In this document: piece by piece, positions 1-64,000 of the stretch
How positions within the stretch are numbered: position 1 is the first letter of the stretch
How the letters are laid out: the number at the start of each line of letters is the position of its first letter
Translations under genes and position numbers: made by a program
The notes under the pieces: generated by a model
The model's input: the letters and a program-made list of their open reading frames with translations, nothing else
Told to the model about the DNA's origin: nothing
Database searches by the model: none
From: Vibrio syngnathi
GTDB taxonomy: Bacteria; Pseudomonadota; Gammaproteobacteria; Enterobacterales; Vibrionaceae
NCBI RefSeq assembly: GCF_002119525.1
Contig: NZ_CP017916.1
Location: 682,001 to 746,000, forward strand
Length of the DNA stretch: 64,000 nucleotides
Direction of reading: 5' to 3'

Positions 1-2316
1 GCTAAAGCCATCTATGACGATGGTGTAGTCACCCGGCGCAACGCCTTCCACAACGAACCTACCTGATCGATTAGTGAAAAATTCATACGTTTTCTGTTGT
101 CCAACTAACTGACCTTGGAAAAGTTTTAAGGGTTTTTTTGACTCGATCTCGATCTTACCAATAATCGTTTTCGATGCTGCCGAGCCGATTCTTATTATAT
201 GGCCTGTTTGTGAGCCCGGCGTAATGTTGTATTCATGATCACCAAAGTCATAACCGATCGGTGCATCCGGCACATAAATGTAGACACTGGACAATTGGTG
301 GCCTCCAGACAACTGAACAGCATTGCTGACAGTATAGGTAGATATTGCTTCTGCAGGATCGTCTGCAACCGCATTTATTTCTACATCAGTATCTAACGAA
401 TCATGAACAGAGATAATTGCCACAGGGCCATTGATTGGCCGTGACCAAGCTAAATTACCGTCAGCCAGAGTAAGCGCTGTACTCGCTCGTAAAGAAGCGG
501 TTTGGTAGTTTGCTGAGTTATCAAATGCTAGGTGAGAAACTTTAGCGTCGGTGATAAATCGGTTTGCTACATAATTACCTTCGACTGAATAAGTTTGAGA
601 ATCAGTATCGCCTTCCGCAGTCATCGCATAACCATAACTGCCCGTATAATCCTCCGATGGACGTTGGAATTGGGCTCGATAGGTATCTGGTTCGTTGGAG
701 TAGGATACATTTGCATTGTATTCTCCATCGTCAGAGTTCCAGTCCCAATCTGCAGAAAAAGTGAAGCGAGTTTCGTCGATGTTTTCATTTGGGTTTTCTT
801 CTTTTTCGATACCAGCAGAGAGTGACACGTTATAAAATTGCCAAGCAACTTCAGTCGAGGCCTGCCATTGCACCTCAGCCTCTTCAAAGTCACGATAGTC
901 GCCGCTCAGAATTAAACTCAGGTTATCCGTAATACTGAAAACATAGTTTGAAAAGACTCGAAGGCCAGTATTCGCTTCCGCAATCTGCCAAGGTAATGCA
1001 AAATAATTATCTTGATATTCACTACCAAAACGGAAATTTGGGGAGCCGTAGCTGTCTGTTCCCCATAATTGATGAGAGTAATCTAAGCTGTAGATACTAC
1101 CCGTATCGCTATTAGGCTTGTTTTTTTGTGCAGAAGCACGAACGCCTAAGTTCCCCCAATCGGAGCCAATTGTTGCGATCATGCCGAGTTGTTGTCCTTC
1201 AGGGTGGTATAAACCGTTTACACCAACTGTTAAGGTGTCGCTGATACCATAGTCATAATACCCTGAAGTTACCCACTGTTCGTCGTCATACTTAAAGTTG
1301 TTATCTTCAATCGTCGACGTTAAACCAGAGTAAAAGCCAAAATCAGAAATACCTTCTCGTAATAAACGAGAATTAAAGAACTGGCTATAAACGATGGTAT
1401 CGGTTCTGCCTGATTGATAACTAATGTCTAACCGAACGTCATTGGTACCAGAAACGAGAGGCAAATCATCAAGTGTATATCGACCTGGGGGTAATCGAAT
1501 CTCGGTGAGAAAAACATCGTTGATATAGATTTCCACATCGGCACTCTCATTCAATACCAGCGGTTGAGTTCCTCCGTTCTGGATGTTTCGGGTAGGTTGT
1601 AAGTCTTGATACAAACGTTCAAAAGCAAGGCCACCGAGAGGAGTACTAGGAAGGTGCCCTGCACTTGCTTGGGTGACATCACCAAAGGTTAGACGAAAAG
1701 GGGTATTTGGTTCATCGAAGAACAGGCGAGCTTCACCTCGATACACGTCGGAATTGAGATCGCTACCACCAGTTACAAAGCCAGATATTTCAACATTAGC
1801 GCCTCGGACGCCACCAATATTGGATTTCAATAACCATTCACCAAGCCAAGTTTGGGTGTCTTCTGCATTAGAGTCGTTGAATAAGGAGTAATCCGTACTG
1901 GCATTCAGTGTATTTTGTACTGTCCAAAACGCGCTTTCTGAATATTGGGCGGGTTCATATTTGCTACCAAACGAAAGCAAAAATTCAGCTGCAGCCGTTT
2001 CATCAATCACTAAATTTATGCTTTGTTCGGAGGAGTTAAAAGTTGCATTAATACCCATACGATCCAACTGTTCGACTGTGATGTACTCTTCGGAAAAATC
2101 TCGTAGTGCAGCCAATGTATCAGGGTTAATCAATTTTTTAGTCGACTGAGCTATCTGATCTACGTTGACAGATCCAACACTTATACCGTCAGAATATGCA
2201 TTTACTTCACCGATTGTGTTTTCACCCCAAGTGACAGGAAATGGGAATAACCAACTTTGAGCGAACGCGGCTGGTATAGTCATTATTAGAGTGAGGTATA
2301 AAATGAGACTCTTCAT
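1..2316 (-). CDS. Fimbrial outer membrane usher (3' end beyond window)
   Basis: The minus-strand frame is open from an ATG at 2316 to the window edge, giving 772 visible residues. It starts with a signal peptide (MKSLILYLTLIMTIPAAFA). Around residues 210-290 it shows the usher signature region, with motifs such as ERLYQDLQPTRNIQ, INDVFLTEIRLPPGRY and SGTNDVRLDI, followed by a long beta-rich stretch as expected of the pore. The family secretes and assembles chaperone-bound pilus subunits across the outer membrane. The start lies 10 bases after the chaperone stop, so the genes are probably co-transcribed. The last visible part (GDYTIVIDGF) resembles a C-terminal usher domain. The usher class is not decided here. 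An adhesin gene may lie further left. Confidence 0.88.
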   Translation of the reverse strand, partial: MKSLILYLTLIMTIPAAFAQSWLFPFPVTWGENTIGEVNAYSDGISVGSVNVDQIAQSTKKLINPDTLAALRDFSEEYITVEQLDRMGINATFNSSEQSINLVIDETAAAEFLLSFGSKYEPAQYSESAFWTVQNTLNASTDYSLFNDSNAEDTQTWLGEWLLKSNIGGVRGANVEISGFVTGGSDLNSDVYRGEARLFFDEPNTPFRLTFGDVTQASAGHLPSTPLGGLAFERLYQDLQPTRNIQNGGTQPLVLNESADVEIYINDVFLTEIRLPPGRYTLDDLPLVSGTNDVRLDISYQSGRTDTIVYSQFFNSRLLREGISDFGFYSGLTSTIEDNNFKYDDEQWVTSGYYDYGISDTLTVGVNGLYHPEGQQLGMIATIGSDWGNLGVRASAQKNKPNSDTGSIYSLDYSHQLWGTDSYGSPNFRFGSEYQDNYFALPWQIAEANTGLRVFSNYVFSITDNLSLILSGDYRDFEEAEVQWQASTEVAWQFYNVSLSAGIEKEENPNENIDETRFTFSADWDWNSDDGEYNANVSYSNEPDTYRAQFQRPSEDYTGSYGYAMTAEGDTDSQTYSVEGNYVANRFITDAKVSHLAFDNSANYQTASLRASTALTLADGNLAWSRPINGPVAIISVHDSLDTDVEINAVADDPAEAISTYTVSNAVQLSGGHQLSSVYIYVPDAPIGYDFGDHEYNITPGSQTGHIIRIGSAASKTIIGKIEIESKKPLKLFQGQLVGQQKTYEFFTNRSGRFVVEGVAPGDYTIVIDGFS

Positions 2317-2326
2317 GAAAGCATCA

Positions 2327-3007
2327 TTAGTCTATTGTTTTAACAGAAACTTTCTCTGGCTGTCCCAGTTCACTTGGTAAGGCGTATTTGACGGTCGTTC
2401 CTGGCATCAAGTAAGCGCTTGTTTTTTTGCTTAGGACTTCCCAATCGACCGTTTTGTTTGCTTTATCACCAGAGAAATTAAACTCCATACCATTCATGTT
2501 CAGTACTCGCTTACCATCGTTTCGGATAGTAACTTGGCGGTTTTGAAGTGTAGTGGTTGGAATTGATTTACTGGATGTGGGAGATACAAATACCAAAGTT
2601 GCAAACTCTAGTAACATGGAAATAGAACTGTCGTCATTTTCCTCAATCTGATTTTCTAGCTCAATTTGCGTAAAGACAATACGGTAAGTGTCGGTTTGTT
2701 TTATTGACCCTGTTGGCATGTAACGTACGCGGAAAGTCTGAGACTTTTGGCCGTCAATTTTTGCTTGAGGTGGAAGGATGAGAAATTCATCTTCTGACGG
2801 GGTTAAGATTTCTTCACCAGTAGAAAAATCAGTTTGATAGACGTTTACTTCTAGGAGAATCGGCTCTTCTTCAACATTAGTCACTTTATACAAACCTTGA
2901 GAATTCCGGCCCACATCATCAAGTTCTAAATAGATGGGGCTTACCTCGTATGCGAAAAGAATAGAACTAAACAACAAAGAAGATAGAAGAGTGGTAATCC
3001 TAACCAT
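2327..3007 (-). CDS. Periplasmic fimbrial chaperone
   Basis: 226 residues with an N-terminal signal sequence (roughly residues 1-19, ending LFAYEV). The first immunoglobulin-like domain has the typical chaperone pattern: a strand with LPPQAKIDGQKSQTFRVRYM and a later TDTYRIVF motif. A second domain follows (about residues 130-226). Such proteins bind pilus subunits in the periplasm by donating a strand and deliver them to the usher. The gene sits between the putative subunit gene and the usher gene, all on the minus strand with small gaps, which supports the role. Family assignment is firm; subclass is not. Confidence 0.87.
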   Translation of the reverse strand: MVRITTLLSSLLFSSILFAYEVSPIYLELDDVGRNSQGLYKVTNVEEEPILLEVNVYQTDFSTGEEILTPSEDEFLILPPQAKIDGQKSQTFRVRYMPTGSIKQTDTYRIVFTQIELENQIEENDDSSISMLLEFATLVFVSPTSSKSIPTTTLQNRQVTIRNDGKRVLNMNGMEFNFSGDKANKTVDWEVLSKKTSAYLMPGTTVKYALPSELGQPEKVSVKTID

Positions 3008-3082
3008 AGATATTTCTCCATAAAATAACTTGGCTCGATAACCGAGCCAAGTTTTGTTTGTCTATAAAGTGTTGTTCGGTGA

Positions 3083-3667
3083 TTAGCTTGCTGGACCTGC
3101 TGCTGCAAGACTCACTTTGATTTTACCTTTATATTTACCTGCTCGTGCAAAGCCTGAATCTTCAGGTTTCACATAAATGGGATGCTTGTTGATTTTGTTC
3201 ACCAAGTGTTCGCCCAATGATGGAATTGGTGGTGCCGTTACTTCTATGGCATGGTCGTTTTCAGTGTTCGCCACCATGTCTGAACCAATTCTTACTTTAT
3301 AGTTAATTTTTTCACCCATATTGTGCTTGGTTACACCGTTTAGTTGGTAAGCTGTGACTGAAAATTCCAAATCAGCACCGTAATTACACCAAGCACGTAA
3401 GTTACCTACTAAAACTTTCTTGTTGTTGAAGCCATTGCTCCACGAATCAGTATGAACTTTGTTTGCTTTACGTAGAACGTTATTCTTCACGTCTTTTTTA
3501 CCGATTCGCAATAGACAGCGTTTTGGAACTCGACCTTCGATTCGAATCGTCTTTTGGTCCGTTTTACTCAGTGTTGTAAAGTCCACAGCGTTATTAAACT
3601 GAACCGCAGAAGCGCCAAAAGAAAGTGAAGCGGCTGCTACAGCGGTAGCAAGAAGTAACTTTTTCAT
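3083..3667 (-). CDS. Putative fimbrial subunit, secreted
   Basis: 194 residues with a clear signal peptide ending near FGASAVQF. The mature part is small and polar, with two cysteines (in RCLLRIG and AWCNYG) that could form the disulfide common in pilin-like subunits. I do not recognise the exact family. Its role is inferred from position: first gene of a minus-strand cluster followed by a chaperone and an usher, with a strong start (GAGGGATTGAG before ATG). The gap of about 75 bases to the chaperone gene is typical where a major subunit is made in excess. It could also be a different periplasmic protein. Confidence 0.65.
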   Translation of the reverse strand: MKKLLLATAVAAASLSFGASAVQFNNAVDFTTLSKTDQKTIRIEGRVPKRCLLRIGKKDVKNNVLRKANKVHTDSWSNGFNNKKVLVGNLRAWCNYGADLEFSVTAYQLNGVTKHNMGEKINYKVRIGSDMVANTENDHAIEVTAPPIPSLGEHLVNKINKHPIYVKPEDSGFARAGKYKGKIKVSLAAAGPAS

Positions 3668-3857
3668 AACTCAATCCCTCGTTGATTTAAGATGCATACC
3701 CGTGCATCACTTTTAAAGGTTACGAGGGAACAAAGTGCCAAACCTCATCACATAGAGTGAAAAATATCGCTTACATAGGGTGAGTTTAGAATGAGTTTTG
3801 TTATATTCCACTTTTCCTGTGATCTTACTATTTTATTGTGACCTTGCTATACGGAAT

Positions 3858-4496
3858 TTAATTAAAGCTTTTTACCTGAGCAAGAAGTTCATACCTAGAT
3901 CGCAAGTTTAATTTACGAAGTAAGTTTGATGAGTGAGTCTTCACGGTGTTGATACTGACGTGCTGTTGAGATGCTATCTGAGAGTTTGACAGTCCTTTTA
4001 GTATCAATGAGCAAGTATCCCTCTCTTTTTTTGTTAACTCTTTATAATTAAGTATATTTTCGCAGGCTGATTCATAGTTAGGTTCATTGCTTTGATAGGA
4101 AGAAACCAGTTTATTTAACACTGACCTTGGAAACCATATATCTTCTTGATAAACAGATAAAATTGCTTTCGATATAAACTCAAAGTGCTGATCTATTTGC
4201 CCTGAAAAGCCTTTCTCTAGCCATACTGTAGATGTATTGTCATTCACATTGACGGCTAACCAAAATTCGTTTCTTTCATGTAGGATAAATCCGTATCTTT
4301 TGGGGCATGGCATGGTTTGAATATCAAATAGAACAACTGTTTCAGGTTTGAGTTTCGGTACTTGCATAAAGCATTGTGAATGAGTGATTTGCGCACTAGG
4401 AATAGATACTGCAAGTAGGTCTTTTATCACCCTATAGTATGAATTGTTGCGGGTAAGAACATGAATGTCTAACGCGAGTTCAGAATCAACTTCCAT
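3858..4496 (-). CDS. LuxR-family regulator, CsgD/VpsT-like
   Basis: 212 residues. The C-terminal third (about 150-208) is a LuxR-type helix-turn-helix: LTKKERDTCSLILKGLSNSQ, then the recognition helix region VSINTVKTHSSNLLRKLNL. The N-terminal part resembles the degenerate receiver of CsgD/VpsT-type biofilm regulators and lacks a normal phospho-acceptor pocket. I did not see a clear W-[FLM]-[TS]-R motif, so c-di-GMP binding is not supported. It lies upstream of the fimbrial cluster on the same strand and close to the Tad locus, so it may control surface appendages. That link is inference from position. Confidence 0.75.
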   Translation of the reverse strand: MEVDSELALDIHVLTRNNSYYRVIKDLLAVSIPSAQITHSQCFMQVPKLKPETVVLFDIQTMPCPKRYGFILHERNEFWLAVNVNDNTSTVWLEKGFSGQIDQHFEFISKAILSVYQEDIWFPRSVLNKLVSSYQSNEPNYESACENILNYKELTKKERDTCSLILKGLSNSQIASQQHVSINTVKTHSSNLLRKLNLRSRYELLAQVKSFN

Positions 4497-4734
4497 GATT
4501 GACCTCTCTATTTACTCGTACAAAAAATCTTTAATTATCGGTAGGTTAATGAGGAGTTATCCCACTGTGTCTAGTTAAATAATATTAGTATTGATTAAGT
4601 ATTATTCAATGTAATTGATGTGATATTTGTTTTACTTGTTGATTTTTTAAAATAATATAAGAAAATTTAATGAAATGCGCACCAATGGTTTCATACTTTA
4701 GTACCGTAAATGGTGCGTTTGTTAAAGGAGGGGG
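4497..4734. other. AT-rich intergenic region
   Basis: About 240 bases of AT-rich sequence between the 3' end of the VF530-family gene (minus) and the start of the LuxR-type regulator gene (minus). It should hold the regulator promoter. No clear terminator or operator was recognised. Confidence 0.4.
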
Positions 4735-4950
4735 CTATTTAGTTTTTAGCTGGATGTAAATCTGCTCTACTTTGGTACGAGCCCAATCAGTTTTACGTAA
4801 AAATTTTAAGCTCGATTTAATGCTTGGGTCTTTTTTGAAGCAGTTGATGTTTACCATGTAACTCAACTCTTCCCAACCGTAATGTTCAACCAATTCAGTT
4901 AGTAGCTTCTGTAGAGTGATACCGTGAAGTGGATTATTATCTTGTGTCAT
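4735..4950 (-). CDS. VF530 family small DNA-binding protein (DUF2132)
   Basis: 71 residues. The sequence matches the VF530/DUF2132 family known from Vibrio and relatives: [20 protein letters not shown] near the N-terminus, then [22 protein letters not shown]. The family is a small helical fold named from the V. fischeri protein and thought to bind DNA; its role is unknown. It stands alone, with an AT-rich gap on both sides. Length is normal for the family. Confidence 0.85.
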
Positions 4951-5114
4951 GAGATGTTCTCGCCATTTATTTGAGATAAGTATACCAGTTTCGCTTTATG
5001 AATTATCCGACCATTTAAGCTGGTAGTTTATGTTTAGCTATTGAGGAACTGCCTATTTCAGGAATTGAAAGACAAGAGCTGGCTCTCCAATATCTCATTT
5101 ACTTCTTCATGTAA

Positions 5115-5405
5115 CTAATTGGTAAATGCCATTATACGCTCTTCTTTAGGCGAGTTAGGGGCAAAACACAGATTTAATAGGTTTACTTGAACGCCAGACG
5201 TCATGCCTATATCAAATGGTTTTACTAACAAGCCGCGCTCAATGAAGTCACCAGCTAAACTGTCTGTTGCAAGGCAAACTCCATGACCAGCCACAACTGT
5301 CGTTAATCCTATATCAAAAATACCTACTTCCATCCATTGAATAGAACTGTCTTGCATCGGAACATTCGCTTGTTTAAACCAATTCTCCCAAGGGAAGCAA
5401 CCACC
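5115..5405 (-). pseudogene. Remnant of a LysR-type regulator (C-terminal part)
   Basis: An open frame of 96 codons, with no start in its first part, runs from a stop codon at 5406-5408 to a stop at 5115. It encodes CFPWENWFKQANVP, then an internal Met, then IFDIGLTTVVAGHGVCLATDSLAGDFIERGLLVKPFD, cited here in shortened form. This pattern matches the C-terminal half of the effector domain of GcvA-like LysR regulators. The helix-turn-helix and most of the effector domain are missing, and no LysR N-terminus was found in the 430 bases upstream. It is therefore a decayed gene, possibly left by the insertion or rearrangement that brought in the Tad locus. Confidence 0.75.
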
Positions 5406-5408
5406 CTA

Positions 5409-5837
5409 GAATTGGAAAATATCTAAAAGTTGCTGTGTTTATTGCTATAAATATTGAGAGCTATCCTTATAGGTCCCTGTCTCATTATTGAGAATTTCGA
5501 TCTTATTTATTGTAAAAACAACTATCGTTATCTTTATGTCTACATTCTGATAATGGATATAAAACATACGGTTATTTGAAGGGCTAATAAATTAAGGTTC
5601 AGTCTTTATTGAATTTTCATTATTGTGACTATTGTTAAGTGATTGAAAGTCATGTGGTTCGGTTTATTTTAGCCTTAATTACACCTCCCATTTATAACCC
5701 TTTAAATATGTATAGGTATAAAGATTGAACAACCAATCAATCAAACCTATAGGTGTAGGGTATGTTTTTCTATATTTTCTGAATCTCCAATGGGCCGGAG
5801 GTGATGATTAGAAAAATGCATGGGTGGGGGTTGCATA
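5409..5837 (+). promoter_or_regulatory. AT-rich region upstream of the first Tad unit
   Basis: About 430 bases without a gene. It must hold the promoter of the minor pseudopilin unit. The word TATAGGT occurs near 5467, 5712 and 5749, and a strong Shine-Dalgarno-like GGAGGTGAT lies at 5797-5805. I could not assign a sigma factor type or an operator with confidence. Confidence 0.35.
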
Positions 5838-6329
5838 ATGTCTATTTTAAGAGGCTCGGGGCGTGACAGCACACGAGGCTATCTCAAATCAAAAACAAAA
5901 GGCATCGCTATTATCGAATTTACGATTGTGGTGATCCTGTTTTTTGCGCTTTTTTTAACGGTTGTTGATCTTGGTATATATGGGTTTGTTAAATTGACCA
6001 TGCAGCATTCGGCAAGAGAGGGGGCAAGATATGCCATCACAGGTCGTTCTGATCTAGATCCTGACGCATCGAGTAACCGAGAAGCGGCAATATTAGAAAA
6101 AATTTCCCAATCTTCGAGCGGTCTGCTCGACAAAGTGATGGATGTTCAAAACATACGTGTTGAAGATGTCTACGGCAATGCGATCGCTGGATTTGGTGGT
6201 TCAGGAGACATTATTTCTATTCATCTTGATTGCGAGTGGCCATCCGTAAACCCTTATATGTATGTTTTGCTCGATGACGGAAAGTTTAAATTTACCGTTA
6301 GCGCAGCAATGAAAAACGAAGCTTTTTAA
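5838..6329 (+). CDS. tadE: TadE-like minor pseudopilin
   Basis: 163 residues from the ATG at 5838. Near the N-terminus it has the Tad pseudopilin pattern KGIAIIEFTIVVILFFALFL: a glycine, short spacing, Glu, then a hydrophobic helix. The residues after the helix (QHSAREGARYAITG) are typical of TadE proteins. TadE-type proteins are processed by the Tad prepilin peptidase and are needed for pilus assembly. An in-frame ATG at 5820 would add six residues. I prefer 5838 because GGTGGGGG sits just upstream, although GGAGGTGAT at 5797 could serve the earlier start. First gene of a three-gene unit. Confidence 0.85.
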   Translation: MSILRGSGRDSTRGYLKSKTKGIAIIEFTIVVILFFALFLTVVDLGIYGFVKLTMQHSAREGARYAITGRSDLDPDASSNREAAILEKISQSSSGLLDKVMDVQNIRVEDVYGNAIAGFGGSGDIISIHLDCEWPSVNPYMYVLLDDGKFKFTVSAAMKNEAF

Positions 6330-6340
6330 GGAGGAGCAAG

Positions 6341-6898
6341 ATGTTTCCTTTGAAGATAAAAAGAGCCGCTGAGAAAGGGTTTGCGGCAATAGAAATGACG
6401 TTAATAGCACCATTGTTCATGTTGCTTATTGTTGCTGCTGTCGATATCACGCACCTCATTCAAGCCAATCACATCATTATCAGTATCAGTCGAGAAGGTG
6501 GGAACATTATTTCACGGAGTAATACTGCCCCCCCCCAAGAAGTGATGGACATCATAGCGACGACATCGGGAACATTGGACTTGACGCAAGACGGTGTCAT
6601 TTACATTACCGAGGTGGTTGGTCAAGAAGATGCTTCTCCCTACATTAAAAGTCAATATCGATGGAACCAACACGGATTAAGTAAAAATAGTGCTATTTGG
6701 TCGAGTTGCAGTAACTGGGCAAATGATGGGGAATGTTCTGATGTAGATTCAGATGATCCTCCGCTCATCAATAATCTCGCAGTTGCACTTGATGACGGGG
6801 AGATCGTTTACAGCGTAGAGGTGTTCTATGGCTACTCACCCATCTTTAGTAGAGTATTCGACGAGCAATATATTCTGAGCGACACAACATATATGTAG
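6341..6898 (+). CDS. TadE/TadF-like minor pseudopilin
   Basis: 185 residues preceded by a strong AAGGAGGAGC ribosome binding site. It carries the cleavage-type motif KGFAAIEMTLIAPLFMLLIV at residues 12-31, then ANHIIISISREGGNIISRS, which fits TadF-type proteins. The C-terminal half has two cysteines (SSCSNW, GECSD) and an acidic stretch. It lies 11 bases after the TadE-like gene and 10 bases before the TadG-like gene, so all three are probably translated from one message. A run of nine C bases lies inside the gene and is listed separately. Confidence 0.82.
   Translation: MFPLKIKRAAEKGFAAIEMTLIAPLFMLLIVAAVDITHLIQANHIIISISREGGNIISRSNTAPPQEVMDIIATTSGTLDLTQDGVIYITEVVGQEDASPYIKSQYRWNQHGLSKNSAIWSSCSNWANDGECSDVDSDDPPLINNLAVALDDGEIVYSVEVFYGYSPIFSRVFDEQYILSDTTYM
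6528..6536 (+). repeat. C9 homopolymer inside a pseudopilin gene
   Basis: Nine consecutive C bases encode part of the Ala-Pro-Pro-Gln segment. In a roughly 44% GC genome such a run is unusual. Gain or loss of one base would shift the frame early in the protein, so it is a candidate for phase variation by slipped-strand mispairing. Confidence 0.7.
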
Positions 6899-6908
6899 GG
6901 AGGTTAAA

Positions 6909-8291
6909 ATGGATAAGGGAACCCCAATCAAATATCGTTATAGTCGGGGGTTAGTGGCTTTGATGTCAGTCATCGCACTGCCTTTTATTTTGTTAGTTGT
7001 CGGACTTTCAGTTGATGCTGGACGCGCTTACATTGTTAAGTCTAAATTATTTGCGGCGGTTGATGCTGCGAGCATTGCAGCCGCAAGAGCGGTCGCTAAT
7101 GGCGAAGATGCAGGGCGTGCTGCAGCTCAAAAATATTTTTCAGCCAATATCCCCGCCGACTTTTATTCAGCAACGCCGAACTTAGGTGCGGTGAACTTCG
7201 CATATGATTCTTTTGGTAACATTTCCATAGATATTTCGGCCACAGCGCAAGTACCCACTATCTTTTTGCCCTTGATAGGGTTAGATACATTCAACCCAGG
7301 AGTTTCAGCACAATCTATCCGTCGCCCGGTAGATTTGGTGTTAGTGATTGATAATACGACCTCTTTGAGACTCGGGAGTATCGGCGACGTGACTCAAGAT
7401 GTGATTGATCGGTCTAAGTCGTTCATTGAAAATTTTCATGAAGGATTTGACCGAATTTCATTGGTTAAGTTTGCTTTTGGATCTGAAGTCCCTGTGGGGT
7501 TCAATGCGACCCGTGGACATAGCAGGAGTACCATCAAATCTGAAATCGACAGTTTTAACTTTGGTAGCACTTCAAATGCCCAATATACCAATGCATCGGA
7601 AGGGATGTATCGAGCTCTGAATGAACTCAGAACAGTGACTGATCCTGCCAACTTGAAAGTGATCGTATTCTTTACTGATGGAGCACCTAATACCTTTGCA
7701 ACGACGTTTGATTTTGAAGGTGGGGGTACTCACACAGGGGCTATAAGATCGAGCGATGGTAGTAGTGGTAGACCTAGAGGTCTTTGGAGACATGATACGA
7801 TTGCTACCAGGTTACCGGGTGGTTACGAGGGTAGAGATATTGATGACTATATCAGCGAAATTCCTCAGTATTATACAGCTCATGATGTTAGTGCCACCGA
7901 GTTCAACATTTTGAACCCGACTCATACGGTGCGCCCAGTAGCGCAATATGCCCCTGATAGTCATTCTGCAAATGATCTGTATATCAGAGTGAATCGGGTT
8001 GCTCGTAATCTAGTTGAAGACATCGCGGAAAAGGCTAGAACGGAAGACATATATGTATTTACGTTGGGTTTAGGCTCATCACTAACATCGGCAACTGGAC
8101 CTGATAGTGAGCTTGGTGAGGACTTATTGTTACGAATGGCAAACTCTAGCGCGCTTTTAGATGATCCGGACCTGAGTTCCGACTATGATCCCGCACAGCT
8201 TGAAGGGGTGTATTGCCATGCTATCGATGAAGAGGCATTAGGTCCATGTTTTGATGAGATGTTAGACGTAATTATCAGGTTAACCTTGTAA
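6909..8291 (+). CDS. tadG: TadG-like protein with von Willebrand A-type region
   Basis: 460 residues with a good ribosome binding site (GGGAGGTT). The N-terminus has the TadE/G-like membrane segment: GLVALMSVIALPFILLVVGL, then SVDAGRAYIVKSKLFAAVDA and AASIAAARAV. From about residue 140 (VDLVLVIDNTTSLRLGS) to the end it resembles a von Willebrand A domain; the metal-site motif is DNTTS instead of the usual DxSxS. Another domain strand is VIVFFTDGAPNTF. TadG proteins with such a domain sit in the envelope and may act in assembly or adhesion. It ends the first Tad unit and is followed by a hairpin terminator. Confidence 0.83.
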   Translation: MDKGTPIKYRYSRGLVALMSVIALPFILLVVGLSVDAGRAYIVKSKLFAAVDAASIAAARAVANGEDAGRAAAQKYFSANIPADFYSATPNLGAVNFAYDSFGNISIDISATAQVPTIFLPLIGLDTFNPGVSAQSIRRPVDLVLVIDNTTSLRLGSIGDVTQDVIDRSKSFIENFHEGFDRISLVKFAFGSEVPVGFNATRGHSRSTIKSEIDSFNFGSTSNAQYTNASEGMYRALNELRTVTDPANLKVIVFFTDGAPNTFATTFDFEGGGTHTGAIRSSDGSSGRPRGLWRHDTIATRLPGGYEGRDIDDYISEIPQYYTAHDVSATEFNILNPTHTVRPVAQYAPDSHSANDLYIRVNRVARNLVEDIAEKARTEDIYVFTLGLGSSLTSATGPDSELGEDLLLRMANSSALLDDPDLSSDYDPAQLEGVYCHAIDEEALGPCFDEMLDVIIRLTL

Positions 8292-8370
8292 TACTGGTCT
8301 GCGGGTTATTACTTGCGTTAAGACTGTCAGTTAAGAAGAACGGTCAGTAGGAATTTGAATTACATAAAGA

Positions 8371-8396
8371 AAGAGGGAGCTCTTCAGCTCCCTCTT
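8371..8396. terminator. Bidirectional hairpin terminator
   Basis: A perfect 11-bp stem (AAGAGGGAGCT paired with AGCTCCCTCTT) with a four-base loop lies between the converging tadG-like gene and the acyl-CoA ligase gene. The T tract is short on both strands. Confidence 0.65.
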
Positions 8397-8469
8397 ATTG
8401 CCGTCTGTTATTTTAGTTGTACCTATTATTATACTGCTAACTACTATTTAGCGTTGTTACCAGTAATAG

Positions 8470-10158
8470 TTAATCTTCCCAAATCACCAATTTATCTTTC
8501 GGCCAGTTATGACCGATTTCATGGTATTTCTGCTCAAGGATATGTCGCTTTATCTTGAGAGTAGGGGTAAGTACACCGTTGTCGATGCTCCACGGTTCCT
8601 TAATCATCAGTACCCCTTTGATCTTCTCATGCGAGGCTAACTGTTGGTTCATTTTTTCAATGACACGTTTACTTGTTCTTTCATAACGAGCACGATCAAA
8701 ATTAGGGAAGTCATGCGGTACTACGAGTAGGATCGGGCCCGGTAAGCCTAAGCCGATCAAACACATCATTTCTACGCGGCTGTATTCAAACAGTTTGTTT
8801 TCGATTGGCACGGGAGCCACAAACTTACCTTTCGCAGTTTTAAAGGTGTCTTTCTTACGTCCGCGAATCGTTAGGTAGCCCTCGCTGTCGATATCACCGA
8901 TATCGCCAGTATGAAGCCATCCCTCAGAGTTAAAAGACTCTTGGGTTGCTATGTCATTTTTGTAATAACCAGAGAACATACCTTTGCTTCGAACCAAAAT
9001 TTCTTCATCTTCTGCAATTTTGAGTTCGATGCCTGGGCCAGCATTACCCACAGTACCAATTTTGTCGGCTCTAAACGGGTGGTTAATCGTGCTGTAGGCG
9101 AAAGACTCCGTCATTCCCCAAGCCTCGGTAATGTGTAGGCCAACACTCTCATACCATGCAAGTAGAGCCGGTGATACCGGAGCCGAACCACACCCTAAAA
9201 CGCGGGCTTGATCTAACCCTAGGCCATCAGCCAGTTTCTTCTTAATGATGTTGTTGATAAACGGAATCTTAAGTAAGAAGTTAAGTTTCTTCTGCGGCAG
9301 CTTATCTTGGATTCGTTGCTGGAAGAGAGTCCATAAACGAGGAACTGAAATAAATAGAGTAGGGCGATGCATTTTTACATCATCAATAAAGGTATCTAAA
9401 GACTCAGGGAATGCCGTGACTATACCGCCCATTACCGATGAGCCAAAGATGTACACTCGTTCTGTAATATGGGCAAGCGGTAGATAAGAGAACAGGCGAT
9501 CGCCGGGTTGGATACCAATATGATCGATCAAACGTTGAACTGACCACGTAAAGGCTCCGTATGTGAGCATTGCGCCCTTTGGTAGCCCTGATGTACCCGA
9601 AGTATAAACAAGCGACATTACTTTATCATCGTGATGCTGAGGACGCTTGGTTGATGGCTCATGTGTATCGACGAGTTGCTCGAACGTGTGTTGGCACTTT
9701 GCTGCGCTATCGTAGGGCAGTGAGATACTCACCAAGTTTGGGTTTTCATCCAGTACTTTTTGAGTGGCCTTAGGATCGTCAAGCTTACCCGCTATCACAA
9801 TTTTACTTTCACTGTGTTCGATACAGTACTGTATGGTATCGGCACCCGCGGTAGGAAAGATTGGGACGCTGACAAAATCTCCTAACATCATGGCAAGATC
9901 GCAGATAAACCACTCTGCACAGTTTTTCGATACGAGAGCGACTCGATCACCGGGTTGGGCTCCGAGTCCTTCTAATGCTGACGCCAGTTTCAGTGCTTTG
10001 TCGGCCACTTCTTTATAAGTAAACTCAACAAATTGGCGGTTAATAATTTGCTTTAAGTAGACTTCATCTGGGCGTTCTTCTGCCCATTTTAAAATCATGT
10101 CATTGGGTGTAGGGAGAGCTGTTGCTTGTTCTTGGCTAAACTCGTTAGGCTGAATCAT
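8470..10158 (-). CDS. AMP-binding long-chain acyl-CoA synthetase
   Basis: 562 residues of the ANL adenylating family. The phosphate-binding motif is SLVYTSGTSGLPKGAML (about residue 182). Later motifs are ITEAWGMTES, then HTGDIGDIDSEGYLTIRGR and DTFKTAKGKFVAP. The family activates fatty acids with ATP and joins them to CoA. The sequence is closer to the FAA1-type long-chain ligases than to classic FadD. It sits between the two parts of the Tad locus on the opposite strand, with its own upstream gap of about 90 bases. No sequence evidence ties it to the pilus; it may simply interrupt the locus. Confidence 0.85.
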   Translation of the reverse strand: MIQPNEFSQEQATALPTPNDMILKWAEERPDEVYLKQIINRQFVEFTYKEVADKALKLASALEGLGAQPGDRVALVSKNCAEWFICDLAMMLGDFVSVPIFPTAGADTIQYCIEHSESKIVIAGKLDDPKATQKVLDENPNLVSISLPYDSAAKCQHTFEQLVDTHEPSTKRPQHHDDKVMSLVYTSGTSGLPKGAMLTYGAFTWSVQRLIDHIGIQPGDRLFSYLPLAHITERVYIFGSSVMGGIVTAFPESLDTFIDDVKMHRPTLFISVPRLWTLFQQRIQDKLPQKKLNFLLKIPFINNIIKKKLADGLGLDQARVLGCGSAPVSPALLAWYESVGLHITEAWGMTESFAYSTINHPFRADKIGTVGNAGPGIELKIAEDEEILVRSKGMFSGYYKNDIATQESFNSEGWLHTGDIGDIDSEGYLTIRGRKKDTFKTAKGKFVAPVPIENKLFEYSRVEMMCLIGLGLPGPILLVVPHDFPNFDRARYERTSKRVIEKMNQQLASHEKIKGVLMIKEPWSIDNGVLTPTLKIKRHILEQKYHEIGHNWPKDKLVIWED

Positions 10159-10248
10159 TGTCTAACTCCATGTTTTTCGCTAAGTTATTTTTGTTAAAAT
10201 CATGTTAAATGTACCATGATTTTTTCTTTTAGGGAGTAAAATTAGCGT

Positions 10249-11004
10249 TTATGTTCTTTGTTTTCCGTTATCTGTGCAGGCTCGCCTGTAACTTGCAGGC
10301 GTTACTCCAGTCCGTTTCTTAAAAATTCTCGAGAAATATGACACATCCTTGTATCCACATTGATAGGCAATGACAGCAATTTTTGATTCGGTATCTGCTT
10401 CGATTAACTTTTTGGCAAGTAGAATACGTTTATCGCACACGAAGTCTCTGAAGCTTACTCCAAAGTGTAGATGAAACTTCTTAGAAAAATAGGTGGTTGA
10501 ACAGTGACATTTCTCGGCGATCTCTGTTTCTCTGATTTCTTTGTTGATGTTGTCCATCACAAAGTTAACAACTTCGGATGTGAAGACCTTTACAGGCAGT
10601 TGGTTGTTGTTGTTGTTGTTTGTGTCTCTGTCGATATCGAAGTGGGACTCGAACATATGCTGTGTCTTAGCCTTAAGCTCTTCGAATTGACTGGTCAGAT
10701 GATTACTGTTTGTTTCTATGATGAAAAATATATTCTTATGATTTCGAACGATATTAGGTAACGGGTCAGAGCAAATAATGACAATTCTTTTGTTTAAGTT
10801 TTCGCAAATAGATAAAGCCATGGTAAGTAGTTGGATTTTATCTGCGCTATTCAATATGAAAAATACCAATCTTACATCTAAGTTACTGATTATAGATATG
10901 TCTTGTTTGAAGTTTTTAATAGAAAAATAGTGGCCTATTTTATTAATAATAACGGAGTTGAAATCACTATCTTTGTCCGACAATAACGGAGTTACTATTT
11001 TCAT
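10249..11004 (-). CDS. AraC-family regulator divergent from flp
   Basis: 251 residues. The C-terminal 100 residues form a double AraC helix-turn-helix: EIAEKCHCSTTYFSKKFHLH, FRDFVCDKRILLAKKLIEA and VIAYQCGYKDVSYFSRIFKK, ending TGVTPASYRR. The N-terminal half (about 1-125) looks like a worn response-regulator receiver and lacks a convincing acidic pocket. A run of six Asn (near residue 130), encoded by an AAC repeat, forms a linker. It is transcribed away from flp with a shared 194-base gap, so it is a good candidate regulator of the main Tad operon. That role is inferred from position only. Confidence 0.8.
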   Translation of the reverse strand: MKIVTPLLSDKDSDFNSVIINKIGHYFSIKNFKQDISIISNLDVRLVFFILNSADKIQLLTMALSICENLNKRIVIICSDPLPNIVRNHKNIFFIIETNSNHLTSQFEELKAKTQHMFESHFDIDRDTNNNNNNQLPVKVFTSEVVNFVMDNINKEIRETEIAEKCHCSTTYFSKKFHLHFGVSFRDFVCDKRILLAKKLIEADTESKIAVIAYQCGYKDVSYFSRIFKKRTGVTPASYRRACTDNGKQRT

Positions 11005-11156
11005 TTTAATATAATCTTAGTTTCATATTGGTTTTTTTGTCTAAAAACAACCGAATAACAAGTAATAGTAATTAGATTAGAAGTACCACAAGAAAGTGCA
11101 AGTAAATGGCAAAATAATCCTAACCTAATATATCGTTCAGCTCTAGATTTAGTTTA

Positions 11157-11173
11157 CAGGTAAATAAAACCTG
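11157..11173 (+). promoter_or_regulatory. Inverted repeat just before flp
   Basis: CAGGT, seven bases, ACCTG: a perfect 5-7-5 inverted repeat 25 bases before the flp start, in the flp/araC intergenic region. It may be an operator for the divergent AraC-type regulator or another factor. Short, so it could be chance. Confidence 0.3.
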
Positions 11174-11198
11174 ATACGTAAATCAAGGAGAGATTCTT

Positions 11199-11387
11199 AT
11201 GAGTAACCTATTGAAAAAAATTAAAGAATTTATGAATGATGAAGAAGGTTTAACGGTCATCGAATATGTGATCGGTGCTGCTATGCTCGTGTTAGGGTTG
11301 ACAACCATATTCAGTGGAATTGGTAATGTCTTGTCAGCAAAACTCAGTGCTATTGTTAATGCTATTAGTACGACAACAGCCCCGTAG
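11199..11387 (+). CDS. flp: Flp major pilin
   Basis: 62 residues after AAGGAGAG. It shows the Flp prepilin form: a charged leader ending EEG, the cleavage site, then LTVIEYVIGAAMLVLGL. The Glu at mature position 5 and Tyr at position 6 are hallmarks of Flp pilins. The C-terminus (AISTTTAP) is rich in Ser and Thr and could carry O-linked modification. The prepilin peptidase gene lies 160 bases downstream. This should be the main structural subunit of the pilus and first gene of the main operon. Confidence 0.93.
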   Translation: MSNLLKKIKEFMNDEEGLTVIEYVIGAAMLVLGLTTIFSGIGNVLSAKLSAIVNAISTTTAP

Positions 11388-11392
11388 ACACT

Positions 11393-11545
11393 ATGAATAA
11401 AAAGGGAATTAGAAAGCAGAAAGGACTAACTATTGTCGAGTACGTTATCGGTGCTGCTTTACTTGTCATTTTTGCTTGGGCCATATTCTCTGGTATAGCT
11501 ACAGCCTTGTTCAGTAAATTCATAATAATTGTGTCAGGTATATAA
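11393..11545 (+). CDS. Second Flp-type pilin (50 aa)
   Basis: A short gene of 50 codons plus stop, read directly from the sequence. The protein starts MNKKGIRKQKGLTIVEYVIG and continues with a hydrophobic helix, ending FIIIVSGI. It has the same processing form as the first pilin (KG, then LTIVEY with Glu5 and Tyr6), but a shorter basic leader and no polar tail. It begins six bases after the first flp stop with no clear ribosome binding site, so translational coupling is likely. It may be a minor or alternative pilin, or an inner-membrane pseudopilin. Confidence 0.85.
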   Translation: MNKKGIRKQKGLTIVEYVIGAALLVIFAWAIFSGIATALFSKFIIIVSGI

Positions 11546-11549
11546 ATGA

Positions 11550-12080
11550 ATGATAAGTGAATCTCTGGTTTTTTGGGTGCTATTAATTGTTGTTTCAGTC
11601 TTCGATGTGAAAGAAAGTCGGATACCAAATAAAGCTCTGATTTTATTTGTATTACTGTACTTTATTTTATTGATTAATGGCGGAATTTCTTGGGATTCAC
11701 TTACGACTTCTTTAGTTGGTGCTGCAACCTTTTTCTTTTCAGGCCTTTTTTTATATTTTTTACGAGCAATGTCTGCTGGTGATGTAAAACTATTGGGTGT
11801 GATAGGCCTGTATGTCGGTTGGGGTAATTTGCTTGATATTTCTTATTATATTCTCATTGCCGCAGGGATAATAGCTACATTTTACTTGCTCTATAATAGT
11901 GCAAACAGTGAATCTCTGACCGTTAGAAACTATTTTGAAGAAAAACTAATGTTAGTTAGTGGAATGTCAACCAGAACAAAGAATGTGTCTACGGTTCATT
12001 ATCGGTATTCAAATAAGGTGACGATGCCTTTCGCACCTTCAGTTGTTATAGGCTTAGCGATGTATAGCTATTTTACGTAA
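11550..12080 (+). CDS. tadV: Tad prepilin peptidase (TadV/CpaA)
   Basis: 176 residues with several membrane segments. The two aspartates of the type IV prepilin peptidase family lie in DVKESRIPN (about residue 19) and in AMSAGDVKLLGVIGLYVG (about residue 75). The short length without the N-terminal methylase domain is normal for the Tad type. It cleaves Flp and pseudopilin leaders at the inner membrane. The start ATG at 11550 is four bases after the second flp stop, suggesting tight coupling. Confidence 0.9.
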   Translation: MISESLVFWVLLIVVSVFDVKESRIPNKALILFVLLYFILLINGGISWDSLTTSLVGAATFFFSGLFLYFLRAMSAGDVKLLGVIGLYVGWGNLLDISYYILIAAGIIATFYLLYNSANSESLTVRNYFEEKLMLVSGMSTRTKNVSTVHYRYSNKVTMPFAPSVVIGLAMYSYFT

Positions 12081-12119
12081 TTTAAATTGAATTATTATTC
12101 GATGTGTTGGAGAGAACAT

Positions 12120-13469
12120 ATGGATATTAGTGGGATACCATCCCCGAGTAATTTAAAGCCTCAAATATCAGCTCCTGTGGTTCCTACATCCATTGAAATG
12201 CTTGGTGTACCTGAGGTTGTGATTGAAAATTTATTACTCAAACACCTGTCCGCTTACCCTAAGTCAGATGTATTGGATCTATCTAACTATTTATGTGTGG
12301 TTACACATATTGTAGAAAATGGACTTGCGGTACTTAGACAAAAATCATTCATTGAAGTTTTTCAACCAACTTCAGCTTTAACGTTAGATTCATCTTCACA
12401 CAGCCATGTCCGTTACTCACTGTCTGAAAAAGGCATAGAAGAAGCGGATTTAGCTTTCACTCGAGATGCTTACTTAGGACCTGTTCCTGTATCTCTCTCT
12501 CAATATAGCAATATTGTGAATCAACAAGATTTACGCTCTGAATTGGTGACTCGACCGCATGTTGAAGCGGCTCTTAGTGACGTCTACGGAGTCGACAGAA
12601 TGATATCGGTGTTGGGACCTGCAATTAATTCAGGCAGAGCTCTACTTCTTTATGGGCATGCTGGTACAGGTAAAACGTTTGTAGCAACACGTATCGTCAA
12701 TGCTCTACACACTTCAGTGTTTATCCCTTATGCCGTTTACGCCTTCGGTAACATTATTAAAGTTTTTTCTACGCAACATCATAAACCGCTAGACAGCAAC
12801 GGTAGTGAAACATTGGTTTCTCTCAAGGATCAGTACGACAAGCGTTGGCTCAATTGTGAAAGACCCAATATTCAGGTGGGTGGAGAGTTGACCATGGATA
12901 TGCTCGAAGTTAATCATTCTGAGAACAGCCGAGTTTGGTTAGCGCCTTTACAAATGATGGCAAATAATGGGATTTTGGTTATTGATGACCTTGGGCGTCA
13001 ACCAATGCCAGTGGACAACCTCCTTAATCGTTGGATTGTACCTATGGAGCATTACTTCGATTACCTATCGTTACCGAATGGGCAGCAAGTTACGATGCCA
13101 TTTGTGCTCACACTCGCTTTCTCCACCAACTTAAACCCAGATAAGATCAGTGACCCTGCATTCTTGCGTCGGTTGGGTTATAAAATTGAATTTAAACCTC
13201 TTTGCCAACGAGACTATGAAGCTTTATGGATGAGTGTTGTTTCTGATAAAGGGGTAGAACTTCAAGATGGTTTCTTTGAGCGATTGTCTCAAATGCACAC
13301 GCTATACAAAGTGCCACTTTTCCCTTGCTTACCTAAAGATCTCGCAGGTATTAGCAAAGATATTCTTTCATTTGAACAACTCCCGCCAGTTATTACTTTT
13401 GATATTCTTTCCATGGCATGGGAAGTCTACTTTACCTCTGATGGACACGAGGAAGAAAATAATGAATAA
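12120..13469 (+). CDS. AAA ATPase of Tad loci, function unknown
   Basis: 449 residues from ATG 12120, chosen because TTGGAGAG lies just upstream; an in-frame ATG at 12087 has no such site. The first 150 residues look like a winged-helix domain (LLKHLSAYPKSDVLDLSNYL, then RYSLSEKGIEEADLAF), followed by YLGPVPVSLSQY. The AAA core has Walker A LLLYGHAGTGKTFVATRI and Walker B GILVIDDLGRQ, with a downstream SDPAFLRRLGYKIEF that fits an arginine finger region. Similar ATPases with a G-P-x-P-V linker are known near pilus genes, but to my knowledge none has a defined role. It overlaps rcpC by eight bases. Confidence 0.75.
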   Translation: MDISGIPSPSNLKPQISAPVVPTSIEMLGVPEVVIENLLLKHLSAYPKSDVLDLSNYLCVVTHIVENGLAVLRQKSFIEVFQPTSALTLDSSSHSHVRYSLSEKGIEEADLAFTRDAYLGPVPVSLSQYSNIVNQQDLRSELVTRPHVEAALSDVYGVDRMISVLGPAINSGRALLLYGHAGTGKTFVATRIVNALHTSVFIPYAVYAFGNIIKVFSTQHHKPLDSNGSETLVSLKDQYDKRWLNCERPNIQVGGELTMDMLEVNHSENSRVWLAPLQMMANNGILVIDDLGRQPMPVDNLLNRWIVPMEHYFDYLSLPNGQQVTMPFVLTLAFSTNLNPDKISDPAFLRRLGYKIEFKPLCQRDYEALWMSVVSDKGVELQDGFFERLSQMHTLYKVPLFPCLPKDLAGISKDILSFEQLPPVITFDILSMAWEVYFTSDGHEEENNE

Positions 13470-14211
13470 GAGTCAGGTATTCCTATTGTTTTTACTGTCC
13501 GTAGTATTCGGCTTAGCGGCTGTATTTTTTGCTAAGCAATGGATGGATAACCAAGTTCAACCGACGATCGAAGTTGAAGAGGTTGAACGTCACCCGGTTG
13601 TAGTCGCATCTCAAGAAATTGAAGCTGGAACCGTAATTGAAGATCAGTACTTAACGACGAAGCTGATGGAAGTGGATTGGATCAATGAAAATAATTACTC
13701 AGATCAAAACGAGCTAATTGGAAAAGTTGTCGCCAATACTATCTACGCAGGAGAGGTGCTTCATAAGTTGCGTTTTACCGTTCCTGGCGAAGGTTCAACA
13801 CTCGCTGCGTTGATTCCTGAAAATAAGCGAGCAGTAACTATTCGAGTCGATGATGTTATCGGTGTTGCTGGGTTTCTATTACCAGGAAACAAGGTCGATA
13901 TTCTTAATACCGTTTCCTATGGCAAAAACTCAGCGGCGACTCGAACCGTGTTGAAAGATATTAAAGTGTTAGCCGTAGACCAAACAGCAAGAACCAAAGA
14001 AAACAGCCCTATCATAGTTCGAGCGGTAACACTTGAGGTGACCCCTAAAGATGCAGAGAAGCTTCTTACGGCGAAGAGCAAAGGCAGTATTCAGCTCACC
14101 TTAAGAAACCCTCATGAGGTTGATAAAAAAGTCGTTCGTCGATACGTGCCTAGACCCAGTGTCACCATTATCAAGGGTACGGAAACATCCAGTGTGCGCG
14201 TCAAGGATTGA
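13462..14211 (+). CDS. rcpC: Tad pilus assembly protein RcpC/CpaB
   Basis: 249 residues from ATG 13462, which overlaps the end of the ATPase gene. One N-terminal membrane helix (QVFLLFLLSVVFGLAAVFF) is followed by a SAF domain (about residues 45-110: VVVASQEIEAGTVIEDQYL) and the RcpC-type region (AVTIRVDDVIGVAGFLLPGN, KVDILNTV). CpaB/RcpC proteins are periplasmic and work with the Tad secretin. A longer in-frame reading to 13267 lies inside the ATPase gene and is not credible. Confidence 0.9.
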   Translation: MNKSQVFLLFLLSVVFGLAAVFFAKQWMDNQVQPTIEVEEVERHPVVVASQEIEAGTVIEDQYLTTKLMEVDWINENNYSDQNELIGKVVANTIYAGEVLHKLRFTVPGEGSTLAALIPENKRAVTIRVDDVIGVAGFLLPGNKVDILNTVSYGKNSAATRTVLKDIKVLAVDQTARTKENSPIIVRAVTLEVTPKDAEKLLTAKSKGSIQLTLRNPHEVDKKVVRRYVPRPSVTIIKGTETSSVRVKD

Positions 14212-14219
14212 GGTGAGAT

Positions 14220-15677
14220 ATGAGAATTATATTAGCGTTATTTTTTAGCCTGATTTGTTTTTCGACCGCAAGTGTTGCTGCATTGCAAACGGGAAAAACA
14301 GTGACGGTTCCACACCATAAATCTACACATGTGGTGTTATCAGGCAAAGCGAGCAAGGTTTCACTTGGTGACCCTGATGTTTTGGATATCGTAATTTTAA
14401 AATCTAACGAAGTGTTTTTGATTGGTAAAAAGTTAGGAGCGACAAATCTGATGGCTTGGGATTCACGAGGACAGTTGATTGAGTCGATTAATATCGAGGT
14501 CACTCATGACTTAAATAGTTTGAAGTCCAAGCTGTATGAGTTTCTTCCTGATGAGACTATAGAGGTTCACAGCGCGCAGAATCGTTTGTTACTGAGTGGG
14601 CAAATTAGCAACCAACAGAAGATGAATGTTGCCATGCGAATTGCTGAAACTTACGCAGCAGGGCAAGCTGCAGACGACTCTAAAGAGAGCGGTAGTGAGC
14701 AAGTTGCTGCCACCGGAGTCATCAATTTAATGTCGATTGGTGGCGCTCAACAAGTCATGTTAGAAGTGACGGTCGCCGAGGTTCAGCGAAGCTTGGTGAG
14801 AAAGTTCGATGCCAATTTCCACTTCTTCCAGACCAGTGGCTCTAACTTTTCATGGGGTGCATCATCGGTTCCTGCTGGTGTATTAGGGGCTACGCCAATC
14901 TTTGATATTCCAACCTCTACTGATTACGGGATTTTAGGCTCGTTCATTGATAGTAATACCCTGTTTACATTCGCCCTGGATGTAGCAAAACAGAATGGTG
15001 TAGCGAAAGTATTAGCTGAACCTAACTTAACCGCATTAAGTGGATCTAAGGCTGAGTTTTTAGCGGGTGGTGAATTCCCTATCCCTGTGCCAGATGAAGA
15101 TGGTATTACGATTGAATATAAAGAGTATGGGGTCGGTCTGAAATTCATCCCAACGGTTCTGAGTGATAAAAAGATCAATCTAAACTTGGCTGTGGATGTG
15201 AGTGAAATTGCGAACAGCAGTTCATTGACTATCGACCCTGGTTCGACGAATGCGACGTATTTTATCCCTCCAATCACACGTCGAAGTGCCTCTTCTACGC
15301 TTGAACTTGCGGATGGTCAAACCATTGGTATTGCGGGGCTTCTGAGTGAAAACGTACGGGACGTCAGTAACAAAATGCCAGGTATTGGGGATGTGCCAAT
15401 TTTAGGTCAGCTCTTCAATAGTCAAGAGTATGTATCTGGCGAAACTGAGCTTGTCATTCTTGTTACGCCTAGGCTCGCTAAACCCGTAGACAGAAGCAAA
15501 GTCACACTGCCAACTGATGCCTTTGTTAACCCGAATGACCTGGAATATTACTTGTTAGGTAGAAGCGCTTATATTGCTGAGCCTTCTGATTCTGAAGACA
15601 ACAGTAATGTAAGTTCTTCTAAACCTATCACACCAACTGATGGTGGTAGTGAAGGTTCATTCGGTCATGATTTGTAA
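14220..15677 (+). CDS. rcpA: Tad outer membrane secretin RcpA/CpaC
   Basis: 485 residues with a signal peptide ending VAALQTG. The N-terminal pilus-secretin domain (about 25-100: VVLSGKASKVSLGDPDVLDI, VFLIGKKLGATNLMAWD) precedes a BON-like region. The C-terminal secretin core (about 175-430) includes VMLEVTVAEVQRSLVRKF, KVLAEPNLTALSGSKAEFL and ETELVILVTPRLAKPV. It forms the outer membrane channel through which the Flp pilus leaves. It starts eight bases after rcpC. Confidence 0.93.
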   Translation: MRIILALFFSLICFSTASVAALQTGKTVTVPHHKSTHVVLSGKASKVSLGDPDVLDIVILKSNEVFLIGKKLGATNLMAWDSRGQLIESINIEVTHDLNSLKSKLYEFLPDETIEVHSAQNRLLLSGQISNQQKMNVAMRIAETYAAGQAADDSKESGSEQVAATGVINLMSIGGAQQVMLEVTVAEVQRSLVRKFDANFHFFQTSGSNFSWGASSVPAGVLGATPIFDIPTSTDYGILGSFIDSNTLFTFALDVAKQNGVAKVLAEPNLTALSGSKAEFLAGGEFPIPVPDEDGITIEYKEYGVGLKFIPTVLSDKKINLNLAVDVSEIANSSSLTIDPGSTNATYFIPPITRRSASSTLELADGQTIGIAGLLSENVRDVSNKMPGIGDVPILGQLFNSQEYVSGETELVILVTPRLAKPVDRSKVTLPTDAFVNPNDLEYYLLGRSAYIAEPSDSEDNSNVSSSKPITPTDGGSEGSFGHDL

Positions 15678-15687
15678 GGAGATAGAT

Positions 15688-15936
15688 ATGATTAGAACAA
15701 TGATGGTCTTTCTCGCACTGGTATTAGTCGGTTGTGCGAATGACGCGCCTTTAGGGCAGTCGGTTGCTCAGTTGAAAGTGGAACAAACGTACAACCCGAA
15801 CGCTACTCAAGAGAACTTGGAAGTTTTACCTGATGGGACTGGTGAGCGTATGCAAGCTAGTTATGACAACTATGTGGGTAAAGGTGATGAGGATCTTTCC
15901 GGAAACAATAGCCAGGTTTTACAAAGCTTTAATTAG
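15688..15936 (+). CDS. Small lipoprotein of the Tad operon
   Basis: 82 residues. The signal sequence MIRTMMVFLALVLVGCAND has a lipobox (LVGC), so the mature protein is probably lipid-anchored. The rest is short and polar with no known domain. The start at 15688 has AAGGAGAT upstream; a longer reading from 15640 would overlap rcpA. Position after the secretin suggests a pilotin-like or RcpB-like role, but the sequence does not prove it. Confidence 0.65.
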   Translation: MIRTMMVFLALVLVGCANDAPLGQSVAQLKVEQTYNPNATQENLEVLPDGTGERMQASYDNYVGKGDEDLSGNNSQVLQSFN

Positions 15937-15950
15937 CGTGGAGGTACTTT

Positions 15951-17216
15951 ATGTCGTATCAAGTATCAAATAGTCCCAAGAAGCAGGGAGGTTTGGTGGT
16001 CATCTTTGTGACCATTGCGTTACTCGTATTCCTTGCGGTGTCTGCTTTGGCGGTGGACATCAACCATATGCTAGTGAATAAAACGCGCTTACAGAATGCG
16101 GTTGACTCCGCTGCATTGGCTGCAGCCACTATATTGGATAACAGCAAAGACCAGGCTGCGGTATCTGCAGAAGTTACATCAACATTGAATGCTATGGCGG
16201 GAGCTTCTGGTAATCATGAATTTAATTTTTCTACAGCAGTGGTAAGTGTTGAATACTCCAATGACCCTCAAAGTTTTGCGGGGACAACTACGTTTGGTGC
16301 TGATGATGATGTTTATGTTCGCGTTAATGTTAGTTCACTGGATATGGATGAATTTTTCATTCAGATGTTTGGTTTAGCTAAAGATGTATCGGCAACAGCG
16401 GTTGCTGGGCCAAGTTCTGGACTGCAAGTTGTCAACAACATTGTACCTATTGGAGTATGTATTGGTGATGGAACTTCAGATAATGACATCAATGAAGACG
16501 GCTATGATGATGCGACGGGTGAAGCAATTACCAATGTATTTGGCTATGAAGTAGGAACCGTTCATGCTCTAAAAGTGGGTGATAAAAAACTGTCACAAAT
16601 GGGGAATGGTAACTATCACTTGCTGGACTTTGGGTCTGGGGGAAAAACAGTAAAAGAGGCGTTGGCTGGTTATTACGACTACTCCGTAGCTATTGGCGAT
16701 AGTGTCACTACCAAGCCCGGGGGAACTGTCGGCCCCACTGCTGATGGGTTGAACACTCGCTTTGGTGATTATGGTGGTGGTTTATCAAGTTCAGCTTATC
16801 CTTCTGATTATGTCACTACCGAGCCTAACTCCCAAATTGAGATAGATAAAAAAACGGGCGACATTAATTTTGATGGCTCTTATACCTATGCTCAATATGA
16901 GTCAGACACAAACGCATGTATTACAAACAATGGTTCGGGTTGTGTTTCTGGTGGTACAGCATGGCGACGCATTCTTCCAATTCCGATGGTCGATTGTTCG
17001 GGTAAAAGTGGTGGAGTAACCAGTTTTACCGTGCAGAAAATAGGGTGTTTCTTCTTATTGCAAAAGGCACCAAGTAACAATTCAGGAACCCCAGCAGTAT
17101 TTGGTGAGTTTATACATTCTTGTAGTGTCGCTGGTGGCTCTGGTGGTTCTGAATCATCAACTGAAGGTCCATACAAAATTGTTTTGTATAAAGACCCTGA
17201 TGGGGGAGGCTCTTAG
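15951..17216 (+). CDS. TadG-like envelope protein (second copy)
   Basis: 421 residues. The N-terminal TadE/G-like segment is GGLVVIFVTIALLVFLAVSA, followed by LAVDINHMLVNKTRLQNAVD and SAALAAATIL. The remaining periplasmic part is Gly/Ser/Asp-rich with cysteines and shows no von Willebrand-type motif, unlike the TadG-like protein near 7 kb. A calcium-binding-like acidic stretch (DNDINEDGYDDATG, about residue 181) is visible. Start has GTGGAGGTAC upstream. It is probably a minor pilus-assembly protein of the main operon. Confidence 0.8.
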   Translation: MSYQVSNSPKKQGGLVVIFVTIALLVFLAVSALAVDINHMLVNKTRLQNAVDSAALAAATILDNSKDQAAVSAEVTSTLNAMAGASGNHEFNFSTAVVSVEYSNDPQSFAGTTTFGADDDVYVRVNVSSLDMDEFFIQMFGLAKDVSATAVAGPSSGLQVVNNIVPIGVCIGDGTSDNDINEDGYDDATGEAITNVFGYEVGTVHALKVGDKKLSQMGNGNYHLLDFGSGGKTVKEALAGYYDYSVAIGDSVTTKPGGTVGPTADGLNTRFGDYGGGLSSSAYPSDYVTTEPNSQIEIDKKTGDINFDGSYTYAQYESDTNACITNNGSGCVSGGTAWRRILPIPMVDCSGKSGGVTSFTVQKIGCFFLLQKAPSNNSGTPAVFGEFIHSCSVAGGSGGSESSTEGPYKIVLYKDPDGGGS

Positions 17217-17218
17217 TT

Positions 17219-17647
17219 ATGAATAGGAAATTAAACAAGCAGCAAGGTCTCGCCGCTATTGAAATGATGATTGCAACACCAGTCTTATTGTTTTTCTTAG
17301 TGTTGGTTCTTGAGTTGGGAAACATTCTAATTCATTACAATGTGATATCTAAATCGGTTCAAAATGGGGCTCGATACGCAGTTAGCGAAGTGTATGGAAC
17401 ACAAGGTGGAACATTGGCGCCGACTGCGGAAATTCAAAACATCGTGGTTTACGGGAAAAACACGGTAGGTACAGCCATACTTTCTAGTCTTGCAACTTCT
17501 GATGTGGTTGTTACTCCTCCCACTGCAGACAGTTATGTGAGAATAACGGTTAATTATGAGTATGTCCCTCATTTCTTATCTGTCCCATTTTCATCTGAAA
17601 GTTTATCAATTCCCTTGAGTGTGTCGTCCGTGATGAGGGTTTTTTGA
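17219..17647 (+). CDS. TadE-like pseudopilin (second copy)
   Basis: 142 residues. The pseudopilin motif is QQGLAAIEMMIATPVLLFFL at about residues 8-27, then SVQNGARYAVSE, the usual TadE pattern. It starts two bases after the previous stop with GGGGGAGG upstream, and its end overlaps the next gene by four bases. A minor pseudopilin processed by TadV is the likely role. Confidence 0.85.
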   Translation: MNRKLNKQQGLAAIEMMIATPVLLFFLVLVLELGNILIHYNVISKSVQNGARYAVSEVYGTQGGTLAPTAEIQNIVVYGKNTVGTAILSSLATSDVVVTPPTADSYVRITVNYEYVPHFLSVPFSSESLSIPLSVSSVMRVF

Positions 17648-18147
17648 TGGAGTCAATCAAGAAACATAGCGGCTTAGCCATCATCGAATTTACGATTGTT
17701 TCTTGGTTGGTGTTTTTGCTGATTTTTCTGATTCTAGCTTTAGGGGCTTACGTATTTTCATTGCAGATTGTTAATGAGGCGACCAGAAAAGCAGCTAGGT
17801 TAGCGACCGTTTGTTACGTGCTAGATCGCGATAACATTGCGGGGGTTGTCGTAGAAGACATACCACTACTAGGCTTTAGTGATAGTAATTTGGAGGTCGC
17901 GTATTTAGATGCTTCTGGCGTTGAAATTACTTCTGATTTCGAAGCGAACCTGAGTGCGATCAAGTTTGTTAGAGCAAGAGCTACAGGTTATGGCATTCAA
18001 CTGATCAGTAACCTAAGCTTTTTAGGGGCCAATGGTTTTCTTACTGCCCCAGCGTTTGAGACAATTTTACCAGCTGAGAATTTGGGTGTGATAAAGGCTG
18101 AAACAAATACTAGGACAAGGTGTCCGGAACCAGTACAGGGTGGGTAG
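17644..18147 (+). CDS. tadF: TadE/TadF-like pseudopilin (second copy)
   Basis: 167 residues. The motif is HSGLAIIEFTIVSWLVFLLI followed by a long hydrophobic helix and QIVNEATRKAARLATVCYV, as in TadF-type proteins. It overlaps the preceding gene through ATGG/TGA (four bases), pointing to translational coupling. Two cysteines are present, one near each end of the mature region. Confidence 0.82.
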   Translation: MMESIKKHSGLAIIEFTIVSWLVFLLIFLILALGAYVFSLQIVNEATRKAARLATVCYVLDRDNIAGVVVEDIPLLGFSDSNLEVAYLDASGVEITSDFEANLSAIKFVRARATGYGIQLISNLSFLGANGFLTAPAFETILPAENLGVIKAETNTRTRCPEPVQGG

Positions 18148-18148
18148 T

Positions 18149-19363
18149 ATGGGCGAAGCAATTGATATTTTACCAAGTGAAGACGATGCGATTCGCCTTA
18201 AAACCAACTTGAATGTATGGCTTATCTATAGCAACGAAAAATTTCATGCACATATGAGACAGCAATTAAAACGCTGTCGAAATGTTCATATTGACTCTTT
18301 TTCTTTGCTAGGTATGACTGAAGAGTATGTGAAAAATATAGATGCTCCCGATCTTATTTTTGTTGAAGCAAGTGGTGGTTGGGCTCAGAAAATGGTGGAT
18401 CTTCAAAGCTACAACCTACAGTTAGAAGAGCATGATTTATCTTTAGTTGTGTTTGGTGATGAGAGTGATAACGGCTCATTGAAAATAGCGCTAAGACTTG
18501 GTGCTTCTGATTTTCTATCTCATGACATTTCAATTTCAGGCCTTTTACCGCTTCTTAAGAAAACTGCAGCGGAGAAAATCGAAAACTCGAGCTACGGAGA
18601 AGTGTTTTTATTTATCAATACTAAAGGTGGTATGGGGGCGACCACCTTAGCGCTCAATACAGCCGTAGAAATAGCAAGTTATCACCCGAGTGAGGTGCTG
18701 TTGCTTGATATTGATCTCCAGTTTGGTGTTATTCCAGAATATTTGAATATCACACCGTCCTACAGTATTTCGGATGCCATCGACAGTTCTAATGATTTGG
18801 ATGAAATGTCTTTAGGAAGTTTAGTGAACAAGCATACATCTGGGTTGCATGTTTTAAGTTTCAAACATGAAAATAATGCGGATGATTATGAGCATGCCCA
18901 GAAAATTGGAAAGTTATTACCTGTACTACGCCGTTTCTATCGCTACATTATCATTGATTTCTCTCGAGGTTTGGATCATATCTTTGCTTCAGCTATTTCC
19001 CCTGCGACCAAGGTGCTACTTGTTGCTCAGCAAACCTTAGTGTCTGTTAAAAACAGTAACCGTTTAGTAAGAACGTTGAAGTTTGAGTACGGATTACAAC
19101 AAGATGCAATAGAAATCATAGTGAATCGTTATGAGAAGCGACAAACCATTAAGTTATCTGATATAGAACAGACCGTTGGAAAGCATGATATCCATTTAAT
19201 GCCTAACGATTTTAAAGTGGCGCTAGAGAGTGCCAATTTAGGTCAGCCTTTGGTTGAGTCAAAAAAGAAGAGTTCGATTACACGGTCGATCATCGATTTA
19301 TCTCATATCCTTTCTCCTCCGGAACAAGAAGAGAAGAGCTGGCTCAAAAAGATATTTTCATAG
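18149..19363 (+). CDS. tadZ: TadZ/CpaE-like polar localisation ATPase
   Basis: 404 residues from ATG 18149, one base after the previous stop, with CAGGGTGGG upstream. An atypical receiver-like domain fills about residues 25-135 (NVWLIYSNEKFHAHMRQQL). A MinD/ParA-type ATPase follows: VFLFINTKGGMGATTLALNT near residue 150, VLLLDIDLQFGVIPEYL and YRYIIIDFSRGLD. The Walker A lysine at the second position is replaced by Ala (GGMGATT), as in other TadZ proteins. TadZ places the pilus machine in the cell. Confidence 0.9.
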   Translation: MGEAIDILPSEDDAIRLKTNLNVWLIYSNEKFHAHMRQQLKRCRNVHIDSFSLLGMTEEYVKNIDAPDLIFVEASGGWAQKMVDLQSYNLQLEEHDLSLVVFGDESDNGSLKIALRLGASDFLSHDISISGLLPLLKKTAAEKIENSSYGEVFLFINTKGGMGATTLALNTAVEIASYHPSEVLLLDIDLQFGVIPEYLNITPSYSISDAIDSSNDLDEMSLGSLVNKHTSGLHVLSFKHENNADDYEHAQKIGKLLPVLRRFYRYIIIDFSRGLDHIFASAISPATKVLLVAQQTLVSVKNSNRLVRTLKFEYGLQQDAIEIIVNRYEKRQTIKLSDIEQTVGKHDIHLMPNDFKVALESANLGQPLVESKKKSSITRSIIDLSHILSPPEQEEKSWLKKIFS

Positions 19364-19398
19364 ATTGTTTGTTCTAAGCATATAGATGAGGGATCGTT

Positions 19399-20850
19399 AT
19401 GTTCTTTAAACGAAAAAATATTAATCCGGAGTTTGAAAAGAAAGTAGAACAGTTTTCCGAACAGGAAGACGGTGTTGTATCGCCCCTCATTCAGAAAGTA
19501 GCTAACGTTTCTCATGAAACTAAGAGTTTAGAGGCGAGTGAAGAACAAGAGAAGTCGGTGAATGAGGCGAAAAAAGTCTTAGAGCAAGAACTGTCGATTA
19601 AACACTACTTTCATAAACAGCTACTTGAAACATTAGATTTAGGTCTACTTTCTAGTTTGGATAAAGAGCGTGCCAAAGTAGACCTTCATGAAGCGATCGT
19701 TCAGTTAATGGCGGATGACCAAAGCCACGCATTAAGTGCTGAGGGGCGTAAGCGAGTCATCAAGCAAATTGAAGATGAAGTATTTGGCCTGGGCCCACTT
19801 GAACCATTATTAGCCGATAAAACGGTGTCCGATATTTTGGTCAACGGACCTAAAAGTGTTTATGTCGAACGCCGAGGCAAATTAGAAAAAACACCGTATA
19901 CGTTTTTAGATGATCGTCACTTAAGAAACATTATTGATCGTATTGTCAGTCAGGTTGGACGCCGGATTGATGAAGCGTCGCCGATGGTGGATGCTCGATT
20001 AGTTGATGGTTCACGAGTGAATGCCATTATTCCCCCTTTGGCCTTAGATGGCCCTTCCGTTTCTATACGACGTTTTTCTGTAGACAGTCTAACCATGGAT
20101 AATCTGCTGGAATATAAGTCAGCCTCCCCACAAATGGCAAAATTCATTGAAGCTGCCGTAAAAGGTGAGCTTAATATCCTTATTTCTGGTGGTACAGGTT
20201 CAGGGAAAACGACGACGTTGAATATTTTTTCTGGTTTCATTCCGCGAGACCAACGAATTATTACCATAGAAGACTCAGCCGAATTACAACTTCAACAACC
20301 TCATGTTATTCGCTTAGAAACCCGCCCTGCGAACCTAGAGGGCAAGGGAGAAATCAGTCAGCGCGAATTGGTTAAAAATACCTTGCGTATGCGACCAGAC
20401 CGAATCGTGGTTGGGGAGGTGCGTGGTAGCGAAGCCGTTGACATGCTAGCGGCGATGAATACCGGTCATGATGGTTCTCTTGCGACTATTCACGCCAATA
20501 CCCCCCGAGATGCCCTAAGCCGTGTTGAAAACATGTTCTCTATGGCTGGTTGGAACATTTCAACCAAAAACTTAAGAGCCCAAATTGCTTCGGCTATCCA
20601 CCTTGTTGTCCAAATGGAACGACAAGAAGATGGTAAGCGCCGTATGGTCAGTATTCAAGAGATCAACGGTATGGAAGGAGAGGTGATCACCATGTCTGAG
20701 ATCTTCCACTTTCAGCGTCAAGGTGTCGATGAGCATGGCAATATTTTAGGTTATTACACAGCAACCGGTGTGGTGCCTCAGTCTCATGACCAATTGGTGA
20801 AGCGTGGTCTTGATTTGCCGTTTGAGCTCTTTACCGAATCACATAGCTGA
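19399..20850 (+). CDS. tadA: Tad pilus motor ATPase TadA/CpaF
   Basis: 483 residues. A charged N-terminal region of about 110 residues is followed by the CpaF-type core: Walker [21 protein letters not shown], Asp box [20 protein letters not shown], Walker [21 protein letters not shown] and His box [14 protein letters not shown]. It is the secretion-family ATPase that powers both extension and retraction of Tad pili. Length is normal. Confidence 0.95.
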
Positions 20851-20860
20851 GGAGCGGATT

Positions 20861-21826
20861 ATGGATAGCGTAACAGTTTCATTGGTTCTATTGTTTGTTG
20901 CGGTGTTGTTTATTTCACAAGCCTTATTATTGCCAGCTGCCGGAAAAAAAGCTAAGCACAAAGAGTTGACTCGTCGCTTAAAAGAGACACAAAGAAATAT
21001 TGATGAAGAGAGTTTGTCGCTCTTAAAAGATCACTACAACAAAGAACTATCACCACTTGACCGGAAGTTGATTGTCATTCCTTTCTTTGCAGACCTAAAA
21101 CGCATGCTGGAATTAGCGGGGCTGAAGCTCACTTTAAGTCGCTTTTTATTGATTGTGTTTTTGTGCGCCACTTTGTTGGCTTTGGTTGCTTTAGTCTCAA
21201 ATCAAGTGTGGTTCATTTGTGTCGCGGCTTTCGTCTTTGCTTGGGTTATTGCTTACTTGTTTGTCCAAAACAGAGTGACATACAGAATGGCGCGATTCGA
21301 AGAACAGTTGCCGGAAGCTTTGGATATTATCAGGAGAGCTTTACAAGCAGGTCAGCCATTGGTCCAGGCTTTCAATGAGGTGGGGGAAGAGATGCCTGAG
21401 CCTATTGGTGTTGAGTTTAAGAACACCTACAACTTGCTGAACTACGGTTACGATTTGAGGCTCGCTATTATGCAAATGACAGAAAGAGCACCCACGGTTT
21501 CGATGTTGGCTTTTTCTAGTGCTGTCATGCTGCAGAAAGAGACAGGGGGGAATCTCTCAGAGAATCTGCAAAAAGTATCTGTGGTACTGAGAGCGCGCTT
21601 TAAACTAGAAAGAAAAATCAAAACCCTCTCTGCTGAGAGTCGCCTTTCTGCCTGGATACTAACCCTTTCTCCGTTTGCTCTGTTTTTCGGTCTTAAATTC
21701 GTAAACCCTGAATACATAGCACCTTTGTACACCGACCCTAGAGGAATATCGATGGTCAGTGTTGGGGTTATCTTGTTGGCTATTGGGGCATTGTGGATAA
21801 GAAAAATAATAAATATCGAGATATAG
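20861..21826 (+). CDS. tadB: Tad inner membrane platform protein TadB
   Basis: 321 residues from ATG 20861, with TGAGGAGCGG upstream; the open frame extends back into tadA but that start is not credible. It shows the GspF/TadB domain: RMARFEEQLPEALDIIRRAL, QAGQPLVQAFNEVGEEMPEP, and ETGGNLSENLQKVSVVLRAR, with membrane helices at the N-terminus, mid-protein and C-terminus. A run of six G bases lies at the Gly-Gly codons (21545-21550). Confidence 0.93.
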   Translation: MDSVTVSLVLLFVAVLFISQALLLPAAGKKAKHKELTRRLKETQRNIDEESLSLLKDHYNKELSPLDRKLIVIPFFADLKRMLELAGLKLTLSRFLLIVFLCATLLALVALVSNQVWFICVAAFVFAWVIAYLFVQNRVTYRMARFEEQLPEALDIIRRALQAGQPLVQAFNEVGEEMPEPIGVEFKNTYNLLNYGYDLRLAIMQMTERAPTVSMLAFSSAVMLQKETGGNLSENLQKVSVVLRARFKLERKIKTLSAESRLSAWILTLSPFALFFGLKFVNPEYIAPLYTDPRGISMVSVGVILLAIGALWIRKIINIEI

Positions 21827-21829
21827 ATT

Positions 21830-22801
21830 ATGGAATTCTTTAATTTAGATGTATGGAAGCAAGCACTCTCTGAGTTTGGAATCAGTAGCCAAGCCGTACT
21901 TTACGGGATGATCTTGCTGACCACTATGTTACTGACCCTTACTCTTGGTTTTCTTTTTGTAGGCACTCGCTCCCCGTTGGATAAAAAGCTCAAGCAGATA
22001 TCCAGTGGTAGTCATACGAGTAGTAGAAAACCTTACGATTTTACCAATACGTTAGAATCGTTAACGCCATTTATTGGACGAGGGAATAAAAAAGACAACG
22101 AAACTTACTCAGAAAAACTCATGCATGCCGGATACCATGAAAAGAGTGCGCTTTCTGTCTTTTACGCTTTCAAAGTACTGTCAGCCCTTATCGGATTTGT
22201 TTGTGCATTTATGGTGTTTTATTTAGCGATAGGTGGCAGTTACAACAACTTATTGATTGTGACTTGTATCTTTGTCGGTACGTTTTTACCCAATTTTATA
22301 TTGAGTAAAATGCAAAAAGAGAGACAGAGAAAGATCAGGAATGGTGTGCCAGATGCTCTTGACCTGCTGGTGGTCTGTACAGAGTCCGGTCTTGGTTTTA
22401 ATGCTGCGCTAGGGCGAGTTGCTAACGAACTATATATTTCACAGCCAGAGTTAGCCGATGAATTGGAGACTGTTTTTGCCAAGATACAAGCAGGTGTCAC
22501 CATGCCAGATGCTTTGAGTCAGCTCGTTGAACGAACAGGACTTCATGAATTAGATGGGCTCATATCTTTACTTTCTCATGCCTCAAGAATGGGGGGGAGC
22601 TTGGCGCAAACCTTACGAGACTATACCGAAGATTTTCGAGATAAGCGGCAACAAGCTGCGGAAGAAATTGCAGCAAAGATACCCACTAAGATGTTATTTC
22701 CTATGTTGTTATTTATTTGGCCTTGTTTTTTTATTGTTGCCCTAGGACCTGGGATGATGATTGTTATGGACGCATTGAGTGCGCCAGGAGTCGGTTTATG
22801 A
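21830..22801 (+). CDS. tadC: Tad inner membrane platform protein TadC
   Basis: 323 residues with the second GspF-type domain: RNGVPDALDLLVVCTESGLG, FNAALGRVANEL, and RMGGSLAQTLRDYTEDFRDK. Membrane helices are present near both ends. It starts three bases after tadB and ends overlapping tadD. A run of seven G bases (22591-22597) sits at the Met-Gly-Gly codons. TadB and TadC together form the platform on which TadA acts. Confidence 0.93.
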   Translation: MEFFNLDVWKQALSEFGISSQAVLYGMILLTTMLLTLTLGFLFVGTRSPLDKKLKQISSGSHTSSRKPYDFTNTLESLTPFIGRGNKKDNETYSEKLMHAGYHEKSALSVFYAFKVLSALIGFVCAFMVFYLAIGGSYNNLLIVTCIFVGTFLPNFILSKMQKERQRKIRNGVPDALDLLVVCTESGLGFNAALGRVANELYISQPELADELETVFAKIQAGVTMPDALSQLVERTGLHELDGLISLLSHASRMGGSLAQTLRDYTEDFRDKRQQAAEEIAAKIPTKMLFPMLLFIWPCFFIVALGPGMMIVMDALSAPGVGL

Positions 22802-23802
22802 TGCTAATGAATAGAATGGTTTTACTTTTACTGCCGCTATTAATTTTAGGGTGTGCCTCTTCTGATGAACCAACTAATCAGTTTGATGCCGAGTTGTATT
22901 CGGGGAAGCCAATTGACACCTTAACCAGTGACGATCCCCCTATCAGTGAAAAAGAAGCCATTATGCGTGGTGATGTGGCTTTGAGGGACAACAATATCGA
23001 TTTGGCACTTTACGAATATATTCGCTCTCTGTCTTTTCCTGAGCAAGAGTTTCACGATAAAACGTTGTTTACTATCGGCCGAATTCATTCATCGAGAGGC
23101 AACTATGCACTGGCTGAAAAAGCGTATCTGGCGGCATTAGATTTTAACCCAGCGCATACGGAAGTGCTAGAGCAGTTAGGCGTGTTATATACCAAACAGC
23201 GTCGTACGGATGAGGGAAGAAGCTATTTCTTTAAAGCGATTAATGCAGATCAAGTGCGTTTAAAAAGTAGTGAAACGATTACAAATTACCAAGCCTTAAG
23301 TCAAAGTGAAGTAGCCGCTTTGAAGGTTGACAGTATGTCTCCTGCATCAGCCTTTATGGGTATTGGCGTGCTGGAAGATGTCGATGGAAAACATCAAATT
23401 GCACAAGAATACTTTAAAAAATCGCTGACTATCGATAAGACATCAGTGAAAGCTCTACTGAATATGGGGTATTCCCATTACATGTACGGTAACTACAAAG
23501 AAGCGTATCAATATACTCGTTCGGCTTTAGAGATAGAACCGAACAATGAAAAGGCTCAAAACAACCTTGCGCTCATTTATTTGGCATCAGGTGATGTGAA
23601 AAAAGCGATAAATGTGTTTATGCGTCATATGGATGCACCTGAAGCTCTGAACAATGTAGGGTATTTTTTAATTATTCAAGGTCGACCAGATGAAGCCGTT
23701 CCTTACCTTCAACAAGCTATTGATAAGAAACCCTCTTATTACAAAATCGCCAATGAAAATCTGAATAGAGCGCTATCAGAGGTAAGAGAGATGAAGCAAT
23801 AA
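22798..23802 (+). CDS. tadD: TadD-like TPR lipoprotein
   Basis: 334 residues from ATG 22798, overlapping the tadC stop; nearby in-frame ATGs (22801, 22807) are possible. The signal sequence ends in a lipobox (LILGCASS). TPR repeats fill the rest, for example NYALAEKAYLAALDFNPAHT, AQEYFKKSLTIDKTSVKALL, AYQYTRSALEIEPNNEKAQN and AVPYLQQAIDKKPSYYK. TadD is an outer membrane lipoprotein that helps assembly of the Tad secretin. It ends the canonical Tad set. Confidence 0.9.
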   Translation: MMLMNRMVLLLLPLLILGCASSDEPTNQFDAELYSGKPIDTLTSDDPPISEKEAIMRGDVALRDNNIDLALYEYIRSLSFPEQEFHDKTLFTIGRIHSSRGNYALAEKAYLAALDFNPAHTEVLEQLGVLYTKQRRTDEGRSYFFKAINADQVRLKSSETITNYQALSQSEVAALKVDSMSPASAFMGIGVLEDVDGKHQIAQEYFKKSLTIDKTSVKALLNMGYSHYMYGNYKEAYQYTRSALEIEPNNEKAQNNLALIYLASGDVKKAINVFMRHMDAPEALNNVGYFLIIQGRPDEAVPYLQQAIDKKPSYYKIANENLNRALSEVREMKQ

Positions 23803-23826
23803 CTACTTAGCGCCAGTTTTAGTGCA

Positions 23827-25608
23827 ATGAAAAGGATCTTTATATTGCCTAACCGTGAAAGTTTTAATAAAGATGTCATTGTAATCTCTATTTTTTGGTT
23901 TGCCTGCGCATCAGTGATACTGTTTTACAAGTGGGAAGCAGTATCCGCACTCAATCTAAATGATAACGATGATTATATGCGTTATGTTCAGTTCCAAGCG
24001 TGGATGAAAAGTGGTCATTGGTACTTAGAACCGATGAGTAATTTCAATGCTCTCGATGGCATTATTATTCATTGGTCTCGGTTTCCTGATCTAATGTTAT
24101 CTATAGTCGCTTTCCCATTGCTATTTATAATTGATGATAGTCTTGCTTATTCAATCTCGATTTCTGTTGTGCCATTGTTTTACTTGTTACTTTACGCATT
24201 ATCATGTTTCTATTTATGTGACCAATACTTTGGGAGAAAATATCGCTTCATAAGTATGATGTTTGCTATTTCCTCTCCTTCAATTATTCATTTCCTGCCA
24301 GGTTCTATTGATCACCATAATATTCAACTTATATTAGCAGCACTGTTTCTTTCAGTTACACCTCTTACTACTCGTAGTCTCAATCAATCATGGCGTGTTT
24401 ATATACAATCCACTTTCCTATCTTTATCTTTGTGGACGGGTGTGGATAATCTATTGTTGTTCTTTCCGTTCTTTTTTCTTTATACGGTCTATTTCGGTTT
24501 TTTTAATAACGGATACTTTAGTTATATCTCCAAGCTATACGCTACTTGTACGGTTTTGTCATCTATTACTGTTTTATTGAATAGGCCTTACGATGAGTTT
24601 TTTGTTTTAAAATATGATGAAGTATCATTTATTATTATAATATTATTCTTTAGTGGTTGGTTGTTTGTTCATTTTTATCACAGATTGGCGAGTAATGATA
24701 AGAGTGTAATTGAAAGGACTTTCCTGTTTATTACTCTTGGTTTGTTGTGTTTACTTCCTGTTTTTATTGTTTACCCATCACTTACTAGTGCTTTATTAAT
24801 TGATTACCCTCCAATACTTAAGATGTATTGGCTTGATCAAGTGACGGAAGCTAAATCTGTTGCTAATTATATATCAACCCATGGTTTATTTTCTGTTGAA
24901 AACTATGCGTTGCTATTGGTTCCCGCAATTCTATCCCCGATATTTAAGTTAAAAAACCACCATGCAATAATATTGTACATCATCTTTATGTTTAATTTAT
25001 TTCTTGCGCTATTTTGGCAGATTAGACTAATGAGGTTGTGCTTTGTTTTAGCTGCACCTTTTCAAGCATACTTTATTATGAAATTGTCCGATATTGTTAG
25101 ATATTCAGTTCTAAAAATTATTGTTATCTTCTCTGGTGCTCCTTTAGCTTTAGCACTTTTTATTGTTGTTTTGTCACCAGAAGAAAAAGTAACCACTGTT
25201 TTTGATAATATAGAAAACCCACCAGATATATTTAAAGTATTAAAAGATAACGGTATTAATTCACATACAATTCTTTCTGGGATAGAAACCGGCGCTCCTG
25301 TACTAGCAAAAACCAACAACAGTATCATTGCAGCGCCTTACCATCGAAATATTGCTGGCAACCAATTCCTAATTGAAGTGATGCTAGAAGAGGACATGCT
25401 CTTAGCAAGAAAAGAAATAATAGACAAAAGGGTTGATTATATATTGATTGGTAATGACCCTCATTTATCTCTTCTGGAGGCGTCGGGAAGCGATAATTCT
25501 CTAGTTAAAAGGCTTCATGGGGATAATGTTCCAGATTGGCTAGAGGTGACATACGACGGAGTTAAGGATGGTTACCGAGTTTTTAAAGTGAGGGGTGAGA
25601 ATGAATAA
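23827..25608 (+). CDS. STT3/AglB-like GT-C membrane glycosyltransferase
   Basis: 593 residues with about a dozen membrane segments and a soluble C-terminal part (from about 460). In the first outer loop is LNDNDDYMRY (D46, D48, D49), followed by DGIIIHWSRFPD (77-88). A second outer loop has LPGSIDHHNIQ (D162, H163, H164). These resemble the DxD and DHH motifs of AglB/STT3 oligosaccharyltransferases. The C-terminal domain has GIETGAPVLAKTNNSI and AAPYHRN in place of a WWDYG motif. The assignment to GT-C fold is good; transfer of sugar to a protein is inference. The gene is AT-rich and lies 24 bases after tadD. Confidence 0.6.
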   Translation: MKRIFILPNRESFNKDVIVISIFWFACASVILFYKWEAVSALNLNDNDDYMRYVQFQAWMKSGHWYLEPMSNFNALDGIIIHWSRFPDLMLSIVAFPLLFIIDDSLAYSISISVVPLFYLLLYALSCFYLCDQYFGRKYRFISMMFAISSPSIIHFLPGSIDHHNIQLILAALFLSVTPLTTRSLNQSWRVYIQSTFLSLSLWTGVDNLLLFFPFFFLYTVYFGFFNNGYFSYISKLYATCTVLSSITVLLNRPYDEFFVLKYDEVSFIIIILFFSGWLFVHFYHRLASNDKSVIERTFLFITLGLLCLLPVFIVYPSLTSALLIDYPPILKMYWLDQVTEAKSVANYISTHGLFSVENYALLLVPAILSPIFKLKNHHAIILYIIFMFNLFLALFWQIRLMRLCFVLAAPFQAYFIMKLSDIVRYSVLKIIVIFSGAPLALALFIVVLSPEEKVTTVFDNIENPPDIFKVLKDNGINSHTILSGIETGAPVLAKTNNSIIAAPYHRNIAGNQFLIEVMLEEDMLLARKEIIDKRVDYILIGNDPHLSLLEASGSDNSLVKRLHGDNVPDWLEVTYDGVKDGYRVFKVRGENE

Positions 25609-26530
25609 GCAGAAATTAGCAGTATTACTCCCATGTTTTAATGAAGCGGGTGCTATCGGAAAGACAGTTATGTCTTTTAAGCAGGCTTTACCTGATGCGT
25701 CTATTTATGTGTATGACAACAACTCAACCGACAACACGGTAAACGAGGCATTGCAAGCTGGGGCTATTGTTCGACATGAGCCTCGCCAAGGTAAAGGGGA
25801 GGTTGTCAGGCGAATGTTCTCTGATATTGATGCTGATATCTATGTGATGGCTGATGGTGATGACACTTACGATGCGTCAATATGCCCTGCGCTGATCGAA
25901 CAATTGGATAATGAAAAACTCGATATGATTATTGGAAGTCGAGAGCGAGCTTCAATGGCTTATCCCAAAGGGCATATCCTAGGAAATAAGCTGTTTTCAT
26001 CGCTGATTAATTTAGCATTCAATGCTCAATTGAGTGATGTGTTTTCTGGTTATCGAATTATGAGCCATCGATTTGTCAAAACCGTACCCATTTTCAGTGA
26101 TGGCTTCCAAATAGAAACAGAGCTTACCGTTCATGCGCTACATCATAATATGCCAATCAAAGAAGTTTCGACGCAATATCAATCAAGGCCTGAAGGCACA
26201 GCCAGCAAATTGAATACCTTTAGTGATGGGCTCAAAATTCTCAATTTCATTTTGTTCTTATTGAGAGATGTAAAGCCAATGTTTTTCTTTGGCGTGTTGT
26301 CTATGTTGCTTTGCTTCATTTCATTGGTTTTAGGAATCCCCGTTATCATCGACTTCATCGATACTGGGCTCGTCGAAAGGGTGCCTACTGCGATTTTGTC
26401 TAGTTCAATTGCATTGATAGCGGTGATGTCTTTTTTCTGTGGGTTGATACTCGACAACGTATCACGAGGTAGGCGAGAGATGAGGATCCTTTCTATATTA
26501 CGAACGAGTGATAAAACGCTATCTGAATAG
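25601..26530 (+). CDS. GT2 glycosyltransferase, polyprenyl-phosphate type
   Basis: 309 residues from ATG 25601, which overlaps the previous gene by eight bases and follows GAGGGGTGAG. The GT-A fold begins LAVLLPCFNEAGAIGKTVMS, with YVYDNNSTDNTV and the DxD-type motif VMADGDDTYD (about residue 86). Two membrane helices lie near the C-terminus (about 228-290). This is the layout of GtrB/dolichyl-phosphate sugar synthase-like enzymes, which load a sugar onto a lipid carrier. It could feed the neighbouring GT-C enzyme. Confidence 0.8.
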   Translation: MNKQKLAVLLPCFNEAGAIGKTVMSFKQALPDASIYVYDNNSTDNTVNEALQAGAIVRHEPRQGKGEVVRRMFSDIDADIYVMADGDDTYDASICPALIEQLDNEKLDMIIGSRERASMAYPKGHILGNKLFSSLINLAFNAQLSDVFSGYRIMSHRFVKTVPIFSDGFQIETELTVHALHHNMPIKEVSTQYQSRPEGTASKLNTFSDGLKILNFILFLLRDVKPMFFFGVLSMLLCFISLVLGIPVIIDFIDTGLVERVPTAILSSSIALIAVMSFFCGLILDNVSRGRREMRILSILRTSDKTLSE

Positions 26531-26539
26531 GAATCAAGC

Positions 26540-27259
26540 ATGCGAACAAGCAAGGATGAAGACAAAGAGTGGATCGATTATTTGTCCCGTTTCAGTGACG
26601 AATATGATGAGCGAGTTTATAACGGAAATACAACGGGTTATGTGATGAGAGCTGGTCATATAGCATGTGAAAAGCCATTTGGTGAAAGTGAACACTTTTC
26701 GAGAGTGTTAGAAGTGGGCTCAGGAACGGGCGAACACTTATTGCATGTTAAGCACACCTTCGACGAATACATTGTTAGTGATGGCGATGCATCAGCACTC
26801 GAAGTAGCAGATAAGCAACTCAGTCGTATAAATTCTTATGACAAACTCACTTTTAACGTAACTAATGCTTGTGAGTTAGATTTTGAAAGCAATAGTTTCG
26901 ATCGCGTGATCGCAACTCATATATTGGAGCACTTATACGAGCCTCACTTGGTGATCAAAGAGTGGTTGCGAGTGTTAAAACCTGGAGGCACTCTGTCTAT
27001 TTTGATTCCTACCGATCCTGGGATCGCTTGGAAAATCGGCCGTTATATGACGACAAGAAAACACGCCTTACAGAAGGGGTGGCATTACGATTACATTATG
27101 GCGAGAGAGCATGTCAATCCATGCAATAACTTAATCGCTTTCTTAAGGTATTACCTTCCTGAACACCAAAAATCATTTTGGCCGCTGAGCTTTGTGCCGC
27201 TTATTGATTGCAATTTGTTCTTCAACTTTCATGGTATTAAACCGCTATCGGGAAATTAA
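26540..27259 (+). CDS. Class I SAM-dependent methyltransferase
   Basis: 239 residues. SAM-binding motif I is RVLEVGSGTGEHLLHV (about residue 56), an acidic residue follows at the second strand (IVSDGDAS), and motif III-like regions are FDRVIATHILEHLYEP and LRVLKPGGTLSILIPT. It fits the Methyltransf_11 group, often found in sugar and lipid gene clusters. It starts nine bases after the GT2 gene, so it may modify the same sugar. The substrate is unknown. Last gene of the Tad-linked operon before a terminator. Confidence 0.8.
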   Translation: MRTSKDEDKEWIDYLSRFSDEYDERVYNGNTTGYVMRAGHIACEKPFGESEHFSRVLEVGSGTGEHLLHVKHTFDEYIVSDGDASALEVADKQLSRINSYDKLTFNVTNACELDFESNSFDRVIATHILEHLYEPHLVIKEWLRVLKPGGTLSILIPTDPGIAWKIGRYMTTRKHALQKGWHYDYIMAREHVNPCNNLIAFLRYYLPEHQKSFWPLSFVPLIDCNLFFNFHGIKPLSGN

Positions 27260-27281
27260 AGGTGCCTCTGTTTTTAAAAGT

Positions 27282-27316
27282 AAGAAGTAAGTGATCAAAC
27301 CACTCACTTCTTATTC
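27282..27316. terminator. Hairpin between converging genes
   Basis: AAGAAGTAAGTG pairs with CACTCACTTCTT (one mismatch) across a short loop, just after the methyltransferase gene and before the end of the chromate transporter gene. It probably ends both transcripts. Confidence 0.65.
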
Positions 27317-27327
27317 TCAATTATTGC

Positions 27328-28476
27328 TTAGATCGCCAAACCTGTAATTGCGCCAAACAACATAAACACACCCACTAACCCTACAATCGGGACCTTTACG
27401 GTTTTTAATAACCACACACCAACAATGATCAGAGCGAAGTCTATGCCGCTGCTCACTGCACTGGTGAAGATGGGTTGATACAGGGCCGCAAGCAATAGAC
27501 CAACAACTGCTGCATTCACACCGGTAAGAGCACCTGCCACCAAAGGCTTGCTTGCAATCGCCTGCCAATTCTTCAGTACAGCCAGTAGCAATAAGAAACC
27601 CGGTAAGAACACCGCAACTGTTGCGAGCAGTGCACCTGTAATCGGTGCCGATGGCATCAACACATAGCCTAGATAAGTGGCTAATGTAAACATTGGGCCA
27701 GGTACAGCTTGCGCAGCGGCATAGCCTGTTAGGAAGGTATCTTGAGACAGTTGGTCACCGATACCATTTTGTAGCAGAGGAAGAACCACGTGCCCGCCAC
27801 CGAATACCAAACTACCTGCTTGGTAAAATAAACCAAATACTTCAATGCCTTGAGAGTATGCACTAAACAGAGGTAAACCAATTAGTAGTGCTACAAAAAT
27901 CACTAGCGGTGTTATGGATACCTTATGTGTCGAAGGTGTTGTTTTTAAGTCTTGCGAGGTTAAGAACTTACTGCCAGCCATCGCTGCAAATAGGAGCACT
28001 AAGACTTGAGGCCAGATCCCAGGAATCAAAAGTAGAACAATCGCGGTGATCACACACAGTGCTGTTGCTATCTTTGATTGGCAAAAGTTTTTGTACATGC
28101 CGAAAGTGGCGTCAGCTACAACCACGACCGCGAGTAGCTTAAGTCCGTGGATGATTGAAATGAAAAGCGGTGCTTCCAACAACTGGTTGCTCACTAAGGC
28201 CAATATCAACATTAGGATGACAGAAGGGGAGGTAAAACCGACAAATGCGGCAATCGCACCGGTTAAGCCACCTTTTTTGTAACCAACCGCGAAGCCAACC
28301 TGACTTGAGCCTGGACCAGGCAGAAATTGACTGAGGGCGACAATTTGCCCGTACTCTTCGTCGGATAACCAATTCAGTTTCTCAACAAAGGTTTTACGGA
28401 AGTAGCCAATATGTGCCGCTGGTCCGCCAAAGCTAATCCAGCCAAGCCAGAAAAAGGTTTTAAAAATTGAAAGCAT
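27328..28476 (-). CDS. chrA: Chromate transporter ChrA
   Basis: 382 residues of the long (two-domain) CHR family. First half: FGGPAAHIGYFRKTFVEKL, LSQFLPGPGSSQVGFAVGY. Second half repeats the motifs: FGGGHVVLPLLQNGI, YAAAQAVPGPMFTLATYLGY. About ten membrane segments. The family exports chromate, probably by proton antiport; sulfate-like anions are possible. It is divergent from a LysR-type regulator gene. Confidence 0.88.
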   Translation of the reverse strand: MLSIFKTFFWLGWISFGGPAAHIGYFRKTFVEKLNWLSDEEYGQIVALSQFLPGPGSSQVGFAVGYKKGGLTGAIAAFVGFTSPSVILMLILALVSNQLLEAPLFISIIHGLKLLAVVVVADATFGMYKNFCQSKIATALCVITAIVLLLIPGIWPQVLVLLFAAMAGSKFLTSQDLKTTPSTHKVSITPLVIFVALLIGLPLFSAYSQGIEVFGLFYQAGSLVFGGGHVVLPLLQNGIGDQLSQDTFLTGYAAAQAVPGPMFTLATYLGYVLMPSAPITGALLATVAVFLPGFLLLLAVLKNWQAIASKPLVAGALTGVNAAVVGLLLAALYQPIFTSAVSSGIDFALIIVGVWLLKTVKVPIVGLVGVFMLFGAITGLAI

Positions 28477-28531
28477 GATCGATTCCAGATAAATGTTTAG
28501 CGTAATTTAGGTGGAGTTGAACTATGATTCA

Positions 28532-28548
28532 AATTAATTGTTTTAATT
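28532..28548. promoter_or_regulatory. Inverted repeat between chrA and its LysR gene
   Basis: AATTAA and TTAATT are separated by a short T-rich core within the 100-base divergent region. It may be part of a LysR-type operator. AT-rich, so chance is possible. Confidence 0.3.
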
Positions 28549-28576
28549 ATAACTATGAATTATATGGGATTGATTT

Positions 28577-29503
28577 GTGGCTGATTTTAACTGGAAAGGT
28601 ATTGACCTTAACCTATTGATTGCACTACAGGCACTGTATAAAACGAACAGTGTGAGCAAAGCGGCTGAACGTTGTTATGTCAGCCAGTCTGCGATGAGTC
28701 ATAGTTTACAAAGGCTACGAAAGTTGTTTGATGACCCTCTGTTTGATCGTGTCGGTAGCAAGATGGAGGCGACCGATCGAGCCATTGAACTGTCCAGTAC
28801 GGTAGAAGCTCTGCTCAATACCATCCAGTCAGAGGTGTTACTGTCTAAATCGTTTGATGCCGCGACTTATAAAGGGACTTGGAAGATTGGTCTTACCGAT
28901 TATGCTGAGCAGATGTTCGCGCCAGCATTGTTTGACCTCATCAAGCAATCCTCTCCTAATTCGCAAGTCGTGCTGTTCAATGTAAACCGGAGTAACTATC
29001 AGCAAGTATTTGAAGACGCCAAGCTTGATATGGCGATAGGCAGTTTTGGTGAGGTCTCAAAGCAATATCGAACCACGCATTTGTACACAGAGCAACATGT
29101 CTGTTTATTCGACAAGTCGGTTGTATCTATTGAGGGGGCGATATCGTTAGAACAGTTTGTTGCTGTCGAGCATGCTCTTGTTTCACCTGCTGGGTCTTTA
29201 AAGACTGGCGTTGATAAACGTTTGGCTGAATTAGGCTTCAGCCGAAAAGTGGCTATATCTTCAAGCAACTTTTTAACAGTAAAACGTTTGATAAGAGGTA
29301 GGGAGTTATTGTGTATCGTCCCCAAACTGGTGGCACGCAATGATATTCAAGACCAAGATACCGTAGTAGCTGTAGAGCCACCTATCGATGTGCCTGATTT
29401 TGATATACAGCTCATCTATCGCAAGACTAAGCATTTAGATGATAAAAATAAGCTACTTAGGAAGCTTTTTACACAAGCCGTTTCATCTGTGGTTGCTGCA
29501 TAG
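28577..29503 (+). CDS. LysR-family regulator divergent from chrA
   Basis: 308 residues with a GTG start at 28577; a stop codon two codons upstream excludes a longer form. The helix-turn-helix is typical: LNLLIALQALYKTNSVSKAA, then ERCYVSQSAMSHSLQRLRKL and FDDPLFDRVGSKM. The effector domain resembles the NodD/PcpR-type group. The divergent layout with chrA suggests it controls that gene in response to an unknown signal. Confidence 0.88.
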   Translation: MADFNWKGIDLNLLIALQALYKTNSVSKAAERCYVSQSAMSHSLQRLRKLFDDPLFDRVGSKMEATDRAIELSSTVEALLNTIQSEVLLSKSFDAATYKGTWKIGLTDYAEQMFAPALFDLIKQSSPNSQVVLFNVNRSNYQQVFEDAKLDMAIGSFGEVSKQYRTTHLYTEQHVCLFDKSVVSIEGAISLEQFVAVEHALVSPAGSLKTGVDKRLAELGFSRKVAISSSNFLTVKRLIRGRELLCIVPKLVARNDIQDQDTVVAVEPPIDVPDFDIQLIYRKTKHLDDKNKLLRKLFTQAVSSVVAA

Positions 29504-29589
29504 TTGCAGCAGTTGTTCGGTCATCAATTTTATGTGAATTATTTTTAGAAAAATCCAGCTTATTATAAGAACCAGACTATACTTAATTT

Positions 29590-29739
29590 ACGGCTCAAAG
29601 CAGTCGTAAAGAATAGGCTTTTTGATTTACCTAAGTAAAAAAATTGTTTATATCTTAATGGTATAGATTAAAAAACCACCAGGCTAAACGGACTTAGTTG
29701 GTCTTAAAAGCGCTAGCTCCCCCTAGCGCTTTTTCTTTT
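29590..29739 (+). ncRNA. Candidate small RNA with strong terminator
   Basis: After the LysR gene lies a TATACT box (29578-29583), followed by about 150 bases without coding potential and then a perfect hairpin (AAAAGCGCTAG with CTAGCGCTTTTT, 29706-29731) plus T tract. This could be a separate small RNA. The -35 region is poor, so it may instead be the 3' UTR of the LysR message. It matches no Vibrio small RNA that I know. Confidence 0.35.
29706..29739 (+). terminator. Rho-independent terminator
   Basis: GCGCTAG, a six-base loop and CTAGCGC, followed by TTTTTCTTTT. A strong plus-strand terminator for the LysR gene or for the candidate small RNA. Confidence 0.85.
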
Positions 29740-29870
29740 GCTCTAAGTTAGCTCTAACCCCTTAGGTGTTTACAGATCTGAGTTGTTTTATCGTGTTTTA
29801 GATCAGTTAACGATCGAGTTGACCGACTAAGAGCATCGAGCTATGTAGACCGACGAATTATGAGCATCAG

Positions 29871-30425
29871 CTAGCTACGAACGGTCAGTATCAAGCCATC
29901 AATTACACTGTGGTGGTGATCAGAAACCCCAGCAAGGTTGCCGTATTTCGGCTGGTGGCGATCATTTTCTAATGGATGCTGCCAACCTTGTGTATGTTCT
30001 ACAAAGTGCGCCGCAAAGCTTTCAGACACCTCTAAACATCCAGCCATGACAGTATCAACATAGGTTTGAACGATAGGGCTGTTTTCGCAAGGTGCTTCAA
30101 TCTCGTCTTTGATGTAAACCCAGATCGATTGATCCTGTTTAAACTCATTTTGGCTTTCTATCTGAGAGGCCTTTAATTCGATTCGGTGATAACCACGCTC
30201 ACGGCGATCAAACTCAGTCAGCGCAATATCATCCACTTCAAGTAAAACTCCATTCACTTGTCCCTCACCGAGATTTACGATCAAAGGTGACAACACATAG
30301 CTGTCATCGATCTTACTCCAGTGACGAACTAGGCCATGCACTATCGCAGGAATCGCTTGTCCTGTTTGACCTGTGAGTTGACGAGAAGAGGAGTTGATCA
30401 AGCTACCATAACCAAAAATATACAT
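29871..30425 (-). CDS. Gamma-glutamylcyclotransferase-like protein
   Basis: 184 residues beginning MYIFGYGSLINSSSR, the YGSL substrate-binding motif of the GGCT/AIG2 fold. A conserved acidic position appears in LTEFDRRERGYHRIEL (about residue 75-82), where the catalytic Glu of the family sits. The family acts on gamma-glutamyl compounds, but exact substrate here is unknown. A single gene on the minus strand with no close partner. Confidence 0.8.
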   Translation of the reverse strand: MYIFGYGSLINSSSRQLTGQTGQAIPAIVHGLVRHWSKIDDSYVLSPLIVNLGEGQVNGVLLEVDDIALTEFDRRERGYHRIELKASQIESQNEFKQDQSIWVYIKDEIEAPCENSPIVQTYVDTVMAGCLEVSESFAAHFVEHTQGWQHPLENDRHQPKYGNLAGVSDHHHSVIDGLILTVRS

Positions 30426-30641
30426 CGCGTTCCCTGTCTGTTCTTTTGTATTTGAGACTAGTCTTACTATATGTTTGGCTTCATCAAATGTCAGTAGTTT
30501 TTTATTTTACACACTCATGAGTCTAAATGACTTTATGGGGTGTGTTTTATTGACACTTTTTTGAAGCCTAAAGACTCCTTGTTGCTTGTTTTTATTGGCT
30601 TTATATCTTTGGCGCGTTTCATGCATTACGTTAGGCAATAT

Positions 30642-30660
30642 TGCAGTGATGATTACTGCA
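30642..30660. promoter_or_regulatory. Palindromic operator candidate upstream of nnrS
   Basis: TGCAGTGAT-G-ATTACTGCA: a 9-1-9 inverted repeat with one mismatch, 73 bases before the nnrS start. NsrR operators have a similar odd-centred form with TGCAT-like halves, and nnrS genes are commonly under nitric-oxide control. The identity of the regulator is inferred. Confidence 0.5.
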
Positions 30661-30732
30661 TCATGAATTTGACTATGAAATAGCAATTCCCAGAAGCCAC
30701 TCTTGGCTTGTTATCTGAAATGAGGAACGAGT

Positions 30733-31917
30733 TTGTTAAATATCACAGATAAAAGTGTAGAAGATGCGATTCCTGCATATCTTCGATTAGGTTTTAGACC
30801 TTTCTTCTTTTTAGGCAGTCTCTATGCTGTGATCGCGATTGTGGCTTGGGTCATCATGTTCCAAAACGGTCAGCCAGAAATGCTAAAAGTACCGGCGCTT
30901 TGGTGGCACGTACATGAAATGCTGTTTGGCTTTGCCATGGCGATTGTGGTCGGTTTTGTGTTAACTGCGGTGCAAACGTGGACGGGCGTCAATGGAACCA
31001 AACACTATCGATTAGCCGGACTGGTTGGTTTGTGGTTGGCACCTCGTATTCTGTTTTGGACCCCCGCACCGTTATGGCTGATCTCATCGGTTGAGGCGTT
31101 GTTCTTAATCTTCGCCGCTTACGAAATTGGTTTCCGAGTTGTTAAATCGAAAGGCTGGAAGAATCTATTCTTTGTGCCGCTGTTTATATTGGCTATCGTG
31201 GCGAACTTTGCTAGTTACGCAACCATTAAGGGTATGCCTCCATTTCCATCGTCTGCAGTTTGGCAAGCGATGTTGTGGTGGTTTACCTTGCTGCTATCAG
31301 TGATGGGAGGGCGAGTTATTCCGTTCTTCACGGCACGTCGCTTCGATTTTGAAAAAGCACAACCACTGGTTTGGTTGGAATGGTTAGCGAATCTACCTTT
31401 GGTTGGCTTATTTGTATTGAGCTTCTTCCCATTGACCTTTGCTCAAGTCGGCAATGAGTTGATGGTATTTGCAGGTGTGACTCAGTTGGTGCGCTTTATC
31501 CGCTGGAAGCCTTGGACTACGTTATCTGAACCCTTGGTGTGGTCGCTGCATGCGGCTTACCTATGCATCCCTTTAAGCTTGCTGCTAAGAGGCTTGTTAG
31601 ATAACCCATTTGCAAGCCATAACATGCTGCACCTGTTTGCGATTGGCGGTTTGAGTGGGCTCATTCTTGCGATGATCACACGTGTCACCATGGGACACAC
31701 AGGCCGTGCTATCTATAAAGGGCCAAGTATGGTGCTGGCGTTCTCGGCTATCTTTATCGCGGCATTAGTTCGTAGTTTAGGTGTCACTTTCTTCCCTGCT
31801 TACTTATTTGAGATGGTCAACATCAGCGCGGGTTTATGGACGTTGGCGTTTGGTCTGTTTATCTGGAAGTTTGGCATGATGCTGTTAACACCAAGAGTGG
31901 ATGGTCATCCGGGGTAA
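30733..31917 (+). CDS. nnrS: NnrS-family haem-copper membrane protein
   Basis: 394 residues with about twelve membrane helices. Motifs of the NnrS family: YLRLGFRPFFFLGSLYAVIA near the N-terminus, WWHVHEMLFGFAMAIVVGF, GRVIPFFTARRF and HLFAIGGLSGLILAMITRVT with MGHTGRAI. NnrS proteins protect cells against nitric oxide stress. A TTG start is chosen (30733) because GAGGAACGAG precedes it and the next in-frame Met lies 43 residues in. A palindrome upstream may be the operator. Confidence 0.88.
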   Translation: MLNITDKSVEDAIPAYLRLGFRPFFFLGSLYAVIAIVAWVIMFQNGQPEMLKVPALWWHVHEMLFGFAMAIVVGFVLTAVQTWTGVNGTKHYRLAGLVGLWLAPRILFWTPAPLWLISSVEALFLIFAAYEIGFRVVKSKGWKNLFFVPLFILAIVANFASYATIKGMPPFPSSAVWQAMLWWFTLLLSVMGGRVIPFFTARRFDFEKAQPLVWLEWLANLPLVGLFVLSFFPLTFAQVGNELMVFAGVTQLVRFIRWKPWTTLSEPLVWSLHAAYLCIPLSLLLRGLLDNPFASHNMLHLFAIGGLSGLILAMITRVTMGHTGRAIYKGPSMVLAFSAIFIAALVRSLGVTFFPAYLFEMVNISAGLWTLAFGLFIWKFGMMLLTPRVDGHPG

Positions 31918-31943
31918 GCGTATTGATTTTCTAACACATTTTT

Positions 31944-31970
31944 AAAGGGAAGCACTGAGCTTCCCTTTTT
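31944..31970 (+). terminator. Terminator of nnrS
   Basis: AAAGGGAAGC, a five-base loop and GCTTCCCTTTTT. A typical Rho-independent terminator about 30 bases after nnrS. Confidence 0.85.
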
Positions 31971-32123
31971 GATCGCAGCTAGTTATCGCTTTAATTTGTC
32001 TCTGTTTGAGAACAGTTCATTTCATTGTTGTCGATAAAATAGCATAGAAGTTGATGGTGAATCGGAGAGTTACGAACCCATTGAAATCCGGCACAAACGA
32101 TTTGCAGCAATGGAGTGTGATCC

Positions 32124-32141
32124 GCTGCAAATATTTGCAGC
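32124..32141. promoter_or_regulatory. 18-bp perfect palindrome
   Basis: GCTGCAAATATTTGCAGC is a perfect palindrome about 125 bases before the DUF3622 gene. A third copy of the half-site (TTTGCAGCAA) lies at 32101-32110. This looks like an operator with an extra half-site. The binding protein is unknown. Confidence 0.55.
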
Positions 32142-32264
32142 AATATTCATTGATTTGTGCTCTAATACCGCGCTTACCAAGGGATGGTGTTAAAAGATGC
32201 TCACTTAGATGGAGTTATCAAAGTTGACCGATCCCTTAATGATCTCCCTTAGGAAAAATAGAAC

Positions 32265-32582
32265 ATGTCTAAGAACAAAAAATTTGATATCCGCCTTACA
32301 GAAAAACGCAACGGTTGGTGTGCAGAGATTACTCGTCAAGTAACGTCTCGCAGCACAACAGTATCTAAGCGTGAGTCTGGTTTTGAAACTGAAGCTCTAG
32401 CACAAGAGTGGGCAGAGAAAGAGCTAGCATCTTTCATCGCAAACCAAGCTGAACGTAACGAGCGTAAATCAGAGCAGCGTAAAGAGCGTGACGAACTACG
32501 TCATACTAAAGAGCTTAAAGCTGAGCAAGCACGTGAAGCACGCGCAAAAGCTCGTGAAGAAGAGCAAGAAGACGCAGAGTAA
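32265..32582 (+). CDS. DUF3622 family protein
   Basis: 105 residues. The N-terminal 65 residues match the DUF3622 family of Vibrionaceae (FDIRLTEKRNGWCAEITRQV, then SKRESGFETEALAQEWAEKE). The remaining 40 residues are a highly charged helix rich in Glu, Arg, Lys and Ala, probably a coiled coil. Function is unknown. It stands alone, with a palindromic site upstream and a strong terminator downstream. Codon use looks like that of a well-expressed gene. Confidence 0.85.
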   Translation: MSKNKKFDIRLTEKRNGWCAEITRQVTSRSTTVSKRESGFETEALAQEWAEKELASFIANQAERNERKSEQRKERDELRHTKELKAEQAREARAKAREEEQEDAE

Positions 32583-32634
32583 TCCAGCGCTTAATTAATT
32601 TACAGGTTCCTTAATTTTAAGATAAGGGACAAGT

Positions 32635-32691
32635 AAAAAAAGCCCCAATATAACTTTTTTCTTTCTAGTCAAAAGTATATTGGGGCTTTTT
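32635..32691. terminator. Bidirectional terminator
   Basis: AAAAAAGCCCCAATATA pairs with TATATTGGGGCTTTTT across a loop of about 24 bases. It separates the DUF3622 gene from the converging aspartoacylase-like gene. Confidence 0.85.
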
Positions 32692-32756
32692 AGTTTGTGG
32701 AGTTTATTTTCGAAAATGTAGCCACTTCTTGCTAGTGACTACATGTCATTCATTGA

Positions 32757-33803
32757 TTAGTTGTTAAGCGCCGTTAGCCAATCATCTTCCGCTACTTCTT
32801 CAATATAGCTCTCAACTGATTGTCCCACTTCATCGTCATCTTGTTTGAAGTAAGCAATGTGGAATACTGCGTCACCTTCGTTCACCAACGGTAGAGTTTG
32901 TTGGCCAATCACGATACCGCCTTTAGTGGTGATTACTTGGCCTTCTTGGTGACCTAATGGAGAGCTTATGTAAGCAAGGGTTTGTCCTGCTTCAACTTGT
33001 TCGCCAAGTCTCACCATGTTACGCAAAATACCGTCTGACTCAGCGCGGATCCAGCTGGTGGATTTGCTCAACACTGGCTCTGGCAACTTTTTACGGTTTG
33101 GGCGCAGCATGCCGATTTCTTTCATCACTTGATGTACGCCAAGGTAACCCGCACGAATCGCTAGGTGATCAAAACGCAACGCTTCACCACCTTCGTAAGT
33201 TAATACAGGGATACCCAATTTTTCCGCTTCGCTACGAAGTGATCCGTCACGCAGTGGTGAGTCAATGATCACTGGTGTTGCGAACGCTTTTGCGATGCGC
33301 AATGTTTCTGGGTTCGACAGGTTTGCACGGATCTGTGGCAAGTTAGTACGGTGAATCGCACCTGTGTGTAGATCCAAAATAAAATCACAGTGCTTCGCCA
33401 CATTCTCAAAGAAGGTGTAAGCGATGCGTGATGTTAGCGATCCTTTCTCACTGCCAGGGAAGCAACGGTTTAGGTCACGACGGTCTGGTAGATAACGAGA
33501 TTTATGGATAAAGCCAAACACGTTAACGATAGGCACAACAATCAAGGTACCTTTCAGTTTCTTTGGATCAATCGCATTGGTCAGTTGTCGTGCAATCTCA
33601 ACACCGTTTAGCTCATCGCCGTGGATAGCCGCATTTACCATCAGTGTTGGGCCTGCTTGGCGACCGTGAATAATTTCAATCGGGATCGAAAGTGGAGAGT
33701 GCGTGTAAAGCTGAGCCGCTTGCAGTTCAATCTCCATTCTCTGTCCTGGCTGAACAGTATAACCAAGTAATTCGAAGGGTTGATTAGGTTTTAGTCTTGC
33801 CAT
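32757..33803 (-). CDS. Succinylglutamate desuccinylase/aspartoacylase-family protein
   Basis: 348 residues. Zinc-binding motif HGDELNGVEIARQL (about residue 60) and DLHTGAIHRTNLPQIRANL (about 145) are those of the AstE/ASPA carboxypeptidase-like family. VVPIVNVFGFIHKSRYLPDR and RDLNRCFPG are also conserved. The C-terminal 90 residues add a lipoyl-like beta domain (GEQVEAGQTLAYISS). The substrate is unknown; it is not in an arginine catabolism cluster, so astE proper is unlikely. Confidence 0.83.
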   Translation of the reverse strand: MARLKPNQPFELLGYTVQPGQRMEIELQAAQLYTHSPLSIPIEIIHGRQAGPTLMVNAAIHGDELNGVEIARQLTNAIDPKKLKGTLIVVPIVNVFGFIHKSRYLPDRRDLNRCFPGSEKGSLTSRIAYTFFENVAKHCDFILDLHTGAIHRTNLPQIRANLSNPETLRIAKAFATPVIIDSPLRDGSLRSEAEKLGIPVLTYEGGEALRFDHLAIRAGYLGVHQVMKEIGMLRPNRKKLPEPVLSKSTSWIRAESDGILRNMVRLGEQVEAGQTLAYISSPLGHQEGQVITTKGGIVIGQQTLPLVNEGDAVFHIAYFKQDDDEVGQSVESYIEEVAEDDWLTALNN

Positions 33804-34074
33804 TTAGGTTGTTCTCAACATGGTGATAATTCGTTAACACGGAATGTATCAATCGTTGATTTTTAGTACGAATCAATCGCTTTACGGTGACGACAAAACT
33901 TTTTTATGGAGGGGTTTCTTAATTAGTTTCTGTTTTTGATTTGGCTAGTTAGAAGGGGTTTATAATTGTGAATTTCCTGACAATACATTGATTTAACGCT
34001 GATATTTATTGTTCGGTTGGTTGGTATTATCCATCGCCATTTTTTGGCGGCCAAATTCAAATATCGAGATCAAA

Positions 34075-34614
34075 ATGAAAAAAACAATTTCAAAAGTTGT
34101 AGCACTAGCAGTGGTATCTGTTGCTCTATCTGGCTGTGTGGGTAGTAATGCAGTAACCGGTTATCTAATGAAGTTTAACGTGAAGGCTGTTGATAACCGT
34201 TATGCTCGTGGTGGTTTGAACATATTGCTTGCACCGGCTTACGGTCTAACAGTTGCAGCTGATTACTTGGTATTCAACTCACTAGAGTTCTGGACTGGCA
34301 GCAACCCACTAACAGGTGCACCGCATATATTTGATACTAAGATTGATACTTACCTTGATATAAACCATCAGCTTGATAAGTCACTTACTGAAGCACCAGT
34401 GGGTCCTATTACGAGTGCTGATATGATTGAGAAAGGTCAAATGCAGCAGATCGACGAAAACACGATCCAAATGGACATCACTTACCAGTCTGGTGAGCGT
34501 GCGACATTGATCGGAGTTCGTGATGGTGAGATGGTGACATACTTCATCGACGGCGAAGTAGTGGCACAAACTTCAATTGATGAGTTAGAAAGCTACGCGG
34601 CTTCACGCGCTTAA
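34075..34614 (+). CDS. DUF3332 family lipoprotein
   Basis: 179 residues from ATG 34075. The signal sequence MKKTISKVVALAVVSVALSG is followed by Cys (lipobox LSGC). The DUF3332 pattern follows: GYLMKFNVKAVDNRYARGG, LLAPAYGLTVAADYLVFNSL and EFWTGSNPL. Function unknown. An in-frame start at 34009 would put charged residues before the signal sequence and is not favoured. Confidence 0.83.
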   Translation: MKKTISKVVALAVVSVALSGCVGSNAVTGYLMKFNVKAVDNRYARGGLNILLAPAYGLTVAADYLVFNSLEFWTGSNPLTGAPHIFDTKIDTYLDINHQLDKSLTEAPVGPITSADMIEKGQMQQIDENTIQMDITYQSGERATLIGVRDGEMVTYFIDGEVVAQTSIDELESYAASRA

Positions 34615-34660
34615 TTGTTTATTTAGTCACAAATACATAGCTACAAAGATTGGATACAAA

Positions 34661-34692
34661 AACAGGTACTCATTGAGTACCTGTTCTATTTT
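34661..34692 (+). terminator. Terminator of the DUF3332 gene
   Basis: ACAGGTACTC, a short ATT loop and GAGTACCTGT, followed by a weak T-rich stretch. Confidence 0.7.
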
Positions 34693-34785
34693 GTGTCTAT
34701 AAACGGTGTTTACTGAAAAGTGCTATTTAGTGAAGAGCCCTATTTATTGGAAACACCATTTATTGAACATATATAGCTTATCGAA

Positions 34786-36258
34786 TTATGCTTTTTCTGG
34801 GATAGCTGCAAGCAGTGCAACCATTTGATTCCAGAATAGCTCAACCGTATCGATCTTCACTTTCTCATCAGGAGAGTGAGGGAACTTGATGGTTGGGCCG
34901 AAAGAAACCATATCCATGTTCGGGTAAGGTTCTTTGAATAGGCCACATTCAAGACCAGCGTGGATAACCATGATGTTTGGTTTGTGACCGTAGATACCTT
35001 CGTACATGTCGCGGAAGATGTGCATGATCTCTGAATCAGCGTCTGGCTTCCAACCTGGGTAAGCACCAGAGAACGCGATGTTAGCGCCTGCTAGTTCAGC
35101 AACAGAGTGCAGCATGCTTTCTACTTGGCTACGACCTGAATCGATCAAAGAGCGGATCAGGCAAAGCACTGTGATTGAGTTTTCTTCTGTTGTGATAACA
35201 CCTACGTTTAGAGACGTTTCAACAACACCTTCAATCTCGTCACTCATACGAATCACGCCGTTTGGACATGCGTTAAGTGCCGCGATAAAGCGAGCTTGGT
35301 CTGCTGACGCCAGTGCGCCCATTTCTACAGAAGCTTCTTCATTGAAAGTCACGATGCTGTCTTCTACTTTGCCTAGCTCTGTTGAAAGCAACTCTGTGTA
35401 GTAGTTGTATAGCGAAGCCAGTTTCTCTTGGTTTTCAGCAGGAACAGCAACCGTTACGAAACCTTCACGAGGAATAGCGTTACGCAGGCTACCACCTTTG
35501 AATTCGACGATGCGAAGGTCTAGCTCTTTTGCGTGACCCGCTAGGAAGCGAGCAAGCAGTTTGTTTGCGTTTGCACGACCTGTGTGGATGTCACAACCAG
35601 AGTGACCGCCTTTTAGGCCTTTTAGCGTTAGCTTGCGTGTTACGAAGTCAGCTGGAATCGCGTTACGTGCAATTTCAAATGTCATTGCGCCGTCAATACC
35701 GCCAGCACAACCCATGTACACTTCGCCTTCTTGCTCTGAATCGGTGTTAAGAAGGATATCACCTTCTAACCAACCAGCTTCAAGACCGAAGGCACCAGTC
35801 ATGCCTGCTTCTTCATCTACTGTTAGTAGAACTTCGATAGGGCCGTGTTGGATTTCGTTTGAAGCAAGAACCGCTAGGCAAGAAGCCATGCCCATGCCGT
35901 TATCAGCGCCAAGCGTTGTGCCTTTCGCTGTAACCCACTCACCATCAATGTATGGTTGGATTGGATCTTTAGCGAAGTCATGAACTGTGTCTTCGTTCTT
36001 TTGTGGAACCATATCGATGTGAGCTTGTAGCACGACACCTTTTTTGTTTTCCATACCCGGCGTTGCTGGCTTTTTGATGAATACGTTGCCCGTTGGGTCG
36101 CGACGTACATCTAGGCCTTGCTCTGTTGCCCACGCAATAATGTATTGAGCAAGCTCCTCTTCATGTTTCGAAGGGTGCGGGATTGAACAAATTTTATCGA
36201 AAAACTGCCAAATAGGGGCAGGGGACAATTTACTGATCTCAGAATGGAATTCAGACAC
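34786..36258 (-). CDS. pepD: Aminoacyl-histidine dipeptidase PepD
   Basis: 490 residues of the M20 zinc peptidase family. Metal-ligand motifs: QAHIDMVPQKN (about residue 79), TTLGADNGMGMA (about 116-127) and LTVDEEAGM (about 145). A lid/dimer domain fills about 210-390. PepD cleaves Xaa-His dipeptides such as carnosine in the cytoplasm. The start ATG has AAGGAGTCATCC upstream. In Vibrio, PepD has been linked to biofilm traits, but nothing in the sequence adds to that here. Confidence 0.95.
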   Translation of the reverse strand: MSEFHSEISKLSPAPIWQFFDKICSIPHPSKHEEELAQYIIAWATEQGLDVRRDPTGNVFIKKPATPGMENKKGVVLQAHIDMVPQKNEDTVHDFAKDPIQPYIDGEWVTAKGTTLGADNGMGMASCLAVLASNEIQHGPIEVLLTVDEEAGMTGAFGLEAGWLEGDILLNTDSEQEGEVYMGCAGGIDGAMTFEIARNAIPADFVTRKLTLKGLKGGHSGCDIHTGRANANKLLARFLAGHAKELDLRIVEFKGGSLRNAIPREGFVTVAVPAENQEKLASLYNYYTELLSTELGKVEDSIVTFNEEASVEMGALASADQARFIAALNACPNGVIRMSDEIEGVVETSLNVGVITTEENSITVLCLIRSLIDSGRSQVESMLHSVAELAGANIAFSGAYPGWKPDADSEIMHIFRDMYEGIYGHKPNIMVIHAGLECGLFKEPYPNMDMVSFGPTIKFPHSPDEKVKIDTVELFWNQMVALLAAIPEKA

Positions 36259-36572
36259 GGATGACTCCTTTTTTATTTGATAACCATATATTTAGGATTT
36301 CTATAGGTAAAAACTTAGAATAAAAATCTAAAATATGGGTCTGTTTTGATGGCAACAGCATACCACTTGAGCGTTTTGACGAGTAGCGGTTATAAACCTC
36401 AAATACCTCAAACTTTGAAAGCGATCTTGTCCACCTGATCATAATTAAGAGACTTGATGCTTATAAATGGCGCAGGCAAACGTTTGTTTAATTCTATTCT
36501 GTAATTTAATTACAGGAATAAGTTTTCAAAATAACCATAATTGGCCAAAAGTGTGACACATAGCAAAAAATA

Positions 36573-36601
36573 CTTGTAATCTTTTTTCTTTAGGGTATAT
36601 T
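36573..36601 (+). promoter_or_regulatory. Putative sigma-70 promoter
   Basis: CTTGTA/TTGTAA at 573-579 and TATATT at 36596-36601 with a 16-17 base spacer. It would start a transcript near 36608 that includes the 28-codon frame at 36715 and ends at the hairpin near 36910. Confidence 0.5.
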
Positions 36602-36714
36602 AATAACCAACTTCTGATATGAAGAGTAAATGCTCAAAGGATGAGTCCGTTTTATCGCCTCCAAGGAACCGAGAAATCAAATTCGTTTTTTATTGATTTA
36701 TTAAGGTGATAGTT

Positions 36715-36801
36715 ATGAAAGGTTTACCATCTGCAATGTTCTGGCTTAACAGCTCTGTTTACACTAGCAACTTTGCATACCCTACTAGCTTTGGTTACTA
36801 A
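36715..36801 (+). CDS. Putative 28-aa aromatic-rich small protein or leader peptide
   Basis: A 28-codon frame starting MKGLPSAMFWLNSS and ending TSFGY before TAA, with AAGGTGAT seven bases upstream. Eight of 28 residues are aromatic (Phe, Trp, Tyr). It has its own promoter candidate upstream and a strong terminator 85 bases after the stop, in a gap of over 1 kb between pepD and the purine permease gene. It could be a small protein, a leader peptide or a dual-function RNA. I do not recognise it. Confidence 0.5.
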   Translation: MKGLPSAMFWLNSSVYTSNFAYPTSFGY

Positions 36802-36885
36802 TACCGTAAGCATGTAACTCGAACAGTTTTGTTCACCCCTATATATTGGAATTCTTTTACAGCCCTTTTGGTTGACAGATTCTAC

Positions 36886-36917
36886 CGCCACTCAGTTTTG
36901 AGTGGCGTTTTTTTTGC
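36886..36917 (+). terminator. Rho-independent terminator
   Basis: CGCCACTCA, a four-base loop and TGAGTGGCG followed by a run of about nine T. It terminates the short transcript carrying the 28-codon frame. Confidence 0.85.
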
Positions 36918-37083
36918 CTGCTACTTTTCTAAACCGCTTATCACTTATCACTCATCATTTTCCTGCTGTTCTGCATGGTTGTTTTTTAAACGCCGAAATA
37001 TCAATTTGCGCCTTATTACTGATTCTGTTGAAAAATACGTAACTATTGTGAGTTTGAATTCAGAATTTATAAGCTAGATTCTC

Positions 37084-37174
37084 AATGAAAATAGCCGAGG
37101 GTAGAAAAAACAACCAACTAATTACATTGGATGTTTTGCTTTTAATTGCTTGTTTTTAAGGGCTATTTTCCATT
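37084..37174 (+). promoter_or_regulatory. Possible structured leader of the purine permease gene
   Basis: AATGAAAATAGCC (37084-37096) can pair with GGCTATTTTCCATT near 37161-37174 across a long loop. The word TTTTAATTGCTT occurs twice, near 37140 and 37190. I do not see purine riboswitch core sequences, so this is an unexplained long-range stem in the 5' region of the permease gene. Confidence 0.3.
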
Positions 37175-37329
37175 AATGCTTTGGTTTTTAATTGCTTCGT
37201 TTAATACGGCATTCTGATAAATATCGATTAGAGCCTTAATTCTATCTGGAATTTGTTATTTGATAACTTTATAATCCACAGCCAATCGATTACGCAACCG
37301 TTTACTCTTTACCCTTATAGGATTCGATA

Positions 37330-38619
37330 ATGTTCGAAAAGCTATTCAAACTCAGTGAAAATGGCACCAATGTGCGCACTGAAATCATCGCAGGTCTAAC
37401 AACCTTCCTAACAATGGCTTACATCATTTTTGTAAACCCAATGATTCTAGCTGATGCTGGTATGGACCATGGCGCTGTATTTGTAGCAACCTGTTTAGCA
37501 GCTGCTATTGGCTGTTTTATCATGGGCTTTGTTGCTAACTACCCAATTGCTCAAGCTCCAGGCATGGGTTTGAATGCATTCTTTACCTACGCTGTTGTAA
37601 TGGGGATGGGTTATACGTGGCAAGTTGCTCTGGCAGCGGTTTTCGTATCGGGCGTGATCTTCATCTTCTTAAGCATCTTTAAGATCCGTGAATGGATTAT
37701 CAACTCGATCCCTATGTCTCTGCGTGTTGGTATCTCAGCGGGTATCGGTCTTTTCCTAGCGTTTATTGCTCTTAGCAATGCTGGCATCGTTGTTTCTAAC
37801 CCTGCGACTAAGGTTTCACTTGGCGATATCACTGCGATTGCGCCAATGTTAGGTGCGCTTGGTTTCTTCCTGACTATTGCTCTTGTTCACCGCGGTGTGA
37901 AAGGTGCGGTAATGATTGCGATTCTAGCCATCACGGCTATCGGCATTGCAATTGGTGACGTTCAATACGGCGGCATCATGTCTACTCCACCAAGCCTAGC
38001 GCCAACGTTCATGCAGCTTGATTTCTCTGCTGTATTTGAAATTGGTATGATTTCAGTGGTATTCGCATTCTTGTTCGTCGATTTGTTCGATACAGCGGGC
38101 ACTCTGGTTGGTGTTGCAACGAAAGCAAACCTAATCAAAGAAGACGGTAAACTGCCTCGTCTGAACAAGGCACTGCTTGCTGACTCAACAGCAACATCAA
38201 TTGGTGCACTGCTAGGTACATCAAATACAACCTCTTACGTTGAGAGTGTTGCGGGTGTCGCTGAAGGCGGCCGTACCGGTCTAACAGCGGTTGTTGTTGG
38301 TATCTTGTTCCTACTGGCTCTTTTCTTCTCACCGCTTGCCGGTATGATTCCAGCCTACGCAACATCAGGTGCGTTGTTCTATGTAGCAATTTTGATGATG
38401 TCTGGCCTAGTTGGTATTGATTGGCGTGATCTTACGGAAGCAGCCCCAGTCGTGGTAACATGTCTGCTTATGCCGTTGACATACTCTATCGCTGAGGGTA
38501 TATCACTAGGCTTCATCGCTTACGCTGCAATTAAGCTGCTAAGTGGTAAAGGTCGCGACGTTTCACCTGCTGTGTGGGTAATGTCGGCTATCTTTATTCT
38601 TAAATATACTTTCGCTTAA
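37330..38619 (+). CDS. NCS2-family purine permease (AzgA/PbuG-like)
   Basis: 429 residues with 12-14 membrane segments. Family motifs: RTEIIAGLTTFLTMAYIIFV near the N-terminus, NYPIAQAPGMGLNAFFTYAV (about 78-97), FLFVDLFDTAGTLVGVA (about 245) and GTSNTTSYVESVAGVAEGG (about 298). It belongs to the group importing adenine, guanine and hypoxanthine with protons. The next gene is gpt, so the pair likely forms a purine salvage unit. Exact substrate cannot be told from sequence. Confidence 0.88.
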   Translation: MFEKLFKLSENGTNVRTEIIAGLTTFLTMAYIIFVNPMILADAGMDHGAVFVATCLAAAIGCFIMGFVANYPIAQAPGMGLNAFFTYAVVMGMGYTWQVALAAVFVSGVIFIFLSIFKIREWIINSIPMSLRVGISAGIGLFLAFIALSNAGIVVSNPATKVSLGDITAIAPMLGALGFFLTIALVHRGVKGAVMIAILAITAIGIAIGDVQYGGIMSTPPSLAPTFMQLDFSAVFEIGMISVVFAFLFVDLFDTAGTLVGVATKANLIKEDGKLPRLNKALLADSTATSIGALLGTSNTTSYVESVAGVAEGGRTGLTAVVVGILFLLALFFSPLAGMIPAYATSGALFYVAILMMSGLVGIDWRDLTEAAPVVVTCLLMPLTYSIAEGISLGFIAYAAIKLLSGKGRDVSPAVWVMSAIFILKYTFA

Positions 38620-38703
38620 TCGTCTAGATTTCTGCTTAATCGCTGAAGAGGCTATGTTTGAAATAGCCTCTAATAACATGACAAAATTATTAGGTTTTAT
38701 ACT

Positions 38704-39168
38704 ATGAGCAACAAATTCGTTATCACTTGGGACAATATGCAGACTTACTGCCGTCAACTTGCTGAAAAGCAAATGCCAGCAGAGCAGTGGAAAGGCATCT
38801 GGGCAGTGAGCCGTGGTGGTTTGGTTCCTGGTGCAATCTTGGCTCGTGAGCTAGGTATTCGTCACGTAGATACGATTTGTATTTCTAGCTACGACCACGA
38901 TCACCAACGTGATATGACAGTCGTTAAAGCACCTGAAGGTGACGGCGAAGGTTTCCTAATCGTTGAAGACCTTGTTGATAGTGGTGACACTGCACGCAAG
39001 CTTCGCGAAATGTACCCTAAAGCGAAACTTATCGCTGTATGTGCAAAACCATCTGGCGCAGATTTGTTAGACGAATACATCGTTGATATCGCTCAAGACA
39101 CATGGATTGAGCAACCTTGGGATACTAGCCTAAGCTTCGTTGAGCCGGTAAATCGCAAGTCAAAATAA
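38704..39168 (+). CDS. gpt: Xanthine-guanine phosphoribosyltransferase
   Basis: 154 residues. PRPP-binding motif [17 protein letters not shown] (about residue 81) and the N-terminal [19 protein letters not shown] are those of Gpt. It converts guanine and xanthine to GMP and XMP. It lies 84 bases after the purine permease gene, with a small hairpin between them (GAGGCTAT/ATAGCCTC), and is followed by a strong terminator. Confidence 0.94.
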
Positions 39169-39189
39169 GTGTAAACTTAGTTTTTTGAG

Positions 39190-39219
39190 AAATGACCCTT
39201 TATAGGGTCATTTTTTTTT
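39190..39219 (+). terminator. Terminator of gpt
   Basis: AATGACCC, a short loop and GGGTCATT followed by eight or more T. Confidence 0.9.
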
Positions 39220-39257
39220 ATATGATTAGTAACAACCATTTCTTATTAAGTATCCCA

Positions 39258-40511
39258 ATGTCTGAATCAGAAGAAACGAGCTCGAACCTTTCGGAAACCT
39301 TGTTTGTAAAGCACAAGCAGGCCAAAGAGACCTCAATGCTTACGCGTTACATGCCAAGTTCAGAAGAACTGTTGGATAAAAAACGTGAAGAGCAGAACTC
39401 ATCTTGGTATCGAAACCTAAGACGTCTTCAGTGGGTATGGCAAGGCGTAAACCCGATAGAGCAAGAAGCGGTATTGGCACGCATCGCCTCATCCGATAAT
39501 TCTCGTACCACCGATGAGTGGTTAGATACCGTGATGGGCTACCGCAGTGGTAACTGGGCATACGAATGGACCAAGCTGGGTATGCAGCATCAGAATCGTT
39601 CTAATGAGAAGAAGGGTGAAGAGATGGCTGAAGAGCTGTTTTCAGCCTCTTTGTGTTTCAGTATTGCGGGTTACCCACACCTAAAGAATGACAACCTTGC
39701 TGCTCAGGCGCAGGTATTAGCGAACGCGGCGTATTCTGAAGCGATCAAACACACCAAATTGATCGTCAAACAAATCGAAGTGCCGTATCAAAACAAGAAG
39801 ATCAAAGCGAATTTGCATCTAACCAAAACAGACAAACCACAACCGGTTGTGATTGTCAGCGCGGGTCTAGATAGCTTGCAAACCGATATGTGGCGCTTGT
39901 TTAGGGATTATTTAGCACCAAAGAACATTGCCATGCTAACGGTAGACATGCCATCGATAGGGCACAGTGCACATTGGCCGTTAACAGAAGACTCATCTTG
40001 TCTTCACCAAGCTGTTCTGAATGAGCTGCCTAACATCCCATGGGTCGATCACCACAAGGTTGGCTTGTTTGGCTTCCGCTTTGGTGGCAATGCGATGGTG
40101 AGATTATCTTTCCTAGAGCAACATAAGCTTAAAGCGTGTATCTCTTTAGGCGCGCCAATTCACGATATCTTTGTTCATGCCGACAAACTGAAACAGATGC
40201 CGAAAATGCATTTAGATGTGTTGGCTTCGCGTCTTGGTAAAGGGGCGGTGGATATCAACAGCCTTTCTGGGCAATTGATGGCGTGGTCACTCAAGGTACA
40301 AGGTTTGCTGTCAAACAGTAAAACCAGTGTTCCGATCTTGGCATTGGCCTTAGAGGGCGACCCTGTATCACCTCCAATGGATAATCAACTGGTTGCTATT
40401 TACAGTGATTACGGCAAAGCGAAGAAAATCAAAGCTAAGTCAATTACACAAGGTTATGAGCAATCCCTCGAATTGGCGATAAAATGGCTTGAGGATGAAT
40501 TATTTAGATGA
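39258..40511 (+). CDS. frsA: FrsA-type alpha/beta hydrolase
   Basis: 417 residues from ATG 39258; a longer frame from 39192 overlaps the gpt terminator and is unlikely. Conserved FrsA features: NLSETLFVKHKQAKETSML at the start, SSWYRNLRRLQWVWQGVNPI, then the hydrolase domain with the nucleophile region VGLFGFRFGGNAMVRLS (about residue 283). FrsA binds unphosphorylated enzyme IIA-Glc in enteric bacteria and Vibrio; its enzyme activity is debated. The nucleophile position reads G-F-R-F-G-G, without Ser. Confidence 0.9.
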   Translation: MSESEETSSNLSETLFVKHKQAKETSMLTRYMPSSEELLDKKREEQNSSWYRNLRRLQWVWQGVNPIEQEAVLARIASSDNSRTTDEWLDTVMGYRSGNWAYEWTKLGMQHQNRSNEKKGEEMAEELFSASLCFSIAGYPHLKNDNLAAQAQVLANAAYSEAIKHTKLIVKQIEVPYQNKKIKANLHLTKTDKPQPVVIVSAGLDSLQTDMWRLFRDYLAPKNIAMLTVDMPSIGHSAHWPLTEDSSCLHQAVLNELPNIPWVDHHKVGLFGFRFGGNAMVRLSFLEQHKLKACISLGAPIHDIFVHADKLKQMPKMHLDVLASRLGKGAVDINSLSGQLMAWSLKVQGLLSNSKTSVPILALALEGDPVSPPMDNQLVAIYSDYGKAKKIKAKSITQGYEQSLELAIKWLEDELFR

Positions 40512-40654
40512 CATTTCTCCTAAATTAGTTAAGCATGAAAAGTGTACAAAGTAAGTACCTGATACTCAGAGATAATTTATAAAATCCAATTGCGTAGTTT
40601 CTACGTATAACAGTCTGAGTAGCGTCATTCTTAACATTGAAATGGAGATTCAAT

Positions 40655-41044
40655 ATGTCAGAAGTGACACAACAACCTACGCATTATCGCTTGTTAAATG
40701 TTTTAAAAGCTATTGGCCCTTACTTAAGAGAGCCGCAATCAGAAGAAGGCCACTATATTTTTGATTGCTTGTCTGTGTGTGTGAACGATAAAAAATCACC
40801 AGAAGAACGTGAGTTTTGGGGCTGGTGGTTGGAGTTGGACAAGTCGGAAGAAGGATTTTCGGCGAAATACAACACGGGTAAATACAACATCGATGGTAAC
40901 TGGGATCCTTTGCCATTACCTAAAAAGGCGGTCGCTGAGGTCTCTCGAACTCAAGAAGCCTTTCACCAAAAGCTGGTTGATGAACTTCAAAAGAAATTTG
41001 AAATCGGCGTTCAGTTAGACGAAGAGTCTGTCGAATTCGTCTGA
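40655..41044 (+). CDS. crl: Sigma factor-binding protein Crl
   Basis: 129 residues from ATG 40655 (ATGGAGATT upstream). Conserved Crl features: [40 protein letters not shown], and [15 protein letters not shown]. Crl binds the stress sigma factor RpoS and helps it join core RNA polymerase. frsA-crl-proBA order is typical of Vibrio and enteric bacteria. A terminator follows. Confidence 0.93.
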
Positions 41045-41072
41045 TTTTAAAGGTTACTCTTCTATATAAAGC

Positions 41073-41098
41073 AAAAAGGTGCGATTTCGCACCTTTTC
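41073..41098 (+). terminator. Terminator of crl
   Basis: AAAAAGGTGCG, ATTT loop and CGCACCTTTT, 30 bases after crl. Confidence 0.85.
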
Positions 41099-41165
41099 TA
41101 CTTGTGAATTCCCCTTTTGATTGCTAAAACATCACCTCTTATTTGTTTTATCCATAAAAGACTTC

Positions 41166-42305
41166 ATGACAACAAATCATCAAAGCGGGACAACAGCACA
41201 GCGTAAAACTGTCGTTGTTAAACTGGGTACCAGTGTCTTAACTGGTGGAACATTGGCATTAGACCGCGCTCATATGGTTGAGCTGGTTCGTCAATGTGCT
41301 GAATTAAAAAAACAAGGCCACTCTGTGGTTATGGTTTCGTCTGGCGCAATTGCAGCCGGACGTGAGCACCTTGGTTACCCCGCACTTCCCAACTCGATGG
41401 CAAGCAAACAATTGCTTGCGGCAGTTGGGCAAAGTCAGTTGATTCAAGTTTGGGAGTCTTTGTTTGCTATCTATGGCCTTAAAATTGGCCAGATGCTACT
41501 GACTCGTGCTGATCTCGATGATCGCGAGCGTTTTCTGAATGCTCGTGACACGATCAACGCACTCGTTGAACACGATATAATTCCGGTAGTAAACGAAAAC
41601 GACGCAGTAGCCACCAACGAAATTAAAGTGGGCGACAACGATAACTTGTCGGCACTGGTTGGTATTTTATGCGGCGCTGATAAGCTTTTGCTATTAACCG
41701 ACCAAAAAGGCCTGTTTACCGCTGACCCTCGCAAAGATCCAAACGCTGAACTCATCAAAGAAGTGAAAACCATTGATGACACATTGCGTAAGATCGCAGG
41801 CGGAAGTGGTACTACGTTAGGTACCGGCGGCATGGCGACAAAACTGCAGGCAGCTGATATTGCTCGTCGTGCGGGTATTGAAGTGATCATTGCAGCGGGC
41901 AGTGCTGAAAATGTGGTGTTTGATTCATTGAGTGACAACCCACAAGGCACGCGTTTCTTGCCTTTAGCTGAAGCGCTTGAAAACCGTAAACGTTGGATTC
42001 TAGCGGGCCCTGCTTCTGCCGGTGACATCGTGGTTGATGATGGTGCCGTTAATGCTGTGAACACTAAAGGCAGCAGCTTGTTGGCGAAAGGGGTTATTCG
42101 AGTTCAAGGCGAATTTTCTCGTGGTGAAGTTACCCAAGTCACAGACAGCAAAGGCAAAGTAGTCGCGCGTGGTATCGCCAGTTACTCAAGCCAAGACCTA
42201 GCAAAAATTGCAGGCAAGCACAGTAAAGATATTGGCGACATTCTTGGATACGATTATGGGTCAGAAGTCATTCATCGTGACGACCTAGTTGTGATTCAAG
42301 AGTAG
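41166..42305 (+). CDS. proB: Glutamate 5-kinase
   Basis: 379 residues from ATG 41166. Amino acid kinase domain: [58 protein letters not shown], then [23 protein letters not shown] domain fills the last 100 residues. It makes glutamyl-5-phosphate, the first step to proline, and is usually inhibited by proline. Forms an operon with proA 92 bases downstream. Confidence 0.95.
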
Positions 42306-42397
42306 TTCGTGATGATAAGGCGATGCACTACGAATATACATAATCGTAAATCGCCTTGTTACATCCAAAGACAGACAGAATTTAGGGAGAGTTAAAC

Positions 42398-43648
42398 GTG
42401 GATTTAACTAACATGGGTATCGCAGCAAAAGACGCTGCGTTTCACCTAGCGACCGCATCAACGGCGCAAAAGAACAAGGCATTGGCGATCATCGCTGATG
42501 AGTTAGAAGCAAATGCGGCAGATATTTTAGAAGCGAACGCAAAAGACATCGAACTTGGCCGTGAAGCGGGTTTAACTGACGCACTGCTTGATCGTCTATT
42601 GCTGAACGAAGAGCGTCTAAAGGGTATTGCTAATGACGTCCGTAACGTGATTAGCCTGAATGACCCAGTTGGCAGCGAGATTGACAGCAAGGTACTGGAA
42701 AACGGTATGTCACTGTCTCGCCGTCGCGTGCCACTTGGCGTGGTGGGTGTTATCTATGAAGCGCGTCCAAACGTAACGATTGATATTGCAGCTCTGTGTT
42801 TGAAGACAGGTAATGCAAGCATCCTACGTGGTGGTAAAGAGACGTTCTTCTCGAACATGGAGCTGGTTAAAGTTATCCAGTCTGCATTAGAGAAAGCGGA
42901 GCTTCCAGCCGCTTCAGTTCAGTACATTGAGAAACCTGATCGTGAACTCGTATCTCAACTGCTTAAACTGGATGACTACGTGGATATGATTATTCCTCGT
43001 GGCGGCGCTGGCTTACACAAGATGTGTAAAGAGAACAGCACCATCCCAGTGATCATCGGCGGCTTTGGTATCAGCCACATCTTTGTTGATGAAAGTGCGG
43101 ACCTTGAAAAGTCGGTTGATGTGGTTGAAAACTCGAAAGTTCAGCGTCCATCTGCATGTAACTCCTTGGACACGCTGCTAGTGCACGAAGCGGTTGCTGA
43201 GGCTTTCTTAGCGCAGCTAACACAGCGTTTAGCGGGCAAAGTAACCTTGGTTGCTGACGCTAGTGCAAAATCATTGCTTACTGGTTTTGAAGACCAACGT
43301 GATGCCGTTGAAGGTGACTTTGACACTGAATGGCTAAGCTACACGCTAGGCGTAAAAGTCGTTGCGGATGTGGCAGAAGCGATTGACCACATGCGCGTAC
43401 ACAACGCGAGTCACTCAGATGCGATCATGACCAACAGCCTAGAGAGCTCAGAGCGCTTTATTAACTCTGTCGGTTCTGCGGCGGTTTATGTGAATGCATC
43501 AACACGTTTTACTGATGGCGCACAGTTTGGTTTGGGTGCAGAAGTTGCTGTATCTACTCAAAAGCTGCATGCTCGCGGCCCAATGGGCTTAGAAGAACTG
43601 ACAAGCTACAAATGGGTCGGTAAAGCGAACTATTTGGTTCGCGGTTAA
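42398..43648 (+). CDS. proA: Gamma-glutamyl phosphate reductase
   Basis: 416 residues of the aldehyde dehydrogenase fold. Conserved ProA regions: [37 protein letters not shown], and the catalytic Cys in [19 protein letters not shown] (about residue 251), then [19 protein letters not shown]. It reduces glutamyl phosphate with NADPH to glutamate semialdehyde. GGGAGAG lies before the GTG start at 42398. A terminator follows. Confidence 0.95.
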
Positions 43649-43724
43649 CGCTGGTCGTTAATTTTACTCCTCAGCTCATTTTTGAAATGGCTTTGGAGTA
43701 GCAATAATCAATGAATCACCACAC

Positions 43725-43752
43725 AAAAGGGCCTTAATTGGCCCTTTTTCTT
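43725..43752 (+). terminator. Terminator of proBA
   Basis: AAAAGGGCC, short loop and GGCCCTTTTT followed by C and TTT. Confidence 0.85.
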
Positions 43753-43804
43753 TCCTAACGTTTGGCAATTCCGTTACACTGATATTCAATTATTTGGAGG
43801 TGAT

Positions 43805-44254
43805 ATGCATTGTCCTTTTTGTTCAGAGAACGACACTAAAGTAATCGATTCAAGACTGGTAGCCGATGGCCATCAGGTTCGTCGTCGCCGTCAATGCCTT
43901 GCATGTAGTGAACGTTTTACGACTTTCGAATCGGCAGAACTTGTGATGCCTAAAGTCATTAAGTCGAATGGAAACCGCGAACCATTTAACGAAGATAAAA
44001 TGGTCGGTGGTGTTCAGCGCGCCCTAGAAAAACGCCCAGTGAGTGCTGATGCGATTGAACTTGCGATCAGTACGATTAAGTCACAACTCCGTGCAACTGG
44101 TGAGCGTGAAGTACCAAGCGAGATGATTGGTAATCTTGTTATGGACCAATTGAAAGAATTGGATAAAGTGGCGTACATCCGTTTTGCCTCTGTTTATCGC
44201 AGCTTTGAAGACATCCGAGAATTTGGCGAAGAAATCGCTAGATTAGAGGATTAA
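43805..44254 (+). CDS. nrdR: Transcriptional repressor NrdR
   Basis: 149 residues. N-terminal zinc ribbon [19 protein letters not shown] with CLACSERF (four Cys), then an ATP-cone domain ([16 protein letters not shown] to [16 protein letters not shown]). NrdR senses nucleotides and represses ribonucleotide reductase genes. TTGGAGGTGAT gives a strong start. It leads the riboflavin operon, ten bases before ribD. Confidence 0.96.
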
Positions 44255-44264
44255 CCCCTCAATC

Positions 44265-45374
44265 ATGTCTAACTTTACTCCCTTAGATTTTCAAATGATG
44301 TCGCGTGCTATTCAGTTAGCAAAACGCGGCATTTATACCACGGCACCCAACCCGAATGTGGGCTGTGTCATAGTACAAACCGATGGTCAGGTCGTTGGCG
44401 AAGGTTTCCATGCCAAAGCAGGCGAACCTCATGCCGAAGTGCACGCTATGCGAATGGCCGGCGATAAGGCAAAAGGTGCGACCGCTTATGTCACGCTAGA
44501 ACCTTGTTCGCACTATGGTCGAACGCCACCTTGTGCTGAAGGTTTGATTAAGGCTCAAGTTGCGAAAGTGATTTGCGCCATGCAGGACCCAAACCCAAAA
44601 GTCGCGGGCCGTGGTATTAAGATGCTACGCGACGCGGGTATCGAGGTTGAAATTGGTTTGCTTGAGCAAGATGCTCTCGATTTGAATCCTGCATTTATCA
44701 AGCGTATGCAAACCGGCATGCCATTTGTTCAATTAAAGATGGCCGCTAGCCTCGATGGCCAAACGGCATTGGGAAATGGTCAAAGCCAGTGGATCACCTC
44801 GCCAGAAGCGCGTCGTGATGTTCAGAACTACCGAGCAAAATCAGGCGCTGTGTTATCAACTAGCCAAACGGTGATTGAAGACAACGCGTCGTTGAATGTT
44901 CGCTGGACTGAGTTACCAAGCAGTATTAAAGATCATTACGCTGAAGACGAACTGCGTCAGCCGATTCGCGTGATCCTTGATCGTCAAAACCAACTTCGCC
45001 CTGAACTCAGATTATTTCAGACTCCAACATCGGTATTGAGAGTAGCCGAAGCGTCTGCTGATATTACAGTCGGAACTACAGATGCTGGTCAGCTTGATTT
45101 ACACGATCTGATGCGTCAATTACCTGCGAACCATATTGATCATGTTTGGGTCGAAGCGGGTGCGACATTGGCAAAAAGCTTGATTGAAGCGCAGCTAGTG
45201 GATGAGCTAATCCTCTATTTAGCACCTAAACTTATGGGCAGTGACGGACGAGGTTTGATGGGCGCATTAGGGCTCACTTCAATGTCTGATGTGATTGACC
45301 TAGAAATTAAAGATGTTCGACAGGTTGGTGTGGATATTCGCATCGTAGCGAAACCCGTATTTCGAAATCGATAG
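44265..45374 (+). CDS. ribD: Riboflavin biosynthesis deaminase/reductase RibD
   Basis: 369 residues. Deaminase domain with zinc ligands in GEPHAEVHAMRMAG and EPCSHYGRTPPCAEG. The reductase half starts about residue 148 (FVQLKMAASLDGQTALGNGQ) and includes WITSPEARRDVQNYRAKSGA. It carries out steps two and three of riboflavin synthesis after GTP opening. Ends with repeated AACGAAACCGATAGT-like units downstream (45375-45400). Gap of 84 bases to ribE. Confidence 0.95.
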   Translation: MSNFTPLDFQMMSRAIQLAKRGIYTTAPNPNVGCVIVQTDGQVVGEGFHAKAGEPHAEVHAMRMAGDKAKGATAYVTLEPCSHYGRTPPCAEGLIKAQVAKVICAMQDPNPKVAGRGIKMLRDAGIEVEIGLLEQDALDLNPAFIKRMQTGMPFVQLKMAASLDGQTALGNGQSQWITSPEARRDVQNYRAKSGAVLSTSQTVIEDNASLNVRWTELPSSIKDHYAEDELRQPIRVILDRQNQLRPELRLFQTPTSVLRVAEASADITVGTTDAGQLDLHDLMRQLPANHIDHVWVEAGATLAKSLIEAQLVDELILYLAPKLMGSDGRGLMGALGLTSMSDVIDLEIKDVRQVGVDIRIVAKPVFRNR

Positions 45375-45458
45375 TAACGAAACCGATAGTAACGAAACAA
45401 TAGTGGGAATAGTTCTACTAACCAAATACATGTCGTTGACAACAAAAAGAGTTTTAAA

Positions 45459-46115
45459 ATGTTTACAGGAATTGTAGAAGCCGTAGGTACATTGAGTGCA
45501 ATCACTCCCCGCGGAGAAGACATCACCGTAACGGTTAACGTGGGCAAGCTTGATATGGCTGACGTTAAGTTAGGCGACAGTATCGCGACCAATGGTGTGT
45601 GTTTGACGGTTGTTGAATATAACGACCACAGCTACAGTGCAGACCTTTCGCTTGAGACCCTGAAAAAAACGGGTTTTGTCGATTACCAAGCCGGCGACAA
45701 AGTTAATCTTGAGAAAGCAATGTTACCAACCACGCGTTTCGGTGGTCATATCGTATCGGGTCACGTTGATGGTGTGGGTGAGATTGTTGAGCGTAACCAA
45801 GTTGGTCGTGCGATTGAGTTCTGGGTAGAAATGCCTGCTGAAATCTCAAAGTACGTGGCTCAAAAAGGTTCGGTGACGGTTGATGGTATTAGCCTTACCG
45901 TGAACGATTTGCGCAAGAACGCATTTAAGCTGACGATCGTTCCTCATACCTCTTCAGAAACGACCATAGATCAATTCAATGTTGGTCGCAAAGTGAATCT
46001 AGAAGTCGATGTATTGGCGCGCTATATGGAGCGTTTACTGCAAGGCCAGCAGCAAGAGTCTGAGCCTGAATCTCGACTGACGATGGAATTCTTACAGCAG
46101 AATGGTTTTGCATAA
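45459..46115 (+). CDS. ribE: Riboflavin synthase alpha chain
   Basis: 218 residues. Two lumazine-binding repeats: MFTGIVEAVGTL with NGVCLTVVEYNDHSYSADLS in the first, and HIVSGHVDGVGEIVERNQVG with GSVTVDGISLTVNDL in the second. It converts two 6,7-dimethyl-8-ribityllumazine molecules into riboflavin. The symbol ribC is used for it in E. coli. Third gene of the nrdR-rib operon. Confidence 0.95.
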   Translation: MFTGIVEAVGTLSAITPRGEDITVTVNVGKLDMADVKLGDSIATNGVCLTVVEYNDHSYSADLSLETLKKTGFVDYQAGDKVNLEKAMLPTTRFGGHIVSGHVDGVGEIVERNQVGRAIEFWVEMPAEISKYVAQKGSVTVDGISLTVNDLRKNAFKLTIVPHTSSETTIDQFNVGRKVNLEVDVLARYMERLLQGQQQESEPESRLTMEFLQQNGFA

Positions 46116-46224
46116 CCGTTTGTACAAAGCTTGCTAAAGAGCACTTTGTAAAAGCGCAGCAATATCATCAGGTTTAAATAGTGTCGGTTCTAGGAAGCAG
46201 AACCATTTCAAAGGATATAGAACA

Positions 46225-47334
46225 ATGCCAATTAGCACTCCTCAAGAAATTATTGAAGACATTCGCCTAGGGAAAATGGTTATCCTGATGGATGATGAAG
46301 ATCGCGAAAATGAAGGCGATCTGATCATGGCAGCAGAACATGTTACGCCAGAAGCGATTAACTTCATGGCGATGTATGGCCGTGGCTTAATCTGTCTAAC
46401 GCTGACTAAAGAGCGTTCAAACCGCATGGGTCTAGCGCCTATGGTTCAAGACAATAACGCTCAATACACGACTAATTTTACGGTTTCGATTGAAGCGGCA
46501 GAGGGCGTAACAACCGGTATTTCTGCATCAGACCGCGCTGTGACGGTTCAAGCTGCTGTTGCGAAAGATGCGAAAGCGGCTGACTTAGTTCAACCGGGTC
46601 ATATCTTCCCACTGACAGCTCAAGAAGGCGGCGTTCTAACGCGCGCGGGTCACACTGAAGCGGGCTGTGATTTAGCACGTTTAGCGGGTTGTGAACCAGC
46701 TTCAGTTATCGTTGAGATATTAAACGACGATGGCACCATGGCACGTCGCCCTGATCTTGAAGTCTTCGCTGAAAAACACGATATCAAACTAGGCACCATT
46801 GCTGACTTGATTGAATATCGTAACAACACAGAAACGACGATTGAACGTGTAGCACAATGCCATCTGCCAACAGAGTTTGGTGATTTCGAGCTTGTGACTT
46901 ACCGTGACACGATTGATAACCAGATCCACTACGCGATGCAAAAAGGTGACCTGTCTGTGGGCGCTCCTCTAGTACGTGTTCACCTGCATGACACGTTCAC
47001 CGATCTACTTCACTCAGACCGTGGTACAGAGCGCAGCTGGTCGTTAGATAAAGCAATGAAGCGCATTGGCGATGAAGGCGGTGTGCTGGTTATTCTGGGC
47101 AACGAAGAGTCGTCTGATTCTTTGATTCACAAAGTGAAGACATTCGAAGCGCAAGATAAGAACGAGCAGCCAACCATGGCGAAGAAGCAAGGTACCTCGC
47201 GTCGTGTTGGTGTCGGTTCTCAGATTCTTCAAGACCTAGGCGTACACGATATGCGTCTGCTTTCTTCAAGCACTAAGCGTTACCACGCATTGGGTGGTTT
47301 TGGTCTTAACGTTGTTGAGTATGTTTGCGAGTAA
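46225..47334 (+). CDS. ribBA: DHBP synthase with degenerate GTP cyclohydrolase II domain (RibBX-like)
   Basis: 369 residues. The N-terminal 200 residues are a normal 3,4-dihydroxy-2-butanone-4-phosphate synthase: [36 protein letters not shown]. The C-terminal half has the cyclohydrolase II fold by position ([20 protein letters not shown], then [23 protein letters not shown] end), but the three zinc-binding cysteines are absent. It therefore resembles RibBX proteins, which keep only the RibB activity. A true ribA must exist elsewhere. Known Vibrio genomes show this arrangement. Confidence 0.88.
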
Positions 47335-47383
47335 GTCGATATATCTCTGTTTATAGCAACATAATTTACCGATGATTCCAGTG

Positions 47384-47415
47384 GCTCTTTTGGTGATTCG
47401 TTTTGCCAAAAGAGC
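47384..47415 (+). promoter_or_regulatory. Hairpin in the ribBA-ribH gap
   Basis: GCTCTTTTGG pairs perfectly with CCAAAAGAGC across a 12-base loop in the 280-base gap between ribBA and ribH. No T tract follows, so it is not a plain terminator; it may stabilise or process the message. Confidence 0.5.
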
Positions 47416-47614
47416 AAAGTAGTTGAGCCCGATTCAAAACGTGTTAAATACACGAGCTTGACTACTGGTTGCTCCTATATGGTTGAGAGCCGTGCTGCGT
47501 TATCATCTTTACATCTCCGGTGTCTGTTCTTCTAAATTAGCATTAGATATTGCTCACAGTTTTGTGCTAGAATCCGGCGATTCTCACTTGATGAAAATAG
47601 TTAAAGGAAGGCTT

Positions 47615-48085
47615 ATGAAAGTGATCGAGGGTGGCTTCCCAGCGCCAAATGCAAAAATTGCTATCGTTATTGCTCGTTTCAACAGTTTTATTAACGAAAG
47701 TTTACTTTCTGGTGCAATCGATACTTTAAAGCGTCATGGACAAGTAAGCGAAGACAACATCACTGTTGTTCGTTGCCCTGGTGCAGTAGAACTTCCACTT
47801 GTAGCGCAACGCGTTGCAAAAACAGGTAAGTTCGATGCGATTGTATCTCTTGGTACAGTAATCCGTGGCGGTACACCTCACTTTGACTATGTTTGTAGTG
47901 AATGTAATAAAGGTTTGGCACAAGTGTCTCTGGAATTTTCTCTTCCAGTCGCGTTTGGTGTTCTTACTGTTGATACGATCGATCAAGCTATTGAACGCGC
48001 AGGAACCAAGGCTGGTAATAAGGGTGCAGAAGCCGCACTTAGCGCACTTGAGATGATCAACGTTCTTTCTGAAATCGATTCCTAA
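47615..48085 (+). CDS. ribH: 6,7-dimethyl-8-ribityllumazine synthase
   Basis: 156 residues from ATG 47615, preceded by AAAGGAAGG. Conserved RibH regions: [39 protein letters not shown], and [17 protein letters not shown] with the active-site His. Upstream in-frame starts (47591, 47483) lack good ribosome sites. The enzyme makes the riboflavin precursor for RibE. The nusB start overlaps its stop. Confidence 0.94.
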
Positions 48086-48552
48086 TGGGGGCCAGTGTGA
48101 AACCAGCCGCACGTCGTAACGCACGTCAATTTGCTCTACAAGCAATTTATTCTTGGCAAATTACTAAAGAAAATATTGCTACCGTTGAAGAACAGTTCTT
48201 ATCTGGTGGTAAGTATGATGAAGAAGAGCATCATGCCGCAGAACCTGCTCTAGCTATGCCAGAAACAGACGTTGCATACTTCCGCGACTTACTAACTGGT
48301 GTTGCTCTTAGCCACATGGAACTTGATAGCAAGCTTCGTCCATTCGTATCTCGCCCTATGCAAGATCTGGATTTGATGGAACTAGCGCTTCTACGTTTAG
48401 CTATGTACGAGATGACTCGTCGCGAAGATGTACCATACAAAGTGGTTATCAACGAAGCTATCGAGCTTGCAAAAGTATTTGCAGCAGAAGACAGCCATAA
48501 GTTTGTTAACGGTGTGCTTGATAAAGCTGCACCACACGTTCGTAAGAAATAA
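48085..48552 (+). CDS. nusB: Transcription antitermination factor NusB
   Basis: 155 residues, all-helical. Conserved NusB start [20 protein letters not shown], and later [20 protein letters not shown] and [20 protein letters not shown]. It works with NusE on boxA RNA in rRNA antitermination. The ATG overlaps the ribH stop (TAATG); a GTG at 48097 is an alternative start. A terminator follows. Confidence 0.95.
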
Positions 48553-48572
48553 GACGTTCGTATATTGAATCT

Positions 48573-48602
48573 AAAGGTCAGCTTTTATGCTGGCCTTTTT
48601 TG
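48573..48602 (+). terminator. Terminator after nusB
   Basis: AAAGGTCAGC, short loop, GCTGGCCTTTTTT (one G-T pair). Typical Rho-independent form; thiL follows, so read-through or a second promoter is needed. Confidence 0.8.
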
Positions 48603-48666
48603 TAACTAAATTTCTGTAATCTCCATGATTACGGCGATTTTTATGAGACTAAAGATAGGGCATGTG

Positions 48667-49641
48667 ATGTCTGGCGAATTTAACCTGATTGAAAAATATT
48701 TTGTAAATCGACAACCACAACGTAAAGACGTTCTTCTGGCTGCTGGCGATGACTGTGCTTTGGTCAAAGCGCCGGGCAATGTTGAGATAGCGATCAGTAC
48801 GGACACCTTAGTGGCGGGCACTCACTTCCTAGCGGAAGCAAACCCAGCTTGGGTGGCACACAAAGCCTTGGCTTCGAACATCAGTGATCTTGCGGCTATG
48901 GGAGCAACGCCTGCTTGGGTTTCATTTGCGTTAACTATGCCAGAAGTCGATGAAGAATGGCTTGCTCCCTTCTGTGACTCCTTCTTCAAGCTCGCTGACT
49001 ACTTTGGTATTCAGTTAATTGGCGGTGATACAACCAAAGGGCCACTAAGTCTGACATTGACTGTACAAGGTTTTGTGCCAGAAGGTCGAGCACTGCGTAG
49101 AGATGGCGCTAAAGTGGGCGACTGGATTTACGTAACGGGTAATCTAGGGGACAGCAAAGCTGGGTTAGACGTGTTACTGAACCCCGAAAAGAACAAAGTG
49201 AAGCCTTATGCGCTAGAGCTTGAAGAGAGGCACTACCTGAGCACTCCGCGAATATTGGCGGGTCAAGCTCTAGTTAACCTTGCTTCATCGGCTATCGATA
49301 TCTCTGATGGTGTTATTGCTGATTTAAAACATATCCTCAAACGTTCTCAGGTTGGTGCGAGTATTGATGTAAGCACGCTGCCCCTCTCTCCAGAGTTACG
49401 TCAGTTCGCTTGTGATATTACTTCAGCTCAGCAGTATGCGCTGACCAGTGGTGAAGAGTACGAACTTTGCTTTACTGTGCCTGAAGAAAATAAAGGTTCA
49501 TTGGAAAGTGCTTTGTCGCACACAGGAACAAAAGTCACCTGCATTGGCCAGATAAGACCTGTAGAATATTTTGAACTACACAATAATGGTGAACCACTAA
49601 GTTGGAACTTAACTGGTTACGATCACTTTAAGGCTAATTGA
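48667..49641 (+). CDS. thiL: Thiamine-monophosphate kinase
   Basis: 324 residues from ATG 48667; in-frame ATGs at 48625 and 48643 are weaker. PurM-like ATP-binding fold: VLLAAGDDCALVKAPGN, STDTLVAGTHFLAEANPAWV, KALASNISDLAAMGATP, and LIGGDTTKGPLSLTLTVQG. It adds phosphate to thiamine phosphate to make the active cofactor. The pgpA start overlaps its stop. Confidence 0.94.
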   Translation: MSGEFNLIEKYFVNRQPQRKDVLLAAGDDCALVKAPGNVEIAISTDTLVAGTHFLAEANPAWVAHKALASNISDLAAMGATPAWVSFALTMPEVDEEWLAPFCDSFFKLADYFGIQLIGGDTTKGPLSLTLTVQGFVPEGRALRRDGAKVGDWIYVTGNLGDSKAGLDVLLNPEKNKVKPYALELEERHYLSTPRILAGQALVNLASSAIDISDGVIADLKHILKRSQVGASIDVSTLPLSPELRQFACDITSAQQYALTSGEEYELCFTVPEENKGSLESALSHTGTKVTCIGQIRPVEYFELHNNGEPLSWNLTGYDHFKAN

Positions 49642-50147
49642 TGACAAACCCACTTTCTCTTATTTCTCTTAAAAACCCTTGGCATTTATTGGCAACCGGT
49701 TTTGGTAGTGGCTTATCGCCGATTATTCCTGGAACTATGGGTACGCTTGCGTCGATTCCGTTGTACCTATTATTGGTTCAGCTCCCTTTTCCTGCTTATG
49801 TTGCGGTAGTGGTTGTAAGCTGCATTATTGGTATCAAAATTTGCCAAGTGACCTCTGATGATATGGGCGTACACGACCATGGCTCTATCGTATGGGATGA
49901 GTTTGCGGGCTTTTGGATCACCATGGGCCTAGTACCTTTATTGAATATCCCTACGGACGACTGGAAATGGCTGTTCACTGGTTTTGTCTTATTTCGCTTT
50001 TTCGATATGGTAAAGCCTTGGCCAATTGGTTGGTTAGACAAGCGAGTTCACGGCGGCTTAGGTATCATGATTGATGATATTGTTGCGGGCATTATGGCGG
50101 CGATTTCGCTGTATGCTGTGGCACATTTTGCGGGCTGGTTAGTTTAA
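49641..50147 (+). CDS. pgpA: Phosphatidylglycerophosphatase A
   Basis: 168 residues from ATG 49641 (overlap ATGA with thiL). Conserved PgpA motifs: ATGFGSGLSPIIPGTMGTLA, GSIVWDEFAGFWITM and RFFDMVKPWPIGWLDKRVHG, with four membrane helices. It removes phosphate from phosphatidylglycerophosphate. End of the long nrdR-to-pgpA unit. Confidence 0.94.
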   Translation: MTNPLSLISLKNPWHLLATGFGSGLSPIIPGTMGTLASIPLYLLLVQLPFPAYVAVVVVSCIIGIKICQVTSDDMGVHDHGSIVWDEFAGFWITMGLVPLLNIPTDDWKWLFTGFVLFRFFDMVKPWPIGWLDKRVHGGLGIMIDDIVAGIMAAISLYAVAHFAGWLV

Positions 50148-50160
50148 GTTAGCTGAAGGA

Positions 50161-50323
50161 TTAATACCAATCGTAGTAAATAACTGTTCACCCTATCTGG
50201 TTAAAACGCTCAATAACTGCGTTAGAAATTTTGATTGTAGAATAACTACTTATCGAAAATTTCTGTCTTGTTCTCAAGCCTTTTTCCTGCGCTATTTATG
50301 ATCACTTACTGTGATTGGTATAA
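50161..50323. repeat. MITE-like or palindromic intergenic repeat, about 163 bp
   Basis: The ends are imperfect inverted repeats: TTAATACCAATCGTAGTAAA on the left and the complement-matching GTGATTGGTATAA with an ACTTACT block on the right (about 20 bases with a few mismatches). Inside, GAAATTTT and AAAATTTC also pair. ACCAATC-ended palindromic elements of this size occur between genes in many Vibrio genomes; I believe this is one, but no other copy lies in this window. Confidence 0.6.
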
Positions 50324-50362
50324 GATTTAGTTGCAAGCACATTAAGCTAAGTCTCGGATACT

Positions 50363-50397
50363 AAAAGGTTGACCCTAGGGTCAACCTTTTTGTTTTT
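50363..50397. terminator. Bidirectional terminator between pgpA and dxs
   Basis: AAAAGGTTGACCC pairs with GGGTCAACCTTTTT with a two-base loop, followed by G and TTTTT. Serves both converging genes. Confidence 0.88.
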
Positions 50398-50400
50398 ATT

Positions 50401-50432
50401 GCTTACGAGCTTACGAGCTTACGAGCTTACGT
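50401..50432. repeat. 8-bp tandem repeat, four copies
   Basis: GCTTACGA occurs three times in a row, with a fourth copy ending in T. It ends seven bases before the dxs stop codon (minus strand), so it lies in the 3' region of dxs. Copy number may vary between strains. Confidence 0.85.
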
Positions 50433-50439
50433 GTTAAGG

Positions 50440-52323
50440 TTATTTAGCAAGATAGTCTGAGATAGACTTCTTTATGCCTTTCGCATCTAAGCCAAGCTCT
50501 TCATGCAGCTCATCCTGTGTTCCTTGAGCAATAAACTTGTCTGGTAGACCAAGGTTCAATACTGGCATCAGTAGCTTTTCTTTCATCAAGAATTCAATCA
50601 CACCCGCGCCTGCACCACCTGCAATCGCGTTTTCTTCGATAGTCACTAGTACATCGTGGTCAGCAGCAAGTTGTTTGATCAGGGCTTTATCGAGCGGTTT
50701 CACAAAGCGCATATCAGCAACTGTCGCATCAATAGCGTCAGCCGTTTGAAGTGCACTCTCAAGGAAAGTACCAAAGCTCAGGATAGTGACTTTCGAGCCA
50801 TCTTTTGCTTTTTCGCTTTCGCGAACGATACGACCTTTACCAATTTCTAGCGCAGTAAATTCACTTTGAATCTCAGTTCCCATGCCATTACCGCGAGGGT
50901 AACGAACAGCACTTGGACCTGTGTGCTGGTGGCCTGTGTATAGCATTTGGCGACATTCGTTTTCATCGCTTGGCGCCATGATCACCATGTTTGGAATGCA
51001 GCGCATAAAGCTTAAGTCGAACGCACCTTGGTGTGTTTGACCATCGGCACCGACAAGACCTGCACGGTCAATAGCGAACATAACCGGTAGATCCATGATT
51101 GCCACATCGTGGATCAGTTGATCGTAGCCACGTTGTAAGAAAGTCGAGTAGATAGCCACAATCGGCTTGTCACCCGCAATCGCCATACCAGTTGCTAGTG
51201 TCACAGCGTGTTGCTCAGCAATCGCTACATCGAAGTACTGCTCTGGGTACTCTTTCGAGAAACGCACCATGCCAGAACCTTCACGCATTGCAGGCGTAAT
51301 TGCCATTAGCTTAGGATCTTGAGCGGCCATATCACATAGGAAGTCGCCAAAAATCTTAGAGAAAGTTGGTTTAGAACTGGTGCTCTTCGGCAGACTCGAA
51401 TGTGCAGGATCGAACTTAGGTACGCCGTGGTAGCCAATTGGGTCTTTCTCAGCTGGCTCGTAGCCTTTGCCTTTCTTGGTCATGATATGTAAGAACTGAG
51501 GACCTTTTAGATCTCTCATGTTCTTGAGCGTTTTAATCAACTCATTCACATCGTGACCATCAATTGGGCCAATGTAGTTAAAGCCTAATTCTTCGAACAT
51601 GGTGCCAGGTACAACCATGCCTTTTAGGTGTTCTTCTGTACGACGAACCAACTCTTTAATCGGCGGAACGCCTGATAGCACTTTCTTGCCGCCCTCACGG
51701 ATTGACGTGTAAAGACTGCCAGAAAGAACTTGAGCTAGGTGGTTGTTTAGAGCTCCGACGTTTTCAGAGATCGACATCTCGTTATCGTTAAGGATAACCA
51801 GCATGTCATTATGAATATCGCCCGCGTGGTTCATGGCTTCGAAGGCCATACCTGCGGTAATCGCGCCATCACCAATCACACTCACGACTTTACGGTTCTT
51901 ACCTTCTTTCTTCGCACTGATCGCCATACCAAGTCCGGCGCTGATCGATGTTGAAGAGTGACCAACAGATAGAGTGTCGTATTCGCTCTCTTGACGCCAT
52001 GGGAATGGGTGCAGTCCATCTTTTTGACGGATAGTCGACAAGCGGTCGCGACGACCCGTAAGAATCTTGTGTGGATAGGCTTGGTGGCCAACATCCCAAA
52101 CCAATTGGTCAAAAGGCGTGTTGTACACATAGTGCAGAGCAACGGTGAGCTCTACTGTACCTAAGCCTGACGCTAAGTGACCACTTGACTGGCTCACCGA
52201 GTTAAGAAGATAGGTACGTAATTCATCACAAAGCTGTGTAAGCGTCTCTTTTGGAAGTAGACGCAAATCCTCTGGCTTATCAGCCAAAGCAAGAGTTGGG
52301 TACTTTGATATATCAAGAGTCAT
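50440..52323 (-). CDS. dxs: 1-deoxy-D-xylulose-5-phosphate synthase
   Basis: 627 residues of the transketolase family. Thiamine diphosphate sites: [38 protein letters not shown] and [19 protein letters not shown]. The pyrimidine domain has [20 protein letters not shown], and a transketolase C-terminal domain ends the protein. It makes the first intermediate of the MEP isoprenoid pathway from pyruvate and glyceraldehyde phosphate. It is 21 bases after ispA in the xseB-ispA-dxs operon. Confidence 0.96.
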
Positions 52324-52344
52324 AGGTAATGCGCGCTTATTGTC

Positions 52345-53241
52345 TTAGTTCTTGCGCTCGATGACGTATCGGGCGAACTCTTCGAGTGACTGGGTATTGT
52401 ATGGGATTGCAGCCAAAGCTTGAAGCGCTTCCTGTAGCAGAGTTTGCGCTTTTTCTTGAGCGCCCTCTAAACCTAACAAAGAAGGGTAGGTGCTTTTGTT
52501 CAATTCTTGGTCAGAGCCCTGTGGTTTACCCAAAGTTTCAGTATCGCTGGTGATATCTAAAATATCATCTTGAACCTGGAATGCTAATCCAATGGCATCG
52601 GCGTACTTGTCTAATTGAGGCATCAATTCAAGCGCTTTTTCGCCAGCAGCAAGTGCACCTAAACGAATCGCACATTTCATTAACGCGCCCGTTTTATTTC
52701 GGTGAACTTCTTCTAATTCTTCTAGCGTGACAGAGCGGTTTTCAGCTTCAATATCAAGTGCTTGTCCAATACACATACCTTGTGCACCGGAGGCTTCGGC
52801 TAAGCGTTGAATCATTCGAACGCGATTGTTTTCACCGTCAGCACTTAATGTGCCTTCCGCAAGTATAGTAAACGCGAGAGTTTGTAGTGCATCGCCAGTT
52901 AAAATTGCCGTTGCTTCATCGTATTTGATGTGACAAGTCTGATGGCCACGACGCAATTCATCGTCATCCATTGCAGGAAGATCGTCGTGAATCAGAGAAT
53001 AGGCATGAATACATTCGATAGCAGAGGCTGGAGTGTCGAGCTCTTCAACGGTGCAGCCGAGCATGTCCCCTGTAATGTAGACAAGAAATGGACGTGCGCG
53101 TTTACCGCCTAAAAGTAGCCCATAACGCATAGCGTTGATGAGGTTCTGATTTTGGTGTGGTAGGCGATCAAGCCAAAGGTTCAGTTGCTCGTTATTACGT
53201 GCTTGATAAGACAATAAAGTCTCGATCATAGGGGATCTCAT
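52345..53241 (-). CDS. ispA: Farnesyl diphosphate synthase
   Basis: 298 residues (294 if the second Met is used). First aspartate-rich motif YSLIHDDLPAMDDDELRRG (about residue 91) and second motif AFQVQDDILDITSDTE (about residue 228) of short-chain prenyl synthases, plus LLGGKRARPFLVYITG. It joins C5 units into farnesyl diphosphate. It starts eight bases after xseB. Confidence 0.94.
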   Translation of the reverse strand: MRSPMIETLLSYQARNNEQLNLWLDRLPHQNQNLINAMRYGLLLGGKRARPFLVYITGDMLGCTVEELDTPASAIECIHAYSLIHDDLPAMDDDELRRGHQTCHIKYDEATAILTGDALQTLAFTILAEGTLSADGENNRVRMIQRLAEASGAQGMCIGQALDIEAENRSVTLEELEEVHRNKTGALMKCAIRLGALAAGEKALELMPQLDKYADAIGLAFQVQDDILDITSDTETLGKPQGSDQELNKSTYPSLLGLEGAQEKAQTLLQEALQALAAIPYNTQSLEEFARYVIERKN

Positions 53242-53249
53242 ACAATTCG

Positions 53250-53492
53250 TTATTCTGGTTGTGGGTTAAAGTCACTAAGTTCTGCATTTTCATCGTTGTG
53301 CAGTAGGATGCTCACGCGTTGTTCTGCATCGTTTAGTTTACTTTGACCAGCACGAGCGAGGGAGATGCCTCGTTCGAACTTTTTCAGCGCATCATCTAAA
53401 GCTAGATCACCATTTTCTAGTTGATCAACCAAGCCATCAAGCTCTTCGATTGCCGCTTCAAAGCTCATATTTTCAGGTTTCTTAGTAGCCAT
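53250..53492 (-). CDS. xseB: Exonuclease VII small subunit
   Basis: 80 residues with the XseB pattern: MSFEAAIEELDGLVDQLENG, DLALDDALKKFERGISLARA. A helical small subunit that binds XseA to form exonuclease VII. First gene of the isoprenoid operon, as in many gammaproteobacteria. The gap to the divergent pomA is about 300 bases and contains the pomA promoter; the xseB promoter is not clear. Confidence 0.94.
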   Translation of the reverse strand: MATKKPENMSFEAAIEELDGLVDQLENGDLALDDALKKFERGISLARAGQSKLNDAEQRVSILLHNDENAELSDFNPQPE

Positions 53493-53715
53493 AATAAATC
53501 TGCGTTTGGAAAGATGAACGAACGTTACCCTAGGCCGCTGAGATGGTCAAATGTAACCAAGAATTTTTGCTAGAAAGTTCATTTTTAAGGAGCTTGAACT
53601 TGCTTTGATTGAATAACCGCGGCTTTATCGAGTTTATACGCTATGGATAAGTCTAAAGTAAGCCAATAGTTGTGATTCAAAAACGAAAAGTGTGATACTT
53701 AAACTAAGAATTAAC

Positions 53716-53742
53716 TAAAAGATCTTATAGTCTTGCCGATAC
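53716..53742 (+). promoter_or_regulatory. FliA (sigma-28) promoter of pomAB
   Basis: TAAAAGAT, eleven bases, GCCGATAC. This agrees with the flagellar sigma-28 consensus (TAAAGTTT-N11-GCCGATAA) in spacing and in nearly all -10 positions. It lies 48 bases before the pomA start, in keeping with late flagellar gene control. Confidence 0.8.
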
Positions 53743-53789
53743 AAAGATTATCGTCGACATAGAACTGTAAAAAGCATGAGGAGTGCTCA

Positions 53790-54554
53790 GTGGATTTAGC
53801 AACCCTAATAGGTTTGATTGGTGGATTTGCCTTCGTAATTATGGCAATGATCCTAGGTGGAAGCCTCGGGATGTTCTATGACACGACATCCGTTTTAATC
53901 GTGATTGGTGGTTCAACGTTTGTTGTTCTAATGAAATTCACCATGGGACAGTTTTTTGGTGCGGCAAAAATCGCCGGTAAAGCATTTATGTTTAAAGCCG
54001 ATGAGCCAGAAGATCTTATTGCTAAAGTTGTTGAGATGGCGGATGCTGCGCGTAAAGGCGGTTTCTTAGCACTCGAAGAGATGGAAATCAGTAACAGTTT
54101 CATGCAAAAGGGCATTGACCTATTGGTAGATGGCCATGATGGCGATGTGGTGCGTGCAGCACTGCAAAAAGATATCGCGTTAACCACAGAACGTCACGAA
54201 CAAGGCGCCAAAGTTTTTTCAGCGTTTGGTGATGTGGCTCCAGCAATGGGGATGATTGGTACCTTGGTGGGTTTGGTTGCCATGCTTTCGAACATGGATG
54301 ATCCTAAAGCGATCGGGCCGGCGATGGCGGTTGCACTTTTAACCACCTTATATGGTGCGATTCTTTCGAACATGGTGTTTTTCCCGATCGCGGACAAACT
54401 TGCTCTACGTCGTGACCAAGAGACACTGAATCGTCGTTTGGTGATGGATGGCGTACTTGCGATTCAAGATGGTCAAAACCCACGAGTCATTGACGGTTAC
54501 CTGAAGAGTTACCTAAATGAAGGTAAGCGCACTATTGATGGTGAAATCGCTTAA
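53790..54554 (+). CDS. pomA: Sodium-driven flagellar stator protein PomA
   Basis: 254 residues with a GTG start after GAGGAGTG. Almost the same as known Vibrio PomA: DLATLIGLIGGFAFVIMAMI, KFTMGQFFGAAKIAGKAFMF, FGDVAPAMGMIGTLVGLVAM and GAILSNMVFFPIADKLALRR. Four membrane helices and a cytoplasmic loop with charged residues that touch FliG. With PomB it forms the Na+ channel of the polar flagellum motor. Confidence 0.96.
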   Translation: MDLATLIGLIGGFAFVIMAMILGGSLGMFYDTTSVLIVIGGSTFVVLMKFTMGQFFGAAKIAGKAFMFKADEPEDLIAKVVEMADAARKGGFLALEEMEISNSFMQKGIDLLVDGHDGDVVRAALQKDIALTTERHEQGAKVFSAFGDVAPAMGMIGTLVGLVAMLSNMDDPKAIGPAMAVALLTTLYGAILSNMVFFPIADKLALRRDQETLNRRLVMDGVLAIQDGQNPRVIDGYLKSYLNEGKRTIDGEIA

Positions 54555-54565
54555 GGGGAATAAAA

Positions 54566-55513
54566 ATGGATGAAGAAAATCCATGTAAATGTCCCCCTCC
54601 TGGTTTACCACAATGGATGGGAACATTTGCTGACTTGATGTCATTGCTGATGTGTTTCTTTGTACTACTGCTCTCATTTTCTGAGATGGACGTACTGAAA
54701 TTTAAACAGATCGCGGGCTCAATGAAATTCGCGTTTGGTGTGCAAAACCGCTTGGAAGTGAAAGACATTCCTAAAGGTACCAGCATTATTGCGCAGGAGT
54801 TTCGTCCTGGTCGCCCAGAGCCAACTCCGATCGATGTGATCATGCAGCAGACCATTGATATTACGCAGCAAACGCTTGAGTTTCATGAAGGAGAATCTGA
54901 GCGTGCTGGTGGTACCATGCGTGATCAGGGCAAGATGACGGGTGGTAAATCAGCAGAGGTTTCTGCGCACAACAACCAAAACTCAGAATCAGATCAGCAG
55001 CAACAGCAAGCTCAAGAACAGTCTCAAGAGATGGAAACCTTGCTGGAAAGCATCAAGAAGGCGTTGGAGCGAGAGATCGACCAAGGCGCGATTGAGGTGG
55101 AAAACCTTGGCCAACAGATTGTGATTCGAATTCGTGAAAAAGGCGCGTTCCCATCAGGATCCGCTTTCCTTCAGCCTAAGTTCCGACCTTTGGTTAGACA
55201 GGTTGCCGAGTTAGTGAAAGATGTTCCGGGCATTGTCCGAATCTCTGGACATACTGATAATCAACGTCTTGACTCAGAGCTTTATCGCTCTAATTGGGAT
55301 TTGTCATCGCAGCGTGCGGTGTCTGTGGCTCAAGAGATGGAAAAGGTACGTGGCTTCTCTCATCAACGCTTAAGAGTCCGTGGTATGGCAGACACTGAGC
55401 CAGTAGAGCCTAACGATACTGAATGGCAACGTAGCTTAAACCGACGTGTTGAAATCAGCATTATGCAGGGCGAACCGCTTTACAGTGAAGAAGTCCCAGT
55501 TATCGGTCAGTAG
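54566..55513 (+). CDS. pomB: Sodium-driven flagellar stator protein PomB
   Basis: 315 residues. The single membrane helix holds the ion-binding Asp in FADLMSLLMCFFVLLLSFSE (about residue 24). A plug and Gln-rich linker follow (DQQQQQAQEQSQEMET), and the C-terminal OmpA-like peptidoglycan domain has IVRISGHTDNQRLDSELYRS and NWDLSSQRAV. It anchors the stator to the cell wall. Eleven bases after pomA. Confidence 0.96.
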   Translation: MDEENPCKCPPPGLPQWMGTFADLMSLLMCFFVLLLSFSEMDVLKFKQIAGSMKFAFGVQNRLEVKDIPKGTSIIAQEFRPGRPEPTPIDVIMQQTIDITQQTLEFHEGESERAGGTMRDQGKMTGGKSAEVSAHNNQNSESDQQQQQAQEQSQEMETLLESIKKALEREIDQGAIEVENLGQQIVIRIREKGAFPSGSAFLQPKFRPLVRQVAELVKDVPGIVRISGHTDNQRLDSELYRSNWDLSSQRAVSVAQEMEKVRGFSHQRLRVRGMADTEPVEPNDTEWQRSLNRRVEISIMQGEPLYSEEVPVIGQ

Positions 55514-55551
55514 CATGTCGATGTGCGTCTGTTAATATGTGAATGACAACC

Positions 55552-55610
55552 AAAGCTCAACTTTATACACTTTTAATTAGAAAGAGTGCTAAAGGTTGGG
55601 CTTTTTCTTT
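55552..55610 (+). terminator. Terminator of pomAB
   Basis: AAAGCTCAACTTT pairs with AAAGGTTGGGCTTT using some G-T pairs across a loop of about 27 bases, followed by TTTCTTT. Confidence 0.65.
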
Positions 55611-55852
55611 GCTTGTTTGTACGGCTTCCTGAAACTGTACTTATGCCGCTTCGAAATCTGCTACTTTTAATAACAGGCAGTTTAATGATGAGGTTGAAGC
55701 ACGCACTCTTTTCCTTGTTTGATTTTCTCATGTATAATTCGCGCCCTTAGATTTAATATTGATCTATTATTGCTTCAATAACTATGTGAAATGACCTTTT
55801 ACGTGGTGATGAACCTACTAAAATTTGTGAACCTTATTGGCGTGAAAGTACT

Positions 55853-57301
55853 ATGAAATTTATTGTTAAGCCTCATCCGGAAATTTTTATTAAAAGTGAA
55901 TCGGTGCGTAAGCGCTTCACAAAAATTCTAGAACGTAATATTCGCACTATTCTTCAGCGTCGTACTGAGTCTGTGGCTGTCTTCAACCGTCGTGACTACA
56001 TCGAAGTGACGTCTGAGAGCGACAAATACTTTAAAGAAACACTCGAAGTATTGACGCAAACTCCGGGTATTCATCACTCCCTTGAAGTTCAGCAATCAGA
56101 GTTTAAAGACTTGCATCATATTTACGAGCAAGTTCTTGAGCGAAGCGGTGCTCTTATTGAAGGTAAGACTTTCTCTGTGCGTGCTAAGCGTCGTGGTAAA
56201 CATGACTTTACCTCTATTGAGCTAGAACGCTACGTAGGTGGTGGTTTAAACCAAGCGGTTGAATCAGCAAAAGTAAAACTGAAAAACCCAGATGTTACCG
56301 TTAAAGTTGAAGTCGAGAACGAGAAGCTAAACCAAGTTATTGAACGTCATAAAGGCCTAGGTGGTTTCCCTCTTGGTACTCAAGAAGATCTGCTTAGCTT
56401 GATCTCTGGTGGCTTTGATTCTGGTGTTTCAAGCTACTTACACATCAAACGTGGTTCTAAAGTGCATTACTGCTTCTTCAATCTTGGTGGCCCTGCTCAC
56501 GAGATTGGTGTTAAGCAAGTTTCTCACTATCTATGGGATAAATATGGCTCATCTGCAAAGGTGAAGTTTATCTCTATCGATTTTGAACCTGTAGTTGCAG
56601 AGATCCTTGAGAACGTTGAAGACGGCCAAATGGGCGTTGTTCTTAAGCGTATGTTCATGCGTGCTGGTGGTATGGTTGCAGAGCGTTTCGGCATTGAAGC
56701 GTTAGTAACGGGTGAAGCTCTTGGTCAGGTTTCTAGCCAAACACTAACTAACTTGCGTCATATCGATAACGTGACCGATACTTTGATCCTTCGTCCACTT
56801 ATCAACTGGGACAAAGAAGACATCATCGATCTGTCTCGTAAGATTGGTACTGAAGATTTCGCTAAAGTAATGCCTGAGTATTGTGGTGTTATCTCTAAGA
56901 AGCCAACAGTGAAAGCGAAGAAAGGCAAACTAGAAGCGGAAGAAGCTAAGTTTAACTTCGAAGTGCTAGAGCAAGTGATCGAGAATGCTCGTATTATGGA
57001 TATCCGTGATATCGAGAAAGAGAGCCAAGAACAGGCACCAGAAGTGGAGCAAGTTCAAGCAGTTGCTGAGCACGCTGTCGTTCTTGATATCCGTAGCCCA
57101 GACGAAGAAGACGAAAGCCCGCTAGAGATCGATGGTGTTGAAATCAAACACATCCCGTTCTTCAAGCTTTCAACTCAGTTTGGTGACCTAGACCAATCGA
57201 AAGAGTACTTATTGTACTGTGACCGTGGTGTCATGAGCCGTCTGCAAGCGCTTTACTTGCAAGAACAAGGCTTCCACAACGTTAAGGTTTACCGCCCATA
57301 G
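55853..57301 (+). CDS. thiI: tRNA sulfurtransferase ThiI
   Basis: 482 residues. An N-terminal ferredoxin-like and THUMP region (about 1-165) precedes the PP-loop [15 protein letters not shown] (about residue 180). A C-terminal rhodanese domain has the persulfide Cys in [14 protein letters not shown] (about residue 456). It makes 4-thiouridine in tRNA and, in this rhodanese form, helps thiazole synthesis. A single gene with a terminator downstream. Confidence 0.95.
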
Positions 57302-57332
57302 TGGTGTGTTGACCAACCGTTAATAATTTTGC

Positions 57333-57366
57333 AAAGCCGCATACTGAAAAGTAAGCGGCTTTTTTA
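57333..57366 (+). terminator. Terminator of thiI
   Basis: AAAGCCGC pairs with GCGGCTT across a loop that can itself pair (TACT/AGTA), followed by six T. Confidence 0.85.
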
Positions 57367-57665
57367 TTATCATGATGAAGGATTGACAGTAGAAAGAGGC
57401 ATGCGTTTGGACGTGCTATCGTCATGCTCAGCTTTAAAATTTTTGATTGATAGAACTGGTGCGATCTAAGCGGGTTTATATGTAACTGAAGAGGTGTGAG
57501 TATCTTGAAGTATTCTGTTACTTTTTAGTGCAACTCAATGGTTCTATTTGTATGTGTTCAGTTGTTTATTTGAGTGCGTGTCTAATTCTGTGATTAACGA
57601 TGAAAAATAATAAAGATTAATTAGCACAGCTATTGATAAACTTATTGTTACTTTTCTTTGTACAT
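57367..57665. other. Gene-free AT-rich region
   Basis: About 300 bases between the thiI terminator and the end of gcvB. I see no coding frame, clear promoter or repeat in it. Confidence 0.5.
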
Positions 57666-57914
57666 AAAAAAACACCGCCCATAAGGCGGTGTAAACAAAT
57701 TTGACAGACAGGTCAAAATAAATACAGGAAGTACATGCCTCGTTTCAGTATGGAACTGCAACAAAACATTTGGTAGAACTCTACCCAACTCGAAAAGAAC
57801 GAGTTTGCAAACACAACATCGCAGGAGCTAAGCCAATTGATTCTAGAGAGAATCAAGCCGTTCAGGCTAGCTACTGCGGGATGAAATATAGAATTTCTCT
57901 GGCCGCTAGGCAAT
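57666..57914 (-). ncRNA. gcvB: GcvB small regulatory RNA
   Basis: Minus-strand RNA divergent from gcvA, the usual gcvB position. Read on the minus strand it has GATGTTGTGTTTGCAAAC, like the G/U-rich target-binding region R1, and ACTTCCTGTA followed by GACCTGTCTGTC, shared with E. coli GcvB. It ends in a strong terminator (ACACCGCC, loop, GGCGGTGT, seven T). TATAAT lies at 57921-57926 (minus), giving a start near 57914. GcvB acts with Hfq and represses many amino acid and peptide transport messages. Confidence 0.88.
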
Positions 57915-57969
57915 GGACAAATTATAATGTTTCAGATAAAAAAAACTAATGCTTATTTAGAGAGTAACT

Positions 57970-58878
57970 ATGTCTCGTCGATTACCCCCATTAAACTCGC
58001 TAAGAGTGTTTGAAGCCGCAGCTCGACACTTGAGTTTTACGCGCGCTGCAGAAGAGCTGTTTGTTACTCAAGCTGCCGTCAGTCATCAGATCAAAGCGCT
58101 GGAAGAATTTTTGTCTCTGAAGCTTTTTCGTCGAAGGAATCGTTCTTTGTTGCTGACTGAAGAAGGACAAAGCTACTTCTTGGATATCAAAGATATTTTC
58201 ACATCACTTGCTGAAGCGACGGATAAAGTGCTTGAGCGAAGTGAGAAGGGTGCATTGACCATCAGCTTACCTCCAAGCTTTGCGATTCAATGGTTAGTGC
58301 CAAGACTCGCTGACTTTAATCAACAAGAGCCTGATATTGATGTAAGAATCAAAGCCGTTGATATGGATGAAGGCTCGCTGACCGATGACGTAGACGTTGC
58401 TATCTATTATGGGAGAGGCAATTGGTCTGGTTTAAGAGCCGATAAGCTTTATCAAGAATATTTAATTCCTTTATGCTCACCTTCGGTGTTGCTTGGAATC
58501 AAGCAGTTAGAAACGCTCAGTGATTTGGCATGTCATACGTTACTGCACGATACCTCGCGTAAAGATTGGAAGCAGTTTGCCAAGCAAAATGGCATTGATG
58601 GCGTAAACGTCAATCACGGTCCTATCTTTAGTCACTCAACCATGGTGTTGCAGGCGGCAGCTCACGGTCAAGGCATTGCACTGGGTAACAACGTGTTGGC
58701 GCAACCTGAAATCGAAGCGGGTCGTTTGATTGCGCCTTTTGACGAAGTGTTGGTGAGCAAGAATGCCTTCTATGTGGTTTGTCATGAGAAACAAGCTGAC
58801 ATGGGCCGTATTTCCACCTTCCGCGACTGGATGCTGGCGAAAGCGCAAAGTGAACAAGAGGATTTACTCGATGAATAA
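57970..58878 (+). CDS. gcvA: Glycine cleavage regulator GcvA
   Basis: 302 residues of the LysR family. The helix-turn-helix starts LPPLNSLRVFEAAARHLSFT and RAAEELFVTQAAVSHQIKAL, with LEEFLSLKLFRRRNRSLLLT, all typical of GcvA. In other bacteria GcvA controls the glycine cleavage genes and activates gcvB, which lies divergently 55 bases away, supporting the name. The end overlaps the next gene by eight bases. Confidence 0.92.
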   Translation: MSRRLPPLNSLRVFEAAARHLSFTRAAEELFVTQAAVSHQIKALEEFLSLKLFRRRNRSLLLTEEGQSYFLDIKDIFTSLAEATDKVLERSEKGALTISLPPSFAIQWLVPRLADFNQQEPDIDVRIKAVDMDEGSLTDDVDVAIYYGRGNWSGLRADKLYQEYLIPLCSPSVLLGIKQLETLSDLACHTLLHDTSRKDWKQFAKQNGIDGVNVNHGPIFSHSTMVLQAAAHGQGIALGNNVLAQPEIEAGRLIAPFDEVLVSKNAFYVVCHEKQADMGRISTFRDWMLAKAQSEQEDLLDE

Positions 58879-59494
58879 CGTCATCATTGATGGTGAAGAC
58901 AATCCAATCACCTTTATCTTTGCACATGGTGCTGGCGCAGGTATGGATCATGAGTTCATGCAGTCGGTGGCAAAAGGGTTAGCCTTTAAAGGGATACGAG
59001 TTATCCGTTTTAATTTCCCTTACATGATTAAACGTGCTGAAGATGGCAAGCGTCGTCCACCTGACAGAGCCCCTAAGCTGCTTGAAGCCTACCAAGAGAT
59101 CATTGAGCAGGTTGATGCTGATAAGCTTGTGATTGGCGGGAAATCGATGGGAGGACGCATGGCGAGCCATTTGTCTGAAGTCGATAAGGTGGCAGCGATG
59201 GCGTGTTTGGGTTTTCCTTTCCACCCTCCAGGTAAGCCTGAGAAGTATAAAGGTGAGCATCTTGCTGAATTAGAGAAACCTTGTTTAATTTTACAAGGTG
59301 AACGTGACACCTTTGGTAAGCGTGAAGAGTTTGCTGATTTTGATCTGTCTGGTTCTATTCGTGTTGAATTTATTCCCGATGGCGACCACAGCTTTAAGCC
59401 TCGTAAGAGCTCTGGTTACACCGAACAGCAGAACATAGCTTTAACCGTTGAGAAGCTATCAGCGTTTATCAAAGAGGTGCTTAATGAGAAGTAA
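58871..59494 (+). CDS. Alpha/beta hydrolase of the KANL3/Tex30 type
   Basis: 207 residues from ATG 58871, overlapping the gcvA stop. Hydrolase features: FIFAHGAGAGMDHEFMQSVA (oxyanion loop), nucleophile elbow VIGGKSMGGRMASHL (about residue 97), acid region LILQGERDTFGKREEF and final His in IPDGDHSFKPRKSSG. A complete Ser-Asp-His triad can be proposed. The family is widespread in bacteria but substrate is unknown. Part of the gcvA-hydrolase-DUF423-rlmM unit. Confidence 0.85.
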   Translation: MNNVIIDGEDNPITFIFAHGAGAGMDHEFMQSVAKGLAFKGIRVIRFNFPYMIKRAEDGKRRPPDRAPKLLEAYQEIIEQVDADKLVIGGKSMGGRMASHLSEVDKVAAMACLGFPFHPPGKPEKYKGEHLAELEKPCLILQGERDTFGKREEFADFDLSGSIRVEFIPDGDHSFKPRKSSGYTEQQNIALTVEKLSAFIKEVLNEK

Positions 59495-59882
59495 GTATTT
59501 ACTCACCTTTGCAGGTATCTCTGGCGCAATAGCCGTAATGCTAGGTGCCTTCGCTGCTCACGGGTTAAAAGCTGTCTTACCAGAGTATCTGCTAGGCGTG
59601 TTTGAGACAGGTGTTCAGTACCAGTTTATCCATACACTAGCAATATTGGCGTGTAGTGCTCTGCTACAGATGAAACTTGGTGCTAAATCACAAAAATATT
59701 TTTTCATTGCGGCAATTTGCTTTATCATCGGCATCCTTTGTTTTAGTGGCAGCCTTTATGGCTTAGCACTGACAGGAATAAAATGGTTTGGCCCTATCAC
59801 TCCATTTGGTGGTCTACTATTTATCATTGGTTGGGGAGTCTTCTCCTTCGCTGCTTTGAATATAAAAGAGGTAACTCAGTGA
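59484..59882 (+). CDS. DUF423 family membrane protein (YgdD-like)
   Basis: 132 residues from ATG 59484. Four membrane helices with the DUF423 pattern: [39 protein letters not shown] and [18 protein letters not shown]. Function is unknown. In E. coli ygdD sits between gcvA and rlmM, and the same order appears here. It overlaps both neighbours. Confidence 0.9.
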
Positions 59883-60970
59883 AACACGTACTACTTTATT
59901 GTCGCTCTGGTTTTGAAAAAGAATGTGCTGGCGAAATTCAAGACAAGGCAACACAACTGGAAGTGTTTGGTTTTCCTCGCTTAAAGAACAATACAGGCTT
60001 TGTATTGTTTGAATGTTATCAAGCAGGCGAAGCCGATAAACTGGTTAAAGAGATCGACTTCCAATCGCTGATCTTTGCTCGTCAAATGATCGCGGTAGCA
60101 GCTGAAATCAAAGATCTGCCAACCGATGACCGTATCTCTCCAATTCTTGAGGCGCTTTCTGAGAAAGAAGGTTTCCCACGTTGTGGCGATATCCGAATTG
60201 AAACGCCAGACACTAATGAAGCGAAAGAGCTTTTGAAATTCTGTCGTAAGTTTACTGTGCCAATGCGTCAAGCTATGCGTGGTAAAGGCTTGATGACAGC
60301 GAAAGACAATGTTAAGAAGCCTGTGCTTCACTTATGTTTTATCGCTCCGGGTCACTGCTTGGTGGGTTACTCTTACCCAACCAACAACTCACAGTTCTTT
60401 ATGGGCATTCCTCGTTTGAAGTTCCCATCAGATGCGCCAAGCCGTTCTACATTGAAGCTAGAAGAAGCATTCCACGTATTCATCCCTCGTGATGAGTGGG
60501 ATGAGCGTCTTGCTCCAGGTATGTGGGGCGTAGATTTAGGCGCGTGTCCAGGTGGTTGGACTTACCAACTGGTTAAGCGTTCTATGTTCGTTCACTGTGT
60601 TGACAACGGCATGATGGCGGACAGCCTAATGGAAACCGGTCAAATTAAGCACCATATGGTAGATGGCTTTAAATTCGAACCTGACCGTAAGAACGTGACT
60701 TGGATTATCTGTGACATGGTTGAGAAGCCAGCTCGTGTTGCTCACTTAATGGGTGAGTGGATCATCAAAGGCTGGGCGAAAGAAGCACTGTTCAACCTTA
60801 AACTGCCAATGAAAGGCCGTTACGATGAAGTACTGCAGGATATCGAAAACCTAAAACAGTTCTTGATTGATAACAAAGTTAAATTCAAGATGCAGGCGAA
60901 GCACCTTTACCACGATCGCGAAGAGATCACGGTTCATATTCAGTCGCTCTCGAATATCTCACCGTACTAA
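59879..60970 (+). CDS. rlmM: 23S rRNA 2'-O-ribose C2498 methyltransferase RlmM
   Basis: 363 residues from GTG 59879, overlapping the DUF423 stop. Conserved RlmM regions: [20 protein letters not shown] at the start, a THUMP-like domain, then the methyltransferase with [20 protein letters not shown] (SAM motif) and [20 protein letters not shown], and [17 protein letters not shown]. It methylates C2498 of 23S rRNA. A longer frame from 59783 lies inside DUF423 and is rejected. Confidence 0.95.
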
Positions 60971-60998
60971 TATTTACGTTAGTGTGTCAGTGATAAAT

Positions 60999-61025
60999 AA
61001 AATGCTCCTTTAAGGGGCATTTTTT
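60999..61025 (+). terminator. Terminator of rlmM
   Basis: AAAATGCTCC, loop, GGGGCATTTTTT (one G-T pair), 30 bases after rlmM. Confidence 0.82.
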
Positions 61026-61100
61026 ATATCTGAAGTTTGTTTATGAGCTTGATTATCGCTTCGTACGGATAGTTTAGAAAGGTTGGTCTATGTGCGTTTT

Positions 61101-61213
61101 TTAGTCATATTTAAGTGTAAATATGACTAATTCAACTTGGTTGATAGTCGTCGAATTGTCGACTATTAGTGTCGATATGAGACAAAAAATCCGTAAGCTA
61201 TCGATACTTACGG
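61101..61213. repeat. Cluster of three inverted repeats
   Basis: In a gene-free region three hairpins follow each other: a perfect 13-bp stem (TTAGTCATATTTA/TAAATATGACTAA, 4-base loop, 61101-61130), an imperfect one (GATAGTCG/CGACTATT near 61143-61167) and CCGTAAG/CTTACGG near 61191-61213. None has a T tract. They may be operators, an RNA structure or a worn repeat element. Confidence 0.55.
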
Positions 61214-61323
61214 CTACCTAGTTCAGCGATGAAACGAAGAAGGGTTTATTTAAAATTCAGCAGTAAATTACAGCAAGAACATCCTAATCAAATTGTATTT
61301 TATTATAAGTAAGTAAAGAATGT

Positions 61324-61343
61324 AAATGATAACCATTTCTATT
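61324..61343 (+). promoter_or_regulatory. Fur-box-like site
   Basis: AAATGATAACCATTTCTATT resembles the Fur consensus GATAATGATAATCATTATC over much of its length. It lies about 70 bases before the TonB-dependent receptor gene, where iron control would be expected. Confidence 0.55.
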
Positions 61344-61411
61344 AACATAGTTATTAGTGTCGTGTACCATTCGTGCACTTTTACTTAAATCTATAAAATA
61401 TAAGTCGCATT

Positions 61412-63442
61412 ATGAAACTTAAAGCATTATCAGTAGCCGTTACGGTTGCCTTAACCTCATTTACAGCATTTGCTGCCGACGAACCAGAAACTGTAGTCGT
61501 TATCGGTTCTGCCCTTGACCAATTGATTCAGACTGAAATCAACTCTGATACACTGGAAAAGAAGCAAGCATCAGACATCAAAGATGTTTTGAATACTATG
61601 CCTAGCGTTACGGTTGACGGGAACGCACGTTACTCTCGCAAAGTATTTGTACGTGGTATGGAAGACAAATTTGCCGTAGTGACTATTGATGGTGCGCGAC
61701 AAGAAGGTCAGCTTTTCCACCACTCTGGTGACCAAGCGATTGATCCTGCAATGCTAAAAAGAGCTGAAATTGAATTAGGTGGTAACTCTGCACTGTCAGG
61801 TTCTGGTGCTATCAATGGTTCATTTAGCTACGAAACAAAAGACCCAAGCGATCTTCTTAAGCCGGGTGAAAGCGTTGGTGCTCGAGTAAAAACAAGCTAT
61901 CAAACAGCTTATGAGCGTTTTGCAACCAACGTTGCTGTGTATGCAAAGGTGAACGACAAGCTACAGTTCATGGGTATTGCGAACTATTCAGAAGATGGCG
62001 ATCTGCACATTCCTGATCAAGAAGCGGTAACCTCTAAGCAGGGTGAGCTTAAGTCAGGTTTGGCTAAAGTTGTTTTCATTCCTAATGATGCCAATGAATT
62101 TAAACTGACTTTCAACCGATACAGTGATGGTGGTACGCGTCAGCTTTCTGGTGAAAAGGCGGGTGCTCTGTATGCTGACGATAAACACGACTATCATTCG
62201 CTTAATCGCGATACAGTGACGCTACAGCACGAATACGATGCGGGTAGTGATCTAGTTCATCTGAAAAGTAATGTTTACTACAACCGTCAGTACATGGATC
62301 GTGATGCTCTTGAAGGTACCGCTTGGGGCAAAACACCAGCAGGTGATTGGTTCAAAGATGGGAAAATGTCTTACCCTAAGCGTGAATACAATGTAACAAC
62401 CATTGGTGGCGACATTCGTAACGTTTCTTGGGTTGGTGAGCATGAGCTTACTTATGGTCTTGAGGGCTACAAGGCAAAGCAATGGATTGATGCTGGTGAA
62501 GGCGTATATCTAAGCGGTACTAAGCAAGGTCAAACTGAGAAGTACGGCATGGATGGTGGTACGGTGACGGCTTATGGTCTGTATCTGCAAGATATGTACG
62601 AGTTCAGCGACTTCCGTTTAACAACAGGTCTTCGTTACGACGTTCACAAACTGGGTGGTGTGTACAAAGGTAAATTTGATCAACTATCTCCAAAGTTCAA
62701 AGGTGAATACCAAACAACGGAAAATCTAAAACTTCGTGTGGGTTACGGTCGTCTGTTTAAAGGCGCGTCACTGCCAGAAACGCTAACGATGAAAGCACCA
62801 AGCAAAGTTAAGCAGTCTGATACTAAGGCGATGACGGGTAATAACTACGAAGCTGGCTTTGATTACGAACTAACACGTTTGCTTGCGGCTGATTACGCGA
62901 TTCTAGGTTTCACGGCTTATACCTATGACCTTGATAACCAAATGCACCCAACTAAGAACAACGCAACATTATCGAATAAGTATGATGTTGAAGTTTGGGG
63001 TGTAGAGACTGTATTGAGCTATCAGTTAGATGCATTAAGTGTTTACGCTAACCACTCTTACTCAGATGGTGAGCAAACAAGCCTGAAAACCGGCAAAACA
63101 AGCCACATGAATAAAACCGGTATTCATAACTTTAAGGCCGGTTTTAACTACAGCCTAAACAATGAATTTGTGTTTGGTTGGGATTCACGCTTTGTTCCGG
63201 GGAACGATTACGAGAACGAAAAAGGCAAAGAGATCAAACGCTCTGGTTTCGCAACGCACAACATTTGGGCGGCTTACACACCTACGTTTGCTAAAGACCT
63301 AGAGATGAACCTGGGTATCGATAACCTGCTTGATAAGAAGTATGCAGAGCATACTGGTTTTGGTATCTCTTGGGGTTCAGAAAAGTACACCAGCTATGAA
63401 GCGGGTCGTAACTTTAAAGCTTCTATCGCTTATAGCTTCTAA
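61412..63442 (+). CDS. TonB-dependent outer membrane receptor, iron or haem type
   Basis: 676 residues with a signal peptide ending AFAADEPETV. The TonB box may be ETVVVIGS. Plug domain about 35-150: DIKDVLNTMPSVTVDGNARY, VFVRGMEDKFAVVTIDGARQ and SGSGAINGSFSYETKD. The barrel ends NFKASIAYSF with the terminal Phe typical of outer membrane proteins. It resembles the haem/haemoglobin receptor group, but the FRAP and NPNL boxes are worn (LFKGASLPETL, MTGNNYEAG). So substrate is undecided. A Fur-box-like site upstream points to iron control. Confidence 0.8.
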   Translation: MKLKALSVAVTVALTSFTAFAADEPETVVVIGSALDQLIQTEINSDTLEKKQASDIKDVLNTMPSVTVDGNARYSRKVFVRGMEDKFAVVTIDGARQEGQLFHHSGDQAIDPAMLKRAEIELGGNSALSGSGAINGSFSYETKDPSDLLKPGESVGARVKTSYQTAYERFATNVAVYAKVNDKLQFMGIANYSEDGDLHIPDQEAVTSKQGELKSGLAKVVFIPNDANEFKLTFNRYSDGGTRQLSGEKAGALYADDKHDYHSLNRDTVTLQHEYDAGSDLVHLKSNVYYNRQYMDRDALEGTAWGKTPAGDWFKDGKMSYPKREYNVTTIGGDIRNVSWVGEHELTYGLEGYKAKQWIDAGEGVYLSGTKQGQTEKYGMDGGTVTAYGLYLQDMYEFSDFRLTTGLRYDVHKLGGVYKGKFDQLSPKFKGEYQTTENLKLRVGYGRLFKGASLPETLTMKAPSKVKQSDTKAMTGNNYEAGFDYELTRLLAADYAILGFTAYTYDLDNQMHPTKNNATLSNKYDVEVWGVETVLSYQLDALSVYANHSYSDGEQTSLKTGKTSHMNKTGIHNFKAGFNYSLNNEFVFGWDSRFVPGNDYENEKGKEIKRSGFATHNIWAAYTPTFAKDLEMNLGIDNLLDKKYAEHTGFGISWGSEKYTSYEAGRNFKASIAYSF

Positions 63443-63497
63443 TCTTCTCTTAGCTGAAAGTTATTCTAGAAATAGAGACTTATTAGTATTGAGTTAG

Positions 63498-63535
63498 AAA
63501 AAAGGCGCTGAACATACAGTTCAGCGCCTTTTTTA
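63498..63535. terminator. Bidirectional terminator between receptor gene and lipA
   Basis: AAAAAAGGCGCTGAAC pairs with GTTCAGCGCCTTTTTT across a five-base loop. Strong on both strands. Confidence 0.9.
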
Positions 63536-63556
63536 AGTTTGGTATAAGCAACGTGA

Positions 63557-64000
63557 TTACTTAATTTCCATACCTTGAGCTTGTAGGTCTGCATGGTAAG
63601 AAGAACGTACAAATGGACCACAAGCTGCGTGAGTGAAACCTAGCTCTAGAGCAATCTCTTTCAGCTCATCAAACTCAGAAGGTGGCACGTAGCGTTCTAC
63701 TGGTAAGTGGTGACGGCTTGGTGCTAGGTATTGGCCTAGTGTCAGCATAGTTACGCCATGTTCGCGAAGATCTTTCAATACTTGAACGATCTCTTCTTTC
63801 GTCTCACCAAGGCCCATCATCACACCCGATTTGGTTGGGATGCTTGGATGCTGCTCTTTGAATTTTCTTAACAGATCAAGAGACCACTTGTAGTTCGCAC
63901 CTGGACGCGCTTTACGGTATAGACGCGGCGCTGTCTCTAGGTTGTGGTTGAAAACATCTGGTGGGTTGTCTTTCATTAGTTCAAGCGCAACGTCCATACG
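63557..64000 (-). CDS. lipA: Lipoyl synthase (C-terminal part; start beyond window)
   Basis: 147 residues visible; the frame is open to the right edge. The sequence matches LipA after the radical SAM cluster: [59 protein letters not shown] and a C-terminal Ser in [13 protein letters not shown], which binds the auxiliary iron-sulfur cluster. It inserts sulfur into octanoyl groups on lipoyl domains. The CxxxCxxC motif lies outside the window. Confidence 0.95.

What the first reader, a model, noticed from the sequence alone, without database searches (positions are those of the whole stretch)
22798..27259. Tad pilus operon extended by an STT3/AglB-like enzyme, a GT2 glycosyltransferase and a methyltransferase
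Seen: three genes follow tadD on the same strand with gaps or overlaps under 25 bases, and the next hairpin comes only after the third. The first has an acidic DNDD loop, a DGxxxHWSR segment and a DHH motif that resemble archaeal AglB/STT3. The second looks like a lipid-carrier sugar synthase. Flp pilins of some species are reported to be modified. Inference: a dedicated Tad pilin glycosylation pathway, with the sugar methylated.
Basis: partly seen in the sequence, partly recalled or inferred. Interest (0 to 1): 0.85.

Follow-up and report, generated by a model that had tools for sequence, protein, structure and literature searches.

The report
Pilus operon with AglB-like sugar transferase
Behind the genes for a surface pilus, this Vibrio carries genes for a membrane enzyme shaped like the archaeal enzyme that attaches sugars to proteins, a likely maker of its sugar donor and a methyl-adding enzyme; this could mean a new type of bacterial protein glycosylation, but what the enzyme modifies is not yet known.

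The parts
22798..23802 (+). tadD (TPR lipoprotein), last core tad gene
   Evidence: TPR families; 86-97% identical in L019-L023 and in four GTC-negative relatives
23827..25608 (+). 593-aa OST-like GT-C protein, here called GTC: EL1 D46-N-D48, H82-W-S-R85, EL2 D162-H-H164, EL5 V339-T-E341, R400, C-terminal domain with I486-E487-T-G489 in place of WWDYG
25601..26530 (+). GT2 glycosyltransferase with two C-terminal hydrophobic segments, polyprenyl-phosphate-sugar synthase type
   Evidence: PF00535 59.3 bits; NCBIfam AglJ 200.3 bits, cut-off 325; PDB DPM synthase 5mlz E 3.1e-7; segments 232-250 and 265-283
26540..27259 (+). class I SAM-dependent methyltransferase, accessory
   Evidence: PF08241 69.7 bits; in 4 of 148 genomes searched
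27279..27315 (+). hairpin between the methyltransferase and the convergent chrA-like gene
   Evidence: -14.1 kcal/mol, z -2.0; no T-run; not listed by the terminator scan
11199..22801 (+). tad locus upstream: two Flp-like pilins (11199-11387, 11393-11545), tadV, an AAA+ ATPase (12087-13469), rcpC, rcpA, a small lipoprotein (called rcpB here), tadG/E/F-like genes, tadZ, tadA, tadB, tadC
   Evidence: ORFs; Pfam on tadV, tadC, TadG-like, AAA; the other names by sequence and order, partly recalled

Best explanation
GT2 loads a sugar from a nucleotide donor onto a polyprenyl monophosphate at the inner face of the membrane, as AglJ or DPM synthase does. The lipid-linked sugar is flipped by a protein not encoded here. 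GTC, an AglB-like single-subunit transferase, binds a divalent metal with D48, D162 and H164 and the lipid phosphate with H82 and R400, and passes the sugar, with E341 in its mobile loop, to a periplasmic protein acceptor. WWDYG, which reads Ser/Thr at +2 of N-X-S/T, is changed (mostly to xx[IVM][DE]xG in the Vibrio-centred set), so the acceptor is chosen in another way. Where the genes sit in the tad operon, the likely acceptor is a Tad pilin, pseudopilin or secretin component, and the methyltransferase decorates the sugar. Shown here: fold of the model, motif residues, gene pairing, location. Inferred: enzyme activity, residue roles (by position against AglB), monophosphate donor, small sugar, protein acceptor, Tad acceptor, role of the methyltransferase.
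Against: 3 of 16 Vibrio copies lie between epd- and tkt-like genes, and 38 of 40 non-Vibrio stretches show no tad gene within about 9 kb. No acceptor signature: Flp of the seven in-operon genomes has no N-X-S/T, and Ser/Thr tails of GTC-negative Flp overlap widely with theirs; no sequon of seven other Tad proteins is general in GTC-positive and absent from GTC-negative genomes (the nearest, one in RcpA, is in 3 of 7 against 0 of 5). The window's tad genes are closer to GTC-negative genomes (tadA 92-99% in G005, G027, G087, G011) than to GTC carriers (tadA 87-90% in L019-L024), so Tad works without GTC. Sequence profiles alone are weak: PF02516 hits 0 of 47 and 1 of 41 members, below cut-off; hhalign to PglB-type OSTs gives probability 4.7 and 38. 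In the broad set (A4) 6 of 41 rows depart at one or more of the motif residues, among them G220's tad-linked copy (Thr for D162) and two with Gln for E341.
Confidence: 0.5

Rival explanations
1. GTC and GT2 are a general or non-Tad protein glycosylation pair for periplasmic or surface proteins; its place in tad loci reflects co-regulation or exchange of surface-structure genes rather than a Tad acceptor.
For: Pair found at an epd-tkt-like site in 3 Vibrio genomes and family members away from tad in 38 of 40 other stretches; no Tad protein shows an acceptor signature; the cassette has its own exchange history (GT2 dS 0.11 between G000 and G076 while the ten tad genes compared exceed 1.3 or are saturated).
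Against: 7 of 16 in the operon and 5 more within about 3 kb of tad in several different arrangements; in 148 genomes all 16 carriers have tad.
Confidence: 0.25
2. GTC is a GT-C transferase for a non-protein acceptor (LPS core, lipid A, exopolysaccharide), in the manner of ArnT or RgtA, fed by GT2.
Confidence: 0.2
3. A classical N-linked OST acting on N-X-S/T sequons of Tad proteins.
For: Fold and catalytic residues as in AglB/PglB; conserved sequons exist in RcpA and TadG.
Against: No row of A1 (47) or A4 (41) has WW in that region; the conserved sequons are as common in GTC-negative relatives and Flp of the in-operon set has none.
Confidence: 0.05

Closest known systems
AglB / AglJ pathway (archaeal N-glycosylation)
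   Same: AglB fold over the full length, first-DXD Asp, DHH, phosphate-site His and Arg, EL5 Glu; partner GT2 closest to AglJ among NCBIfam models; a donor on a single phosphate would fit. Haloferax also has a glycan methyltransferase, AglP (recalled).
   Different: No WWDYG; about 590 aa; bacterial; PF02516 and AglJ cut-offs not reached; acceptor unknown.
PglB (Campylobacter-type bacterial N-OST)
   Different: PglB uses a pyrophosphate-linked oligosaccharide (recalled) and WWDYG-read sequons; hhalign does not link the families with confidence.
DPY19 C-mannosyltransferase
   Different: Eukaryotic; acts on Trp of WxxW/C; AglB matches the window protein better.
ArnT / RgtA / PMT GT-C transferases
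   Same: Polyprenyl-phosphate-sugar donor and GT2 partner (ArnC, RgtE, DPM; recalled).
Pilin glycosylation by PglL/TfpO/TfpW; modified Flp1 of Aggregatibacter
   Same: A transferase near pilus genes that decorates pilins (recalled); Flp1 is described as glycosylated (PMC6182317, passage) and RcpC as implicated (PMC12307814, passage).
   Different: PglL/TfpO/TfpW are not AglB-like (recalled); no STT3-like enzyme in Tad loci appeared in the listings of our literature searches.

Membership tests
STT3/AglB/PglB oligosaccharyltransferase | OST fold: GT-C membrane domain plus C-terminal globular domain | tested here: met
STT3/AglB/PglB oligosaccharyltransferase | First DXD motif (EL1), metal-binding Asp | tested here: met
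   D46-N-D48; D48 in 46 of 47 A1 rows and 40 of 41 A4 rows, the other row a gap in a truncated protein
STT3/AglB/PglB oligosaccharyltransferase | Second DXD motif (EL2); Asp-His-His in AfAglB | tested here: met
   D162-H-H164 in 47 of 47 A1 rows; D 39, H 39, H 40 of 41 in A4; AfAglB motif from PMC8342417
STT3/AglB/PglB oligosaccharyltransferase | TIXE/SVSE Glu in EL5 | tested here: met
   V339-T-E341; E in 47 of 47 (A1) and 39 of 41 (A4, the others Gln); aligned to SVSE of mammalian STT3A. The Thr of TIXE is not kept.
STT3/AglB/PglB oligosaccharyltransferase | WWDYG motif | tested here: not met
   HMM alignments put it on xxIDxG-like residues; in A1 D or E at 487 in 45 of 47 and G489 in 44 of 47; no WW there in any of 47 A1 or 41 A4 rows
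STT3/AglB/PglB oligosaccharyltransferase | PF02516 above its cut-off | tested here: not met
   0 of 47; 1 of 41 at 19.3 bits vs 24.5
STT3/AglB/PglB oligosaccharyltransferase | DK/MI motif | not tested
   no reliable residue-level alignment of that region was made
STT3/AglB/PglB oligosaccharyltransferase | Transfer of lipid-linked glycan to Asn of N-X-S/T | not testable with these tools
   needs biochemistry
AglJ (TIGR04182) | NCBIfam equivalog cut-off 325 bits | tested here: not met
   200.3 bits, the best NCBIfam match of the window's GT2; 131.7 bits for G044's GT2
GT2 polyprenyl-phosphate sugar synthases | GT2 domain plus C-terminal membrane helices | tested here: met
   PF00535 59.3 bits vs 23.3; hydrophobic segments 232-250, 265-283; DPM synthase E 3.1e-7
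ArnT/PMT lipid-A or O-mannosyl transferases | closest fold and family match | tested here: inconclusive
   fold match present but below OSTs; no PMT family among the Pfam hits

The most novel reading that the evidence does not exclude
The window protein belongs to an undescribed branch of the STT3/AglB superfamily that kept AglB's metal and phosphate-site residues but dropped the sequon reader. It works as a two-gene, polyprenyl-monophosphate pathway (AglJ-like synthase plus AglB-like transferase) that adds a single, species-specific and sometimes methylated sugar to the Tad pilus at non-sequon sites. The branch is widespread in other proteobacteria (named hits are mostly alphaproteobacterial) under names such as AcrB/AcrD/AcrF or GtrA family.
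Probability: 0.4. Interest if true: 0.82.

Novelty: new variant of a known kind. Interest (0 to 1): 0.63.

Why it matters
Tad (Flp) pili are common adhesins whose modification has been reported but whose enzymes are unclear; here is a concrete candidate with close relatives that lack it.

Tried and rejected
Direct Pfam, NCBIfam (E up to 0.01) and PDB sequence (E up to 1) searches with the single protein found nothing for GTC. Profile-profile comparison with seven PglB-type OSTs gave only probability 4.7 (A1) and 38 (A4), so sequence alone does not prove membership; the control against two ArnT-like sequences gave 1.8. In the A4 profile search of PDB sequences AglB and STT3A lead (E 0.0012 to 0.012), but a potassium channel follows at 0.013, so those E-values are modest; with A1 the two AglB hits were at 0.098 and 0.19.

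Acceptor signatures were sought and not found. Flp in 15 of the 16 GTC-positive genomes (G004's Flp was outside the stretch held) and 19 of the 43 marker-bearing genomes without GTC: sequons occur in 2 of 15 and 2 of 19, and Ser/Thr tails overlap widely by eye; no statistical test was made (the pattern also picked up some small ORFs that are not pilins, which I left out). RcpC, RcpA, RcpB and TadD in 7 in-operon against 5 GTC-negative genomes, TadG/E/F against 4 (G027 has none): one RcpA sequon is in 3 of 7 against 0 of 5, the rest do not follow GTC.

PglB-like N-glycosylation on sequons was rejected as main reading for lack of WWDYG and of sequons in Flp. The trio as a conserved unit was rejected: the methyltransferase is in 4 of 16. 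GTC-tad linkage as a family-wide rule was rejected (2 of 40 stretches outside Vibrio). Tree: a first tree lost eight Vibrio rows through a strand slip of mine and was replaced; there the 16 Vibrio copies are one clade (SH-aLRT 100) and the tad/away label changes 4 times on 49 rows (4 without L152; 3 without L152 and either L153 or L154). L153 and L154, the two non-Vibrio tad-linked rows, are long branches and their place is unsure. The tree is a quick search; G018's row is a 397-aa piece.

dN/dS is simple Nei-Gojobori with most synonymous distances saturated.
Full report
What is there. The window lies in a genome that I take for the Vibrio splendidus group: the closest GTC protein in the database, 98% identical, is from Vibrio sp. 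MED222. A tad locus runs from two small Flp-like pilins (11199) to tadD (23802). Behind tadD, on the same strand, come a 593-aa membrane protein (GTC), a GT2 glycosyltransferase and a class I methyltransferase, with junctions of +24, -8 and +9 bases. A hairpin (27279-27315) stands before a convergent chrA-like gene; the consensus scan lists no terminator between the genes.

Active site. A paper on AfAglB (PMC8342417, passages read) gives Asp47 (first DXD, Gly-Asn-Asp), Asp161 and His163 (second DXD, Asp-His-His) as metal ligands, Glu360 of TIXE near them, and His81 and Arg426 close to the phosphate; it also speaks of a single phosphate in the AfAglB donor. GTC has D48 (in D-N-D), D162-H163-H164, E341 (V-T-E), H82 (H-W-S-R) and R400. 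The distances D48-H82 (34) and D48-D162 (114) equal those of AfAglB (47-81, 47-161). H82, D162, H163, H164, E341 and R400 do not vary in 47 A1 rows; in 41 broader rows (A4) each is kept in 39 to 41, and 6 of 41 rows depart at one or more of them. The HMM alignment of A4 with mammalian STT3A is collinear over 89-546 and puts DHH on DNE, V-x-E on SVSE, R on R, and IDxG-like residues on WWDYG. The WW pair, which with DK/MI forms the Ser/Thr pocket of the sequon (same paper), is missing in all 47 and 41 rows. Hence: OST-like catalysis, other acceptor reading. Membership by PF02516 is not met (0 of 47; 1 of 41 at 19.3 of 24.5 bits).

The partner. GT2 has PF00535, two C-terminal hydrophobic segments, and AglJ (TIGR04182) as best NCBIfam model at 200.3 bits, below its cut-off of 325. 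Among 148 genomes GTC occurs in 16 and this GT2 (E<=1e-30) in 14, all of them GTC carriers. In the other two (G039, G044) the neighbour is a second GT2 type; for G044 its best NCBIfam model is again AglJ (131.7 bits), and the G039 gene is its homologue. In all 15 neighbour stretches and in the window a GT2 lies next to GTC. Only the window's and G044's GT2 of the 16 were scanned with NCBIfam. Outside Vibrio 8 of 40 stretches have a GT2 of either type within about 1.4 kb of GTC; in the other 32 none was found. A donor synthase that can be exchanged while the transferase stays is what a sugar-donor/transferase pair would show.

The tad link. Of 16 Vibrio copies, 7 are in the operon behind tadD, 5 lie within about 3 kb of a tad gene in other arrangements (upstream of flp with one or two genes between, divergent from flp, or convergent behind tadD), one is about 12 kb behind tadD (G004), and 3 (G066, G073, G083) lie between genes that look like epd and tkt. 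All 16 genomes have the tad-locus AAA gene used as marker, against 59 of 148 (hypergeometric 1e-7 over all 148, about 1e-4 to 3e-4 if the genus holds 94 or 89 of them, which I could only bound; relatedness is not corrected for). In all six GTC-negative genomes looked at (G005, G027, G087, G011, G009, G045) tadD is followed directly by chrA: the empty site. The window's tad genes are closest to some of these GTC-negative genomes (tadA 92-99% in G005, G027, G087, G011, against 87-90% in the six other in-operon carriers), so the cassette was gained here or lost there. In a tree of 49 rows the Vibrio copies form one clade and the tad/away label changes four times. In the phylum sample 54 of 398 genomes have a family member at E<=1e-10, 50 of them outside the genus. 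I looked at 40 stretches from 37 of those 50 genomes; only G154 and G220 have tad genes within about 9 kb. G220, from another family of the same class, has methyltransferase, GT2, GT87 and GTC in front of its rcpC-rcpA-tadZ-tadA genes, which looks like an independent assembly of the same parts list; its GTC is very divergent and has Thr for D162.

Accessories. The methyltransferase occurs in 4 of 148 genomes (E<=1e-40), each time behind GT2 in the operon. In four other Vibrio loci (G066, G073, G080, G004) a sulfatase-superfamily membrane protein lies near the pair, in two of them with a GDPD-like protein, and in G080 also with a GtrA protein. Different small additions to a glycan would explain this, but no substrate is known.

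Evolution. Against G046 and G006 GTC has omega 0.14 and GT2 0.05, while the tad genes with usable values are 0.03-0.06; most synonymous distances are saturated. Between the window and G076, GT2 has dS 0.11 and the methyltransferase 0.50, while GTC (60% identity) is saturated and the ten tad genes compared exceed 1.3 or are saturated. The GT2-methyltransferase part has moved between lineages recently; GTC changes fast.

Acceptor. Flp of the seven in-operon genomes has no N-X-S/T; Ser/Thr tails of GTC-negative Flp overlap widely with theirs. No sequon of seven other Tad proteins follows GTC; one RcpA sequon is in 3 of 7 carriers and 0 of 5 others. G087 has a first Flp that differs at 7 of 62 positions and keeps the same STTTAP tail, and no GTC. 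So the acceptor stays open: Flp Ser/Thr, a pseudopilin, the secretin, or something outside Tad.

Literature. Flp1 of Aggregatibacter is described as glycosylated (PMC6182317, passage) and RcpC as implicated in Flp glycosylation (PMC12307814, passage). The listings of searches showed no paper that, by title or start of abstract, ties an STT3/AglB-like enzyme to Tad pili or names this family; two searches showed 12 of 293 and 12 of 22 papers, and the library holds open-licence PMC papers only, so this is no proof of absence. Of PMC13234629 I saw passages.

Verdict. Fold and donor pairing: about 0.9. Protein acceptor: about 0.8 (sum of the odds given). Tad acceptor in the in-operon clade: about 0.5. 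New variant of a known kind.

Noticed in passing
window 12087-13469: A 460-aa AAA+ ATPase sits between tadV and rcpC, apart from tadZ and tadA; it is found in 59 of 148 relatives and is not, as far as I recall, a standard tad gene.
   Followed up: partly
window 11393-11545: A second, 50-aa Flp-like pilin follows flp1; a number of the other Vibrio tad loci also carry two.
   Followed up: no
L181 (G027): This relative's tad locus has no recognisable tadG/E/F: only about 200 bases lie between the rcpB-like gene and tadZ.
   Followed up: no
L004 / L021 (G018): The GTC gene of this in-operon relative is interrupted by an in-frame TAG (longest open piece 397 aa), so it may be inactive there.
   Followed up: no
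window 25601-27259 vs L023 (G076): GT2 (dS 0.11) and methyltransferase (dS 0.50) are far more alike than the flanking genes, a sign of recent exchange of this part alone.
   Followed up: partly
L025, L027, L029, L031: Sulfatase-superfamily membrane protein near the GTC-GT2 pair in four Vibrio genomes, with a GDPD-like protein in two of them: possible phosphoglycerol-type decoration.
   Followed up: partly
L154 (G220): tad locus of another family of the same class with methyltransferase, GT2, GT87 and a very divergent GTC.
   Followed up: partly
P0112, P0115, P0120, P0312, P0331, P0351; P0241, P0288, P0311, P0319, P0326, P0338: Family members are named AcrB/AcrD/AcrF family or GtrA family in public records, probably wrong names.
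   Followed up: partly
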